Shown piece after piece: positions 1 through 39,810 of a DNA stretch of 39,810 bases. How positions within the stretch are numbered: position 1 is the first letter of the stretch; every line of letters starts with the position of its first letter. Source of the stretch: a virus; IMG/VR virus record IMGVR_UViG_3300029893_000401, positions 1 to 39,810 of that record; one strand, 5' to 3'. The position numbers were made by a program, and so were the translations under genes. The notes below the pieces were generated by a model, which saw only the letters and a list, made by a program, of their open reading frames with translations, was not told the DNA's origin and searched no databases.

Positions 1-13
1 CGCTCTGTAGCGC

Positions 14-52
14 GGCGGCCGATTTGGCCCCAAGTGGCGGCCGATTTGGCCC
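14..52. repeat. Left-end transposase-binding repeats (Mu attR analogue)
   Basis: Two copies of GGCGGCCGATTTGGCCC lie in the same orientation at 14-31 and 36-52, 22 bp apart. This is the spacing known between R1 and R2 of Mu attR. The first copy is 8 bp from the terminus at position 6. No clear third copy follows. GGCC half-sites flank the core ATTT. Confidence 0.85.
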
Positions 53-150
53 ACGGAAGACCTTCCGCGCGGCTGCCTCCGGGCGGGGATGGCGGCCGGG
101 GCGGGGTGCGTTATTCACGATGACAAACAGCGACCGCCTGGGGCGGCGTT
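53..150. other. Non-coding subterminal stretch
   Basis: There is no supported gene between the end repeats and the methylase stop. A degenerate GGCGGCC-containing stretch near 91-106 could be a decayed third transposase site, but the match is too weak to call. Confidence 0.5.
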
Positions 151-960
151 CTAACGGTTCGGCGGGCCGATGATGATCAGCTCGCCGACCTGCTTCGAAC
201 GGCCCTGGCCGCAGGTGGTGTAGGTCACCTCGACCGGCCGCAGCTCGCAGCCGGCGAAGGCTTCGCGGACCAGGGGGACGTCGAGGTTGGTGGCGATGAA
301 GCGCCCCTTGATCGCCTTCAGCTGTGCGGCCAGTCGCCACAGGCTCTCGCGCTGGAACAGGTCCTTCCCGTAGTAGTCCTCGGTGCCGACGTAGGGGCTG
401 TCGACGTAGAACAGCGTGCCGTCGCGGTCGTAGCGGCGGATGAACGGCTCGAAGTCGAGGCACTCGATCACCACCCCGGCGATGCGCTCGTGCAGCTCGG
501 CCAGGCGCTGGGCGAGGACGGTGACGTTGAAGCGCCCCGACCGTCCCGGATCGACCCCGAAGGTCCGGCCCGCCACCTTGCCGCCGTAGGCGGTCACCTG
601 GAGGTACAGGAACCGGGCCGCGCGCTCCAGGTCGGTGAGGGTGTCGGGATCGACCTGGCTGAGGCGCTCGAACTCGGCCCGGGAGGTGATCTGGAACTTG
701 AGGGTGTCCATGAACTGGGGGAAGTGGCGCTGCAGCACCCGGAAGAAGGTGGCGACGTCGCGGGAAGCGTCGTTGATCACCTCCGACCGGGGAACGGAGG
801 TGCGCCGGAAGAAGACCCCACCCATGCCGACGAACGGCTCGGCATAGGTCTCGTGCGGGGTGGCTTCGATCAGCGGCACCAGGGCACGGGCCAGGTTGCG
901 CTTGCCGCCGACATAGCCCGCCGCGGGCTGCACCGGGCGGACGCGGATGGTCTCGGTCAT
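151..960 (-). CDS. Dam-type (D12 class) DNA N6-adenine methyltransferase
   Basis: This 269-residue protein should methylate adenine in phage and host DNA, giving the modification role that mom plays in Mu. Motifs are YVGGKR near residue 16, the AdoMet-binding FVGMGG at 43-48, and a catalytic DSPY at 187-190 in place of the usual DPPY. The ATG overlaps the com stop by 4 bp (ATGA), so the two are translationally linked. An AGGGA lies about 10 nt upstream. The reading frame stays open far upstream of the ATG, but that part lies under com and the fibre-assembly gene and has no methylase character. The family call is strong; the target sequence cannot be read. Confidence 0.87.
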   Translation of the reverse strand: MTETIRVRPVQPAAGYVGGKRNLARALVPLIEATPHETYAEPFVGMGGVFFRRTSVPRSEVINDASRDVATFFRVLQRHFPQFMDTLKFQITSRAEFERLSQVDPDTLTDLERAARFLYLQVTAYGGKVAGRTFGVDPGRSGRFNVTVLAQRLAELHERIAGVVIECLDFEPFIRRYDRDGTLFYVDSPYVGTEDYYGKDLFQRESLWRLAAQLKAIKGRFIATNLDVPLVREAFAGCELRPVEVTYTTCGQGRSKQVGELIIIGPPNR

Positions 961-1118
961 GAACTGTCTTCCCTTGGCGCTCCGGGCGCTCCGGGCAGGG
1001 GGCTCGCGGCCCTCTTGATGTGATTGAGAACCCCGCAGCGGGGGCACTTGACCTCGATGTCGAGCGGGCCGGCGGCCTTGAGCAGCAGCCGGCCGCAGCC
1101 ACAGCGGATGGACTCCAT
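957..1118 (-). CDS. com: Com-like zinc-finger translational regulator
   Basis: A 53-residue protein beginning MESIRCGCGRLLLK, with a second cysteine pair CPRC at 25-28. It closely resembles Mu Com, the zinc-binding protein that opens the mom ribosome-binding site. Mu Com has CxxC in its first half; here the pair is CxC (C6, C8), so one residue is missing. It immediately precedes and overlaps the methylase gene, which is the expected partner. A TGTAAT box lies 11 nt before the ATG, and no Shine-Dalgarno sequence is evident. Confidence 0.85.
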   Translation of the reverse strand: MESIRCGCGRLLLKAAGPLDIEVKCPRCGVLNHIKRAASPLPGAPGAPREDSS

Positions 1119-1129
1119 GGGCATTGACC

Positions 1130-1182
1130 ATTACAACGGCCCCGCCCGGTGCACGGGTGCGGGGATGGCCAGATATCCGGCC
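1130..1182 (-). promoter_or_regulatory. Candidate activator-dependent com promoter with dyads
   Basis: Reading leftward, TGTAAT (1130-1135) is a good -10 box without a recognisable -35. The expected -35 position falls on an inverted repeat, CCCG-gtgca-CGGG (1145-1157), nested in longer CCCCGC/GCGGGG arms. A second imperfect palindrome, GGCCAGATATCCGGCC, lies at 1167-1182. In Mu the mom promoter has a poor -35 and needs activator C bound to a dyad there. The assignment by analogy is inference. Confidence 0.4.
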
Positions 1183-1273
1183 GGTTCTGGTCATGCGAGA
1201 TGCCCTCTCGCGGTTTGGGGCGTTGCTGCGCCCCTCCCCCCGCCGGCCGAATCCGGCAAGAGCTTTTGCGGGC

Positions 1274-1858
1274 TCACGGCCACACCACCGCAGCCTCGGC
1301 GGCCAGCACCGCCTCGGGTGTGATCGCAGCGCGAATCTGGACCTTCGCTCCGAGCCTCGCCGCCTCGATGGCGGCGGAGTAGGCGCGCCAGGCGTCGGCG
1401 GTGGCCACCACCACGGCGGCGACCTCGGCCAGGGTGGCGGCGGTGATCCCCACCTCGGCAGCCAGGTGGGGGTAGGCGGCCGGGTCGGGCGCGGGGTCCG
1501 CCACGGCGGCGCGGGCCTCGGCCTCCTTCGCGTTGTAAGCCAGAGCCTGGCCGGCGCCGGGGGTGATGTGGCGAAGGCGATGGCTCTCGGCGGCGACGTC
1601 GATCCTGGTGAGGGCGGCGGCCTGCACCTCGGCGAGGGTACGCGCCGTCGCCTGCCAGACCTGGGTCGGGACACCCGCCACCATCTCGATCCGCCAGCCC
1701 GTGACCTCGCAAGCCCGGTCGTCGGGCCGCGGGGTCTCGGCCACCCGCTGCAGGCCCGGAATGGTGGCCTTGGGCCAAGTGCCCGAATACTGGCGTCCAT
1801 CGGCATCGGTGTAGGGGGCGCCGTCGGCGATGGGGATTAGTTTGGCATCGGTCCACAT
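1274..1858 (-). CDS. Putative tail-fibre assembly/accessory protein
   Basis: A 194-residue protein directly downstream of the fibre genes, the position of Mu U-type fibre assembly genes. The N-terminal part (to about residue 75) reads like the small domain of tail-fibre assembly proteins, with DADGRQYSG and a Trp-rich stretch. The C-terminal part is Ala-rich and helical, probably coiled. The start is the ATG 5 nt after the upstream fibre stop; the open frame extends upstream only as a shadow of the fibre genes. The function rests mainly on position. Confidence 0.5.
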   Translation of the reverse strand: MWTDAKLIPIADGAPYTDADGRQYSGTWPKATIPGLQRVAETPRPDDRACEVTGWRIEMVAGVPTQVWQATARTLAEVQAAALTRIDVAAESHRLRHITPGAGQALAYNAKEAEARAAVADPAPDPAAYPHLAAEVGITAATLAEVAAVVVATADAWRAYSAAIEAARLGAKVQIRAAITPEAVLAAEAAVVWP

Positions 1859-1863
1859 TGCGG

Positions 1864-2787
1864 CTACTCCACGAACGCGAGGGTGTAGATGTCGGTGGTC
1901 AGCGGCGTCTGGATCAGCTCGGTCCAGGTCAGCCCGTCGTCGGTCGAGACGGCGACGATCCCGCCGGTACTCCCGGCCAACCAGGTGCGGTTGGCGTAGG
2001 CCAACGAGCGGACGGCGGTCGAAAACGGCGCCGTCACCAGGGCCCAGGAGGCGCCGAGGTCCGTGGACCGAGCGATCTGGCCGGTGCCACTGCAGGCCAT
2101 GACGATGCCGTTCCCGGCGGCCGTGGCCTGGCCATGGGCCGACGTCGACAAGGGACTGGTGACGTAGGCCCAGCTTGCCCCGTTGTCGGTGGACCGGACG
2201 ATGTAACCGTAGTTGCAGGTGGCCACCCAGATGTTGCCGGTCACATGGGTGAAATTGCCCACCGAGACCGACCCGGCGGTCGGGGTGGACACATTCCCCC
2301 AGGTGACGCCGTCGTCGAGGGACCGAGCCATCTCCCCGTAGCTGTCGGCGTACATGATCGCTCCGTTGCCGGCGATGGCCGGCCCCGGACTGGCGGTGGT
2401 CAGCTGCGGCACCGGGATGAAGGCCCCCCAGGTCACTCCCTGGTCGGTCGATCGGACGATCCCGCGGACGCCGTCCTTGTACCCCGTGGCGATCACCGTA
2501 TCCGGTCCGGTGCCGCGAGTGGTCCCCACGACGCTGCTCATGCCTGTTGCGACGACAGACCAGCTTTTCCCGCGGTTGACCGAACGGCCAACCCCTGACA
2601 ACGTCGAGTCTAGACCGGCCACTACAGTCGAGCCGAACACGGCGGCGCCGCCGGGGGCGGAGGAGAGCGGATTGGCCACCAGCCCGCCCCAGGCCTGTCC
2701 GTCGGGCGAGCGCGAGATTTCGGCGGTCTCGCTGAACGCCAACCAGGCCGGGCCGTCCAGGCCCATCATGTTGGAGCCCACCAGCAT
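1864..2787 (-). CDS. Tail fibre/receptor-binding protein, Asp-box beta-propeller
   Basis: This 307-residue protein is made of repeats carrying the sialidase/BNR Asp-box pattern S-x-D-x-G-x-x-W. Clear examples are RSTDQGVTW, RSLDDGVTW, RSTDNGASW, RSTDLGASW and VSTDDGLTW. Two weaker ones lie near the N-terminus (SPDGQAW, and VNRGKSW with N for D), giving about seven blades. Asp boxes are structural and do not by themselves imply sialidase activity; no catalytic Arg triad could be assigned. It starts 2 nt after the stop of the preceding fibre gene and is probably the distal adhesin. Confidence 0.72.
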   Translation of the reverse strand: MLVGSNMMGLDGPAWLAFSETAEISRSPDGQAWGGLVANPLSSAPGGAAVFGSTVVAGLDSTLSGVGRSVNRGKSWSVVATGMSSVVGTTRGTGPDTVIATGYKDGVRGIVRSTDQGVTWGAFIPVPQLTTASPGPAIAGNGAIMYADSYGEMARSLDDGVTWGNVSTPTAGSVSVGNFTHVTGNIWVATCNYGYIVRSTDNGASWAYVTSPLSTSAHGQATAAGNGIVMACSGTGQIARSTDLGASWALVTAPFSTAVRSLAYANRTWLAGSTGGIVAVSTDDGLTWTELIQTPLTTDIYTLAFVE

Positions 2788-2789
2788 GA

Positions 2790-3386
2790 TCAGACCCCCT
2801 TGAGGAGGCTATAGACGATGCGGTCCGCGGCCTTGACGTAATACACCAGGGTGTCGCGGGCGTCGGGCGCCGAGGACAGGGCCTGGGCTCCGTCGGGGGA
2901 ATACCACGCGCTGCCGTAGCTGATCGCCCTGCTGCCGGTGGCGTCCTGCTGCAGGTGGATGTACCCACCCTGGCCGGGCGCGAGGTTGGTGGGGTTGTCC
3001 AGCAGGATGTTGCCGGCAAGAACGCCGATCTCGAAGTGGTTGGATGCCGCCATGTCCAGGGTGATGGTGGCCGCGTAGGGCACCGCCGCCACGGTGCCGC
3101 GCTGCGCGCCAGTGAAGGTGTTTCCGCCGGCCAGCTGGGCATACCCGGCCGGAGTGTAGACGGCGAGGGCCGCGGTGATCTTGATGTCGATCGCCTGGCC
3201 GAGCTGCGTGAGATCGGCCTCGTCCGGCACCAGGCCGGCGCTGGCGATCACCCCCAGGATCTCGTCGGTCAGCGCGTTGGCATGGGCGGCCGGATCGCGG
3301 CTGGGGGGGATCAGGCCGTCGGGGGTGCCGTCGGTGAACTTGCCGTTGTGGAGGTAGACGTCGGGCTGGCTGTGGGGGTAGTCCAT
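2790..3386 (-). CDS. Tail fibre/collar protein
   Basis: A 198-residue protein immediately after the baseplate gene gp48, where Mu places its fibre gene S. The N-terminus (NGKFTDGTPDGLIPPSRDP) resembles the region joining fibres to the baseplate. The middle contains YAQLAGGNTFTGAQ, a pattern common in phage fibre proteins. The C-terminal half looks like a beta-rich decoration domain. It is short for a complete fibre, so it probably forms the shaft or adaptor for the propeller protein encoded next. Confidence 0.68.
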   Translation of the reverse strand: MDYPHSQPDVYLHNGKFTDGTPDGLIPPSRDPAAHANALTDEILGVIASAGLVPDEADLTQLGQAIDIKITAALAVYTPAGYAQLAGGNTFTGAQRGTVAAVPYAATITLDMAASNHFEIGVLAGNILLDNPTNLAPGQGGYIHLQQDATGSRAISYGSAWYSPDGAQALSSAPDARDTLVYYVKAADRIVYSLLKGV

Positions 3387-3395
3387 GGGGCGACC

Positions 3396-3986
3396 TCAGG
3401 AGAAGATGATCTCGGTGTGGGCGGGGCGCAGGCGGCGCAGCGTGCAGACCAGGGGCAGGTTGCCCCAGACGGTGTAGGGCTCGCCGTGGAAGGCGGCGCC
3501 GAAGCGCCGCGGCCTGGTGGTCCCGGAGCGCTCGACCACGCGCCAGGTGAACTGCATGTCCTCGCCCCCGTACAACTCGCCGAAGCGGCGCAGCCCGAAC
3601 CAGCGGGCGCGGTACTGGACGATCTCGATCTCGAAGCCCAGCGCACGGGCCAGCTCGACGAAGTAGGCCGGGGACTGGCCGCCGGTGGCGATCATGCGGG
3701 CGTGGGCAATCGCGCGCCGCTCGGCGATGGTCTCGGGCTCGCCGGAGCACGGATCGGGCAGACCCAGCACCTCCTCCCACTCCGCAAGGAGCTGGAGCGC
3801 GGTGCGGGGGGACCGCTCGGCCAGGATCTGCTCATAGGCCTGGATCACGCGGGCCAGCTCGGCGGCGAGACTGGCCATCAGCTCGTAGCGGACCGTGCCG
3901 GGATCGCGCGGCCACAGGGCGCCGCGGGGGTGGAGCGCCATCAGCCCCCGGGTGACCCAGTCGGTCAGCAGCCCGAGCGCGGTCAT
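3396..3986 (-). CDS. Baseplate protein, Mu gp48-like (DUF2313)
   Basis: A 196-residue protein with the gp48 family pattern: an N-terminal LHPRGALWPRDP motif, a central QLLAEWEEVLGLPDPC stretch, then ERRAIAHARM and a C-terminal beta-rich part (FGAAFHGEPY). gp48 completes the wedge of Mu-type contractile baseplates. Its ATG overlaps the gp47 stop by 4 bp (ATGA), and it precedes the fibre genes, as in Mu. Confidence 0.88.
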   Translation of the reverse strand: MTALGLLTDWVTRGLMALHPRGALWPRDPGTVRYELMASLAAELARVIQAYEQILAERSPRTALQLLAEWEEVLGLPDPCSGEPETIAERRAIAHARMIATGGQSPAYFVELARALGFEIEIVQYRARWFGLRRFGELYGGEDMQFTWRVVERSGTTRPRRFGAAFHGEPYTVWGNLPLVCTLRRLRPAHTEIIFS

Positions 3987-5050
3987 GCGTAGGCCTCGAA
4001 GGTGACGGCGCCGAGGACGGCCATTTCGAAGGTGGCGTGGGCGATGTCGGCCGCCGGCGCCACGATCCGGTGGCGGACCTCGCCGGCGGCGGCGCTGATG
4101 GCAGCCGACAGGCGCGACAGCGAGATCGTCGCCCCGGGGGCGGCCTCGGAGCGCCAAAACGCCTGAATGGCCTCCAGGGCGGCCGAGCGCACCTCGGGCG
4201 TGTTGGGGTCGAGCTGGACCACCAGGTCGTGGACCACCGGGTCGGGTGCGCGGACCACGCATTCGCCGCAGACCGGGCCGATGTCGGGGCGGTCGATATA
4301 GGCCTGGACCTCGGCCACCTCCGCCGCGGTGGGGATGGGCCCGCCCGCATTGCCGTCCTTGACGATCAGCACGGTGACGATGCCCCGCCTGGGCGTGCCG
4401 CGATGGACCCAGGCCCGGGTCACCCCGGCGCAGTCGAGCGCCCAGCCCTCGAAATCGTCGGCGTTGCCGCCGTGCGGAGGGCGGCGCATCCTGAGCAGCA
4501 GGCGGGCCAGCAGCTCGCCGTCCGTCTCGGGGTCGGTGCCGCCGACGATGTCGCCGGCCAGCACCTTGGCCGAAATCCCCGCCACCGGCGAGACCAGGCT
4601 TCCGGATGCCCCCGCCTCGACGTTGCCGGCCGCACCCGCCTCCAGGGCGGTGACCGCCACCGCCGCGGTGGCGGTGGTCACGGTCGCGGCCACGTCCGTG
4701 GCGTAGTCGCGCCCGCCGATCTGGATGCGGGTGCCTGCCGGCACCACCGCCCCGGGATCGCCGATCAGGGTCACGGTGACGGACCCCTGTGCGGCCTCGG
4801 CCGGCTTGCGGTGGATCGACCAGTCGGCCGCGATCACCTCCAGCTGGTCGGCATCGGCGGTGTTGGGCAGGATCTGGTCGGCGATGCGCAGCCCGAACTC
4901 GTACAGGCTGCTCGCCGCCTCGGCCAGCACATGGCCGGTGACGTCGAGGTCCGAATACGGCAGCCGCGCGTCGGCGCCGGGCAGCCGTGTCTCGACGGTG
5001 GCGAGATAGCGGTTGCGGATGGTGGCGTAGCTCGGGCGCTCAAGCGGCAT
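3983..5050 (-). CDS. Baseplate wedge protein, Mu gp47/J-like
   Basis: A 355-residue protein of the baseplate J family. It shows the typical N-terminal helical part (SYATIRNRYLATVETRLPG), the middle VPAGTRIQIGGRDY beta segment, and NADDFEGWAL with its following Val-rich strand. It overlaps gp46 upstream by 11 bp and gp48 downstream by 4 bp, the same order as in Mu. It forms the wedge ring that connects hub and fibres. Confidence 0.92.
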   Translation of the reverse strand: MPLERPSYATIRNRYLATVETRLPGADARLPYSDLDVTGHVLAEAASSLYEFGLRIADQILPNTADADQLEVIAADWSIHRKPAEAAQGSVTVTLIGDPGAVVPAGTRIQIGGRDYATDVAATVTTATAAVAVTALEAGAAGNVEAGASGSLVSPVAGISAKVLAGDIVGGTDPETDGELLARLLLRMRRPPHGGNADDFEGWALDCAGVTRAWVHRGTPRRGIVTVLIVKDGNAGGPIPTAAEVAEVQAYIDRPDIGPVCGECVVRAPDPVVHDLVVQLDPNTPEVRSAALEAIQAFWRSEAAPGATISLSRLSAAISAAAGEVRHRIVAPAADIAHATFEMAVLGAVTFEAYA

Positions 5051-5480
5051 GGGCCCTCCAGTGATAGACGTAGTCCCGGCGCCACAGTGAGCCGTCGGTG
5101 CGGTGGATCTCGACCGAGAGCCCCAGCACGCCGTCGCGCAGCACGGACGTCGCCACCGCCACCTTGCGGGCGTAGCCTTTGGCCGTCATCCAGGCCAGGG
5201 CCGCCTCGGCGTACTCGCGGGCCCGGCGCAGCACCTCGGGCAGCTGCTTCTCGCGGGCGAGCAGCCACAGCAGCGAGCCCATCTGGGGATCGGCCCACCA
5301 TCCCCTGGGGTCGCCCCCGGCCCCGTCGGGCAGGCGGTCGTCGGCCCGGGCGCGGGCGTCGGTGAACAGCGAGATGGCCACCGCCGTGTCGAAGCCGTCG
5401 GTGGTGGCGACGGCGCCGGCCGACAGCACCAGGTCGCCGGCCATGCGCTCGGGCTCGAGCTGGATCAGCCGGTCAGCCAT
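5040..5480 (-). CDS. Baseplate protein, Mu gp46-like
   Basis: A 146-residue protein with gp46 family features: DLVLSAGAVATTDGFDTAVAIS near the start, RGWWADPQMGSLLWLL in the middle, and a C-terminal EIHRTDGS. gp46 is the small wedge component, similar in role to T4 gp25. It overlaps gp45 by 8 bp upstream and gp47 by 11 bp downstream. Confidence 0.9.
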   Translation of the reverse strand: MADRLIQLEPERMAGDLVLSAGAVATTDGFDTAVAISLFTDARARADDRLPDGAGGDPRGWWADPQMGSLLWLLAREKQLPEVLRRAREYAEAALAWMTAKGYARKVAVATSVLRDGVLGLSVEIHRTDGSLWRRDYVYHWRAHAA

Positions 5481-6102
5481 AGGGGGCCGCCTCCGCCGGC
5501 GCCGGGTAGCCGTGGTCGGGGACGGCGGTCACGACGGCCGGCTCCTGCCACACCTCGGACACCAGCTGGCCCTCGGAGACCAGCGTCAGGCGCTCGGCGT
5601 AGCCGCCGACGTCGCGCATCACCGACCGCCGGCCGCGGATCACCACGTCCTCGCCCTCCAGCAGCAGCTTGCCACCGGCGCGCACCACAAGGTCGCCGCC
5701 GACCTCCACCAGGCCGTCGAGGGACGTGACGGCCTCGATGCCGGTGCGGGTGAGGTGGACCTTCTGGCCGAGGTCGTCGTGGATGGCCACCTCGCCGTAC
5801 TCCAGGCCGAGGAAGTGGCGGCGGTCGAAGATGCGGATCACCACGCCGTTGGAGCGCAACCCCGCCAGGTACCCCCCTAACGCCTCGGCACCCGGGTGGG
5901 GGCGGCTCGACAGCCCGTAGTCCTGCACGTACTCGCGGCCGGCCAGCACCTCGCCGGGCAGGCCCTGGACCTGCGCCACCAGCAGCCCGCCGCGGACCTC
6001 CAGCGCCATCAGGACGCCGCGCCCGAGCAGCATCGCCAGGCGGCGCTCGACGGGGGCCAGCGCCGCGGCGATCCAGCGCATCATCGTCTCGCGGCTCACC
6101 AT
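5473..6102 (-). CDS. Baseplate puncturing/spike protein, Mu gp45-like
   Basis: A 209-residue protein matching the Mu gp45 spike family in length and layout: a short helical N-terminus (MMRWIAAALAPVERRL), an OB-like domain, then a beta-helical tail rich in D-L-V-V and G-G-D-L repeats. Gp45 caps the tail tube and pierces the outer membrane. The ATG overlaps the gpP stop by 7 bp. No C-terminal metal-binding HxH was identified. Confidence 0.88.
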   Translation of the reverse strand: MVSRETMMRWIAAALAPVERRLAMLLGRGVLMALEVRGGLLVAQVQGLPGEVLAGREYVQDYGLSSRPHPGAEALGGYLAGLRSNGVVIRIFDRRHFLGLEYGEVAIHDDLGQKVHLTRTGIEAVTSLDGLVEVGGDLVVRAGGKLLLEGEDVVIRGRRSVMRDVGGYAERLTLVSEGQLVSEVWQEPAVVTAVPDHGYPAPAEAAPYG

Positions 6103-7151
6103 CGGATTCCCCCTTCGCCGCCGTCCTCCCGCTCGGCCAGCAGGTCGAACGCCCCCGGGCCGACCAGCGACAGCTTGGCCACGGTGCCGCCGCGGCGCTC
6201 GATCGAGTACTCGACCCCGGCGACCAGCCGTTCGCCTGCCACCCCAACCGAGGGCAGCCGCGCCTCCACCAGGGTGTTGGGCCGCCACAGTCCGCCCTCA
6301 TGCCGCCAGCCCTGCACGGTGACCACGCACGATCCGGCCTTGGCCCGGGCGACCTTGGCGTCCCAGGCCGCCTGATCGGACGCCGTGATGCCGTCGGCCA
6401 GGTCGTCGGCCAGGCGGACGCGCGGGCGATACCGCCGCAGGCCGGGATCGTGGGCGGTGCCCTTGGTGCCGGCGTTGGCGTTCGCGTCGTCCCACAGGCC
6501 CGACTGCGACAGCACGGTATAGTCGCGCCAGCGCTCCAGCCGGGTGTCCCTGGCGGTGGCGGCAAGCACGTTGACGCCCTCGACCAGCGCGGTGGCGACG
6601 CGCTCCGGCTTGCCCGGTCCGAGCACCAGGCCGCCGGCGCCGTCGGAAAAGGGCAGCACGCCCCGGGCGGCGCACAGCCGCTTGATCGCCGCGAAGGCGG
6701 TCTCGCCCTTCTGCAGCGTGAACACCTTGAACGGCGCCCCCAGGCTTCCTCCCTGGGCCACCCGGACACCGATGCCGAACGGCCGGCACAGGTCGGCGAC
6801 GATGGCCGCGCCGTCGCGGTCGTGCCATTCGCCGGGCTCGTTGGTGGCGGCGCAGTCGATCAGCTCGGCCGTCGCGTCGCGGCCCGTGACGGTGATGGCG
6901 TGGGTGTCCTTGGCCAGCTCGCGCTCCACCTCGTCGACATGGCCGGTGATCACCACGTCGGTGCCGATCAGCAGCGCGCAGGCGTCCTCCTTGCCGATCG
7001 GCCGATACCCCGAGCCGGGCCAGCGCTCGGTCACGCCCAGGCGGAAGGCGCCGGCGATCTGGTCCAGGCCGATGCTGATGGTGGCCGAGGTCCAGCCGGC
7101 CCAGTCGGTGCCCTCGACCCGCAGGGTGACGATGTCCCTGGCCTCAGGCAT
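6096..7151 (-). CDS. Baseplate hub protein, Mu gpP-like
   Basis: A 351-residue homologue of the late control protein D/gpP hub family. It opens with RDIVTLRVEGTDWAGWTSA and then carries VTGRDATAELIDCAA, both typical of the hub fold. A second domain follows near QKGETAFAAIKRLC. It sits between the DNA circularisation protein gpN and the spike gp45 and overlaps both by 7-8 bp, the Mu order N-P-45. Confidence 0.9.
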   Translation of the reverse strand: MPEARDIVTLRVEGTDWAGWTSATISIGLDQIAGAFRLGVTERWPGSGYRPIGKEDACALLIGTDVVITGHVDEVERELAKDTHAITVTGRDATAELIDCAATNEPGEWHDRDGAAIVADLCRPFGIGVRVAQGGSLGAPFKVFTLQKGETAFAAIKRLCAARGVLPFSDGAGGLVLGPGKPERVATALVEGVNVLAATARDTRLERWRDYTVLSQSGLWDDANANAGTKGTAHDPGLRRYRPRVRLADDLADGITASDQAAWDAKVARAKAGSCVVTVQGWRHEGGLWRPNTLVEARLPSVGVAGERLVAGVEYSIERRGGTVAKLSLVGPGAFDLLAEREDGGEGGIRW

Positions 7152-8373
7152 CGAGCACCTCCAGCACCGTGTGCGCCGGCACGAACAGGGGGTTGCGGAT
7201 CAGCGGCCGGTTGCGGGCCAGCAGCTCGGGCGCGCGGGCGGCGTCGCCCAGTTCGCGGTACGCCACCACCGCCGCCGGCAGGGTGTCGCCGGTCTCGACC
7301 CGGCGCAGCCGCGCCAGGTCGCCGGCCCTGGCGCCGATATCGGCCACCACCGCCGCCCTCAGGTCCGTCAGGGCCTCGAACACGGGTCCGGCCGCAGCAG
7401 GGTCCGTCCGCACCTCGTCGAGCAGGCGGACCACCTGGTCGCGGGTGGCGATGGCGTCGTCGCGGCTGTCGAAGGCGGCCTTGGCGGCGACGCCGGCCGC
7501 GGCGACCGCAGCACCCCTGGCCATCAGGGCGTCGAGCGCCGCCCGGTTGACCTCCTGGCGCGCCGCCCCGCCATTGCCAGCATTGCCGGCGAAGCCGGCC
7601 GGGGCAGTGGTGTTGGCGGTTCGGATCAGCGACGCCAGGCCGGCCATGGCATGGGAGCGCCGCCGCTCGGCCGTGCCGAAGCCCCCCAGGCTGCCGAGCG
7701 AGCTGAACAGACCCATCAGCGCCGCCGCCAGTTCCCGCGGCCCGCGCACCATCGACAGCGGATCGTTGATCAGCCGGGACAGCAGGGCCAGTTTGCCCTG
7801 GGCATTGCGCACCAGCGCCAGCGGGCCGGCGAAGGCGTCCTCGATCTCGGCGACCAGCTCGCCCAGCGCCGCGATCGCATCCAGCTCCAGGATGTCGAGC
7901 CCGAGCGTGTCCCACTCCTCCGCGAAGTCGTCGGTGACGACCTCCGCGGCGGCGATGACGTGGATGGGCACCTGCTGGGCCTTGTCGGGCCGGCTCTCGG
8001 GGTAGCGGTTGTCGCCCTCCTCGACGAACTTGAGGTCGAAGCGGGCCATGCCGCCTTCGCGGGTGCTCTCGCGGACGGTGCATTCCTTGCACACGACCCT
8101 GATCTCGCCCCGGGTCGGATGCACCAGGGTGCCGGCGCCGGCAGCAGCGCAGGCTCCCTCGAGCGCGTCGCGGGCCGACAGGTAGTCGGCCCCGAGGACA
8201 TAGCCGGTGATACTGAATTCCGCCGGCTTCCGTCCCAGGTCCTCGGCCCAGCCGCCATCCCGTTGCGGATACTCGTGGGTGACGATCCGCCGGCCGAAGG
8301 TGCTGTCCACGTCCTCCCACCAGAACTCCACCCCCCGGAAGGAAGCCTTGCGCAGCTTGTCTTTCCAGCTCAT
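7144..8373 (-). CDS. DNA circularisation/tail protein, Mu gpN-like
   Basis: A 409-residue protein. The N-terminal DNA circulation domain begins SWKDKLRKASFRGV and includes the F-x-V-E-E-G-D-N-R-Y-P segment near 130. The long C-terminal part is helical and Ala-rich. The ATG at 8373 follows AGGGGGC at a suitable distance; the open frame upstream is Pro-rich and non-homologous. The stretch encoding FAGNAGNGG near the middle is one of the double-hairpin repeats described elsewhere here. Confidence 0.88.
   Translation of the reverse strand: MSWKDKLRKASFRGVEFWWEDVDSTFGRRIVTHEYPQRDGGWAEDLGRKPAEFSITGYVLGADYLSARDALEGACAAAGAGTLVHPTRGEIRVVCKECTVRESTREGGMARFDLKFVEEGDNRYPESRPDKAQQVPIHVIAAAEVVTDDFAEEWDTLGLDILELDAIAALGELVAEIEDAFAGPLALVRNAQGKLALLSRLINDPLSMVRGPRELAAALMGLFSSLGSLGGFGTAERRRSHAMAGLASLIRTANTTAPAGFAGNAGNGGAARQEVNRAALDALMARGAAVAAAGVAAKAAFDSRDDAIATRDQVVRLLDEVRTDPAAAGPVFEALTDLRAAVVADIGARAGDLARLRRVETGDTLPAAVVAYRELGDAARAPELLARNRPLIRNPLFVPAHTVLEVLDA
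7557..7599. repeat. Double-hairpin repeat, copy 1 (degenerate)
   Basis: Hairpin B, GCCGGC-gaa-GCCGGC, is intact at 7585-7599. It follows a 12-nt spacer and a degenerate GGCG...CGCC version of hairpin A at 7557-7572. The element lies inside the gpN coding region and is translated. Confidence 0.55.
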
Positions 8374-8465
8374 GCTTGCCCCCTGTTGGTTGCAGGGAGG
8401 GGGCCATGAGACTGGTGGCGATGGTGCTGGTGGCGATGGTGGTGGCCGCGGCGCGCAAGTGACAT
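8374..8465. other. Short gap with tandem 15-mer and an 18-codon rightward ORF
   Basis: Between the tape measure stop and the gpN start is a perfect two-copy tandem of ctggtggcgatggtg (8412-8441). On the + strand it forms ATG...TGA at 8406-8462, encoding MRLVAMVLVAMVVAAARK after a GGGAGGGGG sequence. The peptide is hydrophobic with a basic end. It opposes the operon and has no other support. Confidence 0.3.
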
Positions 8466-10367
8466 TCACGGCCCCAGTGTATGGCCGACGTCGATGTCCA
8501 GACCGCCGGATGACCCGAGACGGGTGACCCTGGCCTCGACGCCAGGGGCGGTGCGCACATCGATCGCCATGGTTCCCTCGACCTTCGCCGGTGCAGCCTC
8601 CTCCTTCTTGGTCAGCCAGTCGTAGAGCTTGCGCATGCCCTCCTCGCCGCCCCAGGCACCGACGGCGCCGCCGATGAGGCCGCCAGCGGCGGTGCCGACG
8701 ATGGGGACCACGCTACCCAGCGCCGCCCCTCCTGCGGCGCCGGCAAGCGCGCCGGCGGTGCGCCCTCCCGCGCCGACCGCACCTTGGGTGTCGCCGGCGG
8801 CCAGCGACAGGCCGGCGTCGACGGCGCCGCTGGCGATCGCGGCGATCGCCCCCGCCTTGCCCCCGGCCAGGCGCAGGATCTGGCTCGCCCGGCCGGCCAT
8901 GCGCCCAAGCGCGCCCCTGGCCCTGCCGCCGCGCTGGGGCTGTCCGCCGGCAGGGACATCGACGATGCCTGCCCCGCCGCCCCCGAACCCGCCCGGCCAG
9001 TTGGTCACCACCACCGGCATCGGCTGGCCGGCGCCCAGGGCACCGGCCGCCTCCGCGGCGGTGCCGCCGACTCCCGCTCGTCCGGCGGTGCCGCCGCGGA
9101 CATACCGGACCGTGTCCATCGTCCAGCGCACGCCGTCGATCCCCTTCTTCACGGCCACCAGGCCGCCGATGGCGGTCGCGCCGTAGGCAAAGGCCTTCAT
9201 CGTCGACTGCACCTTGGCCGCGTCCAGCGAGGCGATGGCGGTGGCCAGTTCCTGGACGGGGGTCGCCAGGTTGGTGTCGGCGAACATCTTCCACTCGCCA
9301 TTCAGCCGGTCCATCGCCGCGCCGAAGGAGCCGGCGGCGATCCGTGCCTGCTCCATCAGGCCGGCCGGATCCGCCTTCACGGGCATGAACATGTCCAGCG
9401 TCTCGTCGAAGTTCCCCTTTTTTTGGTAATTCGTGATGGCCGTGTTCATAGCCTTCATCGCCTCGGACCCGAGGATGCCGCCGATCTTCGTGCCATCCCC
9501 TCCCGCCTTGACGATGATGTCGCGCACGATGTCCGGCAGCGCGCGATAGACCTTGCGGCCCTTTTCGAGTTCCTTGGGGTCGAAAAGCTGGATGCCCACG
9601 CTCTTCAGCTTGGCTTGCTTTTCGGCATCCTGGAGTTCGTTGATCAGCGAGACCACGGCGGTCTTCGCCACGTCCGCCTTGCCGGTGCCCTGCATGGCTA
9701 TCTGGGCCATGGCCCCGAATTCGCGGACCGCGTCGACGCCAGCCCTCCCCATGACGGCATAGGCCGACATCAGCTCCGGCCCATGCTGCGCCAGCGCCCC
9801 CAGTGTGAAGGCGCCGACGTCGCCCTGGGCCTTGAGGACCGCGAAGCTGTCGCCGACCGTGGCGCCGAACTTGCGCAGTTCGGCCGCCATGCCGCCGATC
9901 TCGGCACCGCCGCTGAAGGTGGCCCGCATGGAAATGCCTATGGCCTCCATGTTGGCCCTGGCGTATTCGAGATCGCCGGTCCGCGTGACGATTTCGGCTA
10001 TGCCCCCCAGCAACTGCGTCGGATCGACGCTGATGTGGGGCATTCGCGAGACTTCGAAGATCTGTTTCTTCAGGCCTTCCATCGTCTCCGAGTTGGCGCC
10101 GGCAGCCAGCTTGAGCTTGATCATCTCGGTATTGAGGTCGCCAACCGCCTTGACCGCCCCGACCCCCGCCGCCCCCGACAGCACGGCGGTGTAGCGGTTA
10201 GCCAGGCCGTCCAGCCCCCGGCCGACCAGGCCGAAGCTGCGCCCCAGGCCTCCCATCATCCGCTCGCCCCGGGCGGCGAGCTGGCCGAAGGCCCGCTCGA
10301 TCTCGCCGGCCTTCTCCTTGGCGTTGCCCCTGACGTAGAGGCCGATGTAGGTGGCAAGGTCAGCCAT
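8466..10367 (-). CDS. Tail tape measure protein, Mu gp42-like
   Basis: The 633-residue tape measure sets tail length and is threaded through the tube. The N-terminus ADLATYIGLYVRGNAKEKAG and the following helical region (AVGDLNTEMIKLKLAAGANSE) are typical of tape measure starts in Mu-like phages. A long Gly/Ala-rich hydrophobic stretch at about 495-585 (GRTAGALAGAAGGAALGS) is the likely membrane-inserting segment. The ATG overlaps the end of the frameshifted chaperone frame by 8 bp. By length alone it implies a shorter tail than a 900-residue tape measure would. Confidence 0.88.
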   Translation of the reverse strand: MADLATYIGLYVRGNAKEKAGEIERAFGQLAARGERMMGGLGRSFGLVGRGLDGLANRYTAVLSGAAGVGAVKAVGDLNTEMIKLKLAAGANSETMEGLKKQIFEVSRMPHISVDPTQLLGGIAEIVTRTGDLEYARANMEAIGISMRATFSGGAEIGGMAAELRKFGATVGDSFAVLKAQGDVGAFTLGALAQHGPELMSAYAVMGRAGVDAVREFGAMAQIAMQGTGKADVAKTAVVSLINELQDAEKQAKLKSVGIQLFDPKELEKGRKVYRALPDIVRDIIVKAGGDGTKIGGILGSEAMKAMNTAITNYQKKGNFDETLDMFMPVKADPAGLMEQARIAAGSFGAAMDRLNGEWKMFADTNLATPVQELATAIASLDAAKVQSTMKAFAYGATAIGGLVAVKKGIDGVRWTMDTVRYVRGGTAGRAGVGGTAAEAAGALGAGQPMPVVVTNWPGGFGGGGAGIVDVPAGGQPQRGGRARGALGRMAGRASQILRLAGGKAGAIAAIASGAVDAGLSLAAGDTQGAVGAGGRTAGALAGAAGGAALGSVVPIVGTAAGGLIGGAVGAWGGEEGMRKLYDWLTKKEEAAPAKVEGTMAIDVRTAPGVEARVTRLGSSGGLDIDVGHTLGP

Positions 10368-10867
10368 CGCGCTCCGCCAGTCTGCTGGTCACCCGTCCCA
10401 TCTCGCGCACCGGCATCGCCAGCACGTCCGCCCTGGTGCCGCCGACCCTCAAGGGCAGGATCATCAGCACCTCGGTGTACGTGTCACGATGCCGGGTGAC
10501 CTCGCCCCCGGGCGGCCATCCCCTCGACGGCCCTCGCCGCGGCCCGGTCCAGGCCCTGGGCGGCCTCCTGCAGCGCCAGGAAGTCCTCGGCCTCCAGCTT
10601 GAAGACCATCTCCGGGTCCAGCGGGCCGTCGACGACGGTGCCGGCCTCGTCCTCCAGCCGGACCAGCTGGCGGCGCAGCAGGTGGAAGCCGGCCATCGTC
10701 GGGCTCTGCACCAGGTGGTACTCCCTGTCGGCCCCCACCATGACCTTCTCGGCGTCCTCGCCGGCGCCGATGATGTCCTTCACCGTCAGCTCGCGTAAGA
10801 CTCCGGCGGTGGCGGTGCGCTCGCCGTACTTCGACCCCTTGGGCAGGGGCACGCGGATCTCGGCCAT
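10360..10867 (-). CDS. Tail assembly chaperone, predicted -2 frameshift product
   Basis: Slippage by -2 at GGGGGCGA (10509-10502) would join the first 121 residues of the zero-frame chaperone to a 48-residue extension starting GEVTRHRDTY and ending at the TGA at 10362-10360, for 169 residues in total. The extension frame has no good start of its own, stays open through the gap, and ends 8 bp inside the tape measure start. Mu is the known example of -2 frameshifting at this same G-run in the equivalent gene, so the prediction rests on sequence identity of the slip site plus the open frame. Confidence 0.75.
10484..10867 (-). CDS. Tail assembly chaperone, Mu gp41-like (zero frame)
   Basis: A 127-residue protein between the tail tube and tape measure genes. 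It has the chaperone pattern IRVPLPKGSKYGERT..., LRELTVKDIIGAGEDAEKVM and a helical C-terminal MVFKLEAEDFLALQEAAQGL. It is expected to bind the tape measure during tail assembly. The last codons contain the GGGGGCGA slip site; zero-frame reading ends 7 codons after the GGG at 10507-10505. The start lies 1 nt from the tube gene stop. Confidence 0.87.
   Translation of the reverse strand: MAEIRVPLPKGSKYGERTATAGVLRELTVKDIIGAGEDAEKVMVGADREYHLVQSPTMAGFHLLRRQLVRLEDEAGTVVDGPLDPEMVFKLEAEDFLALQEAAQGLDRAAARAVEGMAARGRGHPAS
10502..10509 (-). promoter_or_regulatory. Programmed -2 ribosomal frameshift site
   Basis: On the minus strand the zero-frame codons CGG GGG CGA contain GGGGGCGA. A tRNA reading GGG at 10507-10505 can re-pair with GGG at 10509-10507, which is a -2 shift into the open extension frame. 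The octamer is the one known from the Mu tail chaperone. Confidence 0.75.
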
Positions 10868-10868
10868 G

Positions 10869-11225
10869 TCACACCTCCTCGGCCGGGTTGTCGGCCGAGA
10901 TCTCCATCTCGACTTCGCCCTTGCCGGCCTTCCAGGCCTTGGCCGAGCCGTAGGCCCCGCGCAGGATGAAGCGCTGGCCGGTGTCCAGCGTCACCACCAC
11001 GGTGGCGTCCTCGAAGGTCAGGTCGGCCATCTTCTCGCCCGCGGCCATCTGCGCCTTGGCCTTGAGGCTGGGCAGGCGCGTCTTGGCGGTGTGGCCGTTG
11101 ATGGTCCCCATCGGCCCGGCGTGGCCCTCGAAGTCGGTGCCGCCGGGGTCGAACTCGACATCGGGCAGCACGCGCAGCACCGCCCCGTTCCTGGTGATCT
11201 TGGCCTCGCCGGACAGCTTGGGCAT
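10869..11225 (-). CDS. Tail tube protein, Mu gpM-like
   Basis: A 118-residue protein of the Mu tail tube family. It starts PKLSGEAKITRNGAVL and contains VEFDPGG, GHTAKTRLPSLKAKAQ and a C-terminal TGQRFILRGAYGS. It stacks as rings inside the sheath. It sits directly after the sheath gene and before the chaperone, the order common to contractile Mu-like tails. Confidence 0.9.
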   Translation of the reverse strand: MPKLSGEAKITRNGAVLRVLPDVEFDPGGTDFEGHAGPMGTINGHTAKTRLPSLKAKAQMAAGEKMADLTFEDATVVVTLDTGQRFILRGAYGSAKAWKAGKGEVEMEISADNPAEEV

Positions 11226-11234
11226 CGGCGTCTC

Positions 11235-12734
11235 CTAGTTGATGAAGTCGACCCGGGCCGCGAACACCCGGAACTGGTTGACGAGGTTGGGCGGGACGAT
11301 GGCGTTCACCCGGTTGGGGTCGTTGCCGTCGCGGTCGACCACCAGCTCGGACTTGAACTGCTCGATGTCCTCGACCAGGCCGGCATCCTGCCAGTCGCCC
11401 GCCAGCGCGATCAGCTCGTCGGCGATGTCGACGGGGCGGACCAGGAAGTCGCCGGCGCGCCGCGGGGTGGCGTTCCCGGCCAGCTTGTGGCGGGGGAAAC
11501 GCTGGGCGATGCGGGCCCGCATGGAATAGCGGATGAAGCCCAGGGTCTTCTTGGTCTCGATCTGCAGGTACGAGGTGTCCTCGAACCCGTAGGCGTTGCG
11601 CTGGTACATCGTGATGATGTTGTCCAGCCGCACGGTGCCGTCGTCGTCGGCCCACCAGGTCGACACGCCGTCCTTGAGCAGGGCGTTGCGGCTCTCCAGC
11701 ATGAAGCGGTCGGCCACCAGCGGCGCCAGCACCTCCGCGCGCGGCAGGGCCAGGGTCTGGTAGGGCCGCGCCGGGTCCTGGCCGGCCTCGAAGGCGCAGA
11801 TCCCGGCCAGCGTCGCCGCCCAGCGCCACGTCGCCGAGGGCGAGGCCTTGGCGCCGAGGGCGGTGACGTGCTTGTAGTTCATGCCGTTGCCCCAGCTGGC
11901 CAGCTCGCCCTGGGTGCCGCGCCGGCCGACATAGGCGTGCCAGTCCATCTGCACCACCCCGCCCCAGCGGCGCTCGCCCTCGGCGTCGAGCTGGGCCAGA
12001 TTGTCGGCGTCGGTGTAGGGGCAGACCACGTCGGTGTACCAGTCGTTGGCCACGGCCGAGATCGCGTCGCCGATGTCGGGGTTGGCGGCGCCCCCGCTCA
12101 TGGCGGCCAGCGTGAAGTTCAGGCCGGCCGGCGCCGCCTCCTCGTCGCCGTAGCCGGCGCGGACGTCGATGTCGTTGCCGGTCTCGCCCTTCCACCGGCA
12201 GGTCCACACCACCTTGGCGGGGTTGACCCCGTCGACGGCGGCGGTGACGGGCAGGTCGGCTTCCGCGTTGATGGCGGCGGCCAGCGCGGTGGCCATGGCC
12301 TCGGCCGTCTGGCCGGCCGCCAGCGCGATCCGCACCCGGGTGCCGTCGAGGCGGAGCGTGAAGGTGGCCGCCGCCGGCGCCGCGGCGTTGAAGGTGATCG
12401 AGCCGCTCGCCGCCACGCCGGCGTCGTCGTCGGCCAGCAGCATGAGGTACACGTCGGTCCAGCCGTTGGCCGCGACCAGCGCCTTGACCATCAGGTGACC
12501 CATGGAGCCGCGCCCCGCGAGCTGGGCGGCGTGGGCGGCGGCGCTGCCCTTGTCGATCCGGATGGGGGTCAGCGTGGTCCCGGTGCCGGCGGCGGTCTTC
12601 TGGGCCAGCACCAGGATCTTGGCCGGCATCCGCGCCAGCCGGGAGCCGGCGCGGGCGTTGTTGAACTCGACGTACTGGCCCGAGGACCGCAGGTCGATGG
12701 GGATGGTGTTGAACCAGTTGGCGAGCGCGTTCAT
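11235..12734 (-). CDS. Contractile tail sheath protein, Mu gpL-like
   Basis: This 499-residue sheath protein gives the phage a contractile tail. The N-terminal NTIPIDLRSSGQYVEFNNAR and GSRLARMPAKILVLAQ stretches are typical of Mu gpL. The middle (residues about 95-190) is the variable Ala-rich surface domain. The C-terminal TKKTLGFIRYSMRARIAQRF and FRVFAARVDFIN form the conserved sheath core. It is close to the usual length of Mu gpL (about 495). Confidence 0.93.
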   Translation of the reverse strand: MNALANWFNTIPIDLRSSGQYVEFNNARAGSRLARMPAKILVLAQKTAAGTGTTLTPIRIDKGSAAAHAAQLAGRGSMGHLMVKALVAANGWTDVYLMLLADDDAGVAASGSITFNAAAPAAATFTLRLDGTRVRIALAAGQTAEAMATALAAAINAEADLPVTAAVDGVNPAKVVWTCRWKGETGNDIDVRAGYGDEEAAPAGLNFTLAAMSGGAANPDIGDAISAVANDWYTDVVCPYTDADNLAQLDAEGERRWGGVVQMDWHAYVGRRGTQGELASWGNGMNYKHVTALGAKASPSATWRWAATLAGICAFEAGQDPARPYQTLALPRAEVLAPLVADRFMLESRNALLKDGVSTWWADDDGTVRLDNIITMYQRNAYGFEDTSYLQIETKKTLGFIRYSMRARIAQRFPRHKLAGNATPRRAGDFLVRPVDIADELIALAGDWQDAGLVEDIEQFKSELVVDRDGNDPNRVNAIVPPNLVNQFRVFAARVDFIN

Positions 12735-12737
12735 GGG

Positions 12738-12968
12738 TTACTGCTCCGTGCTGCGGCGACGGGACCTGATGGGCGACGGCTCCTCCGTGGAGACCCCGGC
12801 TTCGGCGGCGATCGCCTCGGCCGTGGTGTCGACCACGTCGCCATCGCGGCGCAGGCGGCGCCAATAGGGCGTGTCGGGCACCGCGGCGCCGGAGGCCGGG
12901 ATGGGCCGGCCGGTGGCCGGGTCGCGGATCAGCCGGCCCTCGGCCGGCTTGAGGTGGAGCGTCTTCAT
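12738..12968 (-). CDS. DUF2635 protein, Mu gp38-like
   Basis: A 76-residue protein with the DUF2635 core: LKPAEGRLIRDPATGRPIPASG followed by VPDTPYWRRLRRDGDVV. It lies between gp37 and the sheath exactly as in Mu. The ATG overlaps the gp37 stop by 4 bp. Its role in tail assembly is not established for the family. The C-terminus is basic (RSRRRSTEQ). Confidence 0.88.
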   Translation of the reverse strand: MKTLHLKPAEGRLIRDPATGRPIPASGAAVPDTPYWRRLRRDGDVVDTTAEAIAAEAGVSTEEPSPIRSRRRSTEQ

Positions 12969-13585
12969 GCGTCCCTCGGCTGGATGGTTTCGCGAAGGTC
13001 GGCCTCGGCGGCCGGCAGCGGCGGGGTGACGTTGCCCAAGGGCGGGATGTCCCAGGCGACGTCAAGCGAGAGGAATTCGCCGACCGGGTCGTCGTCGACC
13101 GGCGCCAGGTCCTCGTACCAGGTGGTGGTGAAATTGCAGGCGTAGACCGAGACCGGCTGCCCCCGGTTGCGGCCATTGAAGATGCTGGTGACCGGCCCCG
13201 GGGTCAGGCCGCTGATGTCGGCGCCCAAGCCCAACGTCTGGCCCTTCAGCAGGCTCCGGATGTCCCAGGCGACCTGGTAGCTGCCGACCTCGCCGGCGGC
13301 GCCCTGCCGCCGGGCCCTGCCGTTGCGGCGGGACTTGGTGCCGACGAAGATGGTGTAGGAGAGCAAAACCTGCTGGCCGTCGCCGGTGGGGATGCCGCGG
13401 CCGATCTCCTTCAGCGCGATCAGCGCGCACGGGAACTTGACCCGCGCCCTGTCGAGGTCCTCCTCGCTGTCGAACTCGCCGTCGTAGGAGTCGACGCTGA
13501 GGGTGTAGCCCAGCTTCCCCGTGCCGGTGCCCGACCGGGCGGCCAGGCGGTCGACGATGGCGTTTTCCAGGTCGGAGATGATCAC
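12965..13585 (-). CDS. Mu gp37-like tail protein (DUF1834)
   Basis: A 206-residue protein beginning at a GTG that overlaps the previous stop (GTGA), reading V-I-I-S-D-L-E-N-A-I-V. The DUF1834 pattern is visible: a helical N-terminus, FPCALIALKEIGRG, LSYTIFVGTKSRR and a C-terminal CNFTTTWYED. Family members lie between gpG and gp38 and are thought to act in tail completion or terminator function. The ATG-less start is supported by the tight overlap. Confidence 0.82.
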   Translation of the reverse strand: MIISDLENAIVDRLAARSGTGTGKLGYTLSVDSYDGEFDSEEDLDRARVKFPCALIALKEIGRGIPTGDGQQVLLSYTIFVGTKSRRNGRARRQGAAGEVGSYQVAWDIRSLLKGQTLGLGADISGLTPGPVTSIFNGRNRGQPVSVYACNFTTTWYEDLAPVDDDPVGEFLSLDVAWDIPPLGNVTPPLPAAEADLRETIQPRDA

Positions 13586-14103
13586 GGCAACGCCTCCCGG
13601 AGGTAGGCCTGGACACGGGCGTGGACCATGTCCTCGTCGTCGGCCGACAGTCCCAGGAAGGGCCGGGCCGGGATCGTGATCTTCCGCCCGCGGCCGGCCT
13701 GGCCGCCGAACTGGTGGATGGCGCCGTAGGGCATCGCGGTGCCGACCTCGACGCCGGCGCGGCTGGCGCGGTGGGTGATCGAGTTGCGCAGATGCCCGCG
13801 CCGGATGAGGATCTTCATGCCCCCGGCCAGCTTGCGTTTGGCGCCGGCGCGGAAGCGCATGTCCTTGGTGTAGGCCCTGGACGCTCCGCCGAGGCGCGAC
13901 AGCACCGTGTCGGCCGAGAGCGGGGCCCACCGCCGGCCGTCGGGACCGACCTGGTCCTGGAACCGCTCCCGGGTCGAGGTCACCAGGGCGGCGCCGACGT
14001 CGTCGAACAGGGGCTCCAGGTCGCCGGTGGCCGCCTCCAGATGGCGCAGCGCATCCCCAACACGGTCGAGGCCCGAGAAGTCGGAGACCAGGGAGGCACC
14101 CAT
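13582..14103 (-). CDS. Virion morphogenesis protein, Mu gpG-like
   Basis: A 173-residue protein of the phage virion morphogenesis (tail completion S/gpG) family. Signatures are RFQDQVGPDGRRWAPLS, LIRRGHLRNSITHRAS and YGAIHQFGGQAGRG...IPARPFLGLS. gpG is needed for head-tail joining. It overlaps gp36 by one base (TGATG) and gp37 by 4 bp. Confidence 0.92.
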   Translation of the reverse strand: MGASLVSDFSGLDRVGDALRHLEAATGDLEPLFDDVGAALVTSTRERFQDQVGPDGRRWAPLSADTVLSRLGGASRAYTKDMRFRAGAKRKLAGGMKILIRRGHLRNSITHRASRAGVEVGTAMPYGAIHQFGGQAGRGRKITIPARPFLGLSADDEDMVHARVQAYLREALP

Positions 14104-14525
14104 CAGAACCCCCTCAGGCTGTCGCGGGTGAAGACGCGCGGCGAGGCGTGGCCGCGCACCCGTCCGCCGGTGGGTTCGGGATCGGCGGCGTCGGGCACGT
14201 CCAGCACCATCTTGCCCTCGGCGATGCGCTGCAGGATCCGCACCCCGTCCTCGTAGTCGGTGCGGAACTTGCCGTCCTCCTGGTCGGTGTGGAGACGCCA
14301 GCGGGCGATCGCGCAGGCGATCGAGGTCAGGATCGGCGGCACGGTGGCCAGCGGCAGGGTGTAGGCCCGGCCGATATGGGCATCGATCTCGGCTCGCGCG
14401 GCGTCGAGGGCGGTGGCCAGCACGGTACCGTCGATCGCGTCGGCGGGCGGGTCGGACCGGTCGGTCAGCTCGACCAGTTCGTCCCGCCCGTACCTGTTCA
14501 CCATGTCGGCTTCGGTGGCGTACAT
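14103..14525 (-). CDS. Mu gp36-like protein (DUF1320)
   Basis: A 140-residue protein with the DUF1320 signature: YATEADMVNRYGRDELVELTD, then LDAARAEIDAHIGRAYTLPL and IACAIARWRLH. DUF1320 proteins are head-tail connector components located between capsid and gpG genes, as here. The C-terminal 25 residues are Gly/Arg-rich. Confidence 0.92.
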   Translation of the reverse strand: MYATEADMVNRYGRDELVELTDRSDPPADAIDGTVLATALDAARAEIDAHIGRAYTLPLATVPPILTSIACAIARWRLHTDQEDGKFRTDYEDGVRILQRIAEGKMVLDVPDAADPEPTGGRVRGHASPRVFTRDSLRGF

Positions 14526-14533
14526 CTAACGCC

Positions 14534-14752
14534 TCACCCCTTGGCCTTGGTGCGCGCCGGCTTGCTCGCCGGCGGCGGCGGCGCCTCCCCGCCCTCCTCG
14601 TCGGCGTCGAGCGTCTCCGGCACCGGCGAAAGGGCGCCGCAGGCGACCAGCGCCACGGTGTCCTCGTCCTCCGGATCGGCGGCGATGACCTTGCCGGGCC
14701 TGATGGTGCCCTCGGGCCCCTTGATCGGGGTGTTGACGACGTACCGGGTCAT
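14534..14752 (-). CDS. Small head-associated protein (Mu gp35 position)
   Basis: A 72-residue protein. It starts TRYVVNTPIKGPEGTIRPGKVI, a small beta-rich motif found in short proteins between capsid and DUF1320 genes of Mu-like phages. The C-terminal half is acidic then Pro/Lys-rich and probably disordered. The molecular role is unknown; the position suggests head or connector. Confidence 0.68.
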   Translation of the reverse strand: MTRYVVNTPIKGPEGTIRPGKVIAADPEDEDTVALVACGALSPVPETLDADEEGGEAPPPPASKPARTKAKG

Positions 14753-14761
14753 GACGCCCCC

Positions 14762-15691
14762 CTACTTGCAGTTCTGGATCAGGTAGCCGGCGACGATGCC
14801 GGTGAGCACGGGCACCCGCTCCATGGTCACCCCGTAGATCCAGGACTTCTCGTTGGCGTCGTAGTAGGGCACCTCGACGGCCGGGTGCGCCTCCATGGTG
14901 TAGGTGTAGCCGTAGGACGGCTCCTCCATGCCCTCGGGCGACGGCGGCACGTAGGCCAGCACGGCGTCGTTGCCCCAGACGTCGACGAAGGTGTCGGCGT
15001 CGTCGGCGTAGACCGCCTTGCCCACCGCCACGCGCTCGACCTCGACCAGCTGGGCGAACTGCTGCAGCGTGACCGGGCCGGACTGGGTGTACTTGAACCG
15101 CTCGGTGACCTGGGGGTTCTCCTTGGCGGCGTTCCAGGCGCTCGGCGACAGCACCAGGGTGTTGGCCTCCATGCCGGTGGAGGCGCGGACCGCCTCCCGG
15201 CCGCCGGCGATGTCGGTGAGCGGCTTGCCGGTGTCGGCCGACCACTTGGTGCCGGCGGCCAGGGCCAGCTTGTGGTTGGCGTCGTAGTTGGCGGCGGCGC
15301 GGGCCAGCTGGGCCTGCTCGTTCTCCAGCCCCAGGGTGATCGAGGACATCACGGTGTTGACGGCCCGCCGGCCGAGGTCGATGCCGGGGACCTCCTTGGC
15401 GTCGCGGAGCCACTCGCGCGGCACCTTGCCTTCGAGCGCGTCCTGGACCATGGCGAAGGGCTTGCCCAGGTAGCCGAACTGCACGCGCTTGGTGGCGCCG
15501 CCGGGGGCGCGGCGGGCGGCGTAGAGCCTGAAGCTCTCCTTGCCGAACTCCAGCACCTGGCCGCGGCCGGTGCCGTGCGGCACCCGCGGGAACAGGAGGT
15601 GGCCGACCCGCTCGGGATGGCGGTAGCCCTGGGCATGGGTGGACAGGATCGGATCGACGACCTGGACGTTGGACGGATTGAGGTGCGGCAT
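14762..15691 (-). CDS. Major capsid protein, Mu gpT analogue
   Basis: A 309-residue protein after the protease/scaffold and decoration genes. The segment DPILSTHAQGYRHPERVGHLLFPRV and the E-F-G-K-E-S-F region resemble the N-terminal arm and E-loop of HK97-fold capsids in Mu-like phages. KWSADTGKPLTDI and LVLSPSAWNAAKENP match the capsid core, and the YGYTYTMEAHPAVEVPYYD stretch the C-terminal part. It is about the same size as Mu gpT. Confidence 0.82.
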   Translation of the reverse strand: MPHLNPSNVQVVDPILSTHAQGYRHPERVGHLLFPRVPHGTGRGQVLEFGKESFRLYAARRAPGGATKRVQFGYLGKPFAMVQDALEGKVPREWLRDAKEVPGIDLGRRAVNTVMSSITLGLENEQAQLARAAANYDANHKLALAAGTKWSADTGKPLTDIAGGREAVRASTGMEANTLVLSPSAWNAAKENPQVTERFKYTQSGPVTLQQFAQLVEVERVAVGKAVYADDADTFVDVWGNDAVLAYVPPSPEGMEEPSYGYTYTMEAHPAVEVPYYDANEKSWIYGVTMERVPVLTGIVAGYLIQNCK

Positions 15692-15699
15692 GGTGCCTC

Positions 15700-16110
15700 C
15701 TAGCGCAGCAGGACTTCGACGAACTTGCCGGCGCCCGAGGCGGCGGCCAGCGCGTCGGCGAACACGAATTCCGGGGCGTCGCCGCCGGTGAGGATCTGGC
15801 CGTTGGCGGCCGAGCTGGTGACGGCGACCGCGCCGGCGCCCACGGCCAGCTTGCCGGTGGACGGGATCGCGCGGCCCTGGGCGTCCACGATCAGCGAGTC
15901 GCCGACCGCGATCGCCGCGCCGGCCTCGACGATGGCGGTGCCGCTCACGGTGGCGGCGAAGGCCTCCTTGTCGGCGGCGTCGTACTCGGCCACGCCCATG
16001 ACCTTCTGGCCCTGGACGCTGGCCTGGGCGCCGTCGAAGGCGATCGCCCGGGCGCGGGTGACGGCGCCGCTGGCGACGACGGAGAGCGTGAGGGTGGAAA
16101 CGGATTGCAT
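15700..16110 (-). CDS. Capsid decoration/cement protein (DUF2190-like)
   Basis: A 136-residue protein placed between protease and major capsid, the usual site of a head decoration gene. The composition (Ala/Gly/Val-rich, beta) and pattern VMGVAEYDAADKEAFAATVSG followed by AIAVGDSLIVDAQGRAIP fit small trimeric cement proteins. No catalytic motif is seen. Confidence 0.68.
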   Translation of the reverse strand: MQSVSTLTLSVVASGAVTRARAIAFDGAQASVQGQKVMGVAEYDAADKEAFAATVSGTAIVEAGAAIAVGDSLIVDAQGRAIPSTGKLAVGAGAVAVTSSAANGQILTGGDAPEFVFADALAAASGAGKFVEVLLR

Positions 16111-16125
16111 GCTGGGGGTCCTCCC

Positions 16126-16641
16126 TTACTTGCCGCCGACCGCCTTGACGGCGGCGAGGTAGTCGGTGCCGGGGTGGGCGGCCTGGTAGGCCTTGGCCCG
16201 CTGGTGGATCTCCAGCCGGCCGCGGTCGATCTCGAAGCCGTCGGGCGCGGCGAAGGCGACGACGCCCTGGGCGTCGGCGCCGCCGCCGGCGACCTCGCCC
16301 AGCTCGACCAGCCTGGGGCCCTGCGCGAGGCGGCGGCGGTAGGCCTGCCGGGGGGTGAGCCTGACCGGCTTGCCGTCCTCGGCGGCCGCGAGCTGGATGG
16401 TCGGCTCGCCGTCGTCGAGCGCCGCCAGTTCGGCCAGCACGTCGACCCGTTCGGTCGGACGGAGCCGACCCTCCTTGATCAGGCCGTCGACGTAGGCCTC
16501 GTCGTCCCTGCGGCGGGCCTGCGTCTCGGCGGCGGCCAGTTCCGCCTCGCGGTCGTCGAGCGTCTTCTTCTGGGCGTCGAGCGCCGCTTTCTGGGCGTCG
16601 AGCTCGGCCTGGCGCGCGGCCAGTTCCTCGGGTGTCGGCAT
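16126..16641 (-). CDS. Predicted nested scaffold protein, Mu gpZ-like
   Basis: In frame within the protease gene, the ATG at 16641 (M-P-T-P-E-E-L) is preceded by GCGAGG with 5 nt spacing. It would give a 171-residue protein consisting of the coiled coil and the C-terminal tail ending AAVKAVGGK. Mu expresses scaffold Z from an internal start of gene I in the same way. Translation from this start is inferred. Confidence 0.62.
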   Translation of the reverse strand: MPTPEELAARQAELDAQKAALDAQKKTLDDREAELAAAETQARRRDDEAYVDGLIKEGRLRPTERVDVLAELAALDDGEPTIQLAAAEDGKPVRLTPRQAYRRRLAQGPRLVELGEVAGGGADAQGVVAFAAPDGFEIDRGRLEIHQRAKAYQAAHPGTDYLAAVKAVGGK

Positions 16642-17349
16642 GGATACCTCGCAGGTTGATGGAGCGGATAGGGGGGCGGCCTCCTCGGGGGCTCGCCCCG
16701 CTTCGATCTCGGCCGCGGCGGCCCTGAGATCGTCGATGGCATAGGCGGGCACCTCCTTGTCGGCCGCCTCGATGCTGTCCTTCTCGATGACGGCCTCGCG
16801 CCGGCGCGTGAACAGGTCGGCCAGCGAGCGCAGCGCCCGGCGCACCGGGTGCGCCAAATACTGGTCCGCCGGCGAAGCCGGCTGGGACAGCCGCCAGCCG
16901 GGTCCGGCCAGCTCGATCACGGTGGCGTCGTCGGCAGCGGCGAACTGGATGGGCTTCAGCCCCTTGACCGCAGGCGCTTTGGCGCCCAGCAGGCCGAGAT
17001 GCTTCGGGTAAAGCGACCCGGGCTTGGGATTGCCCTTGGAGCGCCGGCCGAAGAAGGCGAGCGAGCGCTTGTTGAAGCGCCCCTGCTTGAGCGTCTCGGC
17101 GAACTCGGGGTCGACCTGGTCGAGATCGGCCAGCAGCACCTCGCCGTCCAGCCGGAGCGTCTGGATCCGGCCGTACTGGGGATCGTCCAGCTTCGGGTGT
17201 CCCACCACCAGCGGCGCGTCCTGCAGCTCGGGATCGTATCCGGCGGCGAGTTCCTTGAGATCGTCCAGCGTCAGCACGACCTTCTGCCCGGTGGCGTCCC
17301 AGAAGGTGCCGGGCTTGAGGATCTCGACGGCCTGGATGGACACGGTCAC
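16126..17349 (-). CDS. Head maturation protease with scaffold domain, Mu gpI-like
   Basis: This 407-residue protein would cleave the scaffold and mature the head. Residues 1-170 are the protease, with FWDATGQKVVLTLDDLKELA and a Mu gpI-type NKRSLAFFGRRSKG. Residues about 237-300 form a strong coiled coil (EELAARQAELDAQKAALDAQ), the scaffold part. The GTG start at 17349 follows GAGGGTGG; a second GTG lies 6 nt on. An internal ATG with its own Shine-Dalgarno (next entry) would give free scaffold. A double-hairpin repeat is inserted around residues 156-170. Confidence 0.82.
   Translation of the reverse strand: MTVSIQAVEILKPGTFWDATGQKVVLTLDDLKELAAGYDPELQDAPLVVGHPKLDDPQYGRIQTLRLDGEVLLADLDQVDPEFAETLKQGRFNKRSLAFFGRRSKGNPKPGSLYPKHLGLLGAKAPAVKGLKPIQFAAADDATVIELAGPGWRLSQPASPADQYLAHPVRRALRSLADLFTRRREAVIEKDSIEAADKEVPAYAIDDLRAAAAEIEAGRAPEEAAPLSAPSTCEVSMPTPEELAARQAELDAQKAALDAQKKTLDDREAELAAAETQARRRDDEAYVDGLIKEGRLRPTERVDVLAELAALDDGEPTIQLAAAEDGKPVRLTPRQAYRRRLAQGPRLVELGEVAGGGADAQGVVAFAAPDGFEIDRGRLEIHQRAKAYQAAHPGTDYLAAVKAVGGK
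16839..16882. repeat. Double-hairpin repeat, copy 2
   Basis: Hairpin A is GGCGCAC-cgg-GTGCGCC (16839-16855), followed by a 12-nt spacer and hairpin B, GCCGGC-gaa-GCCGGC (16868-16882). It lies within the protease coding region. Its 7-bp A stem differs in sequence from other copies but is fully paired. Confidence 0.8.
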
Positions 17350-17410
17350 GGCACCACCCTCGCTGGTTGGAAGCAGGGTGCAGGGTGCCGGACGGGGATG
17401 CGGCTGTCGG

Positions 17411-17428
17411 CGCGGAAACGTTTCCGCG
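17411..17428. promoter_or_regulatory. Perfect 18-bp palindrome, operator-like
   Basis: CGCGGAAACGTTTCCGCG is a perfect palindrome with a central CG step, the form bound by LacI/PurR-type repressors. It lies about 60 bp upstream of the protease start. The phage encodes a small protein with a LacI-like HTH (32528-32893), a possible but unproven partner. Confidence 0.55.
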
Positions 17429-17625
17429 TGGCCGTCGGGACTGGGGGGAGGAGCCCCGATCTTGAGCCGGGCGCGGCCTGCCGGCAACCGTCTTTCGACA
17501 GGCGGGGTCTGCAGGACGATCGGAATGCCCCTTCCCGCCGGTCTAACGGGGGTTTAACGGGGGGTATTGCCTTCGGCCGGTGCCCCGGGGCGGCTGCCCG
17601 CCTTTCGGCTGCCAGCGGGCCGCGA

Positions 17626-17654
17626 TTGAAAGGTCGGGGCAGCGGGCGTATATT
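17626..17654 (+). promoter_or_regulatory. Rightward sigma70-type promoter
   Basis: TTGAAA (17626-17631), a 17-bp spacer and TATATT (17649-17654) match the consensus at 5 of 6 in each box. Initiation is expected near 17661, where a perfect 10-bp hairpin begins. It faces against the late operon, toward the 3' end of the MuF gene. Confidence 0.6.
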
Positions 17655-17660
17655 GGTCAT

Positions 17661-17735
17661 GCATCGGCCCGGCGCGCCCACCGTGATCGTTCGGGGCCGA
17701 TGCCGGGCCGGGATGGTGGGCATCCCGGCTCCTAA
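17661..17735 (+). ncRNA. Candidate small structured RNA
   Basis: Downstream of the promoter, GCATCGGCCC (17661-17670) pairs perfectly with GGGCCGATGC (17694-17703). GCCGGGATG (17707-17715) then pairs perfectly with CATCCCGGC (17721-17729) around a 5-nt loop. The second hairpin is terminator-like but lacks a U tract. The same dyads also form on the minus strand just after the MuF stop, so a bidirectional terminator is the main alternative. Confidence 0.42.
17707..17729 (-). terminator. Hairpin immediately after the MuF stop
   Basis: A 9-bp perfect GC-rich stem with a 5-nt loop starts 3 nt beyond the MuF TAG. No T-run follows on either strand, so it may act as a weak or Rho-assisted terminator, or as an RNA 3'-end stabiliser between MuF and the protease gene. 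Confidence 0.4.
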
Positions 17736-18973
17736 CGTCTCTTCCACAGCAGCACTCCCTTGCGCTGGCCGGCCAGGTAGCTGGCGGTTTCCGGCGGAAA
17801 GACCGTGCGCCCCTCCCACCCCGCGGCCGTCCACTGGAAGCTCGTCAGTGCCCCGGCGCCATTCGGCAAGGTGATGGCCCTGAGGTAGCGCCGGCGCAGC
17901 ACCCAGCGACCACCGCCGCCGGGGAACCAGTCCAGCCAGATCTCGTCCGGGTCCTTCAGCGCGTCGGCCAGCGTCAGCAGGTAGACCTCGCGGCCGTTCT
18001 TGGCCGCCTTCCAGCCGCCGGTGCGGCGGTCGAGGAACAGCTCCTCACCCAAGGCCAGCAGAGTGCCGGACACGTCCCGGAACGGCGCCGGCAGGCCCCG
18101 CGCGGCACCGAATTCGGCCAGGAAGCGGTCGACGTACTCCTCCTCCTTCAGCCCCCGGGGCAGCAGCCGCGCCGGATCGGGCGGATGCGGCGTCAGGGGG
18201 GGCAAGGTGTGCGCCGGGCCGGGCATCCCGGGCGGCGGCAGCGGGTGCTGCAACGGCGCGGGCACGGCGCCCGACAGCCAGGCCTCGCCGACGTTGTAGC
18301 CGAAGCCGGTGTCGATGCCGGGCGGGGTGGGCCAGTCCTCGGGCCCGAACGGGGTGTTGACGGTGCGGGGTTCGGGCTCCGCTGGCGGCAGGTCCTCGTC
18401 CCGGGTCGGCGCCAGCCCGCGGCGACCCAGGTCGGCCTTGGTCAGGATCTCGATGCTGCAGCGGCAGCCCCAGCCGTTGGGCGGGGCGTGGGTGGCCCAC
18501 CAGGGATGGTCCTGGGGAAGGACGATGCCGTGCCAGGCGCGGTGCTCGTCCCGGGTGCTGCCGTCGAGGACGGCGCTGTAGCGCAGGTAGACGGTTTCGC
18601 CCTTGGCCGCCCGGGCGGTGCCGATCCGCCTGGCCTGGGCCCACTTGCCGGCCTGGAAGGCCATGCGCATGGTGGTGTTGTAGATGACCGCCGAGCGCCA
18701 GCCGCGCTTGCCCCGGTAGGTCCAGCCGTGTCGCGCGACGATGGTGTCGAAGTCCCTGCGGAAATCGGCCAGCGTGCGGCCTTCCGCGGCCGTCCTGATG
18801 ACCGCGGCGTGGAAGTCGGCCAGCAGCGCGTCCACCGTCGCGCCGGCCACCACGAAGCCGCGCGCATGGGCCGCCTGCTTGAGGTCGGTCCAGGCGCGGC
18901 TGGGCAGCCGCACCTTCTGCCGCAGGAAGTCGACGGCCTCCTCGAACGGCAGGGGCTGGCCACGGACGGTCAC
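17732..18973 (-). CDS. MuF head protein with C-terminal PBECR2-like nuclease domain
   Basis: A 413-residue protein. Residues about 45-175 are the MuF/SPP1 gp7-type minor head domain, ending in the characteristic PPNGWGCRC. A Pro-rich linker follows (195-272). Residues about 275-400 resemble the PBECR2 nuclease fold attached to MuF proteins of many temperate phages, with LPAPFRDVSGT, REVYLLTLADAL, DPDEIWLDWF and RRRYLRAI. The head part would be packaged; the tail may be a toxin or effector delivered with DNA. The ATG overlaps the portal stop (ATGA). No immunity gene was recognised next to it. Confidence 0.8.
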   Translation of the reverse strand: MTVRGQPLPFEEAVDFLRQKVRLPSRAWTDLKQAAHARGFVVAGATVDALLADFHAAVIRTAAEGRTLADFRRDFDTIVARHGWTYRGKRGWRSAVIYNTTMRMAFQAGKWAQARRIGTARAAKGETVYLRYSAVLDGSTRDEHRAWHGIVLPQDHPWWATHAPPNGWGCRCSIEILTKADLGRRGLAPTRDEDLPPAEPEPRTVNTPFGPEDWPTPPGIDTGFGYNVGEAWLSGAVPAPLQHPLPPPGMPGPAHTLPPLTPHPPDPARLLPRGLKEEEYVDRFLAEFGAARGLPAPFRDVSGTLLALGEELFLDRRTGGWKAAKNGREVYLLTLADALKDPDEIWLDWFPGGGGRWVLRRRYLRAITLPNGAGALTSFQWTAAGWEGRTVFPPETASYLAGQRKGVLLWKRR

Positions 18974-20532
18974 GGGCCCTCCTCCGCCGCGCCCGACAGG
19001 GCGGCGGCCTGCATCGCCTGGCCCAGCACCTCGGCGAGCTCGCCGGCGTCGACGGTGCCGTACTCGGCCAGCAGCCGGTGGGCGACGTCGTCCAGGCTGC
19101 CGGCGCCGGCGATCACCTCCCGGACCCGGTCGATCATCGCCTCCATGGCGCCGGCGGCGGCGAGGTCAAGCTGGTCGGCCAGGTCGTCGGCCGTATCGCG
19201 GGGCTTCGGCCGGGCGGGTGCAGGCCCGCCGCTTGTCGGATTGCCGGCGAAGCCGGCAGGCCCGGGTGCCGCGAGCTGGGGAGGCTCCTTGCCCTCCTGC
19301 GGTTCCGGCTCCGGCTCCGGCTCCGCCGGCTTGCCGGTGAAGGTCCACTTGCCCCGCCACAGCTCGGTCAGGTCCGCGGACGGATCCTCCGGTTCCCACC
19401 CCGCCCGGCGCATGGCCTCGACGAAGCCCAGCGCGGCCTGAAGGGCCTTGATCTGCTCCTGCTCCGTCTTGGCAGCCTCGGCCTCGGCCGTCGGCCTGGG
19501 GCGCCATACCCGGGGCGGGCGGGCGGACGGGTAGTTGAGCCAGGTGATCCATGCCAGCAGCTGGCTGTTGAGGGTGGCCGAGAGCATGTCGGCGTCGGCG
19601 TCGACGATGGTCTCCTCGACCCCCGCGTGGACGTCCCCGAGCGCCCTGCTCCCCGAATCGCCCACGGTGGTGGTCAGCGTGTTGCCAAGCACCGCCAGCG
19701 TGATCTGCTGGTCGCAGTACTCGACCAGGTCGGGATAGGTCACCGACCCCGAGCGCACCGCCTCGAGGAACTTGACCGCCGTGCCGGCCTTCACGATCAG
19801 CGCATTCTCGTTGGACAGGCGCGTCAGGTGGTCCAGGAGCCTGTCCTGCTCCTCGGGCGGCATCGTGTCCTCGTACTCCCCGACCACGGTCGGGGAGCCG
19901 AACTTCTCGGCGAACACCAGCCAGAACTGGGCGGCCATCCGCTTGAAGTAGATCCACCAGAACAGCTGGTGCCCCAGGCCGCGGCCGTAGGGGTCGCCGG
20001 TCTTGTCGCCGAAGCGGTGGACCAGGATCTTCCGCTCCGGCAGCTCCTCGCCCTCGATCATGTTGGCCAGCGTCAGCATGCGCACCCGGCCGTCCGGATC
20101 GAAGACGAAGCGGCGCTGGTTCTTGGGCTTGACCTCGACGGGTATCCAGTGCCCGTCGATCTCGGCCCATATCACCTCGGCCACCGCGTAGCCCTTGAGC
20201 ACGGCGTCCTGGAGGTCGACGCAGACCTTGTCGAACGACAGCCCCCACTCGCCGCCGAGGACGCGCTCGGCCAGCTCGGCCGCCTTGCGGTCCTCGCGCT
20301 TCGATCCCCCGGGCTCGACCTCCCAGTCGCGCGCCACCAGCGCGAGCTTGCGCTTCATCAGCACCGCATAGGTGTGGGGGTCGCGCTCCAGCTCCTCGTA
20401 GATGCCCAGGCCCTTGCCGCCGCCCTGGGCGAGCAGGACGTCGTCGGTCGGCCGCATCAGGTTGCCGAACACGGGCACGAAGATGTCGCGGCTGGCACTG
20501 GCGACTTCGCGGCGGAGATCGGCCTTGCTCAT
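18970..20532 (-). CDS. Portal protein, Mu gp29-like (DUF935)
   Basis: A 520-residue portal of the DUF935 family, forming the dodecameric vertex through which DNA is packaged. Typical segments are DVLLAQGGGKGLGIYEELERDPH, LMKRKLALVARDWEVEPGG, NLANMIEGEELPERKILVHRFG-like text around 200, and ITLAVLGNTLTTTVGDSGSR. A PEPEPEP linker and a double-hairpin repeat lie near 410-440. The ATG overlaps the terminase stop by 4 bp, and the stop overlaps the MuF start. Confidence 0.93.
   Translation of the reverse strand: MSKADLRREVASASRDIFVPVFGNLMRPTDDVLLAQGGGKGLGIYEELERDPHTYAVLMKRKLALVARDWEVEPGGSKREDRKAAELAERVLGGEWGLSFDKVCVDLQDAVLKGYAVAEVIWAEIDGHWIPVEVKPKNQRRFVFDPDGRVRMLTLANMIEGEELPERKILVHRFGDKTGDPYGRGLGHQLFWWIYFKRMAAQFWLVFAEKFGSPTVVGEYEDTMPPEEQDRLLDHLTRLSNENALIVKAGTAVKFLEAVRSGSVTYPDLVEYCDQQITLAVLGNTLTTTVGDSGSRALGDVHAGVEETIVDADADMLSATLNSQLLAWITWLNYPSARPPRVWRPRPTAEAEAAKTEQEQIKALQAALGFVEAMRRAGWEPEDPSADLTELWRGKWTFTGKPAEPEPEPEPQEGKEPPQLAAPGPAGFAGNPTSGGPAPARPKPRDTADDLADQLDLAAAGAMEAMIDRVREVIAGAGSLDDVAHRLLAEYGTVDAGELAEVLGQAMQAAALSGAAEEGP
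19213..19257. repeat. Double-hairpin repeat, copy 3
   Basis: Hairpin A is GGCGGG-tgcagg-CCCGCC (19213-19230), then a 12-nt spacer, then hairpin B, GCCGGC-gaa-GCCGGC (19243-19257). It is in frame in the portal gene, coding for part of GPAGFAGNPTSGGPA in the C-terminal linker. Confidence 0.8.
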
Positions 20533-22154
20533 GACAGGAACCCTGCGAGGTTGCGGTTGGAAGCGGCGCGCCGGCCGGCGGACCTGATGACGCCGGCGCC
20601 GGAGCGGATGCTCTGCGCCAGGCGCCACAGCATCTCCAGCGTGTCGGGACCGTCGTCGTGGTCGGCCTGGGGGAAGTGGCGCAGCTGATCGAGCAGCGTG
20701 GTCTGGCCGGGATGCAGCCGGATCAGGCCGTTGGCCACGTGCGGCTGAAGGCTCTCGATCCTCAAGCTCTTGTCGGTCGAGTTGGTGATCGCCACCGCCG
20801 GCACCGGGCAGCCCCTGGCGGCCGAGCGCTTGACCAGCTCGGTGCGCAGGAACTCCTGGAACTGCACCACCTCGACCCCGAACTTCAGCGTCCGGTACTG
20901 CTGGTGCCAGGCGATGACGTCCTCGATGATCCGGTCGGGAAGGCGGCGGCGGATGTCGGCCTCGACGACGTCGAGGATGCCGGTTTCGCGGTTGAGGCCG
21001 CCCACCAGGATGGCCGAAGGGTCGGAGCGCCGGTTGTTCTTGCCCAAGCTGGGGTCGCAGGCACCGACGAACACCCACTCGGGCAGGCGGTTGACCCAGA
21101 ACTGCAGTTGGGCGAACAGCGCCGCGGCCTCGTCCAGGGGGTCGTTCTGGTACTCGCTGTCGAAGGCCTGGCGGCCGACCCGCACCCGGATCTTCATCAG
21201 CCGGACCAGCGGCTGCACTGCCGGCCACAGCACCTGCGAGCCGGCCAGCATCTCGGCCTGGCGGGCGGCGTAGAAGGCGTCGGCCGCCTCCTCGCCCTCG
21301 TTGCGCAAGGTCTCCTCCCACCGGTCCCAAAGGTCCATCCGGTCCGGCCAGCGGATCACCGCCTTGAACACCACCGACCGCCACATCGGGTTGCGGCTCT
21401 TGCGCCGGGCGACGGCATCGTGGTGGAGGAAGGTGTTGACGAAGATGATGTCCATGGATCCGTCGGGCGGTCCCAGGGGATCCACCGCCTTGTCGACCCA
21501 GGCCTCCAGCTTGTCGCGCTGTTCGGGGGTGCGGACGTTCTCGTCGTTCTCGATGTCGTCGAGGATGACGATGTCGGGGCGCTGCGCTCCGTGGCGGAAG
21601 CCGCGCAGCTTCTTGCCCGAGCCGGCGGCCTGCAGCTTGGCGCCGCTTCTCAGCACCGCGACGCCCACCTGCCAGGTCGGACCGGCGCCGCAGTGGTCGG
21701 GGAAATCGGTGGCCAGCCGGGGATTGGCCTCCAGCTCGGCCTTGATCCCCTCCAGCAGCACCGCCGCCTGGTCGAAGCTGTCCGAGATCAGCACCGCATA
21801 GCGCTTGCGCCGGGTGACCAGGCACCACAGCACGAACAGCTGGCTGGCATAGGTGGACTTGGCGTTGCCGCGCGGCGCCGCGATCAGGTCGCGACATCCC
21901 TCCGGCGCAGCCGCGATCGACGGCAGGCGCTCGAACAGGAAGGTGTGGAAGCTGCTGGGCTCGCCCTTGACGTGGTGGGGGAAGTAGGTCCGGCAGAAGT
22001 AGGCGAAGTCGGCCAGCGCCAGGCGCTGGCGCTCGCGGGCAGCCCGAGGGTCGGCGTCGAAGCCGTCCACCTCGGCCTCGATCCGCGACCGCATCGCCGC
22101 GGCGATGTCGGCGATCTGCCTGAGGAAGTCCTTCGGGTCCCGCTCCCTGGCCAT
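20529..22154 (-). CDS. Terminase large subunit, Mu gp28-like
   Basis: The 541-residue packaging motor has an ATPase with Walker A APRGNAKST at 93-101 and Walker B DIVILDDI at 194-201. The C-terminal nuclease begins at FVGACDPSLG with its metal-binding Asp and continues through DDGPDTLEML. It should cleave and package DNA by headful from integrated copies, taking host flanks as Mu does. It follows the small terminase by 4 nt and overlaps the portal start. Confidence 0.93.
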   Translation of the reverse strand: MARERDPKDFLRQIADIAAAMRSRIEAEVDGFDADPRAARERQRLALADFAYFCRTYFPHHVKGEPSSFHTFLFERLPSIAAAPEGCRDLIAAPRGNAKSTYASQLFVLWCLVTRRKRYAVLISDSFDQAAVLLEGIKAELEANPRLATDFPDHCGAGPTWQVGVAVLRSGAKLQAAGSGKKLRGFRHGAQRPDIVILDDIENDENVRTPEQRDKLEAWVDKAVDPLGPPDGSMDIIFVNTFLHHDAVARRKSRNPMWRSVVFKAVIRWPDRMDLWDRWEETLRNEGEEAADAFYAARQAEMLAGSQVLWPAVQPLVRLMKIRVRVGRQAFDSEYQNDPLDEAAALFAQLQFWVNRLPEWVFVGACDPSLGKNNRRSDPSAILVGGLNRETGILDVVEADIRRRLPDRIIEDVIAWHQQYRTLKFGVEVVQFQEFLRTELVKRSAARGCPVPAVAITNSTDKSLRIESLQPHVANGLIRLHPGQTTLLDQLRHFPQADHDDGPDTLEMLWRLAQSIRSGAGVIRSAGRRAASNRNLAGFLS

Positions 22155-22158
22155 GGGA

Positions 22159-22659
22159 TCAGCCGTACTTCTTGGCCACGAAGGCGCCGAACGGCTCCAG
22201 GATCTCCAGCAGCGCCGGACGGTGTTCGGGGAACTCCTGGGCCACGTAGGCGGCCAGGTCCTGCAGCAGGTCGGTCGCCACCGCGAACCGGCCGAGATCG
22301 GGGGCGGCCTTGGCGACCGCGCTCATCGTCTTCTGGAAGGCGTCGGCGAGGCGGCTCAGGGTCTCGGCCCGCTGCATGGCCGGCAGGGTGCCGTCGTCGC
22401 GCACGGCGTCGACCGTGGCCTGGTACATCTGCAGGAAGTCGTGAAGCACCAGCTGGGCGATGGTGCCCGCGCCGGAGCTGGTGAGCGAATGGGCGGCGCG
22501 GGCCTTGTCCCAGTCGTCGCCCCTGGCGGCGTCGGCCGACTTCCACTTGCGGGCGGTGTCGTAGGGCACCTCATGGCGGGCCGCCGCCTGCTCCAGGTCC
22601 AGCTTGTCGACCACATAGGCGGCGCGGACGGCCAGGCGCTTCTCCGGCGGGTGGGCCAT
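22159..22659 (-). CDS. Terminase small subunit, Mu gp27-like (DUF1804)
   Basis: A 166-residue DUF1804 protein. The N-terminal HTH is clear: KLDLEQAAARHEVPYDTARKWKS, followed by ARGDDWDKARAAHSL. The C-terminal helical part (LGRFAVATDLLQDLAAYVAQ) fits oligomerisation. The family acts as DNA-recognition subunit in Mu-like packaging. It lies one base after the upstream winged-helix gene. Confidence 0.9.
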   Translation of the reverse strand: MAHPPEKRLAVRAAYVVDKLDLEQAAARHEVPYDTARKWKSADAARGDDWDKARAAHSLTSSGAGTIAQLVLHDFLQMYQATVDAVRDDGTLPAMQRAETLSRLADAFQKTMSAVAKAAPDLGRFAVATDLLQDLAAYVAQEFPEHRPALLEILEPFGAFVAKKYG

Positions 22660-22660
22660 G

Positions 22661-22996
22661 TCAGCCGCCCAGCCGGTCGCGGGCCGCGTTAGAGGCGGCG
22701 GCCATGATGTCCATGGGCGAGGGTCGTCTAACGCCCGGCACCCGGGCCCTGCCGGCAGCGACGTCGAGGCCGCGGCTCGTCAGGGTCACCACCGTGACGG
22801 CGCCGCGCCGGTCGGTGACGGCCAGGCCCTGCTCCGCCAGCCAGGCGCACTGGGTCTCCACCTGATCGCGGCTCATGCCGAAGCCGATGGTGCCCAGCAG
22901 ATCCTGCAGCACCGAGGTGTTGTGGGCGTAGTCGGCGTCATCGGCGAGAAACCGCAGGATGGCCAGCCGGGCGCTCTCGATGATCACGTCGCTCAC
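22661..22996 (-). CDS. Winged-helix phage protein (Mu gp26 position)
   Basis: A 111-residue protein starting at a GTG that overlaps the previous stop (GTGA). A winged-helix pattern is visible: ARLAILRFLADD, TSVLQDLLGTIGFGMSRDQVETQCAWLAEQGL and a wing VTVVTLTSRGLDVA. Similar small proteins lie between the lysis and terminase genes of Mu-like phages. Whether it regulates packaging or transcription is unknown. Confidence 0.75.
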   Translation of the reverse strand: MSDVIIESARLAILRFLADDADYAHNTSVLQDLLGTIGFGMSRDQVETQCAWLAEQGLAVTDRRGAVTVVTLTSRGLDVAAGRARVPGVRRPSPMDIMAAASNAARDRLGG

Positions 22997-23367
22997 TTGC
23001 CCTCCTCCAGCGCCGCCTGGATCATGGTCCGGACCGGATGCTCGACCCGATGCAGGATCGCACTGGCCACCCGGAGGTCGCCGGACAGGCGCTCCATCTC
23101 GATGCGCAGGCCCGCCACCTCGTCCTTGGTGGGCAGGTTGGCCAGCGTCGTCTCCAGCCGGGCGAAGCGTTCCTCGCCGCGGCTCAGGCGCTCGGACAGC
23201 TCGTCGTGCTCCTCGCCGTGGGCCTCGCGGTAGAGCGCGAACTGCTCGTGGGTCACCATCGCCCTGCGCAGCGACCACCAGGCCCAGCCGAACACCAGCG
23301 ACAGCAGGGGGCCGACCACCCCCATGACCTTGAGGACCAGGTCCGCCCCTTTCCATTCGGTGGCCAT
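22993..23367 (-). CDS. DUF2730 protein
   Basis: A 124-residue protein with one N-terminal membrane segment (VLKVMGVVGPLLSLVFGWAW, about 10-30). A long coiled coil follows (EEHDELSERLSRGEERFARLETT) to about residue 100. This is the DUF2730 arrangement of Mu-like lysis regions and resembles spanin or Rz-like membrane-anchored coils. It is flanked by TGATG and GTGA overlaps. Confidence 0.75.
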   Translation of the reverse strand: MATEWKGADLVLKVMGVVGPLLSLVFGWAWWSLRRAMVTHEQFALYREAHGEEHDELSERLSRGEERFARLETTLANLPTKDEVAGLRIEMERLSGDLRVASAILHRVEHPVRTMIQAALEEGK

Positions 23368-24005
23368 CAGCGCCTCCACGCCTTGACGATGCCGGCAAGG
23401 GCGCCGCCGGCGGCCTCGACGGTGGCGGCGGCGGCGCTGAGGGGGCGGCCGGCCATCATCTCGTACTGCTGCGCCTTGTCCCGTTCCCGGGCGCCCATGT
23501 ACTTCTTGATGATCTCCACGCAGGCCCAGAAACTGCCGAGCATGGGCGCCCAGATCATTTCGGTGACCGGCGCCGCCCGGGCGATCAGGTCCCACAGGCT
23601 GACCTCGGGGAACGACAAGCCCGCCGCCGCACAGACCAGACGGGCGAACCATTCGAGCACGGTCACCACGAACAGGACCGAGATCCCCCGCGCGAACATC
23701 GTCACCACCGCCATGGCCTGCCTGGCGATTTCGGGCCGCGCGGTGGCGGCCACCTTGGCGGCATCGCCCTCGGTCAGGGCCTTGAAGCGGTCGGTGTCGA
23801 GGCCCTGCAGCTTCTCACGGTGCTCGTACAGCCGGACCAGGATGGCGTTGCGGCTCTCCGGGGGCAGCGCCTCGATGCGCTCCGCCACCTGCTCGGGGGT
23901 GGCGTCCTGGGGCAGCTGCTCGCCGGTCTGGTCGGAGAACAGCGAGCGGGCGGCGTCGATCAGCGCGGGCGCCCCGGTGAGCAGGGTAAGGATGGTGCCG
24001 ATCAT
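23367..24005 (-). CDS. Membrane protein, holin candidate
   Basis: A 212-residue protein. A short hydrophobic N-terminus is followed by a soluble helical part to about residue 95. A strong membrane segment lies at about 97-128 (VTMFARGISVLFVVTVLEWF), with a second hydrophobic stretch near 148-165. Its place between endolysin and terminase genes fits a holin or lysis regulator. The family was not identified; the 3TM phage holin type is one possibility. TGATG overlaps join it to both neighbours. Confidence 0.5.
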   Translation of the reverse strand: MIGTILTLLTGAPALIDAARSLFSDQTGEQLPQDATPEQVAERIEALPPESRNAILVRLYEHREKLQGLDTDRFKALTEGDAAKVAATARPEIARQAMAVVTMFARGISVLFVVTVLEWFARLVCAAAGLSFPEVSLWDLIARAAPVTEMIWAPMLGSFWACVEIIKKYMGARERDKAQQYEMMAGRPLSAAAATVEAAGGALAGIVKAWRR

Positions 24006-24280
24006 CAGCGCAGCACCCACCAGGCCCAGCCGAAGCCGACTGCGCCGATGACGACCGCGCCGGTGCCGGCGACCAGCAGCATCAGCAGCGCGACGCCGTA
24101 GGGATCCTCCATGGCGTTTCCGCGGTCCGAGGTCGGCAGCTGGACGTAGACGACGGCGGCGGCCCCGGCGAGGGCGAGGATGGCGTTGGTGACGAGGGCA
24201 GCCTTGGCGAAGTACCACCCCAGGACCAGGTCGAGGGCGACGATCCCCAGCAGCACGGCGGCGGCGATGAGCTTTCCCAT
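24005..24280 (-). CDS. Small three-helix membrane protein, lysis module
   Basis: A 91-residue protein with hydrophobic segments at about 3-22, 26-47 and 62-88, ending WAWWVLR. It starts 11 nt after the endolysin stop, downstream of GGAGA. Its size and topology fit a holin or antiholin; sequence alone does not tell which of the two membrane proteins here is the holin. Confidence 0.55.
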   Translation of the reverse strand: MGKLIAAAVLLGIVALDLVLGWYFAKAALVTNAILALAGAAAVVYVQLPTSDRGNAMEDPYGVALLMLLVAGTGAVVIGAVGFGWAWWVLR

Positions 24281-24291
24281 GGGCGGTCTCC

Positions 24292-24705
24292 CTAATAGCC
24301 GAACAGACCCTGGGGCAGACCGAAGTCCACCCGGCGGTCGAGATGGATGCCCCACTTGGCGACCCCGACCGACCAGCCCAGCGGCAGGGCGAGGCGCACC
24401 AGGTCGAGGTTGGTGGCGGTGTCGCGGCTGGCGATGTCGATGGCGGCGGCACCGCCGGTGGGGTGCGCCGGGTCGTCGCAGACGTGCAGCGAGCGCGCGT
24501 GCCCGCCGATGGTCCGGTTGTGGGCCGCCGACCGGCAGCACGAGTTGACCGACATGGGCCGGTCGAACAGGACACGGAGGTAGGCCAGCGCCTCGGCGAA
24601 GCCCGGCGCCAGCTGCAGCAGGCCGGAGCCCTTGCAGGCCAGTTCCTCGCGCTTGAACAGCACCCGGCCGGTGCGGGTGTCGATGATGCCGTCGGGGGTG
24701 AGCAT
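24292..24705 (-). CDS. Endolysin, M15-family peptidase
   Basis: The 137-residue protein should cut peptide cross-links in peptidoglycan. Typical M15_3 features are the CCRSAAHN...GGHARSLH stretch, AAAIDI and WGIHLD, giving likely zinc ligands H74, D90 and H121. An insertion of about eight residues (CDDPAHPT) separates the first two compared with the usual SxHxxGxAxD. No signal peptide is seen, so export depends on a holin. The ATG at 24705 follows GAGGG; the upstream open frame lacks domain similarity. Confidence 0.82.
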   Translation of the reverse strand: MLTPDGIIDTRTGRVLFKREELACKGSGLLQLAPGFAEALAYLRVLFDRPMSVNSCCRSAAHNRTIGGHARSLHVCDDPAHPTGGAAAIDIASRDTATNLDLVRLALPLGWSVGVAKWGIHLDRRVDFGLPQGLFGY

Positions 24706-24835
24706 GGGGCCCTCGCCGCCAGGGTGCAACCTGGCGACGAAGGTAGGGGGGGTGGAGGGGGAGTGGCTTACCGGAACATCTTCCGGGGCCGGGGCGGCGG
24801 GAGCGCGTCGATTGTCGCCGGGCCGGGCCGGCCCG
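24706..24835. other. Early/late intergenic region
   Basis: This 130-bp gap separates the Mor-like gene from the endolysin. It contains the candidate late promoter and its dyad at its upstream edge, then a leader of about 95 nt rich in CCCCC and GGGGG runs. Confidence 0.6.
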
Positions 24836-24843
24836 TCAATCGA
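24808..24843 (-). promoter_or_regulatory. Candidate late promoter with overlapping dyad
   Basis: Reading leftward, TTGACG (24839-24834), a 17-bp spacer and GACAAT (24816-24811) form a sigma70-like promoter. The inverted repeat TCGATTG/CAATCGA (24808-24814 and 24837-24843) places one arm over each box. The -35 overlaps the last codon and stop of the Mor-like gene. The dyad could be an activator or repressor site. Confidence 0.55.
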
Positions 24844-25228
24844 ACAGCCCGGGCTGGTGGTCGTCGCGGTGCTCGCCCGAATTGCGCACCATGCGCACGT
24901 AGCGCTCGGTGCAGCCCAGCGCCATGGCGGTGGCCCGCGTGCCGCCGGGGTGGCCCAGGATCTCGATCTTGACACTCTCCAGCCCGGCGGCGCGGGGGAT
25001 GTCCTGCTGGCTGTCGCCGCACATGCCGGCGATAATCTCGGCCAAAGCCTGGGCGGCATCCAGCCCGATGATCGCCACCAGCGCCATGCCCTCGCGCGGG
25101 ATCGGGGGGATGTAGCGCTTGGTGCCGCCCCAGGACTTGGCCAGGGCCAGCGCCTGGCCGCCGTAGCCGCGTCGGGCCAGCTCGCCGAGGATCCCGGGCA
25201 GTTGCAGCGAGGTGGGGGTGTCAGGCAT
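24836..25228 (-). CDS. Mor/C-like middle or late transcription activator
   Basis: A 130-residue protein at the end of the early operon, directly upstream of the late promoter, where Mu has mor. The dimerisation part has SWGGTKRYIPPIP, comparable to the GG..YIP core of Mor/C. The C-terminal ATAMALGCTERYVRMVRNSG is an HTH. It should activate the late genes. The C-terminus reads HQPGLFD, which loosely fits a sliding-clamp QxxLF motif. The ATG overlaps the previous stop by 8 bp. Confidence 0.65.
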   Translation of the reverse strand: MPDTPTSLQLPGILGELARRGYGGQALALAKSWGGTKRYIPPIPREGMALVAIIGLDAAQALAEIIAGMCGDSQQDIPRAAGLESVKIEILGHPGGTRATAMALGCTERYVRMVRNSGEHRDDHQPGLFD

Positions 25229-25454
25229 CGGCGCACCACTCCCTCTCGGCTGCCGCGCCATGGGACAGGCCCTCGGCATAGGCGGCGACGATGACCCGCC
25301 ACATGGGCTGGCCCCTGGCCATGTTGCGCGCCACGCTCGGTCCGACGATCCGCCACAGCGCCTCCATGTCCTCGGGGTTGAACGGGAGCCGGCAAAAATG
25401 GCCGGCCGGGACCACCGGCACGGGCGGGCCGAACGGGATGACATGGTCACTCAT
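25221..25454 (-). CDS. Hypothetical protein
   Basis: A 77-residue protein of unknown function between GemA and the Mor-like gene, overlapping both by 8 bp. It starts SDHVIPFGPPVPVV and has a helical second half (MEALWRIVGPSVARNMARG). Two cysteines are present (C21, C74). Coding status rests on the tight overlaps and continuous spacing in the operon. Confidence 0.62.
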   Translation of the reverse strand: MSDHVIPFGPPVPVVPAGHFCRLPFNPEDMEALWRIVGPSVARNMARGQPMWRVIVAAYAEGLSHGAAAEREWCADA

Positions 25455-26121
25455 CGGCGGCCTCCCGGGGCAACGCCCGCACCCGCTCCCCCAGCTCGGC
25501 GATCAGGCGGTCGAGCTGGGCCGGCTCGGCCAGGGCGGCCGAAGGGCAGCGGGTGACGGCGTAGCAGTGGGCGGACAGGTCCAGCGCCGGCGCGTTCCGC
25601 GCCATCGTTGGATCTGGCGGCGTAGCCGCCGGGGCGGCGCCGGCCGCCGCCAGCAGGCGCCACTGGGCGGCCAGCACGCAGCGCCGCGGGTTGGGGTGGT
25701 AGCCCCAGTCGACGCCGGCCCGGGTGGCCCATTGCTTGAGGCCCTCGATCACGGCGTAGGACTCGGCCGCGCGGACCCAGGCCAGGTCGTCGACGCCGTG
25801 CTGGCGCTTGACCCAGGAATTGAGGGCCCTCTCGGAGGGGTCCGAGACCAGTCCCAAGGCGTGCAGCGAGATCCACAGCGCGCGGGCCTTGGCCGCGACG
25901 GCGCCGGCGGCGGGCTTGCGGCCAGGGCCCTGCACCCCGTTGAGGTGGTCGAGCACCTGGTGCAGCTGGGCGTCGGTGAGGTCCGCGGCCGAGCGCCGGC
26001 CGGTCCTGGCCTCCAGCATGTCGCGATAGGTGTCGTCGTCGAGGCCCTTGGCCCGCTTCGCCGCATGCACCGCGGCGAGCAGGGCCTTGCGGCCGGCGGG
26101 GACGGGGCGGGCGGCGGTCAT
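25447..26121 (-). CDS. GemA/Mu gp16-like protein (DUF1018)
   Basis: A 224-residue GemA family member. The signature runs through the first 130 residues: LLAAVHAAKRAKGLDDDTYR, MLEARTGRRSAADLTDAQL and LGLVSDPSERALNSWVKRQ, with VIEGLKQW near 134. Mu GemA alters host gene expression by affecting DNA supercoiling. The C-terminal part contains an in-frame double-hairpin repeat (TPPDPTMARNAPAL). The ATG overlaps the upstream stop (ATGA). Confidence 0.9.
   Translation of the reverse strand: MTAARPVPAGRKALLAAVHAAKRAKGLDDDTYRDMLEARTGRRSAADLTDAQLHQVLDHLNGVQGPGRKPAAGAVAAKARALWISLHALGLVSDPSERALNSWVKRQHGVDDLAWVRAAESYAVIEGLKQWATRAGVDWGYHPNPRRCVLAAQWRLLAAAGAAPAATPPDPTMARNAPALDLSAHCYAVTRCPSAALAEPAQLDRLIAELGERVRALPREAADE
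25589..25630. repeat. Double-hairpin repeat, copy 4
   Basis: GGCGCG-ttc-CGCGCC (25589-25603), a 12-nt spacer atcgttggatct, and GGCGGC-gta-GCCGCC (25616-25630). It is exactly 42 bp and sits in frame in gemA. Confidence 0.88.
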
Positions 26122-26471
26122 GACGGCAGCTCCTGGTGGATCTTGTAGAGCTGCTCCTTGAGGACCTCCAGGCGGCGAACCTTGGCCTCGGCGCGATCCC
26201 TCGCCGCCTCCGCGGCGAGTTCGGCCTCCATCGCCTTGATGATCGCCCGGTCGTCGCCGGCGGCGAACGCCTTGGAGCGGCCATCGGCCGCGCGGAGCCA
26301 GCGATCCCAGGCGGCGTCGGACTCGTCGCGGGCGGCGCGGGCGCGGCGACTGGCCACCTGGTAGCGCGCCCACACGAGGTCGCGCTGGTGGACGAGGCAG
26401 CACTCGCGCGCGAGCGCCAGCAGCTCCTCTCGGTCGAGGTCGTCGAGGGTGAGGGGCTTGCGATCAGCCAT
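26118..26471 (-). CDS. Hypothetical coiled-coil protein
   Basis: A 117-residue, highly charged, mostly helical protein. The C-terminal half (AIIKAMEAELAAEAARDRAE then VRRLEVLKEQLYKIHQ) is predicted coiled coil. It starts ADRKPLTLDDLDREELLALA. It lies between the zinc-finger clamp-motif gene and gemA, overlapping gemA by 4 bp. The function is unknown. Confidence 0.72.
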   Translation of the reverse strand: MADRKPLTLDDLDREELLALARECCLVHQRDLVWARYQVASRRARAARDESDAAWDRWLRAADGRSKAFAAGDDRAIIKAMEAELAAEAARDRAEAKVRRLEVLKEQLYKIHQELPS

Positions 26472-26479
26472 GGCCGGCC

Positions 26480-27151
26480 TCAGAACAGGGTCAACTGCCC
26501 GGCGGCGGGCGCGGGCTCCGGAACTGCCGGTGCCGGCGCCGCGGCTTCCGCGGCATCGGCTTGGGCGACGACGGCCTGGACAAGGCGGCCGAGGGGATCG
26601 GTCGCCGGCTCGGCGCAGGCGGGGCAAGGAACCGTCATCCAGCGGTGGGGCTGGCGGCCGGTGTTGACGTGGACGGGGCCGATCCTGCCCTTGCCGCCGC
26701 AGCTGGGGCACGGGGCCGCAATCACCGGATCTGGCAGGGACGCCCTGGTCGGCGGGCTGGGCGGGTCGTCGGCTTCCATCAGCCGGCGCAGCAGCGCCAC
26801 CAGATCGGCACCCTTGGCGTCGGCCGGGCGCTGCTCGTCCGGCCGCGCCTCGTCCCAGCCGGCCCACAGCTCGACCTCGCCGCGGTTGGTGCGGACGGAG
26901 ATGACGTACCCCTCAGGATCGCCCGGCTGGCCGTAGGGCAGCGCGGTGGCCACACACCGCGCGAACTCGGCCAGCAGCAGGGCGTCGCAGGGCTGGCACA
27001 GGTGCCAGCCGTGCAGCGCCTCGACCGGCTGGCTGACCACCGCGGTGATCCCGTTGGGGCCGCGGTGGTAGTGCAGCAGGCAGCGCCAGGCGGCCCAGAG
27101 GAGGTCGGTGCGGGCCGTGACGATAGCGACGAGGGCTTGGGTTCCGCTCAT
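26480..27151 (-). CDS. Zinc-finger protein ending in a sliding-clamp motif
   Basis: A 223-residue protein with a cysteine pair at 52-55 (CQPC) and a DnaJ-like zinc ribbon CPSCGGKG (148-155) plus CPAC (176-179). After a Pro/Ala-rich linker it ends exactly in GQLTLF. QL[SD]LF-type pentapeptides at a terminus are how many proteins bind the DnaN beta clamp. The ATG at 27151 follows AGGAGG by 5 nt; an upstream in-frame GTG at 27157 overlaps the previous stop but fits the Shine-Dalgarno less well. The molecular role is otherwise unknown. Confidence 0.72.
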   Translation of the reverse strand: MSGTQALVAIVTARTDLLWAAWRCLLHYHRGPNGITAVVSQPVEALHGWHLCQPCDALLLAEFARCVATALPYGQPGDPEGYVISVRTNRGEVELWAGWDEARPDEQRPADAKGADLVALLRRLMEADDPPSPPTRASLPDPVIAAPCPSCGGKGRIGPVHVNTGRQPHRWMTVPCPACAEPATDPLGRLVQAVVAQADAAEAAAPAPAVPEPAPAAGQLTLF

Positions 27152-27153
27152 CC

Positions 27154-27438
27154 TCACCTCCTCTCCCCGGCCCGGGTGACCGCCGCGACCACGGCCTGCC
27201 AGTCGGCGCCGGCGGCGATCGCCGCGTCGACGACGATGGCCACGGCCTCGACGGGGTCGAGGTCGCGGACGCCGGCGGCCGTCGCCGCGGCCTCCAGCCG
27301 GCCGGCCAGGCGGCGCAGATCGGCGGAGGCTGCGACGACCTCGCGGCTCAAGGGTCCGAGCTGGCCGCGGGCGAGTCGGGCCAGGCGGCGCTCGGCCTGG
27401 TGCGTCCGCAGGATGGCGGCGGTCAGCGAATCAGCCAT
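27154..27438 (-). CDS. Hypothetical helical protein
   Basis: A 94-residue, Ala/Arg-rich, all-helical protein (RTHQAERRLARLARGQLGPL, then VVDAAIAAGADWQAVVAAV). It overlaps the GcrA-like gene by 8 bp. Its final codons carry the Shine-Dalgarno of the next gene. The function is unknown. Confidence 0.65.
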   Translation of the reverse strand: MADSLTAAILRTHQAERRLARLARGQLGPLSREVVAASADLRRLAGRLEAAATAAGVRDLDPVEAVAIVVDAAIAAGADWQAVVAAVTRAGERR

Positions 27439-28897
27439 GGGCGGGCTCCGGGTCGTAGATGTCGGCCGCGGCGGCGCGGCAACCGGTGCACAGGCGATGG
27501 TGGGGACCATCGGACAGCATCGGCCGGCCGCAGCGCAGGCAGGGGCGCCGCTTCGGCCGGCGCGGCGGCATCGCAACCGCCGCCGGATCGCCGGGGACGA
27601 CCCAGCTGCCGGCGGCGGTCTTGGCGCACAGCCCCATTTCGGCGGCGGTGTCCCGCACCGCCACCCAACTTGGGGCATGGAGGCGCCGCGCCACCTCCTT
27701 GAACTGCAACCCTTCGCCGATCAACTCGGCGACCCGGCGGCGCTGCGCCTCGTTGGGCCAGCGCGGCGCCTCCGGCGGCGGTGATGCCTTGTGCATGTCA
27801 TGCAATCCAGCCTTCGGCGGGACGGCCGAGGGCAAGCGGGTGACGGCGATGCCGGCACTGGCGGCCTCGATCAGCGCCCGCTCGGCGGCCTTGGCGCTGG
27901 CCGGGGGCAGGCGGCGGACGTGGGGGCGGCGCAGCGCGGGTTCAGCCGTCGCCGGCGTCGGGACCGTCTCCGTCGCCGGCCTCCTCGGCGGCGGCGCAGC
28001 GGCCGAGGCGGCAGTCCTCCTCGGTGGCGTCGACGCCGTGGGTCCAGCAGCACCGATGGCGCGGGACGCGGCGGCTCCGCCGCCGGATCGTTCGATGGCG
28101 CGGGACGCGGCGGCTCCGCCGCCGGATCGTTCGATGGCGCGGGACGCGCCGGCGATGGCCGCCTCCAGCCGCGCCGCGGTGGCCGCGGCGGCGAGGATCA
28201 GCAGCGCCAGGGGGGCAACCGCGGCGGGCGCGGGCGCGGGCGCCGGCCGCGGCGCCACCTTGCCGCGGCCTGGGCGGCGGAAGTCGAGCGCCAGCCAGCG
28301 CGCCTTGGCGGCGACGTTGGCGTAGGGCCGGCCCAGCTCGGCGGCGACCTCGGTCAGCATGCGGCCCCGGGCCTGGGCGTCGATCAGCCGCCGGACCTCG
28401 TCTCCGGTCCACGGCCGGCGCAGGTGGAGGCCGAGCTCGTGGGCCTTGGTGTGGACGGCCTTGAGCGGGCGGCCGATCCGCCCGGCCACCTCCCGGGCGT
28501 CGGCGCCGGGGACGTAGAGGCGGCGCAGCTCGGCCAGCTCGTCTGCGGACCACGGCGGGGCGGCGTTGCGCAGGCCCAGCTCCTGCGCCTTGTAGCTGAT
28601 GCCCGACAGGGTGCGCCCCGGCAGCCGGGCCAGGATCCCGGCCCGGCCCAGGCCCTCGGCGTAGCCCCGGCGCAGGATCTCGATCTCGGCCGCGCTCCAG
28701 CGGTCGGTGGCCTGCCCGGGCGGGATATCGTCACGCATTTCCGTCGCCGCCTCCCCTGCGGGGGGGGCGGACGAGGCCGCGGGCGGCGCGGCCAGGGCGG
28801 TGTCGACCACCTGGAGCCGCAAGCACAGCCGCGCGGCGATGGCCGCCCGGTCGAGGCCGGCTTGGGCAAGCTTGCGGATGCGCGCGGCCCGGTCCAT
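27431..28897 (-). CDS. Multi-repeat GcrA/Myb-like DNA-binding protein with zinc ribbon
   Basis: A 488-residue protein. Three adjacent about 46-residue repeats (66-110, 115-160, 161-207) follow the pattern W-S/T-x3-E...G...L-G-R...A...L-G-L, seen in GcrA and Myb/SANT domains. A fourth lies at 379-425. An N-terminal HTH (4-35) precedes them and a C-terminal zinc ribbon CLRC...CTGC (453-473) ends the protein. The 208-375 linker contains a 13-residue tandem (ASRAIERSGGGAA) encoded by the hairpin repeat array. It likely binds DNA at multiple sites, possibly as a phage regulator. The start ATG at 28897 is 4 nt after the upstream stop. Confidence 0.75.
   Translation of the reverse strand: MDRAARIRKLAQAGLDRAAIAARLCLRLQVVDTALAAPPAASSAPPAGEAATEMRDDIPPGQATDRWSAAEIEILRRGYAEGLGRAGILARLPGRTLSGISYKAQELGLRNAAPPWSADELAELRRLYVPGADAREVAGRIGRPLKAVHTKAHELGLHLRRPWTGDEVRRLIDAQARGRMLTEVAAELGRPYANVAAKARWLALDFRRPGRGKVAPRPAPAPAPAAVAPLALLILAAAATAARLEAAIAGASRAIERSGGGAAASRAIERSGGGAAASRAIGAAGPTASTPPRRTAASAAAPPPRRPATETVPTPATAEPALRRPHVRRLPPASAKAAERALIEAASAGIAVTRLPSAVPPKAGLHDMHKASPPPEAPRWPNEAQRRRVAELIGEGLQFKEVARRLHAPSWVAVRDTAAEMGLCAKTAAGSWVVPGDPAAVAMPPRRPKRRPCLRCGRPMLSDGPHHRLCTGCRAAAADIYDPEPAHG
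28055..28150. repeat. Tandem 39-bp array of double-hairpin repeat units
   Basis: Two identical 39-bp units (28055-28093, 28094-28132) and a partial third (28133-28150) each contain GGCGCGGGACGCG and GGCGGC-tcc-GCCGCC. The array is in frame and encodes 13-residue repeats in the linker of the GcrA/Myb-like protein. Confidence 0.9.
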
Positions 28898-28901
28898 GGC
28901 G

Positions 28902-29096
28902 TCAGACGATCCTGCGCACCGGCGCCCCGGCCACCGCGGCCGGCAGCGCCACATTGGCCGGGGCCAGCCCCAGGATGCGCCGGGCCCACAGCTGGGCCAG
29001 GGCGTCGGGGACGATCAGCACCTCGGTGCCGCTGTAGCGGATCTCCCAGCCCTCGCCGGTGCGCACCAGCTGGGCGGAGGTGTTGGGCTTATCCAT
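28902..29096 (-). CDS. Hypothetical small protein
   Basis: A 64-residue protein. The first half is beta-like (LVRTGEGWEIRYSGTEVLIV) and the second helical. It overlaps the previous gene by 8 bp and stops 4 nt before the GcrA-like start. No family was recognised. Confidence 0.65.
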   Translation of the reverse strand: MDKPNTSAQLVRTGEGWEIRYSGTEVLIVPDALAQLWARRILGLAPANVALPAAVAGAPVRRIV

Positions 29097-29328
29097 GGCC
29101 GGCCTCCCGCGGGATGGGATCGGAGTGGATCACCTCGCCCTTGCGGGGCCGCAGGCCGTCGCTGCAGGCGGCGGCCGGGCCCCAGTGGCCGAGGCGGACG
29201 CAGCGGCAGGTCCGGTGCGGACCCACCGCGGGGCAGGTGGCGACCAGCAGCCGGGCCAGGCAGTCGGGGCAGCCCTGGTCGGCGGCGGGGGCGCGTCCCG
29301 CGCCATCACGCGGGCGGGCGGCGGTCAT
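29089..29328 (-). CDS. Small cysteine-rich protein
   Basis: A 79-residue protein with CPDC at 20-23 followed by C32, CRC at 41-43 and C55, a likely zinc site. Its start overlaps the MazG-like stop by 4 bp (ATGA). A single hairpin A (29290-29304) is encoded near its N-terminus. The function is unknown. Confidence 0.62.
   Translation of the reverse strand: MTAARPRDGAGRAPAADQGCPDCLARLLVATCPAVGPHRTCRCVRLGHWGPAAACSDGLRPRKGEVIHSDPIPREAGHG
29290..29304. repeat. Isolated hairpin A of the repeat family
   Basis: GGCGCG-tcc-CGCGCC is present without a clear partner hairpin, followed by atcacg. It may be a half element. Confidence 0.5.
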
Positions 29329-29669
29329 CGGCCGTCCTCCGCCGGATGGGAGCGGTCCCACGCCTGCATGGCCGCCACCGCCAGGGCGGCGATCTCGACC
29401 AGGGCGCGGCGGTAGCGGGCTTGAGCCTCGCCGACGCAGTCGGTGAGGTGGTAGACCCGCTCGTGCAGCAGACGCTCCCACTCGTAGGGCGTGTGGGTGT
29501 CGTCGTGGGCCGGGCCGCCCCAGTGGCAGTCCTGGCGCCAGCGCTCGGTGGCGATCTCCTGCAGCACTGTCAGCAGGTCCTCGGTCTCCTCCTCGGACTG
29601 GCCGGGGGGCCACATGATGGCGTTGAGGGCGAATTGGCCCTCGCTCACCGGGAGCTTGGCCTCGGGCAT
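29325..29669 (-). CDS. MazG-like/all-alpha NTP pyrophosphohydrolase
   Basis: A 114-residue helical protein with the phage NTP-PPase pattern: LQEIATERWRQDCHWGGPAHDD, YEWERLLHERVYHL, then RRALVEIAALAVAAMQAWDR. The acidic residues could bind magnesium, as in MazG-type enzymes that hydrolyse (d)NTPs or alarmones. The family call is moderate because only the core pattern is visible. Confidence 0.62.
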   Translation of the reverse strand: MPEAKLPVSEGQFALNAIMWPPGQSEEETEDLLTVLQEIATERWRQDCHWGGPAHDDTHTPYEWERLLHERVYHLTDCVGEAQARYRRALVEIAALAVAAMQAWDRSHPAEDGR

Positions 29670-29673
29670 GGCG

Positions 29674-29904
29674 TCAGCCCTCCTCGATCTCGGGTGGCGC
29701 GACGCAGGGGCTGCCGATGGACAGCCGCCCGTGGGTGATCTCGACCTTGACGTAGGCGTACTCGCCGATGGTGTAGCCGTGGCCCGGGCGGATCTCGACG
29801 GCGGGGCCGTACTTGCCCACGACGCGGGCCAGCTCCTGGTTGAGGGCCTTGACGCGGGCGGCCAGGGCCTCGACGTCGGCGGGATCGATCTGGCGGATGC
29901 TCAT
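29674..29904 (-). CDS. Hypothetical small protein
   Basis: A 76-residue protein: a helical first half (VEALAARVKALNQELARVVG) followed by beta-like text (GYTIGEYAYVKVEITHGRL). Its ATG overlaps the previous stop by 4 bp. The function is unknown. Confidence 0.65.
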   Translation of the reverse strand: MSIRQIDPADVEALAARVKALNQELARVVGKYGPAVEIRPGHGYTIGEYAYVKVEITHGRLSIGSPCVAPPEIEEG

Positions 29905-30137
29905 GATCCGGCCTCCGTCATGGGTTCGTGCATCAGCCAGGCGGTTGCCGGCTTGCGCTTGGGGCTCCAGGTGCCGCGATGGCGGAAGGTGCAGACGACG
30001 GGGGAGGCGTCGCCGTCGAAGAGAACCGAGACCGTATGGCCGCTGGTGCTGACCGAGACCACCGTGCCGGTAATGCGCCTCCGGTTGGACGAGACCAGGC
30101 GAACCCGCTGGTCCTTGTAGAAGGGGCAGTTGCGCAT
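29901..30137 (-). CDS. Small beta-barrel (KOW/SH3-like) protein
   Basis: A 78-residue protein. The segment YKDQRVRLVSSNRRRITGTV followed by TVSVLFDGDASPVVCTF has the strand-glycine-strand rhythm of SH3/KOW barrels. It is basic overall. It lies in the middle of the early operon; the role is unknown. Confidence 0.65.
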   Translation of the reverse strand: MRNCPFYKDQRVRLVSSNRRRITGTVVSVSTSGHTVSVLFDGDASPVVCTFRHRGTWSPKRKPATAWLMHEPMTEAGS

Positions 30138-30148
30138 CTGGGCACCCC

Positions 30149-31180
30149 CTATTCCGCCGCCTGGGACAGCTCGCCCAGCGCCCGCTGGACCGACGCCGCC
30201 ACCTCCCCGCCGATGGCCTCGGCCAGCAGGGCGGGCGGCAGGCTGGCCAGCCACAGCCGCACGTAGGAGGGCGCGGTGGCGCCGGCGATGCCGGGGACCG
30301 CCGGCCCGTGCCCGGGGTCGCCGAGCGCCTCGCGGGCGCGGTCGAGATGCTCGCACATGGCGGCCAGCGCGCCGTCCTCGCCGTACATCTGGGCCAGGCA
30401 CAGCAGCCGGCGGGCCTCGGCCGCCTGGCCGGTCAGCTCCTCGACCTGGCGGCGGAGCGAACGCCGCTCGAACGCCGCCGGCGTCGGCTCGACCGCGGCG
30501 AGGTCGAGCGGGATCATCTCCCAGCGGCCGTCCTTGGTCTCGCGGCGGTAGACCCGGATGTAGCGCTTGGAGCCGACCACCCGCACGGCGTCGTCGATGG
30601 CGCGGCAGAAGTCGGGCCAGCGGGGATCGTCGACGGCCATGCGGCGCAGCGCCAGGATGGCGCGGACGTCGACGCGGCCCTCCTGGTCGACCCGGAAGGC
30701 CCGGGTGATCAGGGTCATCAGGAAGGCGTCGACGCCCTCGCCGCGCTCCTTGATCATGGCGTCCAGCACCGCCTTGGCCGCCTGCAGCTCGGGCCCGAGC
30801 ACGATGCGCTCGGACACCGCCACCTGCACCTTGAGCAGACCGTCGAAGGACACGAAGGTGCGGTTGCCCTTGGTGTCGCGCGGCTCGACGCCGTAGTCCT
30901 GGGCGATCAGGGCGTCCAGCGCGGCGATGTCGGCGTCGGTGTGGGCGGCGAAGCGCACCAGCTCGGCCGACAGGTCCTCGGCATAGCCCGCCACCTTGCG
31001 GACCATCTCGTCCATCAGCAGGTCCATGGGGCGGATGTTGGCCAGCGCCACCAGGTCGCCCTGGGCGTTGCGCAGGTAGAGCGCGCCGTTGATGTCGATG
31101 GCGCCCGGCACGCTCCGCGTGCCATCCGAAGAATCTGCGGCGAAGCCGCGGGGGTGTTGCTTGTTCTGGGGCTCGTTCAT
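30149..31180 (-). CDS. DUF3164 protein with C-terminal extension
   Basis: A 343-residue protein. Residues about 27-215 match DUF3164 of Mu-like early regions: ANIRPMDLLMDEMVRKVAGYA, DTKGNRTFVSFDGLLKVQVA, SERIVLGPELQAAKAVLDAM and a C-terminal RRMAVDDPRWPDFCRAIDDA. DUF3164 proteins are often about 200 residues; here about 110 extra residues with a helical character follow (LRRQVEELTGQAAEARRLL). A double-hairpin repeat lies in the N-terminal codons. The molecular function of the family is not established. Confidence 0.82.
   Translation of the reverse strand: MNEPQNKQHPRGFAADSSDGTRSVPGAIDINGALYLRNAQGDLVALANIRPMDLLMDEMVRKVAGYAEDLSAELVRFAAHTDADIAALDALIAQDYGVEPRDTKGNRTFVSFDGLLKVQVAVSERIVLGPELQAAKAVLDAMIKERGEGVDAFLMTLITRAFRVDQEGRVDVRAILALRRMAVDDPRWPDFCRAIDDAVRVVGSKRYIRVYRRETKDGRWEMIPLDLAAVEPTPAAFERRSLRRQVEELTGQAAEARRLLCLAQMYGEDGALAAMCEHLDRAREALGDPGHGPAVPGIAGATAPSYVRLWLASLPPALLAEAIGGEVAASVQRALGELSQAAE
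31107..31149. repeat. Double-hairpin repeat, copy 5
   Basis: GGCACGC-tcc-GCGTGCC (31107-31123), a 13-nt spacer and GCGGC-gaa-GCCGC (31137-31149). The A-stem sequence differs from other copies at paired positions and still pairs fully. It lies within codons 11-25 of the DUF3164 gene. Confidence 0.82.
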
Positions 31181-31195
31181 GTCGGTCTCGTCTCG

Positions 31196-31342
31196 TCAGG
31201 GTTTGGGCGGGATGAAGTGGATCGGGAAGGTCGAGGGCATGGCCGGCAGATGCTCCAGCTCGCCGGCGATCTGGAGCGCGGCGGCCGACCAGCCCAGCCA
31301 CAGGGCCAGCGCGATGCCGGCGAAGGCGGCGAAAAGGCGCAT
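31196..31342 (-). CDS. Small single-pass membrane protein
   Basis: A 48-residue protein: MRLFAAFAGIALALWLGWSA forms one membrane helix, followed by a short polar tail ending FIPPKP. It starts 4 nt after the stop of the zinc-finger gene. The upstream G10 tract would place this frame in fusion with that gene if one G were lost. Unknown function. Confidence 0.6.
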   Translation of the reverse strand: MRLFAAFAGIALALWLGWSAAALQIAGELEHLPAMPSTFPIHFIPPKP

Positions 31343-31346
31343 CAGC

Positions 31347-31616
31347 TCACCCCCCCCCCGCGAAGTACTTGCAGGCCGACGAGGCCGGGTGCAGCTCGCC
31401 GATGCCGCGCGGCGGCTTGTCCCCGCGGGGCTTGAGGCCCGCGAACTCGGCCGCCTTGGCGCACCAGTGGACGGGGTTGCCGGCGGGGACGCGCTGCTCG
31501 CCGCGGCCGACGTTGCGCATGGGCTGGTGGCTGCAGTGGTGGGCGCACTCGCCGCAGGTGGTGCCGGAAGGGCCGTGGCCGGGGAAGTGGGCGTAGGTGG
31601 GCTTGCCGGTGAGCAT
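31347..31616 (-). CDS. Small zinc-binding protein
   Basis: An 89-residue protein with CGECAHHC near residue 21-28, then C52 and C83, plus several His, consistent with a metal site. It begins at a TGATG overlap with the DnaA-like gene. The last codons are GCG GGG GGG GGG TGA, a G10 tract (31350-31359). Small proteins of this type occur in Mu-like early regions; the role is unknown. Confidence 0.7.
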   Translation of the reverse strand: MLTGKPTYAHFPGHGPSGTTCGECAHHCSHQPMRNVGRGEQRVPAGNPVHWCAKAAEFAGLKPRGDKPPRGIGELHPASSACKYFAGGG

Positions 31617-32098
31617 CAGAGGGCCTCCCTGTCGGGCTCGCCCAGCAGCTGCCGGACGAGCGGGGCGAAGACCTGAAGGGCGGCCCTGCAATCGCTGCGG
31701 GCCAGGGCCAGGACCGCCGCTTCGAAGGCGTCGGCCAGGCTGACCGCCAGGCGCTCGGCCAGCACCTGGTCGCCGGTGGGGAAGCTGGCGACCTCCTGGA
31801 CGATCGCCAGCCGCAGCCCGTCGACCAGGTCGGCGAAGGCCGGGTCGCGGGCGCGGATCTCGTCCACCTTGCGGATCCCGTACATCACCGTGGCGTGGTC
31901 GCGCCGGCCGAAGGCCCGGCCGATCTGCGGCAGCGAGGCGCCGGGCATCAGGTGCGAGACCAGCCACATGGCCACCTGGCGCGGCCGGGCGCAGGCCTTG
32001 GCCCGGCGCGGCGAGGTCATCAGCCGCGGATCGATGCCGTAGGCTTTGGCGACCTGGTGCTGGATGTGGGCGATGGTGAGGCGGGGGCGGTCGGTCAT
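31616..32098 (-). CDS. DnaA domain IV-like DNA-binding protein
   Basis: A 160-residue protein. Residues 8-80 correspond to DnaA domain IV: IQHQVAKAYGIDPRLMTSPR, ARPRQVAMWLVSHLM, and the DnaA signature GRAFGRRDHATVMYGI (60-75). No AAA+ ATPase part is present. The C-terminal helical half has no recognised match. It could bind DnaA boxes at the host origin or phage sites. TGATG and ATGA overlaps link it to its neighbours. Confidence 0.85.
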   Translation of the reverse strand: MTDRPRLTIAHIQHQVAKAYGIDPRLMTSPRRAKACARPRQVAMWLVSHLMPGASLPQIGRAFGRRDHATVMYGIRKVDEIRARDPAFADLVDGLRLAIVQEVASFPTGDQVLAERLAVSLADAFEAAVLALARSDCRAALQVFAPLVRQLLGEPDREAL

Positions 32099-32541
32099 GC
32101 CGCGTCTCCCCCGCCGGCCGGCGCCGGCGCGGAGCCGCCCACGGTCACGCCCCGGCGGTGCAGGGCCGCCGCCAGCCGCAAGGCCGGCAGGTCCTCCGGC
32201 AGGGTGACCCCGGCCACCCGGCGCAAGCAGACCTCGATCGCCCTGGCCGAGGCGGCGGCCTCGTTGAGCAGGGCGACGATGGCGATGATCGCTGGCCGCT
32301 CGAAGGTGGCGCAGTCGCGCCAGCCCGCGAACGACTCGGCCAGCGCCTCCAGCGAGGCCGACAGGGGCTCGCCGGCCGGCACCTCGCCCTCGGCCTCGGC
32401 CATCCGCTCGGCGATGTCGGCCAGCGTGCGGCGCAGGATGCGCAGCTTGGCGGCGTCGTGGCGGGCGACCTGCTCCGCCACCGACGGCAGCAGCCAGCGG
32501 TCGATGACAGCGATCTGGGCGCGGAGTTCAGCACTCAGCAT
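32095..32541 (-). CDS. Hypothetical helical protein
   Basis: A 148-residue, almost entirely helical protein (LRAQIAVIDRWLLPSVAEQV, then LRILRRTLADIAERMAEAEG). Two cysteines. It overlaps the LacI-like HTH gene by 14 bp and the DnaA-like gene by 4 bp. No family was recognised. Confidence 0.7.
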   Translation of the reverse strand: MLSAELRAQIAVIDRWLLPSVAEQVARHDAAKLRILRRTLADIAERMAEAEGEVPAGEPLSASLEALAESFAGWRDCATFERPAIIAIVALLNEAAASARAIEVCLRRVAGVTLPEDLPALRLAAALHRRGVTVGGSAPAPAGGGDAA

Positions 32542-32893
32542 GGTTGATCTCCTTGGGCCGGTTGGGACAGGCCTGGCAGGACCGCCACATCTGGGCGGCC
32601 CGGCCGGATGCGGCCGAGAACGGGCGTGACGCCCATTCCCGGCAGTCGGCGGCAGGGATGTCCTCGCCGAAGCCGGGGCACGCGACCTGGTTCATCAGGT
32701 GGCGGCGCACGGCGGCCTCGATCCGGCCGGTCCCGCCCGGGTAGCGGCCCGACAGCACCAGGGCGATGGAGGACCGCGCGAAGCCGATGCGCTCGGCGGC
32801 ATCCTTCACGGTCTGGGCCGCCGCGACGGCCCGCAAGACCGCCAGCCAGTCGGGATCGTCGGACCGGGGTTGAAGGTTCGGGCTGGTGGTCAC
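32528..32893 (-). CDS. LacI-type HTH protein with cysteine cluster
   Basis: A 121-residue protein starting at a GTG that overlaps the previous stop (GTGA). Residues 28-58 (TVKDAAERIGFARSSIALVL then SGRYPGG) match the HTH of LacI-type proteins. The second half has C72, C84, C106 and C109, suggesting a bound metal or Fe-S cluster. There is no sugar-binding domain. It may regulate phage or host promoters; the 18-bp palindrome at 17411 is of the LacI operator type. Confidence 0.72.
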   Translation of the reverse strand: MTTSPNLQPRSDDPDWLAVLRAVAAAQTVKDAAERIGFARSSIALVLSGRYPGGTGRIEAAVRRHLMNQVACPGFGEDIPAADCREWASRPFSAASGRAAQMWRSCQACPNRPKEINHAEC

Positions 32894-33519
32894 AGCTCGA
32901 CCTCCGGCTCCCCGGTCCACACCACCTTGCGGAGGTTGGGGTCGAAGACGTGCTTGGTGCGCTGGATCTGGGGCGCCTTCGGCCCGGTCACCCGGCTGGG
33001 CACCAGGCGGTAGACCGCCCGGCCGCCCTGGGGCGTGCCCGGCTGCGCCTCGACCAGGTAGCCGGCAGCCTTGAGCATCTTGCAGTAGGTGCGGGCGTCC
33101 TGGTCCCCCAGCGGCACCTCCTCGGTCGAGCCCAGCGTGACCAGGTCGGCCGCCGTGAACTCCTTGAGGATCTTCATGGTCCGCCACATCGCAGCCCTGC
33201 CCTCGCCCTGCAGGACGATGGAGCCGTCGGGGCGGACGCGGGGCGTTTCCTCACCCGGATCCATCTCCGGGACCAGCTCGTAGACCACCGTTTCGCGCCC
33301 GCCCTGCCGGTCGATGCCGGCCCGGCGCACGATTCCCGCCGCCTCCAGGCGGTCGACGTAGCTGCGCACGGTGTCGCGGCCGGTCCGCACCAGGCCGCCC
33401 AGCAGCTGCGGCCGGGTGAAGCGGCCGAGCCGGCGGATCAGCCGCCAGGCGCCGTCCTGGCCGACATTGGCGGGCAGCGCCGCCATCGCGTCGGCGGGGC
33501 GTCGGCCGGGGCTTACCAT
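32890..33519 (-). CDS. Double winged-helix DNA-binding protein
   Basis: A 209-residue protein. The first winged helix is at about 27-72 (AWRLIRRLGRFTRPQLLGGL, RSYVDRLEAAGIVRRAG). A second follows at about 112-170 (MWRTMKILKEFTAADLVTLG, ARTYCKMLKAAGYLVE). This arrangement lies directly downstream of MuB in several Mu-like phages. It overlaps MuB by TGATG. Its role may be in transposition or early regulation. Confidence 0.75.
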   Translation of the reverse strand: MVSPGRRPADAMAALPANVGQDGAWRLIRRLGRFTRPQLLGGLVRTGRDTVRSYVDRLEAAGIVRRAGIDRQGGRETVVYELVPEMDPGEETPRVRPDGSIVLQGEGRAAMWRTMKILKEFTAADLVTLGSTEEVPLGDQDARTYCKMLKAAGYLVEAQPGTPQGGRAVYRLVPSRVTGPKAPQIQRTKHVFDPNLRKVVWTGEPEVEL

Positions 33520-34271
33520 CACTGCGCTCCCCGGGGGCGGATGACCGCCTTGCCGGTGTTGAGGGGGCGATCGCCCCAGGCGGCACGGTCCACACAGCTC
33601 CAGCCCTGGACCATCGCCGTCTCCCGGATCAGGTCGAGGTTGGTCGCCACCCGGCGGGTACAGCCGCCCAGGGCCGCGACCAGGTGGTCGAGCAGCTCGT
33701 CGGCCACGTCGATCCCGCCGCAATAGAGCTTGGCCAGATGCCGCGCGTCGGCCCGGTCGCAGGGCAGCGCCGGCTCGAAGGCCAGGACCCGGTTGTGGAC
33801 GCGCTCGAACCGCTCGATCTTGCGGGGCAGCCCTTCCTCCCCGATCAGCACGATGGGCGTGCCGGCGATGTCGTGAAGGTCGCGCACCAGCTCGAGCATG
33901 CCGCGGTCGGCGACGTGGTCGGCCTCGTCAACGAACAGCACCTTGCGCTCGCGCATCAGCGCCTCGGCCGCCTTGTCGACCATGGTGGCAACGGTGGCGC
34001 TCCGGGTGGGCTCACCCAGCTCGACCAGCAGCGCCTCCATCAGGGTCTTGCGCGTCCAGCTGGACCGCACCTCGACATAGGCGGCCTTGCCGCGGAGCTT
34101 GTTGGCGGTGTAGGTGGTGGCCAGCGACTTGCCATACCCCGAGAAGCCGTGCAGCACGCCGATCCCGGGCAGACCGGGGGTGCGGGTGCGCAGGCGCTCG
34201 ACCAGCCCCATCATCAGGGCGACGTTGCGCAGCGGCGCGATCGTCTTGACGTCGGTCGGTTGAATGCTCAT
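33519..34271 (-). CDS. Transposition target-selection ATPase, MuB-like
   Basis: This 250-residue AAA+ ATPase binds target DNA and stimulates the transposase. Walker A GFSGYGKS is at 42-49 and Walker B VLFVDEAD at 111-118. The ATG at 34271 follows GAGGGG at 5 nt. It lacks the N-terminal HTH region that makes Mu B 312 residues long. The open frame upstream overlaps the transposase end and is not homologous. It follows the transposase with a 28-nt gap. Confidence 0.9.
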   Translation of the reverse strand: MSIQPTDVKTIAPLRNVALMMGLVERLRTRTPGLPGIGVLHGFSGYGKSLATTYTANKLRGKAAYVEVRSSWTRKTLMEALLVELGEPTRSATVATMVDKAAEALMRERKVLFVDEADHVADRGMLELVRDLHDIAGTPIVLIGEEGLPRKIERFERVHNRVLAFEPALPCDRADARHLAKLYCGGIDVADELLDHLVAALGGCTRRVATNLDLIRETAMVQGWSCVDRAAWGDRPLNTGKAVIRPRGAQ

Positions 34272-34299
34272 GATCCCCTCGTAAAGTTCAGTTGCGTGT

Positions 34300-36579
34300 T
34301 TAGCCGCGCCCGCCGCTTGCCTCGGCGGCTTTGCCGCCATTCCCGTGATTGGCGCGGGACGCGCCGGCGGGCGCATCGTCTTGGAAGGCCTCGGCGAAGG
34401 CCTTCTGCCCCCGCCATTCCGCCGTCTGGGCGTAGCGCCCGTGCCAGTCGCGGTCGGCCTCGGCGACCGGGCCGCCGGCGCGTCCCGCGCCATCATTGGA
34501 ACTGGCGGCGGAGCCGCCGGCCTCTAGCGCTGCGTCGATCTCCTGCCAGCGCGCGAAGCGGGCCTCCTTGGTCTCGGGGATCGTCGCGGCCGTCGCCGGT
34601 TCGGGCTTGTGCTCGATCACCAGCTCGCGGTGGATCTCGGCGGCGCGGCCGGTCAGATCCGTCGGGACGGCGGTGGCCTCGATGATCTGCGGGTTGCGCT
34701 CCTGGCGGACCTCGTCGAGGTGGTTCATCAGACGCCGCTCGCGGCCAGCCGCGCGCTTGTCGTAGGCCCGCTCCAGGTAGGATCGCGGCACCGGCTCGAC
34801 CTTGGGCTTGAAGGGGGCCACGCAGATCAGGCGGCCCTCCATGTCCTTGACCCACACCTTGCTGGCGTCGGCGATGTCGAAAGCCACCTGGACCTGTTCG
34901 CCGTGCCAGGACTCCAGGTCGGGATGCTCGTAGGTGCAGTTCAGGATCGACACCGTGCCGCGGCTGACCGTGCGCTCCTCGTGCGGCCGGGTCAGGTCGG
35001 TGGCCTCGGCGGCGGTGAGCCGGATCGGCTGCCAGCCCTCGGCGATGGCCTGGTTCCACGCCTCGACCGGGGTCATGTGGCGGCGCCGGCCGGTCTCGGG
35101 GTCGCTGATCTTGGGCAGGGCGCGGTGCGGGCGGTTGTTGTACGTGCGCACCAGGTCCTCGGCCCAAGCGATGAACTCCGGCCACGGCATCAGTTTCCGC
35201 GACCGGCCGTGCTCCTTGAGTTCCTTGCGGGTGATCTTGTGGATCTTCTTGGCCGCCTGGCGGTCCATGTCGCGGCCGAGATAGGTGGGCAGCTTCTTGG
35301 CACCGGCGATCCACAGCGTCTGATGGACGCGCTCGACATAGCCGCCGGCCTGGGGATTCTCCGCCTCACGGTTGAGCTTTTCGACCCCGAGACGGTGGAG
35401 CAGGCCTGTGTTGGCCTCGTCCATCAGCCGGTTGTTGTAGCCCGAGCCGTTATCGATGTACCACACTGCCGGGACGCCGAAGCGCACCGCCATGTAGACG
35501 ATGGCGTCGCTGACGGCGAGCGCGGTTTCGTCCAGGCCGGCCGACCACCCGACCACCATGCGGGTGGCCAGGTCGATGATGGTGGTGAGTTCCGGCTTGA
35601 ACGGGCGATGATGGCGGGGATGCTCGACCTCGGCATCGAACCGGTGGCCGTCGGCCTGGACCACGTCGAGCGGCCACAGGTTTTCGGTGGTGCGGCTGAC
35701 GAACCGCCGGAGCGAGCGCAGCTCCTTCGGGCCCCGGCGGCCGCGCTGCTTCTCGACACTGCACACCTTGGCCAGCCAGCGCCGCGCCTGGTGGTAGCTG
35801 GGCGGGGCCACACCCGGCGGCATCGCGCCGGGCAGGGCGAGATCCTGCTCGACCACCTCTTTCAGCGACCGCTTCTGCGGCGTGCGATAGAGGTGCAGCA
35901 GCGCCGGCCCCCATGGCGGCACGCCCATGTCGGGCTCGGGCACCTTGGGCGCCAGGGCGGCGGCCTTGCCGCCGGCGGCCTGGCGCTCGCAGTGCCAGCG
36001 GCGCAAGGATCGGGCCGACAGGGTGCGCTTGGCCTGGTCGTCGACCTTGGCATTGGCCACCGGCGCCAGCCGCGCGATCTCAGGCGGCAGGGCGCCGCTC
36101 CTGGCCTGGCACTCGACGAGCCGGCGGGCCTCGGTGAGGGTCGAGCCGGCGGCCAGCCGGTCGACATAGGCCAGGATCACCGCGCGGGCGTCCATGCAGG
36201 CGCGCTGCGCGTTAGTCAGCCCGGTGGTGTCGCCGACGATTTCGCCGCGGTCTAACGCGGATGGGAGCGCCCCGGCCGGGGCCATGGCGGCGTTGCCGCC
36301 ATGATGTACTGCTGGCGCGCCGTGCGCGCCGGGCGCCGCCACGGCTGCGGCGACCCGGTGGGAGAGGCGCTCCAGCACCGCTGTCCGGAAGGGCGCCGGA
36401 AGAACCGACAGGTGATATTCGCGGCCGCCGCCGCGCTGGCCCTCGCGCTCGCGGAAGGGCCACGCATCGCGTTCGGCCTTGTCGCGGACATTCCGCTCGC
36501 TGTGCGGCATGATCTTGGGATCGATGCCGATGGACCGTGCCTCGGCCGCCCATTGCGCTGCGCTGCGCCACTCGCTCAT
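34300..36579 (-). CDS. DDE transposase, MuA-like
   Basis: The 759-residue transposase performs integration and replicative transposition. The N-terminal Mu-type DNA-binding domain reads SEWRSAAQWAAEARSIGID...GGGREYHLSVLP. The RNase H core has D310 (VVQADGH), D376 (YIDNGSG) and E416 (GGYVERVHQ); the first spacing of 66 is close to Mu. The C-terminal beta-barrel and helical tail follow. Residues 693-759 are encoded largely by two double-hairpin repeats in opposite orientation, so the tail that in Mu contacts MuB and ClpX is unusual. Another repeat lies in the N-terminal quarter. Confidence 0.93.
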   Translation of the reverse strand: MSEWRSAAQWAAEARSIGIDPKIMPHSERNVRDKAERDAWPFREREGQRGGGREYHLSVLPAPFRTAVLERLSHRVAAAVAAPGAHGAPAVHHGGNAAMAPAGALPSALDRGEIVGDTTGLTNAQRACMDARAVILAYVDRLAAGSTLTEARRLVECQARSGALPPEIARLAPVANAKVDDQAKRTLSARSLRRWHCERQAAGGKAAALAPKVPEPDMGVPPWGPALLHLYRTPQKRSLKEVVEQDLALPGAMPPGVAPPSYHQARRWLAKVCSVEKQRGRRGPKELRSLRRFVSRTTENLWPLDVVQADGHRFDAEVEHPRHHRPFKPELTTIIDLATRMVVGWSAGLDETALAVSDAIVYMAVRFGVPAVWYIDNGSGYNNRLMDEANTGLLHRLGVEKLNREAENPQAGGYVERVHQTLWIAGAKKLPTYLGRDMDRQAAKKIHKITRKELKEHGRSRKLMPWPEFIAWAEDLVRTYNNRPHRALPKISDPETGRRRHMTPVEAWNQAIAEGWQPIRLTAAEATDLTRPHEERTVSRGTVSILNCTYEHPDLESWHGEQVQVAFDIADASKVWVKDMEGRLICVAPFKPKVEPVPRSYLERAYDKRAAGRERRLMNHLDEVRQERNPQIIEATAVPTDLTGRAAEIHRELVIEHKPEPATAATIPETKEARFARWQEIDAALEAGGSAASSNDGAGRAGGPVAEADRDWHGRYAQTAEWRGQKAFAEAFQDDAPAGASRANHGNGGKAAEASGGRG
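34324..34365. repeat. Double-hairpin repeat, copy 6 (reverse orientation)
   Basis: GGCGGC-ttt-GCCGCC (34324-34338), a 12-nt spacer and GGCGCG-gga-CGCGCC (34351-34365). It encodes part of the last residues of the transposase (SRANHGNGGKAAEAS). Confidence 0.88.
34477..34518. repeat. Double-hairpin repeat, copy 7
   Basis: GGCGCG-tcc-CGCGCC (34477-34491), spacer atcattggaact and GGCGGC-gga-GCCGCC (34504-34518). It is inverted relative to copy 6 and 111 bp away, so the two form a large inverted repeat in the transposase 3' end. Confidence 0.88.
36286..36330. repeat. Double-hairpin repeat, copy 8 (reverse orientation)
   Basis: GGCGGC-gtt-GCCGCC (36286-36300), a 13-nt spacer and GGCGCGC-cgt-GCGCGCC (36314-36330). 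It encodes residues about 83-98 of the transposase, between the end-binding domains. Confidence 0.85.
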
Positions 36580-36638
36580 GGCCGCGGCCCCCCGATTCTG
36601 CTACCGTCAGGGGTATTTCCCCCGGTGGAGGCATGGCG

Positions 36639-37148
36639 ATGGACATCGCACAAACCCTGTCCGCGGTCGGTTCGGCCATCGGCACCGCCAACGGTCTGGT
36701 CGAGTTCATCAAGGGCGCAGGCGCGCTGCGCGGCGCGAATGACGAGGCGATCGCGGCGGCGAAGGAGCAGCAGCTTCAGGTGAAGCAGGCGCTCTATGCG
36801 GCCCAGGAAACGATATTCGCGATGAAGGACCAGGTTGCGGAGCTGACCGATCAGGTCAAGCGGCTTGAAGCTCAGCTCGCACAACGGAAAGAGCACGTCC
36901 TTCAACAGCTTGGACCGGGTGCTTTTGCGTATGTCGCAAAGGATGCGCATGACGCGGTAAGAAGCGGACCATGGCTTTGCCAGCCCTGCTTTGAGGACGG
37001 AAAGCAGTCGGTGCTGCAGCTTGCCAAGCCGGATTTCGGCTTCGACGCGTTTCAGTGCCCGCGCTGTGGGGCCGCGGTCCGGGTACCGAACGATCGTCGG
37101 GCGATCATCCGAACCGCGCGCGCGCCGAACCGCTTTCAGGGTTTCTAG
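36639..37148 (+). CDS. Moron: coiled-coil protein with C-terminal zinc ribbon
   Basis: A 169-residue protein on the opposite strand to the early operon. Residues 1-30 form a small hydrophobic helix pair; 36-92 a coiled coil (AKEQQLQVKQALYAAQETIF, then VAELTDQVKRLEAQLAQ); 110-146 a zinc ribbon with LCQPC (114, 117) and CPRC (140, 143). I recall similar uncharacterised proteins from prophages and islands of many bacteria. The ATG at 36639 has GGTGGAG 8 nt upstream; an ATG 6 nt earlier is too close. Base composition is less GC-rich than its neighbours. It is likely expressed in the lysogen. Confidence 0.75.
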   Translation: MDIAQTLSAVGSAIGTANGLVEFIKGAGALRGANDEAIAAAKEQQLQVKQALYAAQETIFAMKDQVAELTDQVKRLEAQLAQRKEHVLQQLGPGAFAYVAKDAHDAVRSGPWLCQPCFEDGKQSVLQLAKPDFGFDAFQCPRCGAAVRVPNDRRAIIRTARAPNRFQGF

Positions 37149-37159
37149 GCGATCTGACG

Positions 37160-37621
37160 TCATCGCCCCGCCCCCCTCGCACGGCGCGCCTCTGCCTCGG
37201 CCAGGCGCTCCAGCTCGGCCGCCTTCTCGCGGATCTGCACGGACCGGATCAGGCTGACGTAGCGGTCGTCGACCACCGCGAACCCGAACAGCTCGGGGAT
37301 CAGCGACAGCAGCCGCCAGTCCCGGGTGGCGTGCACCAGGGCGGCGAAGCGGACGACGTTGATGGTGTGGGTGTCGCGGGCCTCGGACACGTAGGCGTCC
37401 AGCATCGGCTTGGACACCTCCTCGCCCAGGTATTCGCCCATGCGCCGCGCCACCTCGTCGCGGGGCAGGCCGCATTCCTTCAAGCTGACCGCCATGGCCC
37501 GGCAGATGCGGGCGTTGAGGGTGGCGCCGCGGACCTTCGCCTCCTCGAACCGCACCGCCGGCTCCGGCGGCTGCCAGTCCAGCAGGTCCAGGGTGCGGGC
37601 GTCGCGGCGGTCGCGGACCAT
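37160..37621 (-). CDS. Conserved early protein of unknown function
   Basis: A 153-residue protein upstream of the transposase. It begins VRDRRDARTLDLLDWQPPEP, with RICRAMAVSLKECGLPRDEVARRM in the middle and a helical C-terminus. It has the look of a conserved early gene in alphaproteobacterial Mu-like phages. The ordered helices and VARRMGEYLG...SKPMLDAYV could include an HTH. It ends 11 bp from the moron stop at 37148. Confidence 0.68.
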   Translation of the reverse strand: MVRDRRDARTLDLLDWQPPEPAVRFEEAKVRGATLNARICRAMAVSLKECGLPRDEVARRMGEYLGEEVSKPMLDAYVSEARDTHTINVVRFAALVHATRDWRLLSLIPELFGFAVVDDRYVSLIRSVQIREKAAELERLAEAEARRARGAGR

Positions 37622-37635
37622 GTCAGGCCGCCCCC

Positions 37636-37679
37636 GCCGGCTGCGCCGGCAAGCTCAACGATTGCGGACCTGCGTCCGC
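37636..37679. repeat. Double-hairpin repeat, copy 9 (reverse orientation, intergenic)
   Basis: GCCGGC-tgc-GCCGGC (37636-37650), a 13-nt spacer and GCGGAC-ctgc-GTCCGC (37664-37679). This is the only complete copy outside a gene. Its A-stem bases differ from other copies but pair fully. Confidence 0.8.
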
Positions 37680-37719
37680 CGGCGGCTGCCGGCCGGCCGT
37701 CATCCCGGGGAGGGAGCGG

Positions 37720-37776
37720 GTGACGGCCGGCCGGACTTCCCCTATCCTGGGCATGGCACAACCAGCGATAGGGGAA
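37720..37776 (+). promoter_or_regulatory. Moron promoter with inverted-repeat operator
   Basis: GTGACG, a 17-bp spacer and TATCCT (37743-37748) form a weak sigma70-like promoter. A perfect 10-bp inverted repeat, TTCCCCTATC (37737-37746) and GATAGGGGAA (37767-37776), flanks the expected start. One arm overlaps the -10 box and the other contains the AGGGGA Shine-Dalgarno. This arrangement suits repressor binding. Confidence 0.5.
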
Positions 37777-37779
37777 ACA

Positions 37780-38118
37780 ATGGAACGAGACCAATTCGAC
37801 GAGATGCTTCGCACGTCGCCCGTCTTCGCGCGCAGCATGTTCGACGCCCTGGACGGAATCTCCGTCACGTTCATGAGCCTGATCGAACTGCTGGCGGCGA
37901 GGGATGTGGCGACCATCGACGAAATCATCTCACTGCTGGAAGCTGATACTCGGGCTTACGCCGATCGTGCGGAGACGGACTTCAGTCGCCTCGCGGTCGA
38001 GTGGATGCTTCGAGATGTGCGCGAGTTCGCTTCTGACGGCGCCGCGCTCGTTCGGCGGCGGCTTCGGCAGCGAAAGTGGCGGGGACGTAAGACTTATCGG
38101 CGTCGGGCACCTCGCTGA
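37780..38118 (+). CDS. Moron: hypothetical protein
   Basis: A 112-residue protein opposing the early operon. It is acidic and helical in the first 80 residues (ERDQFDEMLRTSPVFARSMF, VATIDEIISLLEADTRAYAD) with a very basic C-terminus (RRRLRQRKWRGRKTYRRR). The ATG follows AGGGGA by 4 nt. Less GC-rich than the surroundings up to about 38100. It overlaps the 3' end of the opposing gene by 137 bp, so its basic tail may come from fused phage sequence. No family was recognised. Confidence 0.62.
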   Translation: MERDQFDEMLRTSPVFARSMFDALDGISVTFMSLIELLAARDVATIDEIISLLEADTRAYADRAETDFSRLAVEWMLRDVREFASDGAALVRRRLRQRKWRGRKTYRRRAPR

Positions 38119-38389
38119 GGGCGTCCTCCGTGAAGCGCACCCCGGCGCCCAGCCGGGCCGCCTCCCGCGCCACGGCGTCCCCGTCGGCGCCGTGATCCAG
38201 CACCACCAGCTCGGGCACGCCGAGGGCGAAGACGACGCCCTCGAAGGCCGCCATCATGGCGGAGCCGGCGTCGGCCGACACCTCGGTGTCGATGATCTCC
38301 CGGGTCTCCAGGTCGAGCACCGCGGCGACGAACAGGGGGTGGCCGGCGATCGCCGTCCGCACCACGTCGATGATCCAGCGCCCGCCCAT
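37982..38389 (-). CDS. Small RNase H-fold (integrase core-like) protein, possibly 3'-altered
   Basis: A 135-residue protein starting at a TGATG overlap. WIIDVVRTAIAGHPLFVAAV, LDLETREIIDTEVS and FALGVPELVVLDHGADGDAV follow the integrase core layout: a first Asp in WIID, a strand pair, and a second Asp in VLDHGAD. The third acidic residue is not evident, and no DNA-binding domain is present. The last 36 or so codons lie opposite the moron and read as charged, low-order sequence, so the original 3' end may have been replaced. Confidence 0.52.
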   Translation of the reverse strand: MGGRWIIDVVRTAIAGHPLFVAAVLDLETREIIDTEVSADAGSAMMAAFEGVVFALGVPELVVLDHGADGDAVAREAARLGAGVRFTEDALSEVPDADKSYVPATFAAEAAAERARRRQKRTRAHLEASTRPRGD

Positions 38390-38820
38390 CACGCGGTCCT
38401 CCGCTCGGGGGCCGGCTCGGGATAGGCCAGCCAGGCCCACTCCGCGTACAGCTCCAGCGCGCGCTCGAACAGCGGGTCGCCGTCGCGGCGGCGGCCGGTG
38501 GCGTCCAGCTCGCGGTCCAGGGCGTCGATCTCGCGCCGCAGGCGACAGGCCGCCTGCTGGCGCAGCAGCGCCTCCAGCCGCTCCACCAGCCGGGCCAGGA
38601 TGGCCGAGGCCACGCCCCCGACCCGCTCGCCCCTGGCCAGCTTGTCCAGAGCGTCGAGGTACTGGCGCGTCTCCTCGCCCTTCGGCGTCCGCACGGGGCG
38701 CCCGGCCGCCTTGGCGACCCGGTGGCTGGCGATGGTGCGGATCGACCGCACGTTGAAGCCCTGCGACCTGGCGTCGGCCAGGACGTCGGCGATTTCGGTT
38801 TCGATGGTGGCTGTGGTCAT
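38389..38820 (-). CDS. GapR-like early protein
   Basis: A 143-residue protein. Residues 8-52 (IADVLADARSQGFNVRSIRT, then ETRQYLDALDKL) match the pattern of GapR/DUF2312, the alphaproteobacterial nucleoid protein that binds overtwisted DNA. The C-terminal part is helical (ILARLVERLEALLRQQAACR) and extra compared with GapR (about 90 residues). The ATG is 1 nt from the ner-like stop; an in-frame upstream Met overlaps that gene and is less likely. Confidence 0.55.
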   Translation of the reverse strand: MTTATIETEIADVLADARSQGFNVRSIRTIASHRVAKAAGRPVRTPKGEETRQYLDALDKLARGERVGGVASAILARLVERLEALLRQQAACRLRREIDALDRELDATGRRRDGDPLFERALELYAEWAWLAYPEPAPERRTA

Positions 38821-38821
38821 G

Positions 38822-39145
38822 TCAGGCTGCCTCCCCGCTTTGGACATTGCCCGCCCTGCGCCGCGTGGTACGCTGTGGTTCGCGCGTCCAGTGCAGCCGG
38901 TTGCCCGCGTCGTCGAACCGCTCGGGGAACAGCTGCCGGGGCGTGAGGCCCAGGGCCTCGGCGATGACCGCCTCCAGGTAGGACGAGGGTGCGGTCAGCG
39001 CGTGGCTCATGGCCTGCTGGGACACCCCCGCCTCGCCGGCCAGCCGGCGCAGCGAGGTGCCCCGAAGGCGCAACTGACCGACGACCCACACCCGCCGCTC
39101 GGCGGGGTTTTTCGGGACGCAGCGTCTTGTAGGTACGGTGGACAT
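38822..39145 (-). CDS. ner: Ner-like DNA-binding protein
   Basis: A 107-residue Ner/Nlp family protein. The HTH is TSLRRLAGEAGVSQQAMSHA followed by SSYLEAVIAEALGLTPRQLF, the Ner signature. It is the first early gene, as in Mu, where Ner represses early and repressor promoters after induction. The ATG at 39145 is preceded at the right distance by a promoter, so the mRNA would begin at or next to the ATG without a Shine-Dalgarno. An upstream in-frame ATG at 39196 lies above the promoter and is excluded. Confidence 0.85.
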   Translation of the reverse strand: MSTVPTRRCVPKNPAERRVWVVGQLRLRGTSLRRLAGEAGVSQQAMSHALTAPSSYLEAVIAEALGLTPRQLFPERFDDAGNRLHWTREPQRTTRRRAGNVQSGEAA

Positions 39146-39152
39146 GGCAAGG

Positions 39153-39181
39153 GTTATACATCGCAAAAACGGCGTTGGCAA
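39153..39181 (-). promoter_or_regulatory. Early promoter (Pe)
   Basis: Reading leftward, TTGCCA (39181-39176), a 17-bp spacer and TATAAC (39158-39153) match sigma70 boxes at 5 of 6 each. Seven bases separate the -10 from the ner ATG, so transcription would start at about the A of the ATG. Operator O1 lies 12 bp upstream. Confidence 0.75.
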
Positions 39182-39193
39182 GCAATTTCGGCG

Positions 39194-39203
39194 CATCCGA
39201 CTT
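39194..39203. promoter_or_regulatory. Operator O1
   Basis: catccgactt, one of four copies of a 10-bp motif in the control region. It lies just upstream of the early promoter -35 box. Confidence 0.7.
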
Positions 39204-39224
39204 GTGTGCGGACACGAGTTTTTG

Positions 39225-39238
39225 CGCTAACCGCTAAC
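39225..39238. repeat. Tandem heptamer in the control region
   Basis: CGCTAAC is repeated directly twice at 39225-39231 and 39232-39238, between O1 and the IHF site. It may be a Ner-binding site, but no further copies support this. Confidence 0.4.
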
Positions 39239-39247
39239 TCATTGATA
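39235..39247 (-). promoter_or_regulatory. IHF binding site
   Basis: On the minus strand TATCAATGAGTTA matches the IHF consensus WATCAANNNNTTR at every defined position. It lies between O1 and O2, the same place where IHF binds the Mu operator and stimulates the early promoter. Confidence 0.7.
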
Positions 39248-39263
39248 TTTGCGCCCTTTTCCA

Positions 39264-39273
39264 AAGTCGGATG
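39264..39273. promoter_or_regulatory. Operator O2
   Basis: aagtcggatg, inverted relative to O1. It contains the ATG at 39271, the upstream start candidate of the repressor gene. Confidence 0.7.
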
Positions 39274-39531
39274 CTCGGCCGTAGGCCGGATCCAATCATC
39301 CGACTTACGGTGCGGAAGTCGGATGCTGTGAGGTGGTCCGAGCGCCTGAAGGCGGCACGGAGTTTTTACGATGACAGCCAGGAGGCGATGGCGGCTCGCC
39401 TCGACGTCCCCTATCGGACATACCAAGGGTACGAAAACGATGTCTCTGAACCAAAAGCAAAGGTATTACAAAGACTTGTCGAACTTGGGTTCAATGGTCA
39501 GTGGCTGCTGACCGGCAAACATCGGGCCTGA
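39271..39531 (+). CDS. XRE-family repressor, CI/c-like
   Basis: An 86-residue HTH protein divergent from ner. WSERLKAARSFYDDSQEAMA, ARLDVPYRTYQGYENDVSEP and KVLQRLVELGFNGQWLLTG form a typical XRE domain with the common W-L-L-T-G end. It should keep the prophage silent by binding the four operators. The first ATG (39271) lies inside O2; the GTG at 39328 (VRWSERLK) lies just after O4 and may be the real start, giving 67 residues. It is far shorter than Mu c (196), so it has no separate oligomerisation or degradation domain. Confidence 0.75.
   Translation: MLGRRPDPIIRLTVRKSDAVRWSERLKAARSFYDDSQEAMAARLDVPYRTYQGYENDVSEPKAKVLQRLVELGFNGQWLLTGKHRA
39297..39325. promoter_or_regulatory. Operators O3 and O4, inverted pair
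   Basis: catccgactt (39297-39306) and aagtcggatg (39316-39325) are separated by 9 bp, giving a 29-bp dyad. It overlaps the 5' end of the repressor frame, suggesting autoregulation. Confidence 0.75.
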
Positions 39532-39777
39532 GACTGGCTTGGAGTGCCCCTCCGGACGTATACGATCGACCTATGCCGTCTGTCACCCTGGCGGGTCTGA
39601 TAGGGTCAGCCGAGCCCGACCACCCCGGGGCCAAATCGCCCGCCTCGCCCGACCAAATCCGACCATTCGGGGCCAAATCGCCCGCCTCGCCCGCCCGCCC
39701 CGAACACCGCAGAAACCCTACGTCTCCGCCCCACCCAGACGACTCACCCGAGGGGCCAAATCGGCCGCCTCCCCACA
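39532..39777. other. Non-coding right end
   Basis: There is no supported gene between the repressor stop and the terminus. A leftward open frame through here is only a by-product of the GC-rich end repeats. Confidence 0.6.
39627..39769. repeat. Right-end transposase-binding repeats (Mu attL analogue)
   Basis: Three copies face leftward: 39752-39769, identical to the left-end copy and 8 bp from the terminus at 39777; and 39669-39686 and 39627-39644, both ggggccaaatcgcccgcc, 42 bp apart. A half-like accaaatccgacc lies between them. One site at the end, then a gap, then two close sites is the layout of Mu attL (L1, L2, L3). Confidence 0.85.
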
Positions 39778-39810
39778 CTGCCCAGTCACCGGGCCGGCGC
39801 CGCGTCCTCG

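Follow-up and report, generated by a model that had tools for sequence, protein, structure and literature searches.

Layout of the early region

The window, a stretch of 39,810 nucleotides of viral DNA, is a complete transposable phage of the Mu-like kind. Its early operon is encoded on the minus strand, as is every feature for which coordinates are given below. We identified the MuA transposase (34300-36579; PF09299, 4.3e-18, and PF02316, 9.7e-8), the MuB ATPase (33519-34271; PF13401, 2.5e-19), GemA of the Mu gp16 family (25447-26121; PF06252, 3.5e-33) and a DUF3164 early protein of a kind that is frequent among Mu-like phages (30149-31180; PF11363, 1.1e-59). A regulator of the phrog_2345 family, with the N-terminal sequence RTLDLLDW, is encoded upstream of MuA (37160-37621; 8.6e-39). 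The last early gene, which follows GemA and precedes the next gene block, encodes a 130-aa Mor-type late transcription activator (24836-25228; phrog_836 'late transcriptional activator', 7.2e-12).

The initial annotation had grouped a GapR-like protein, a DnaA domain IV protein, a multi-repeat GcrA/Myb-like protein and a clamp-motif protein in one early operon. This is right only loosely: of the genes so called, the GapR-like one is upstream of MuA and the rest are downstream of MuB, and plus-strand genes intervene. The clamp-motif protein, left unspecified there, is borne out by an early protein of 223 aa (26480-27151), located outside the interval which that annotation covered, with CxxC pairs and an exact C-terminal QLTLF; the identification is our own. 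This protein is an orphan, with no match in Pfam or PHROGs. The second clamp-motif protein of the window is the Mor-type activator itself.

Single-protein scans of viral contigs found no relatives of the MuA, GapR-like or Myb-like proteins, and MuA alignments replaced these scans. Rhizobium phage RR1-A was rejected as a Mu-like relative, its record not being Mu-like. When about 160 loci were compared, the small early genes from MuB to GemA proved to be mostly without relatives.

Putative cell-cycle regulators

The DnaA domain IV assignment is certain. The protein (160 aa, 31616-32098) is a stand-alone DnaA-box-binding HTH domain that matches PF08299 (3.6e-24; 85 bits, with the cut-off at 31.5), and with phmmer it matches E. 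coli DnaA domain IV (1j1v) at 5.6e-15. It has the whole domain with the ARPRQ and RDHxT signatures, but carries RDHAT instead of RDHTT, continues C-terminally for about 65 aa beyond the domain, and is without domain I. A full DnaA initiator is ruled out, as only domain IV is present, with no AAA+ domain, and the TIGR00362 score is 85.9 bits against a cut-off of 343.9.

The other 2 assignments fared less well. The GapR-like helical protein (143 aa, 38389-38820; 38389-38847 in the profile search) gives a borderline match to PF10073 (2.3e-5, 24.3 bits vs 22.6), but only over positions 20-55 of 72, that is, the middle half of GapR; the NCBIfam GapR score is 17.7 bits against a cut-off of 140, and the protein has no sequence match to GapR in the PDB. 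Its single-sequence AF2 model consists of five helices at pLDDT 90, and a Foldseek search of the PDB with this model gave no match, to GapR or to any other entry (best E 0.9). The DNA-contacting basic residues of GapR are K34, K42, K49, K56, K59, K60, R63 and K66. In a manual alignment (F53=F22) the window protein has Arg at 49, 56 and 59 and keeps the structural R65, but positions 34, 42, 60, 63 and 66 are not basic. It shares with GapR one segment about the loop that precedes helix 2, in which several basic positions are kept, yet it is a half domain without the long N-terminal dimer helix, and its modeled fold is different.

The Myb-like protein (27431-28897; 27431-28954 in the profile search) does contain four or five HTH/Myb-like repeats, and its C-terminus bears a zinc finger, CLRCGRPMLSDGPHHRLCTGC. 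Among families, phrog_323 'D5-like' matches it best (1.2e-30), and phrog_13335 is also matched (7e-10). Its identity as GcrA is rejected: the match to PF07750 (0.0017, positions 2-47 of 155) scores 19.2 bits against a cut-off of 26.9, and the C-terminal C..P.G...FCG region, which is present in Caulobacter GcrA and in locus L042, is absent, the other zinc finger standing in its place. Phage phiCbK has a GcrA homologue for which a role in the cell cycle of its host was proposed and which is reported to belong to the GcrA family (PMC3556154); the window protein does not belong to it.

The opposite end of the contig from these early genes carries an adenine methylase gene (151-960) with the catalytic motif DSPY. 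The enzyme is of the D12/Dam-type class (PF02086, 2.3e-21), but its assignment as Dam itself is not upheld (TIGR00571, 79.6 vs 114.85 bits). CcrM, a beta-class N6/N4 methylase acting on GANTC, was rejected as an identity for this D12-class enzyme. GANTC is depleted in the phage (22 sites vs 80 expected under an order-2 model), which is merely consistent with a CcrM-bearing host since TCNGA, AGNCT and CTNAG are depleted too. The phage has no TTATNCACA DnaA box; near-matches to TTATCCACA and TTGTCCACA do not exceed expectation, and those to TGATCCACA do so only mildly. Neither the DnaA-box nor the GANTC statistics point to regulatory sites in the phage.

These observations bear on the model that had been proposed for the region, namely, that a phage-borne copy of the alphaproteobacterial cell-cycle circuit (DnaA, GcrA, GapR, CcrM) may alter the timing of host replication or read out host methylation. 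The DnaA domain IV is real, and other Mu-like phages do carry a true GcrA (one locus, L042) or a true GapR (about four: L028, L060, L135 and L144). However, the GcrA and GapR calls in the window do not hold up, the methylase is of the D12 class, DnaA-box-like sites show no clear enrichment, and co-occurrence is rare, DnaA domain IV and true GcrA being found together in only one locus. Co-occurrence of DnaA, GcrA and GapR in Mu-like loci does not make a module; we consider the circuit unsupported and very improbable.

A second possibility, to which we give a little under an even chance and which is compatible with the clamp-based reading developed below, is that the operon is a mosaic in which the DnaA, GapR-like and Myb-like genes are DNA-binding cargo, unrelated to one another and with no function in common. 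The scarcity of relatives among the small MuB-GemA genes favors it, as does the independent occurrence of these three kinds of gene. Yet DnaA domain IV, which we found in 16 of 133 Mu-like loci having MuA, GemA and Mor, is always encoded between MuB and GemA, often immediately before GemA, and Inquilinus prophages have a DnaA domain I in the same stretch; this constancy of placement argues that the DnaA modules are a repeated choice rather than random cargo. The DnaA boxes of the host are the most likely target of the phage domain IV protein, which would compete there with DnaA and so hold back host initiation; this we infer less firmly than the clamp reading. DnaA domains I and IV near GemA would fit a wider theme, or habit, of contact with host replication.

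A C-terminal clamp-like motif in the Mor/C family

The phrog_836 match of the window Mor-type protein spans residues 25-129, and homologues from Inquilinus prophages are 50-53% identical to it. PF08765 does not match this protein itself, although it matches 51 of 63 aligned relatives. Foldseek with the AF2 model gave nothing significant (1rr7 appeared only at E 4.3), so membership in the Mor/C family rests on sequence and gene order. In the model the last helix stops at residue 119 and is followed by an unstructured tail leading to HQPGLFD, within which residues 125-129 (codons at 24842-24856) form the clamp-binding-like motif QPGLF, with P rather than L at position 2. Beta-clamp clients carry a QL[SD]LF or QLxLxL motif in a flexible terminus, and in the window both QPGLFD and QLTLF are C-terminal.

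A similar tail recurs across the family. We observed QxxLF within the last 20 residues of 70 of 128 Mor proteins, compared with 0.66 after shuffling, and the same test on GemA, MuA, MuB and Ner found none. In an enlarged set, scored over the last 22 residues, 86 of 151 proteins had QxxLF and 103 had a strict clamp motif. Mor-family sequences are related and such counts are not independent; with one representative for each 40%-identity cluster, 14 of 23 had the motif vs 0.5 expected. Among non-Mor genes of the same loci it occurred in only 3 of about 3,050 (about 0.1%), one being the window's own QLTLF protein. In an alignment of 63 Mor proteins with a mean identity of 21%, eight columns reach at least 90% conservation, and the L and F of the motif are two of these; the linker ahead of the motif is variable, also in length. 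Positions 2 and 3 favor L and D, as in the bacterial clamp-binding consensus QL(S/D)LF (PMC9690074).

The tail motifs are QPSLL in phage Mu Mor, QPDLF in Mu C, QLGLF in B3 and QSTLF in D3112; the Mor protein of Bacillus BalMu-1 ends in NQLALFD, and similar tails occur in Vibrio, Shewanella, Pasteurella, Ochrobactrum, Pseudomonas and Faecalibacterium phages. Both penta- and hexapeptide variants are found (QLDLF, QMSLL, QLSLPGL, QLNLNFF). Departures from the strict pattern (such as EPDLF, TPDLF, QMSLI and KLTLF) make up about a third of the family, and a few tails show no resemblance to the motif. Nearly all Mu-like Mor/C late activators, those of phage Mu included, end in a peptide predicted to bind the beta clamp. 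Among papers readable without subscription, we found none that links Mor/C to the clamp or describes the tail motif.

Other proteins may be further clamp clients. Besides the 223-aa QLTLF protein, the phrog_2345 proteins are candidates, as a clamp-like motif of the QLxLxF type is present in 15 of 92 N-termini of that family vs 0.1 in shuffled sequences.

Proposed role of the tail and comparison with known systems

Phage Mu is replicated by transposition through MuA and MuB via the host replisome, and loaded beta clamps are left on the new DNA. We propose, with a probability of roughly 0.6, that the host sliding clamp is a docking site for Mor/C activators, which would thereby couple late transcription to replicative transposition. 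The Mor tail would lie in the peptide cleft of the clamp, and the docking would concentrate Mor near the late promoters of replicating templates, so that late transcription would become coupled to replication. Expression of Mu late genes does follow the start of replication (PMC4461284). Activation of Pm by Mor in vitro was reported with RNA polymerase and without mention of the clamp (PMC4287176), and the clamp is thus probably not strictly required.

Another explanation is that the tail is a conserved RNA polymerase contact (sigma region 4, alpha-CTD or other surface) merely resembling a clamp motif. Mor activation requires the C-terminal domains of alpha and sigma (PMC4287176), and further Mor and C structures have been deposited (9l0y, 9l0x, 9vw8). 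Against such a contact, the tail consensus is that of bacterial clamp clients, down to the penta- and hexapeptide variants, and the linker varies in length. Also, five complete Mor-fold proteins of Paraclostridium plasmids end right after the HTH and are entirely without the tail, which is therefore not part of the Mor fold. We regard a polymerase contact as unlikely, though it is the stronger of the 2 alternatives to clamp-coupled transcription.

The other alternative accepts clamp binding but assigns it to replication: Mor and the QLTLF protein would occupy the cleft and so retard replication of the host or guide the transposition machinery to forks. The N-terminal motifs of phrog_2345 proteins beside MuA and the DnaA modules of the same operons point in this direction. 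However, the motif is best conserved in a transcription activator, where it is joined to the DNA-binding domain, and we judge a replication role to be quite improbable. With clamp-coupled late transcription as the preferred reading, the early operon would touch host replication at several points and not be a copy of the Caulobacter cell cycle; to this extent the link of the early proteins to host replication drawn in the initial annotation is supported, by the DnaA domain IV and the clamp motif.

A more general form of the proposal, which we hold tentatively and at slightly less than even odds, is that in all transposable phages, Mu included, the host clamp is a co-activator of middle/late transcription, the C-terminal peptides recruiting Mor and C to newly replicated DNA in convergence with T4. 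If true, replication-coupled late expression would be a general rule for transposable phages, and a five-residue element, easy to mutate in phage Mu, would explain how late-gene timing is tied to replication.

With the Mor/C family of phage Mu (PF08765, phrog_836, phrog_532) the window protein has in common its family, its nature as an HTH activator and its gene order after GemA, but it is a divergent member that falls under Pfam detection. To our knowledge, T4 provides the only well-established example in which a sliding clamp activates transcription. In T4 late transcription, gp33 and gp55 bind the sliding clamp gp45 through C-terminal peptides (PMC9690074), and there, likewise, a C-terminal clamp peptide on activators ties late transcription to replication. 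The Mu-like case would differ in relying on the clamp of the host and on an HTH activator from another family that sits at the promoter, with neither a phage clamp nor a phage sigma factor.

Identity of the phage and its early region

The 39,810 bases of the window constitute the entire virus record. It is a Mu-like transposable phage, since genes for MuA (34300-36579), MuB, DUF3164, GemA and a Mor-type activator (24836-25228, minus) follow in this order on the minus strand. Among the loci compared, RcapMu was closest overall, and the window MuA showed at most about 46% identity, in the best aligned segment, to any relative found. The host is likely to be alphaproteobacterial, because the phage's Mor-type protein and its counterparts in Inquilinus limosus prophages share 50-53% identity.

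Two plus-strand genes, 36537-37148 (a phrog_1244 member) and 37720-38118 (an orphan), interrupt the otherwise minus-strand early region. A 135-aa protein (37982-38389, minus) resembles a miniature MuA, in that 2 collinear pieces correspond to the transposase core near the second catalytic Asp and to C-terminal domain III (RRRQKR region). These matches were weak, yet they recurred with many MuA proteins, and the protein could be a dominant-negative regulator.

Putative cell-cycle regulators and DnaA modules

The initial annotation had proposed a host-like cell-cycle circuit of DnaA, GcrA, GapR and an adenine methylase. The GapR-like protein (38389-38820, minus) matched GapR over no more than the central half of the domain, and its predicted five-helix fold resembled no GapR in the PDB. 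In our own alignment, with DNA-contact residues taken from published work (PMC7373187, PMC7498317), some but not all of the basic contact positions were kept. The GcrA-like protein (27431-28897, minus) fell under the GcrA cut-off and does not have the GcrA C-terminal region; a description as a phrog_323-type protein with several HTHs and a zinc finger suits it better. The methylase (151-960, minus) is of the D12 class. Because of these 3 results, the circuit is unsupported. GANTC occurred 22 times in the window against 80 expected, other NN-N-NN palindromes being depleted equally.

True GapR genes were seen in a few other Mu-like loci (L144, 13682-13930; L060, 10458-10778; L135, 16412-16675; and the record of L028). 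True GcrA (7ye1-like, 2.2e-14) was found in one other Mu-like phage, L042, where it is nearly adjacent to a DnaA domain IV gene (the two span 9532-10756), the combination that had been expected in the window.

The DnaA domain IV protein (31616-32098, minus) proved to be real, with a strong match by profile search and alignment; the domain stands alone here, with no AAA+ motor attached. In the Rhodovulum transposable phage RS1, such a gene comes directly after the same small HTH gene. DnaA domain IV is encoded in 16 of the 133 loci that contain MuA, GemA and Mor, in every case within the MuB-GemA interval and often immediately before GemA. Inquilinus transposable prophages carry instead, in the stretch that holds domain IV in other alphaproteobacterial Mu-like phages, a DnaA domain I protein (L153, 15435-15920; L152, 8132-8629), with PF11638 matches of 6.8e-8 and 2.3e-7, above the cut-off. 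DnaA modules near GemA are thus a recurrent pattern. The domain IV protein would likely act by competing with host DnaA at DnaA boxes; such boxes were not clearly enriched in the phage sequence itself.

A clamp motif in the tails of Mor-family activators

The initial annotation had mentioned a clamp-motif protein. Exactly 2 window proteins carry a C-terminal motif of the type that binds the beta sliding clamp: the 223-aa orphan early protein (26480-27151, minus) ends QLTLF, and the Mor-type activator ends HQPGLFD. Comparison with Mor relatives showed the motif to be a trait of the Mor family. QxxLF occurred within the last 20 residues of 70 of 128 non-redundant Mor proteins, against 0.66 for shuffled tails, and in none of the GemA, MuB, MuA or Ner proteins in the same comparison. 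With isolate phages added, 86/151 Mor proteins had QxxLF and 103/151 the strict motif set. The motif was present in 14 of 23 cluster representatives (0.5 expected) when clusters were formed at 40% identity on sequence minus the tail, and many other tails were near-variants, such as EPDLF, TPDLF, QMSLI and QLSLPGL. In the same loci, 3 of about 3,050 non-Mor genes had QxxLF in the last 16 residues; the scan gave 6 rows, of which those for D3112, B3 and the window were Mor genes, and 2 of the remaining 3 were near-identical.

Both activators of phage Mu carry the motif, with Mor terminating in QYQPSLL and C in RRHQPDLFSPETPK. The B3 and D3112 tails are QLGLF and QSTLF, and among transposable phages of Firmicutes the motif is present in Mushu (QMSLL) and BalMu-1 (QLALFD). 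As a control, 5 complete Mor-fold proteins on Paraclostridium plasmids, where the stretches read contained no transposable-phage genes, stop directly after the HTH and have no such tail. Motif positions 2 and 3 favour L and D, in agreement with the bacterial clamp consensus QL(S/D)LF (PMC9690074). When 63 Mor proteins (mean identity 21%) were aligned, the motif L and F were among 8 columns at least 90% conserved, and the preceding linker varied in length. In the model predicted for the window's Mor-type protein, the last helix stops at residue 119, beyond which the tail is unstructured. The counts, the plasmid-borne control, the conserved L and F, the variable linker and the unstructured tail all fit a short docking peptide appended to an HTH activator.

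Some C-type activators also have an N-terminal QxxLF, MQHDLF in Mu C (L169, 3964-4386) and KQDDLF in Pmp9 (L186, 592-1020), and may possess 2 clamp-binding ends. Clamp-like motifs also occur at the N-termini of another family, phrog_2345, whose gene directly precedes MuA: a QLxLxF type (e.g. QLALNF, QLGFTF) in 15 of 92 proteins against 0.1 for shuffled sequences, and TLDLF-type N-termini in many more. Its candidacy is weaker than that of Mor, since the Q is often replaced.

Possible coupling of late transcription to replication

Mu late genes switch on after replication starts (PMC4461284). We suggest that the Mor/C tail would bind the host clamp, that clamps remaining on newly copied phage DNA would concentrate the activator there, and that late transcription would consequently follow replication. 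The main rival explanation is that the tail is an RNA polymerase contact which resembles a clamp motif by chance. Structures of Mor and C have been deposited (9l0y, 9l0x, 9vw8). Pm has been activated in vitro by Mor and RNA polymerase with no mention of the clamp (PMC4287176), which counts against a strict clamp requirement; under the docking-peptide reading, the clamp would therefore be an in vivo recruiter rather than an essential part.

Our literature search, which covered open papers, found none linking Mor or C to the sliding clamp. In T4, late transcription is already known to be coupled to replication via clamp-binding C-terminal peptides (PMC9690074), so that our proposal is a variation on a known principle; what would be new is the coupling in Mor/C, an activator family unrelated to that of T4, through the clamp of the host.
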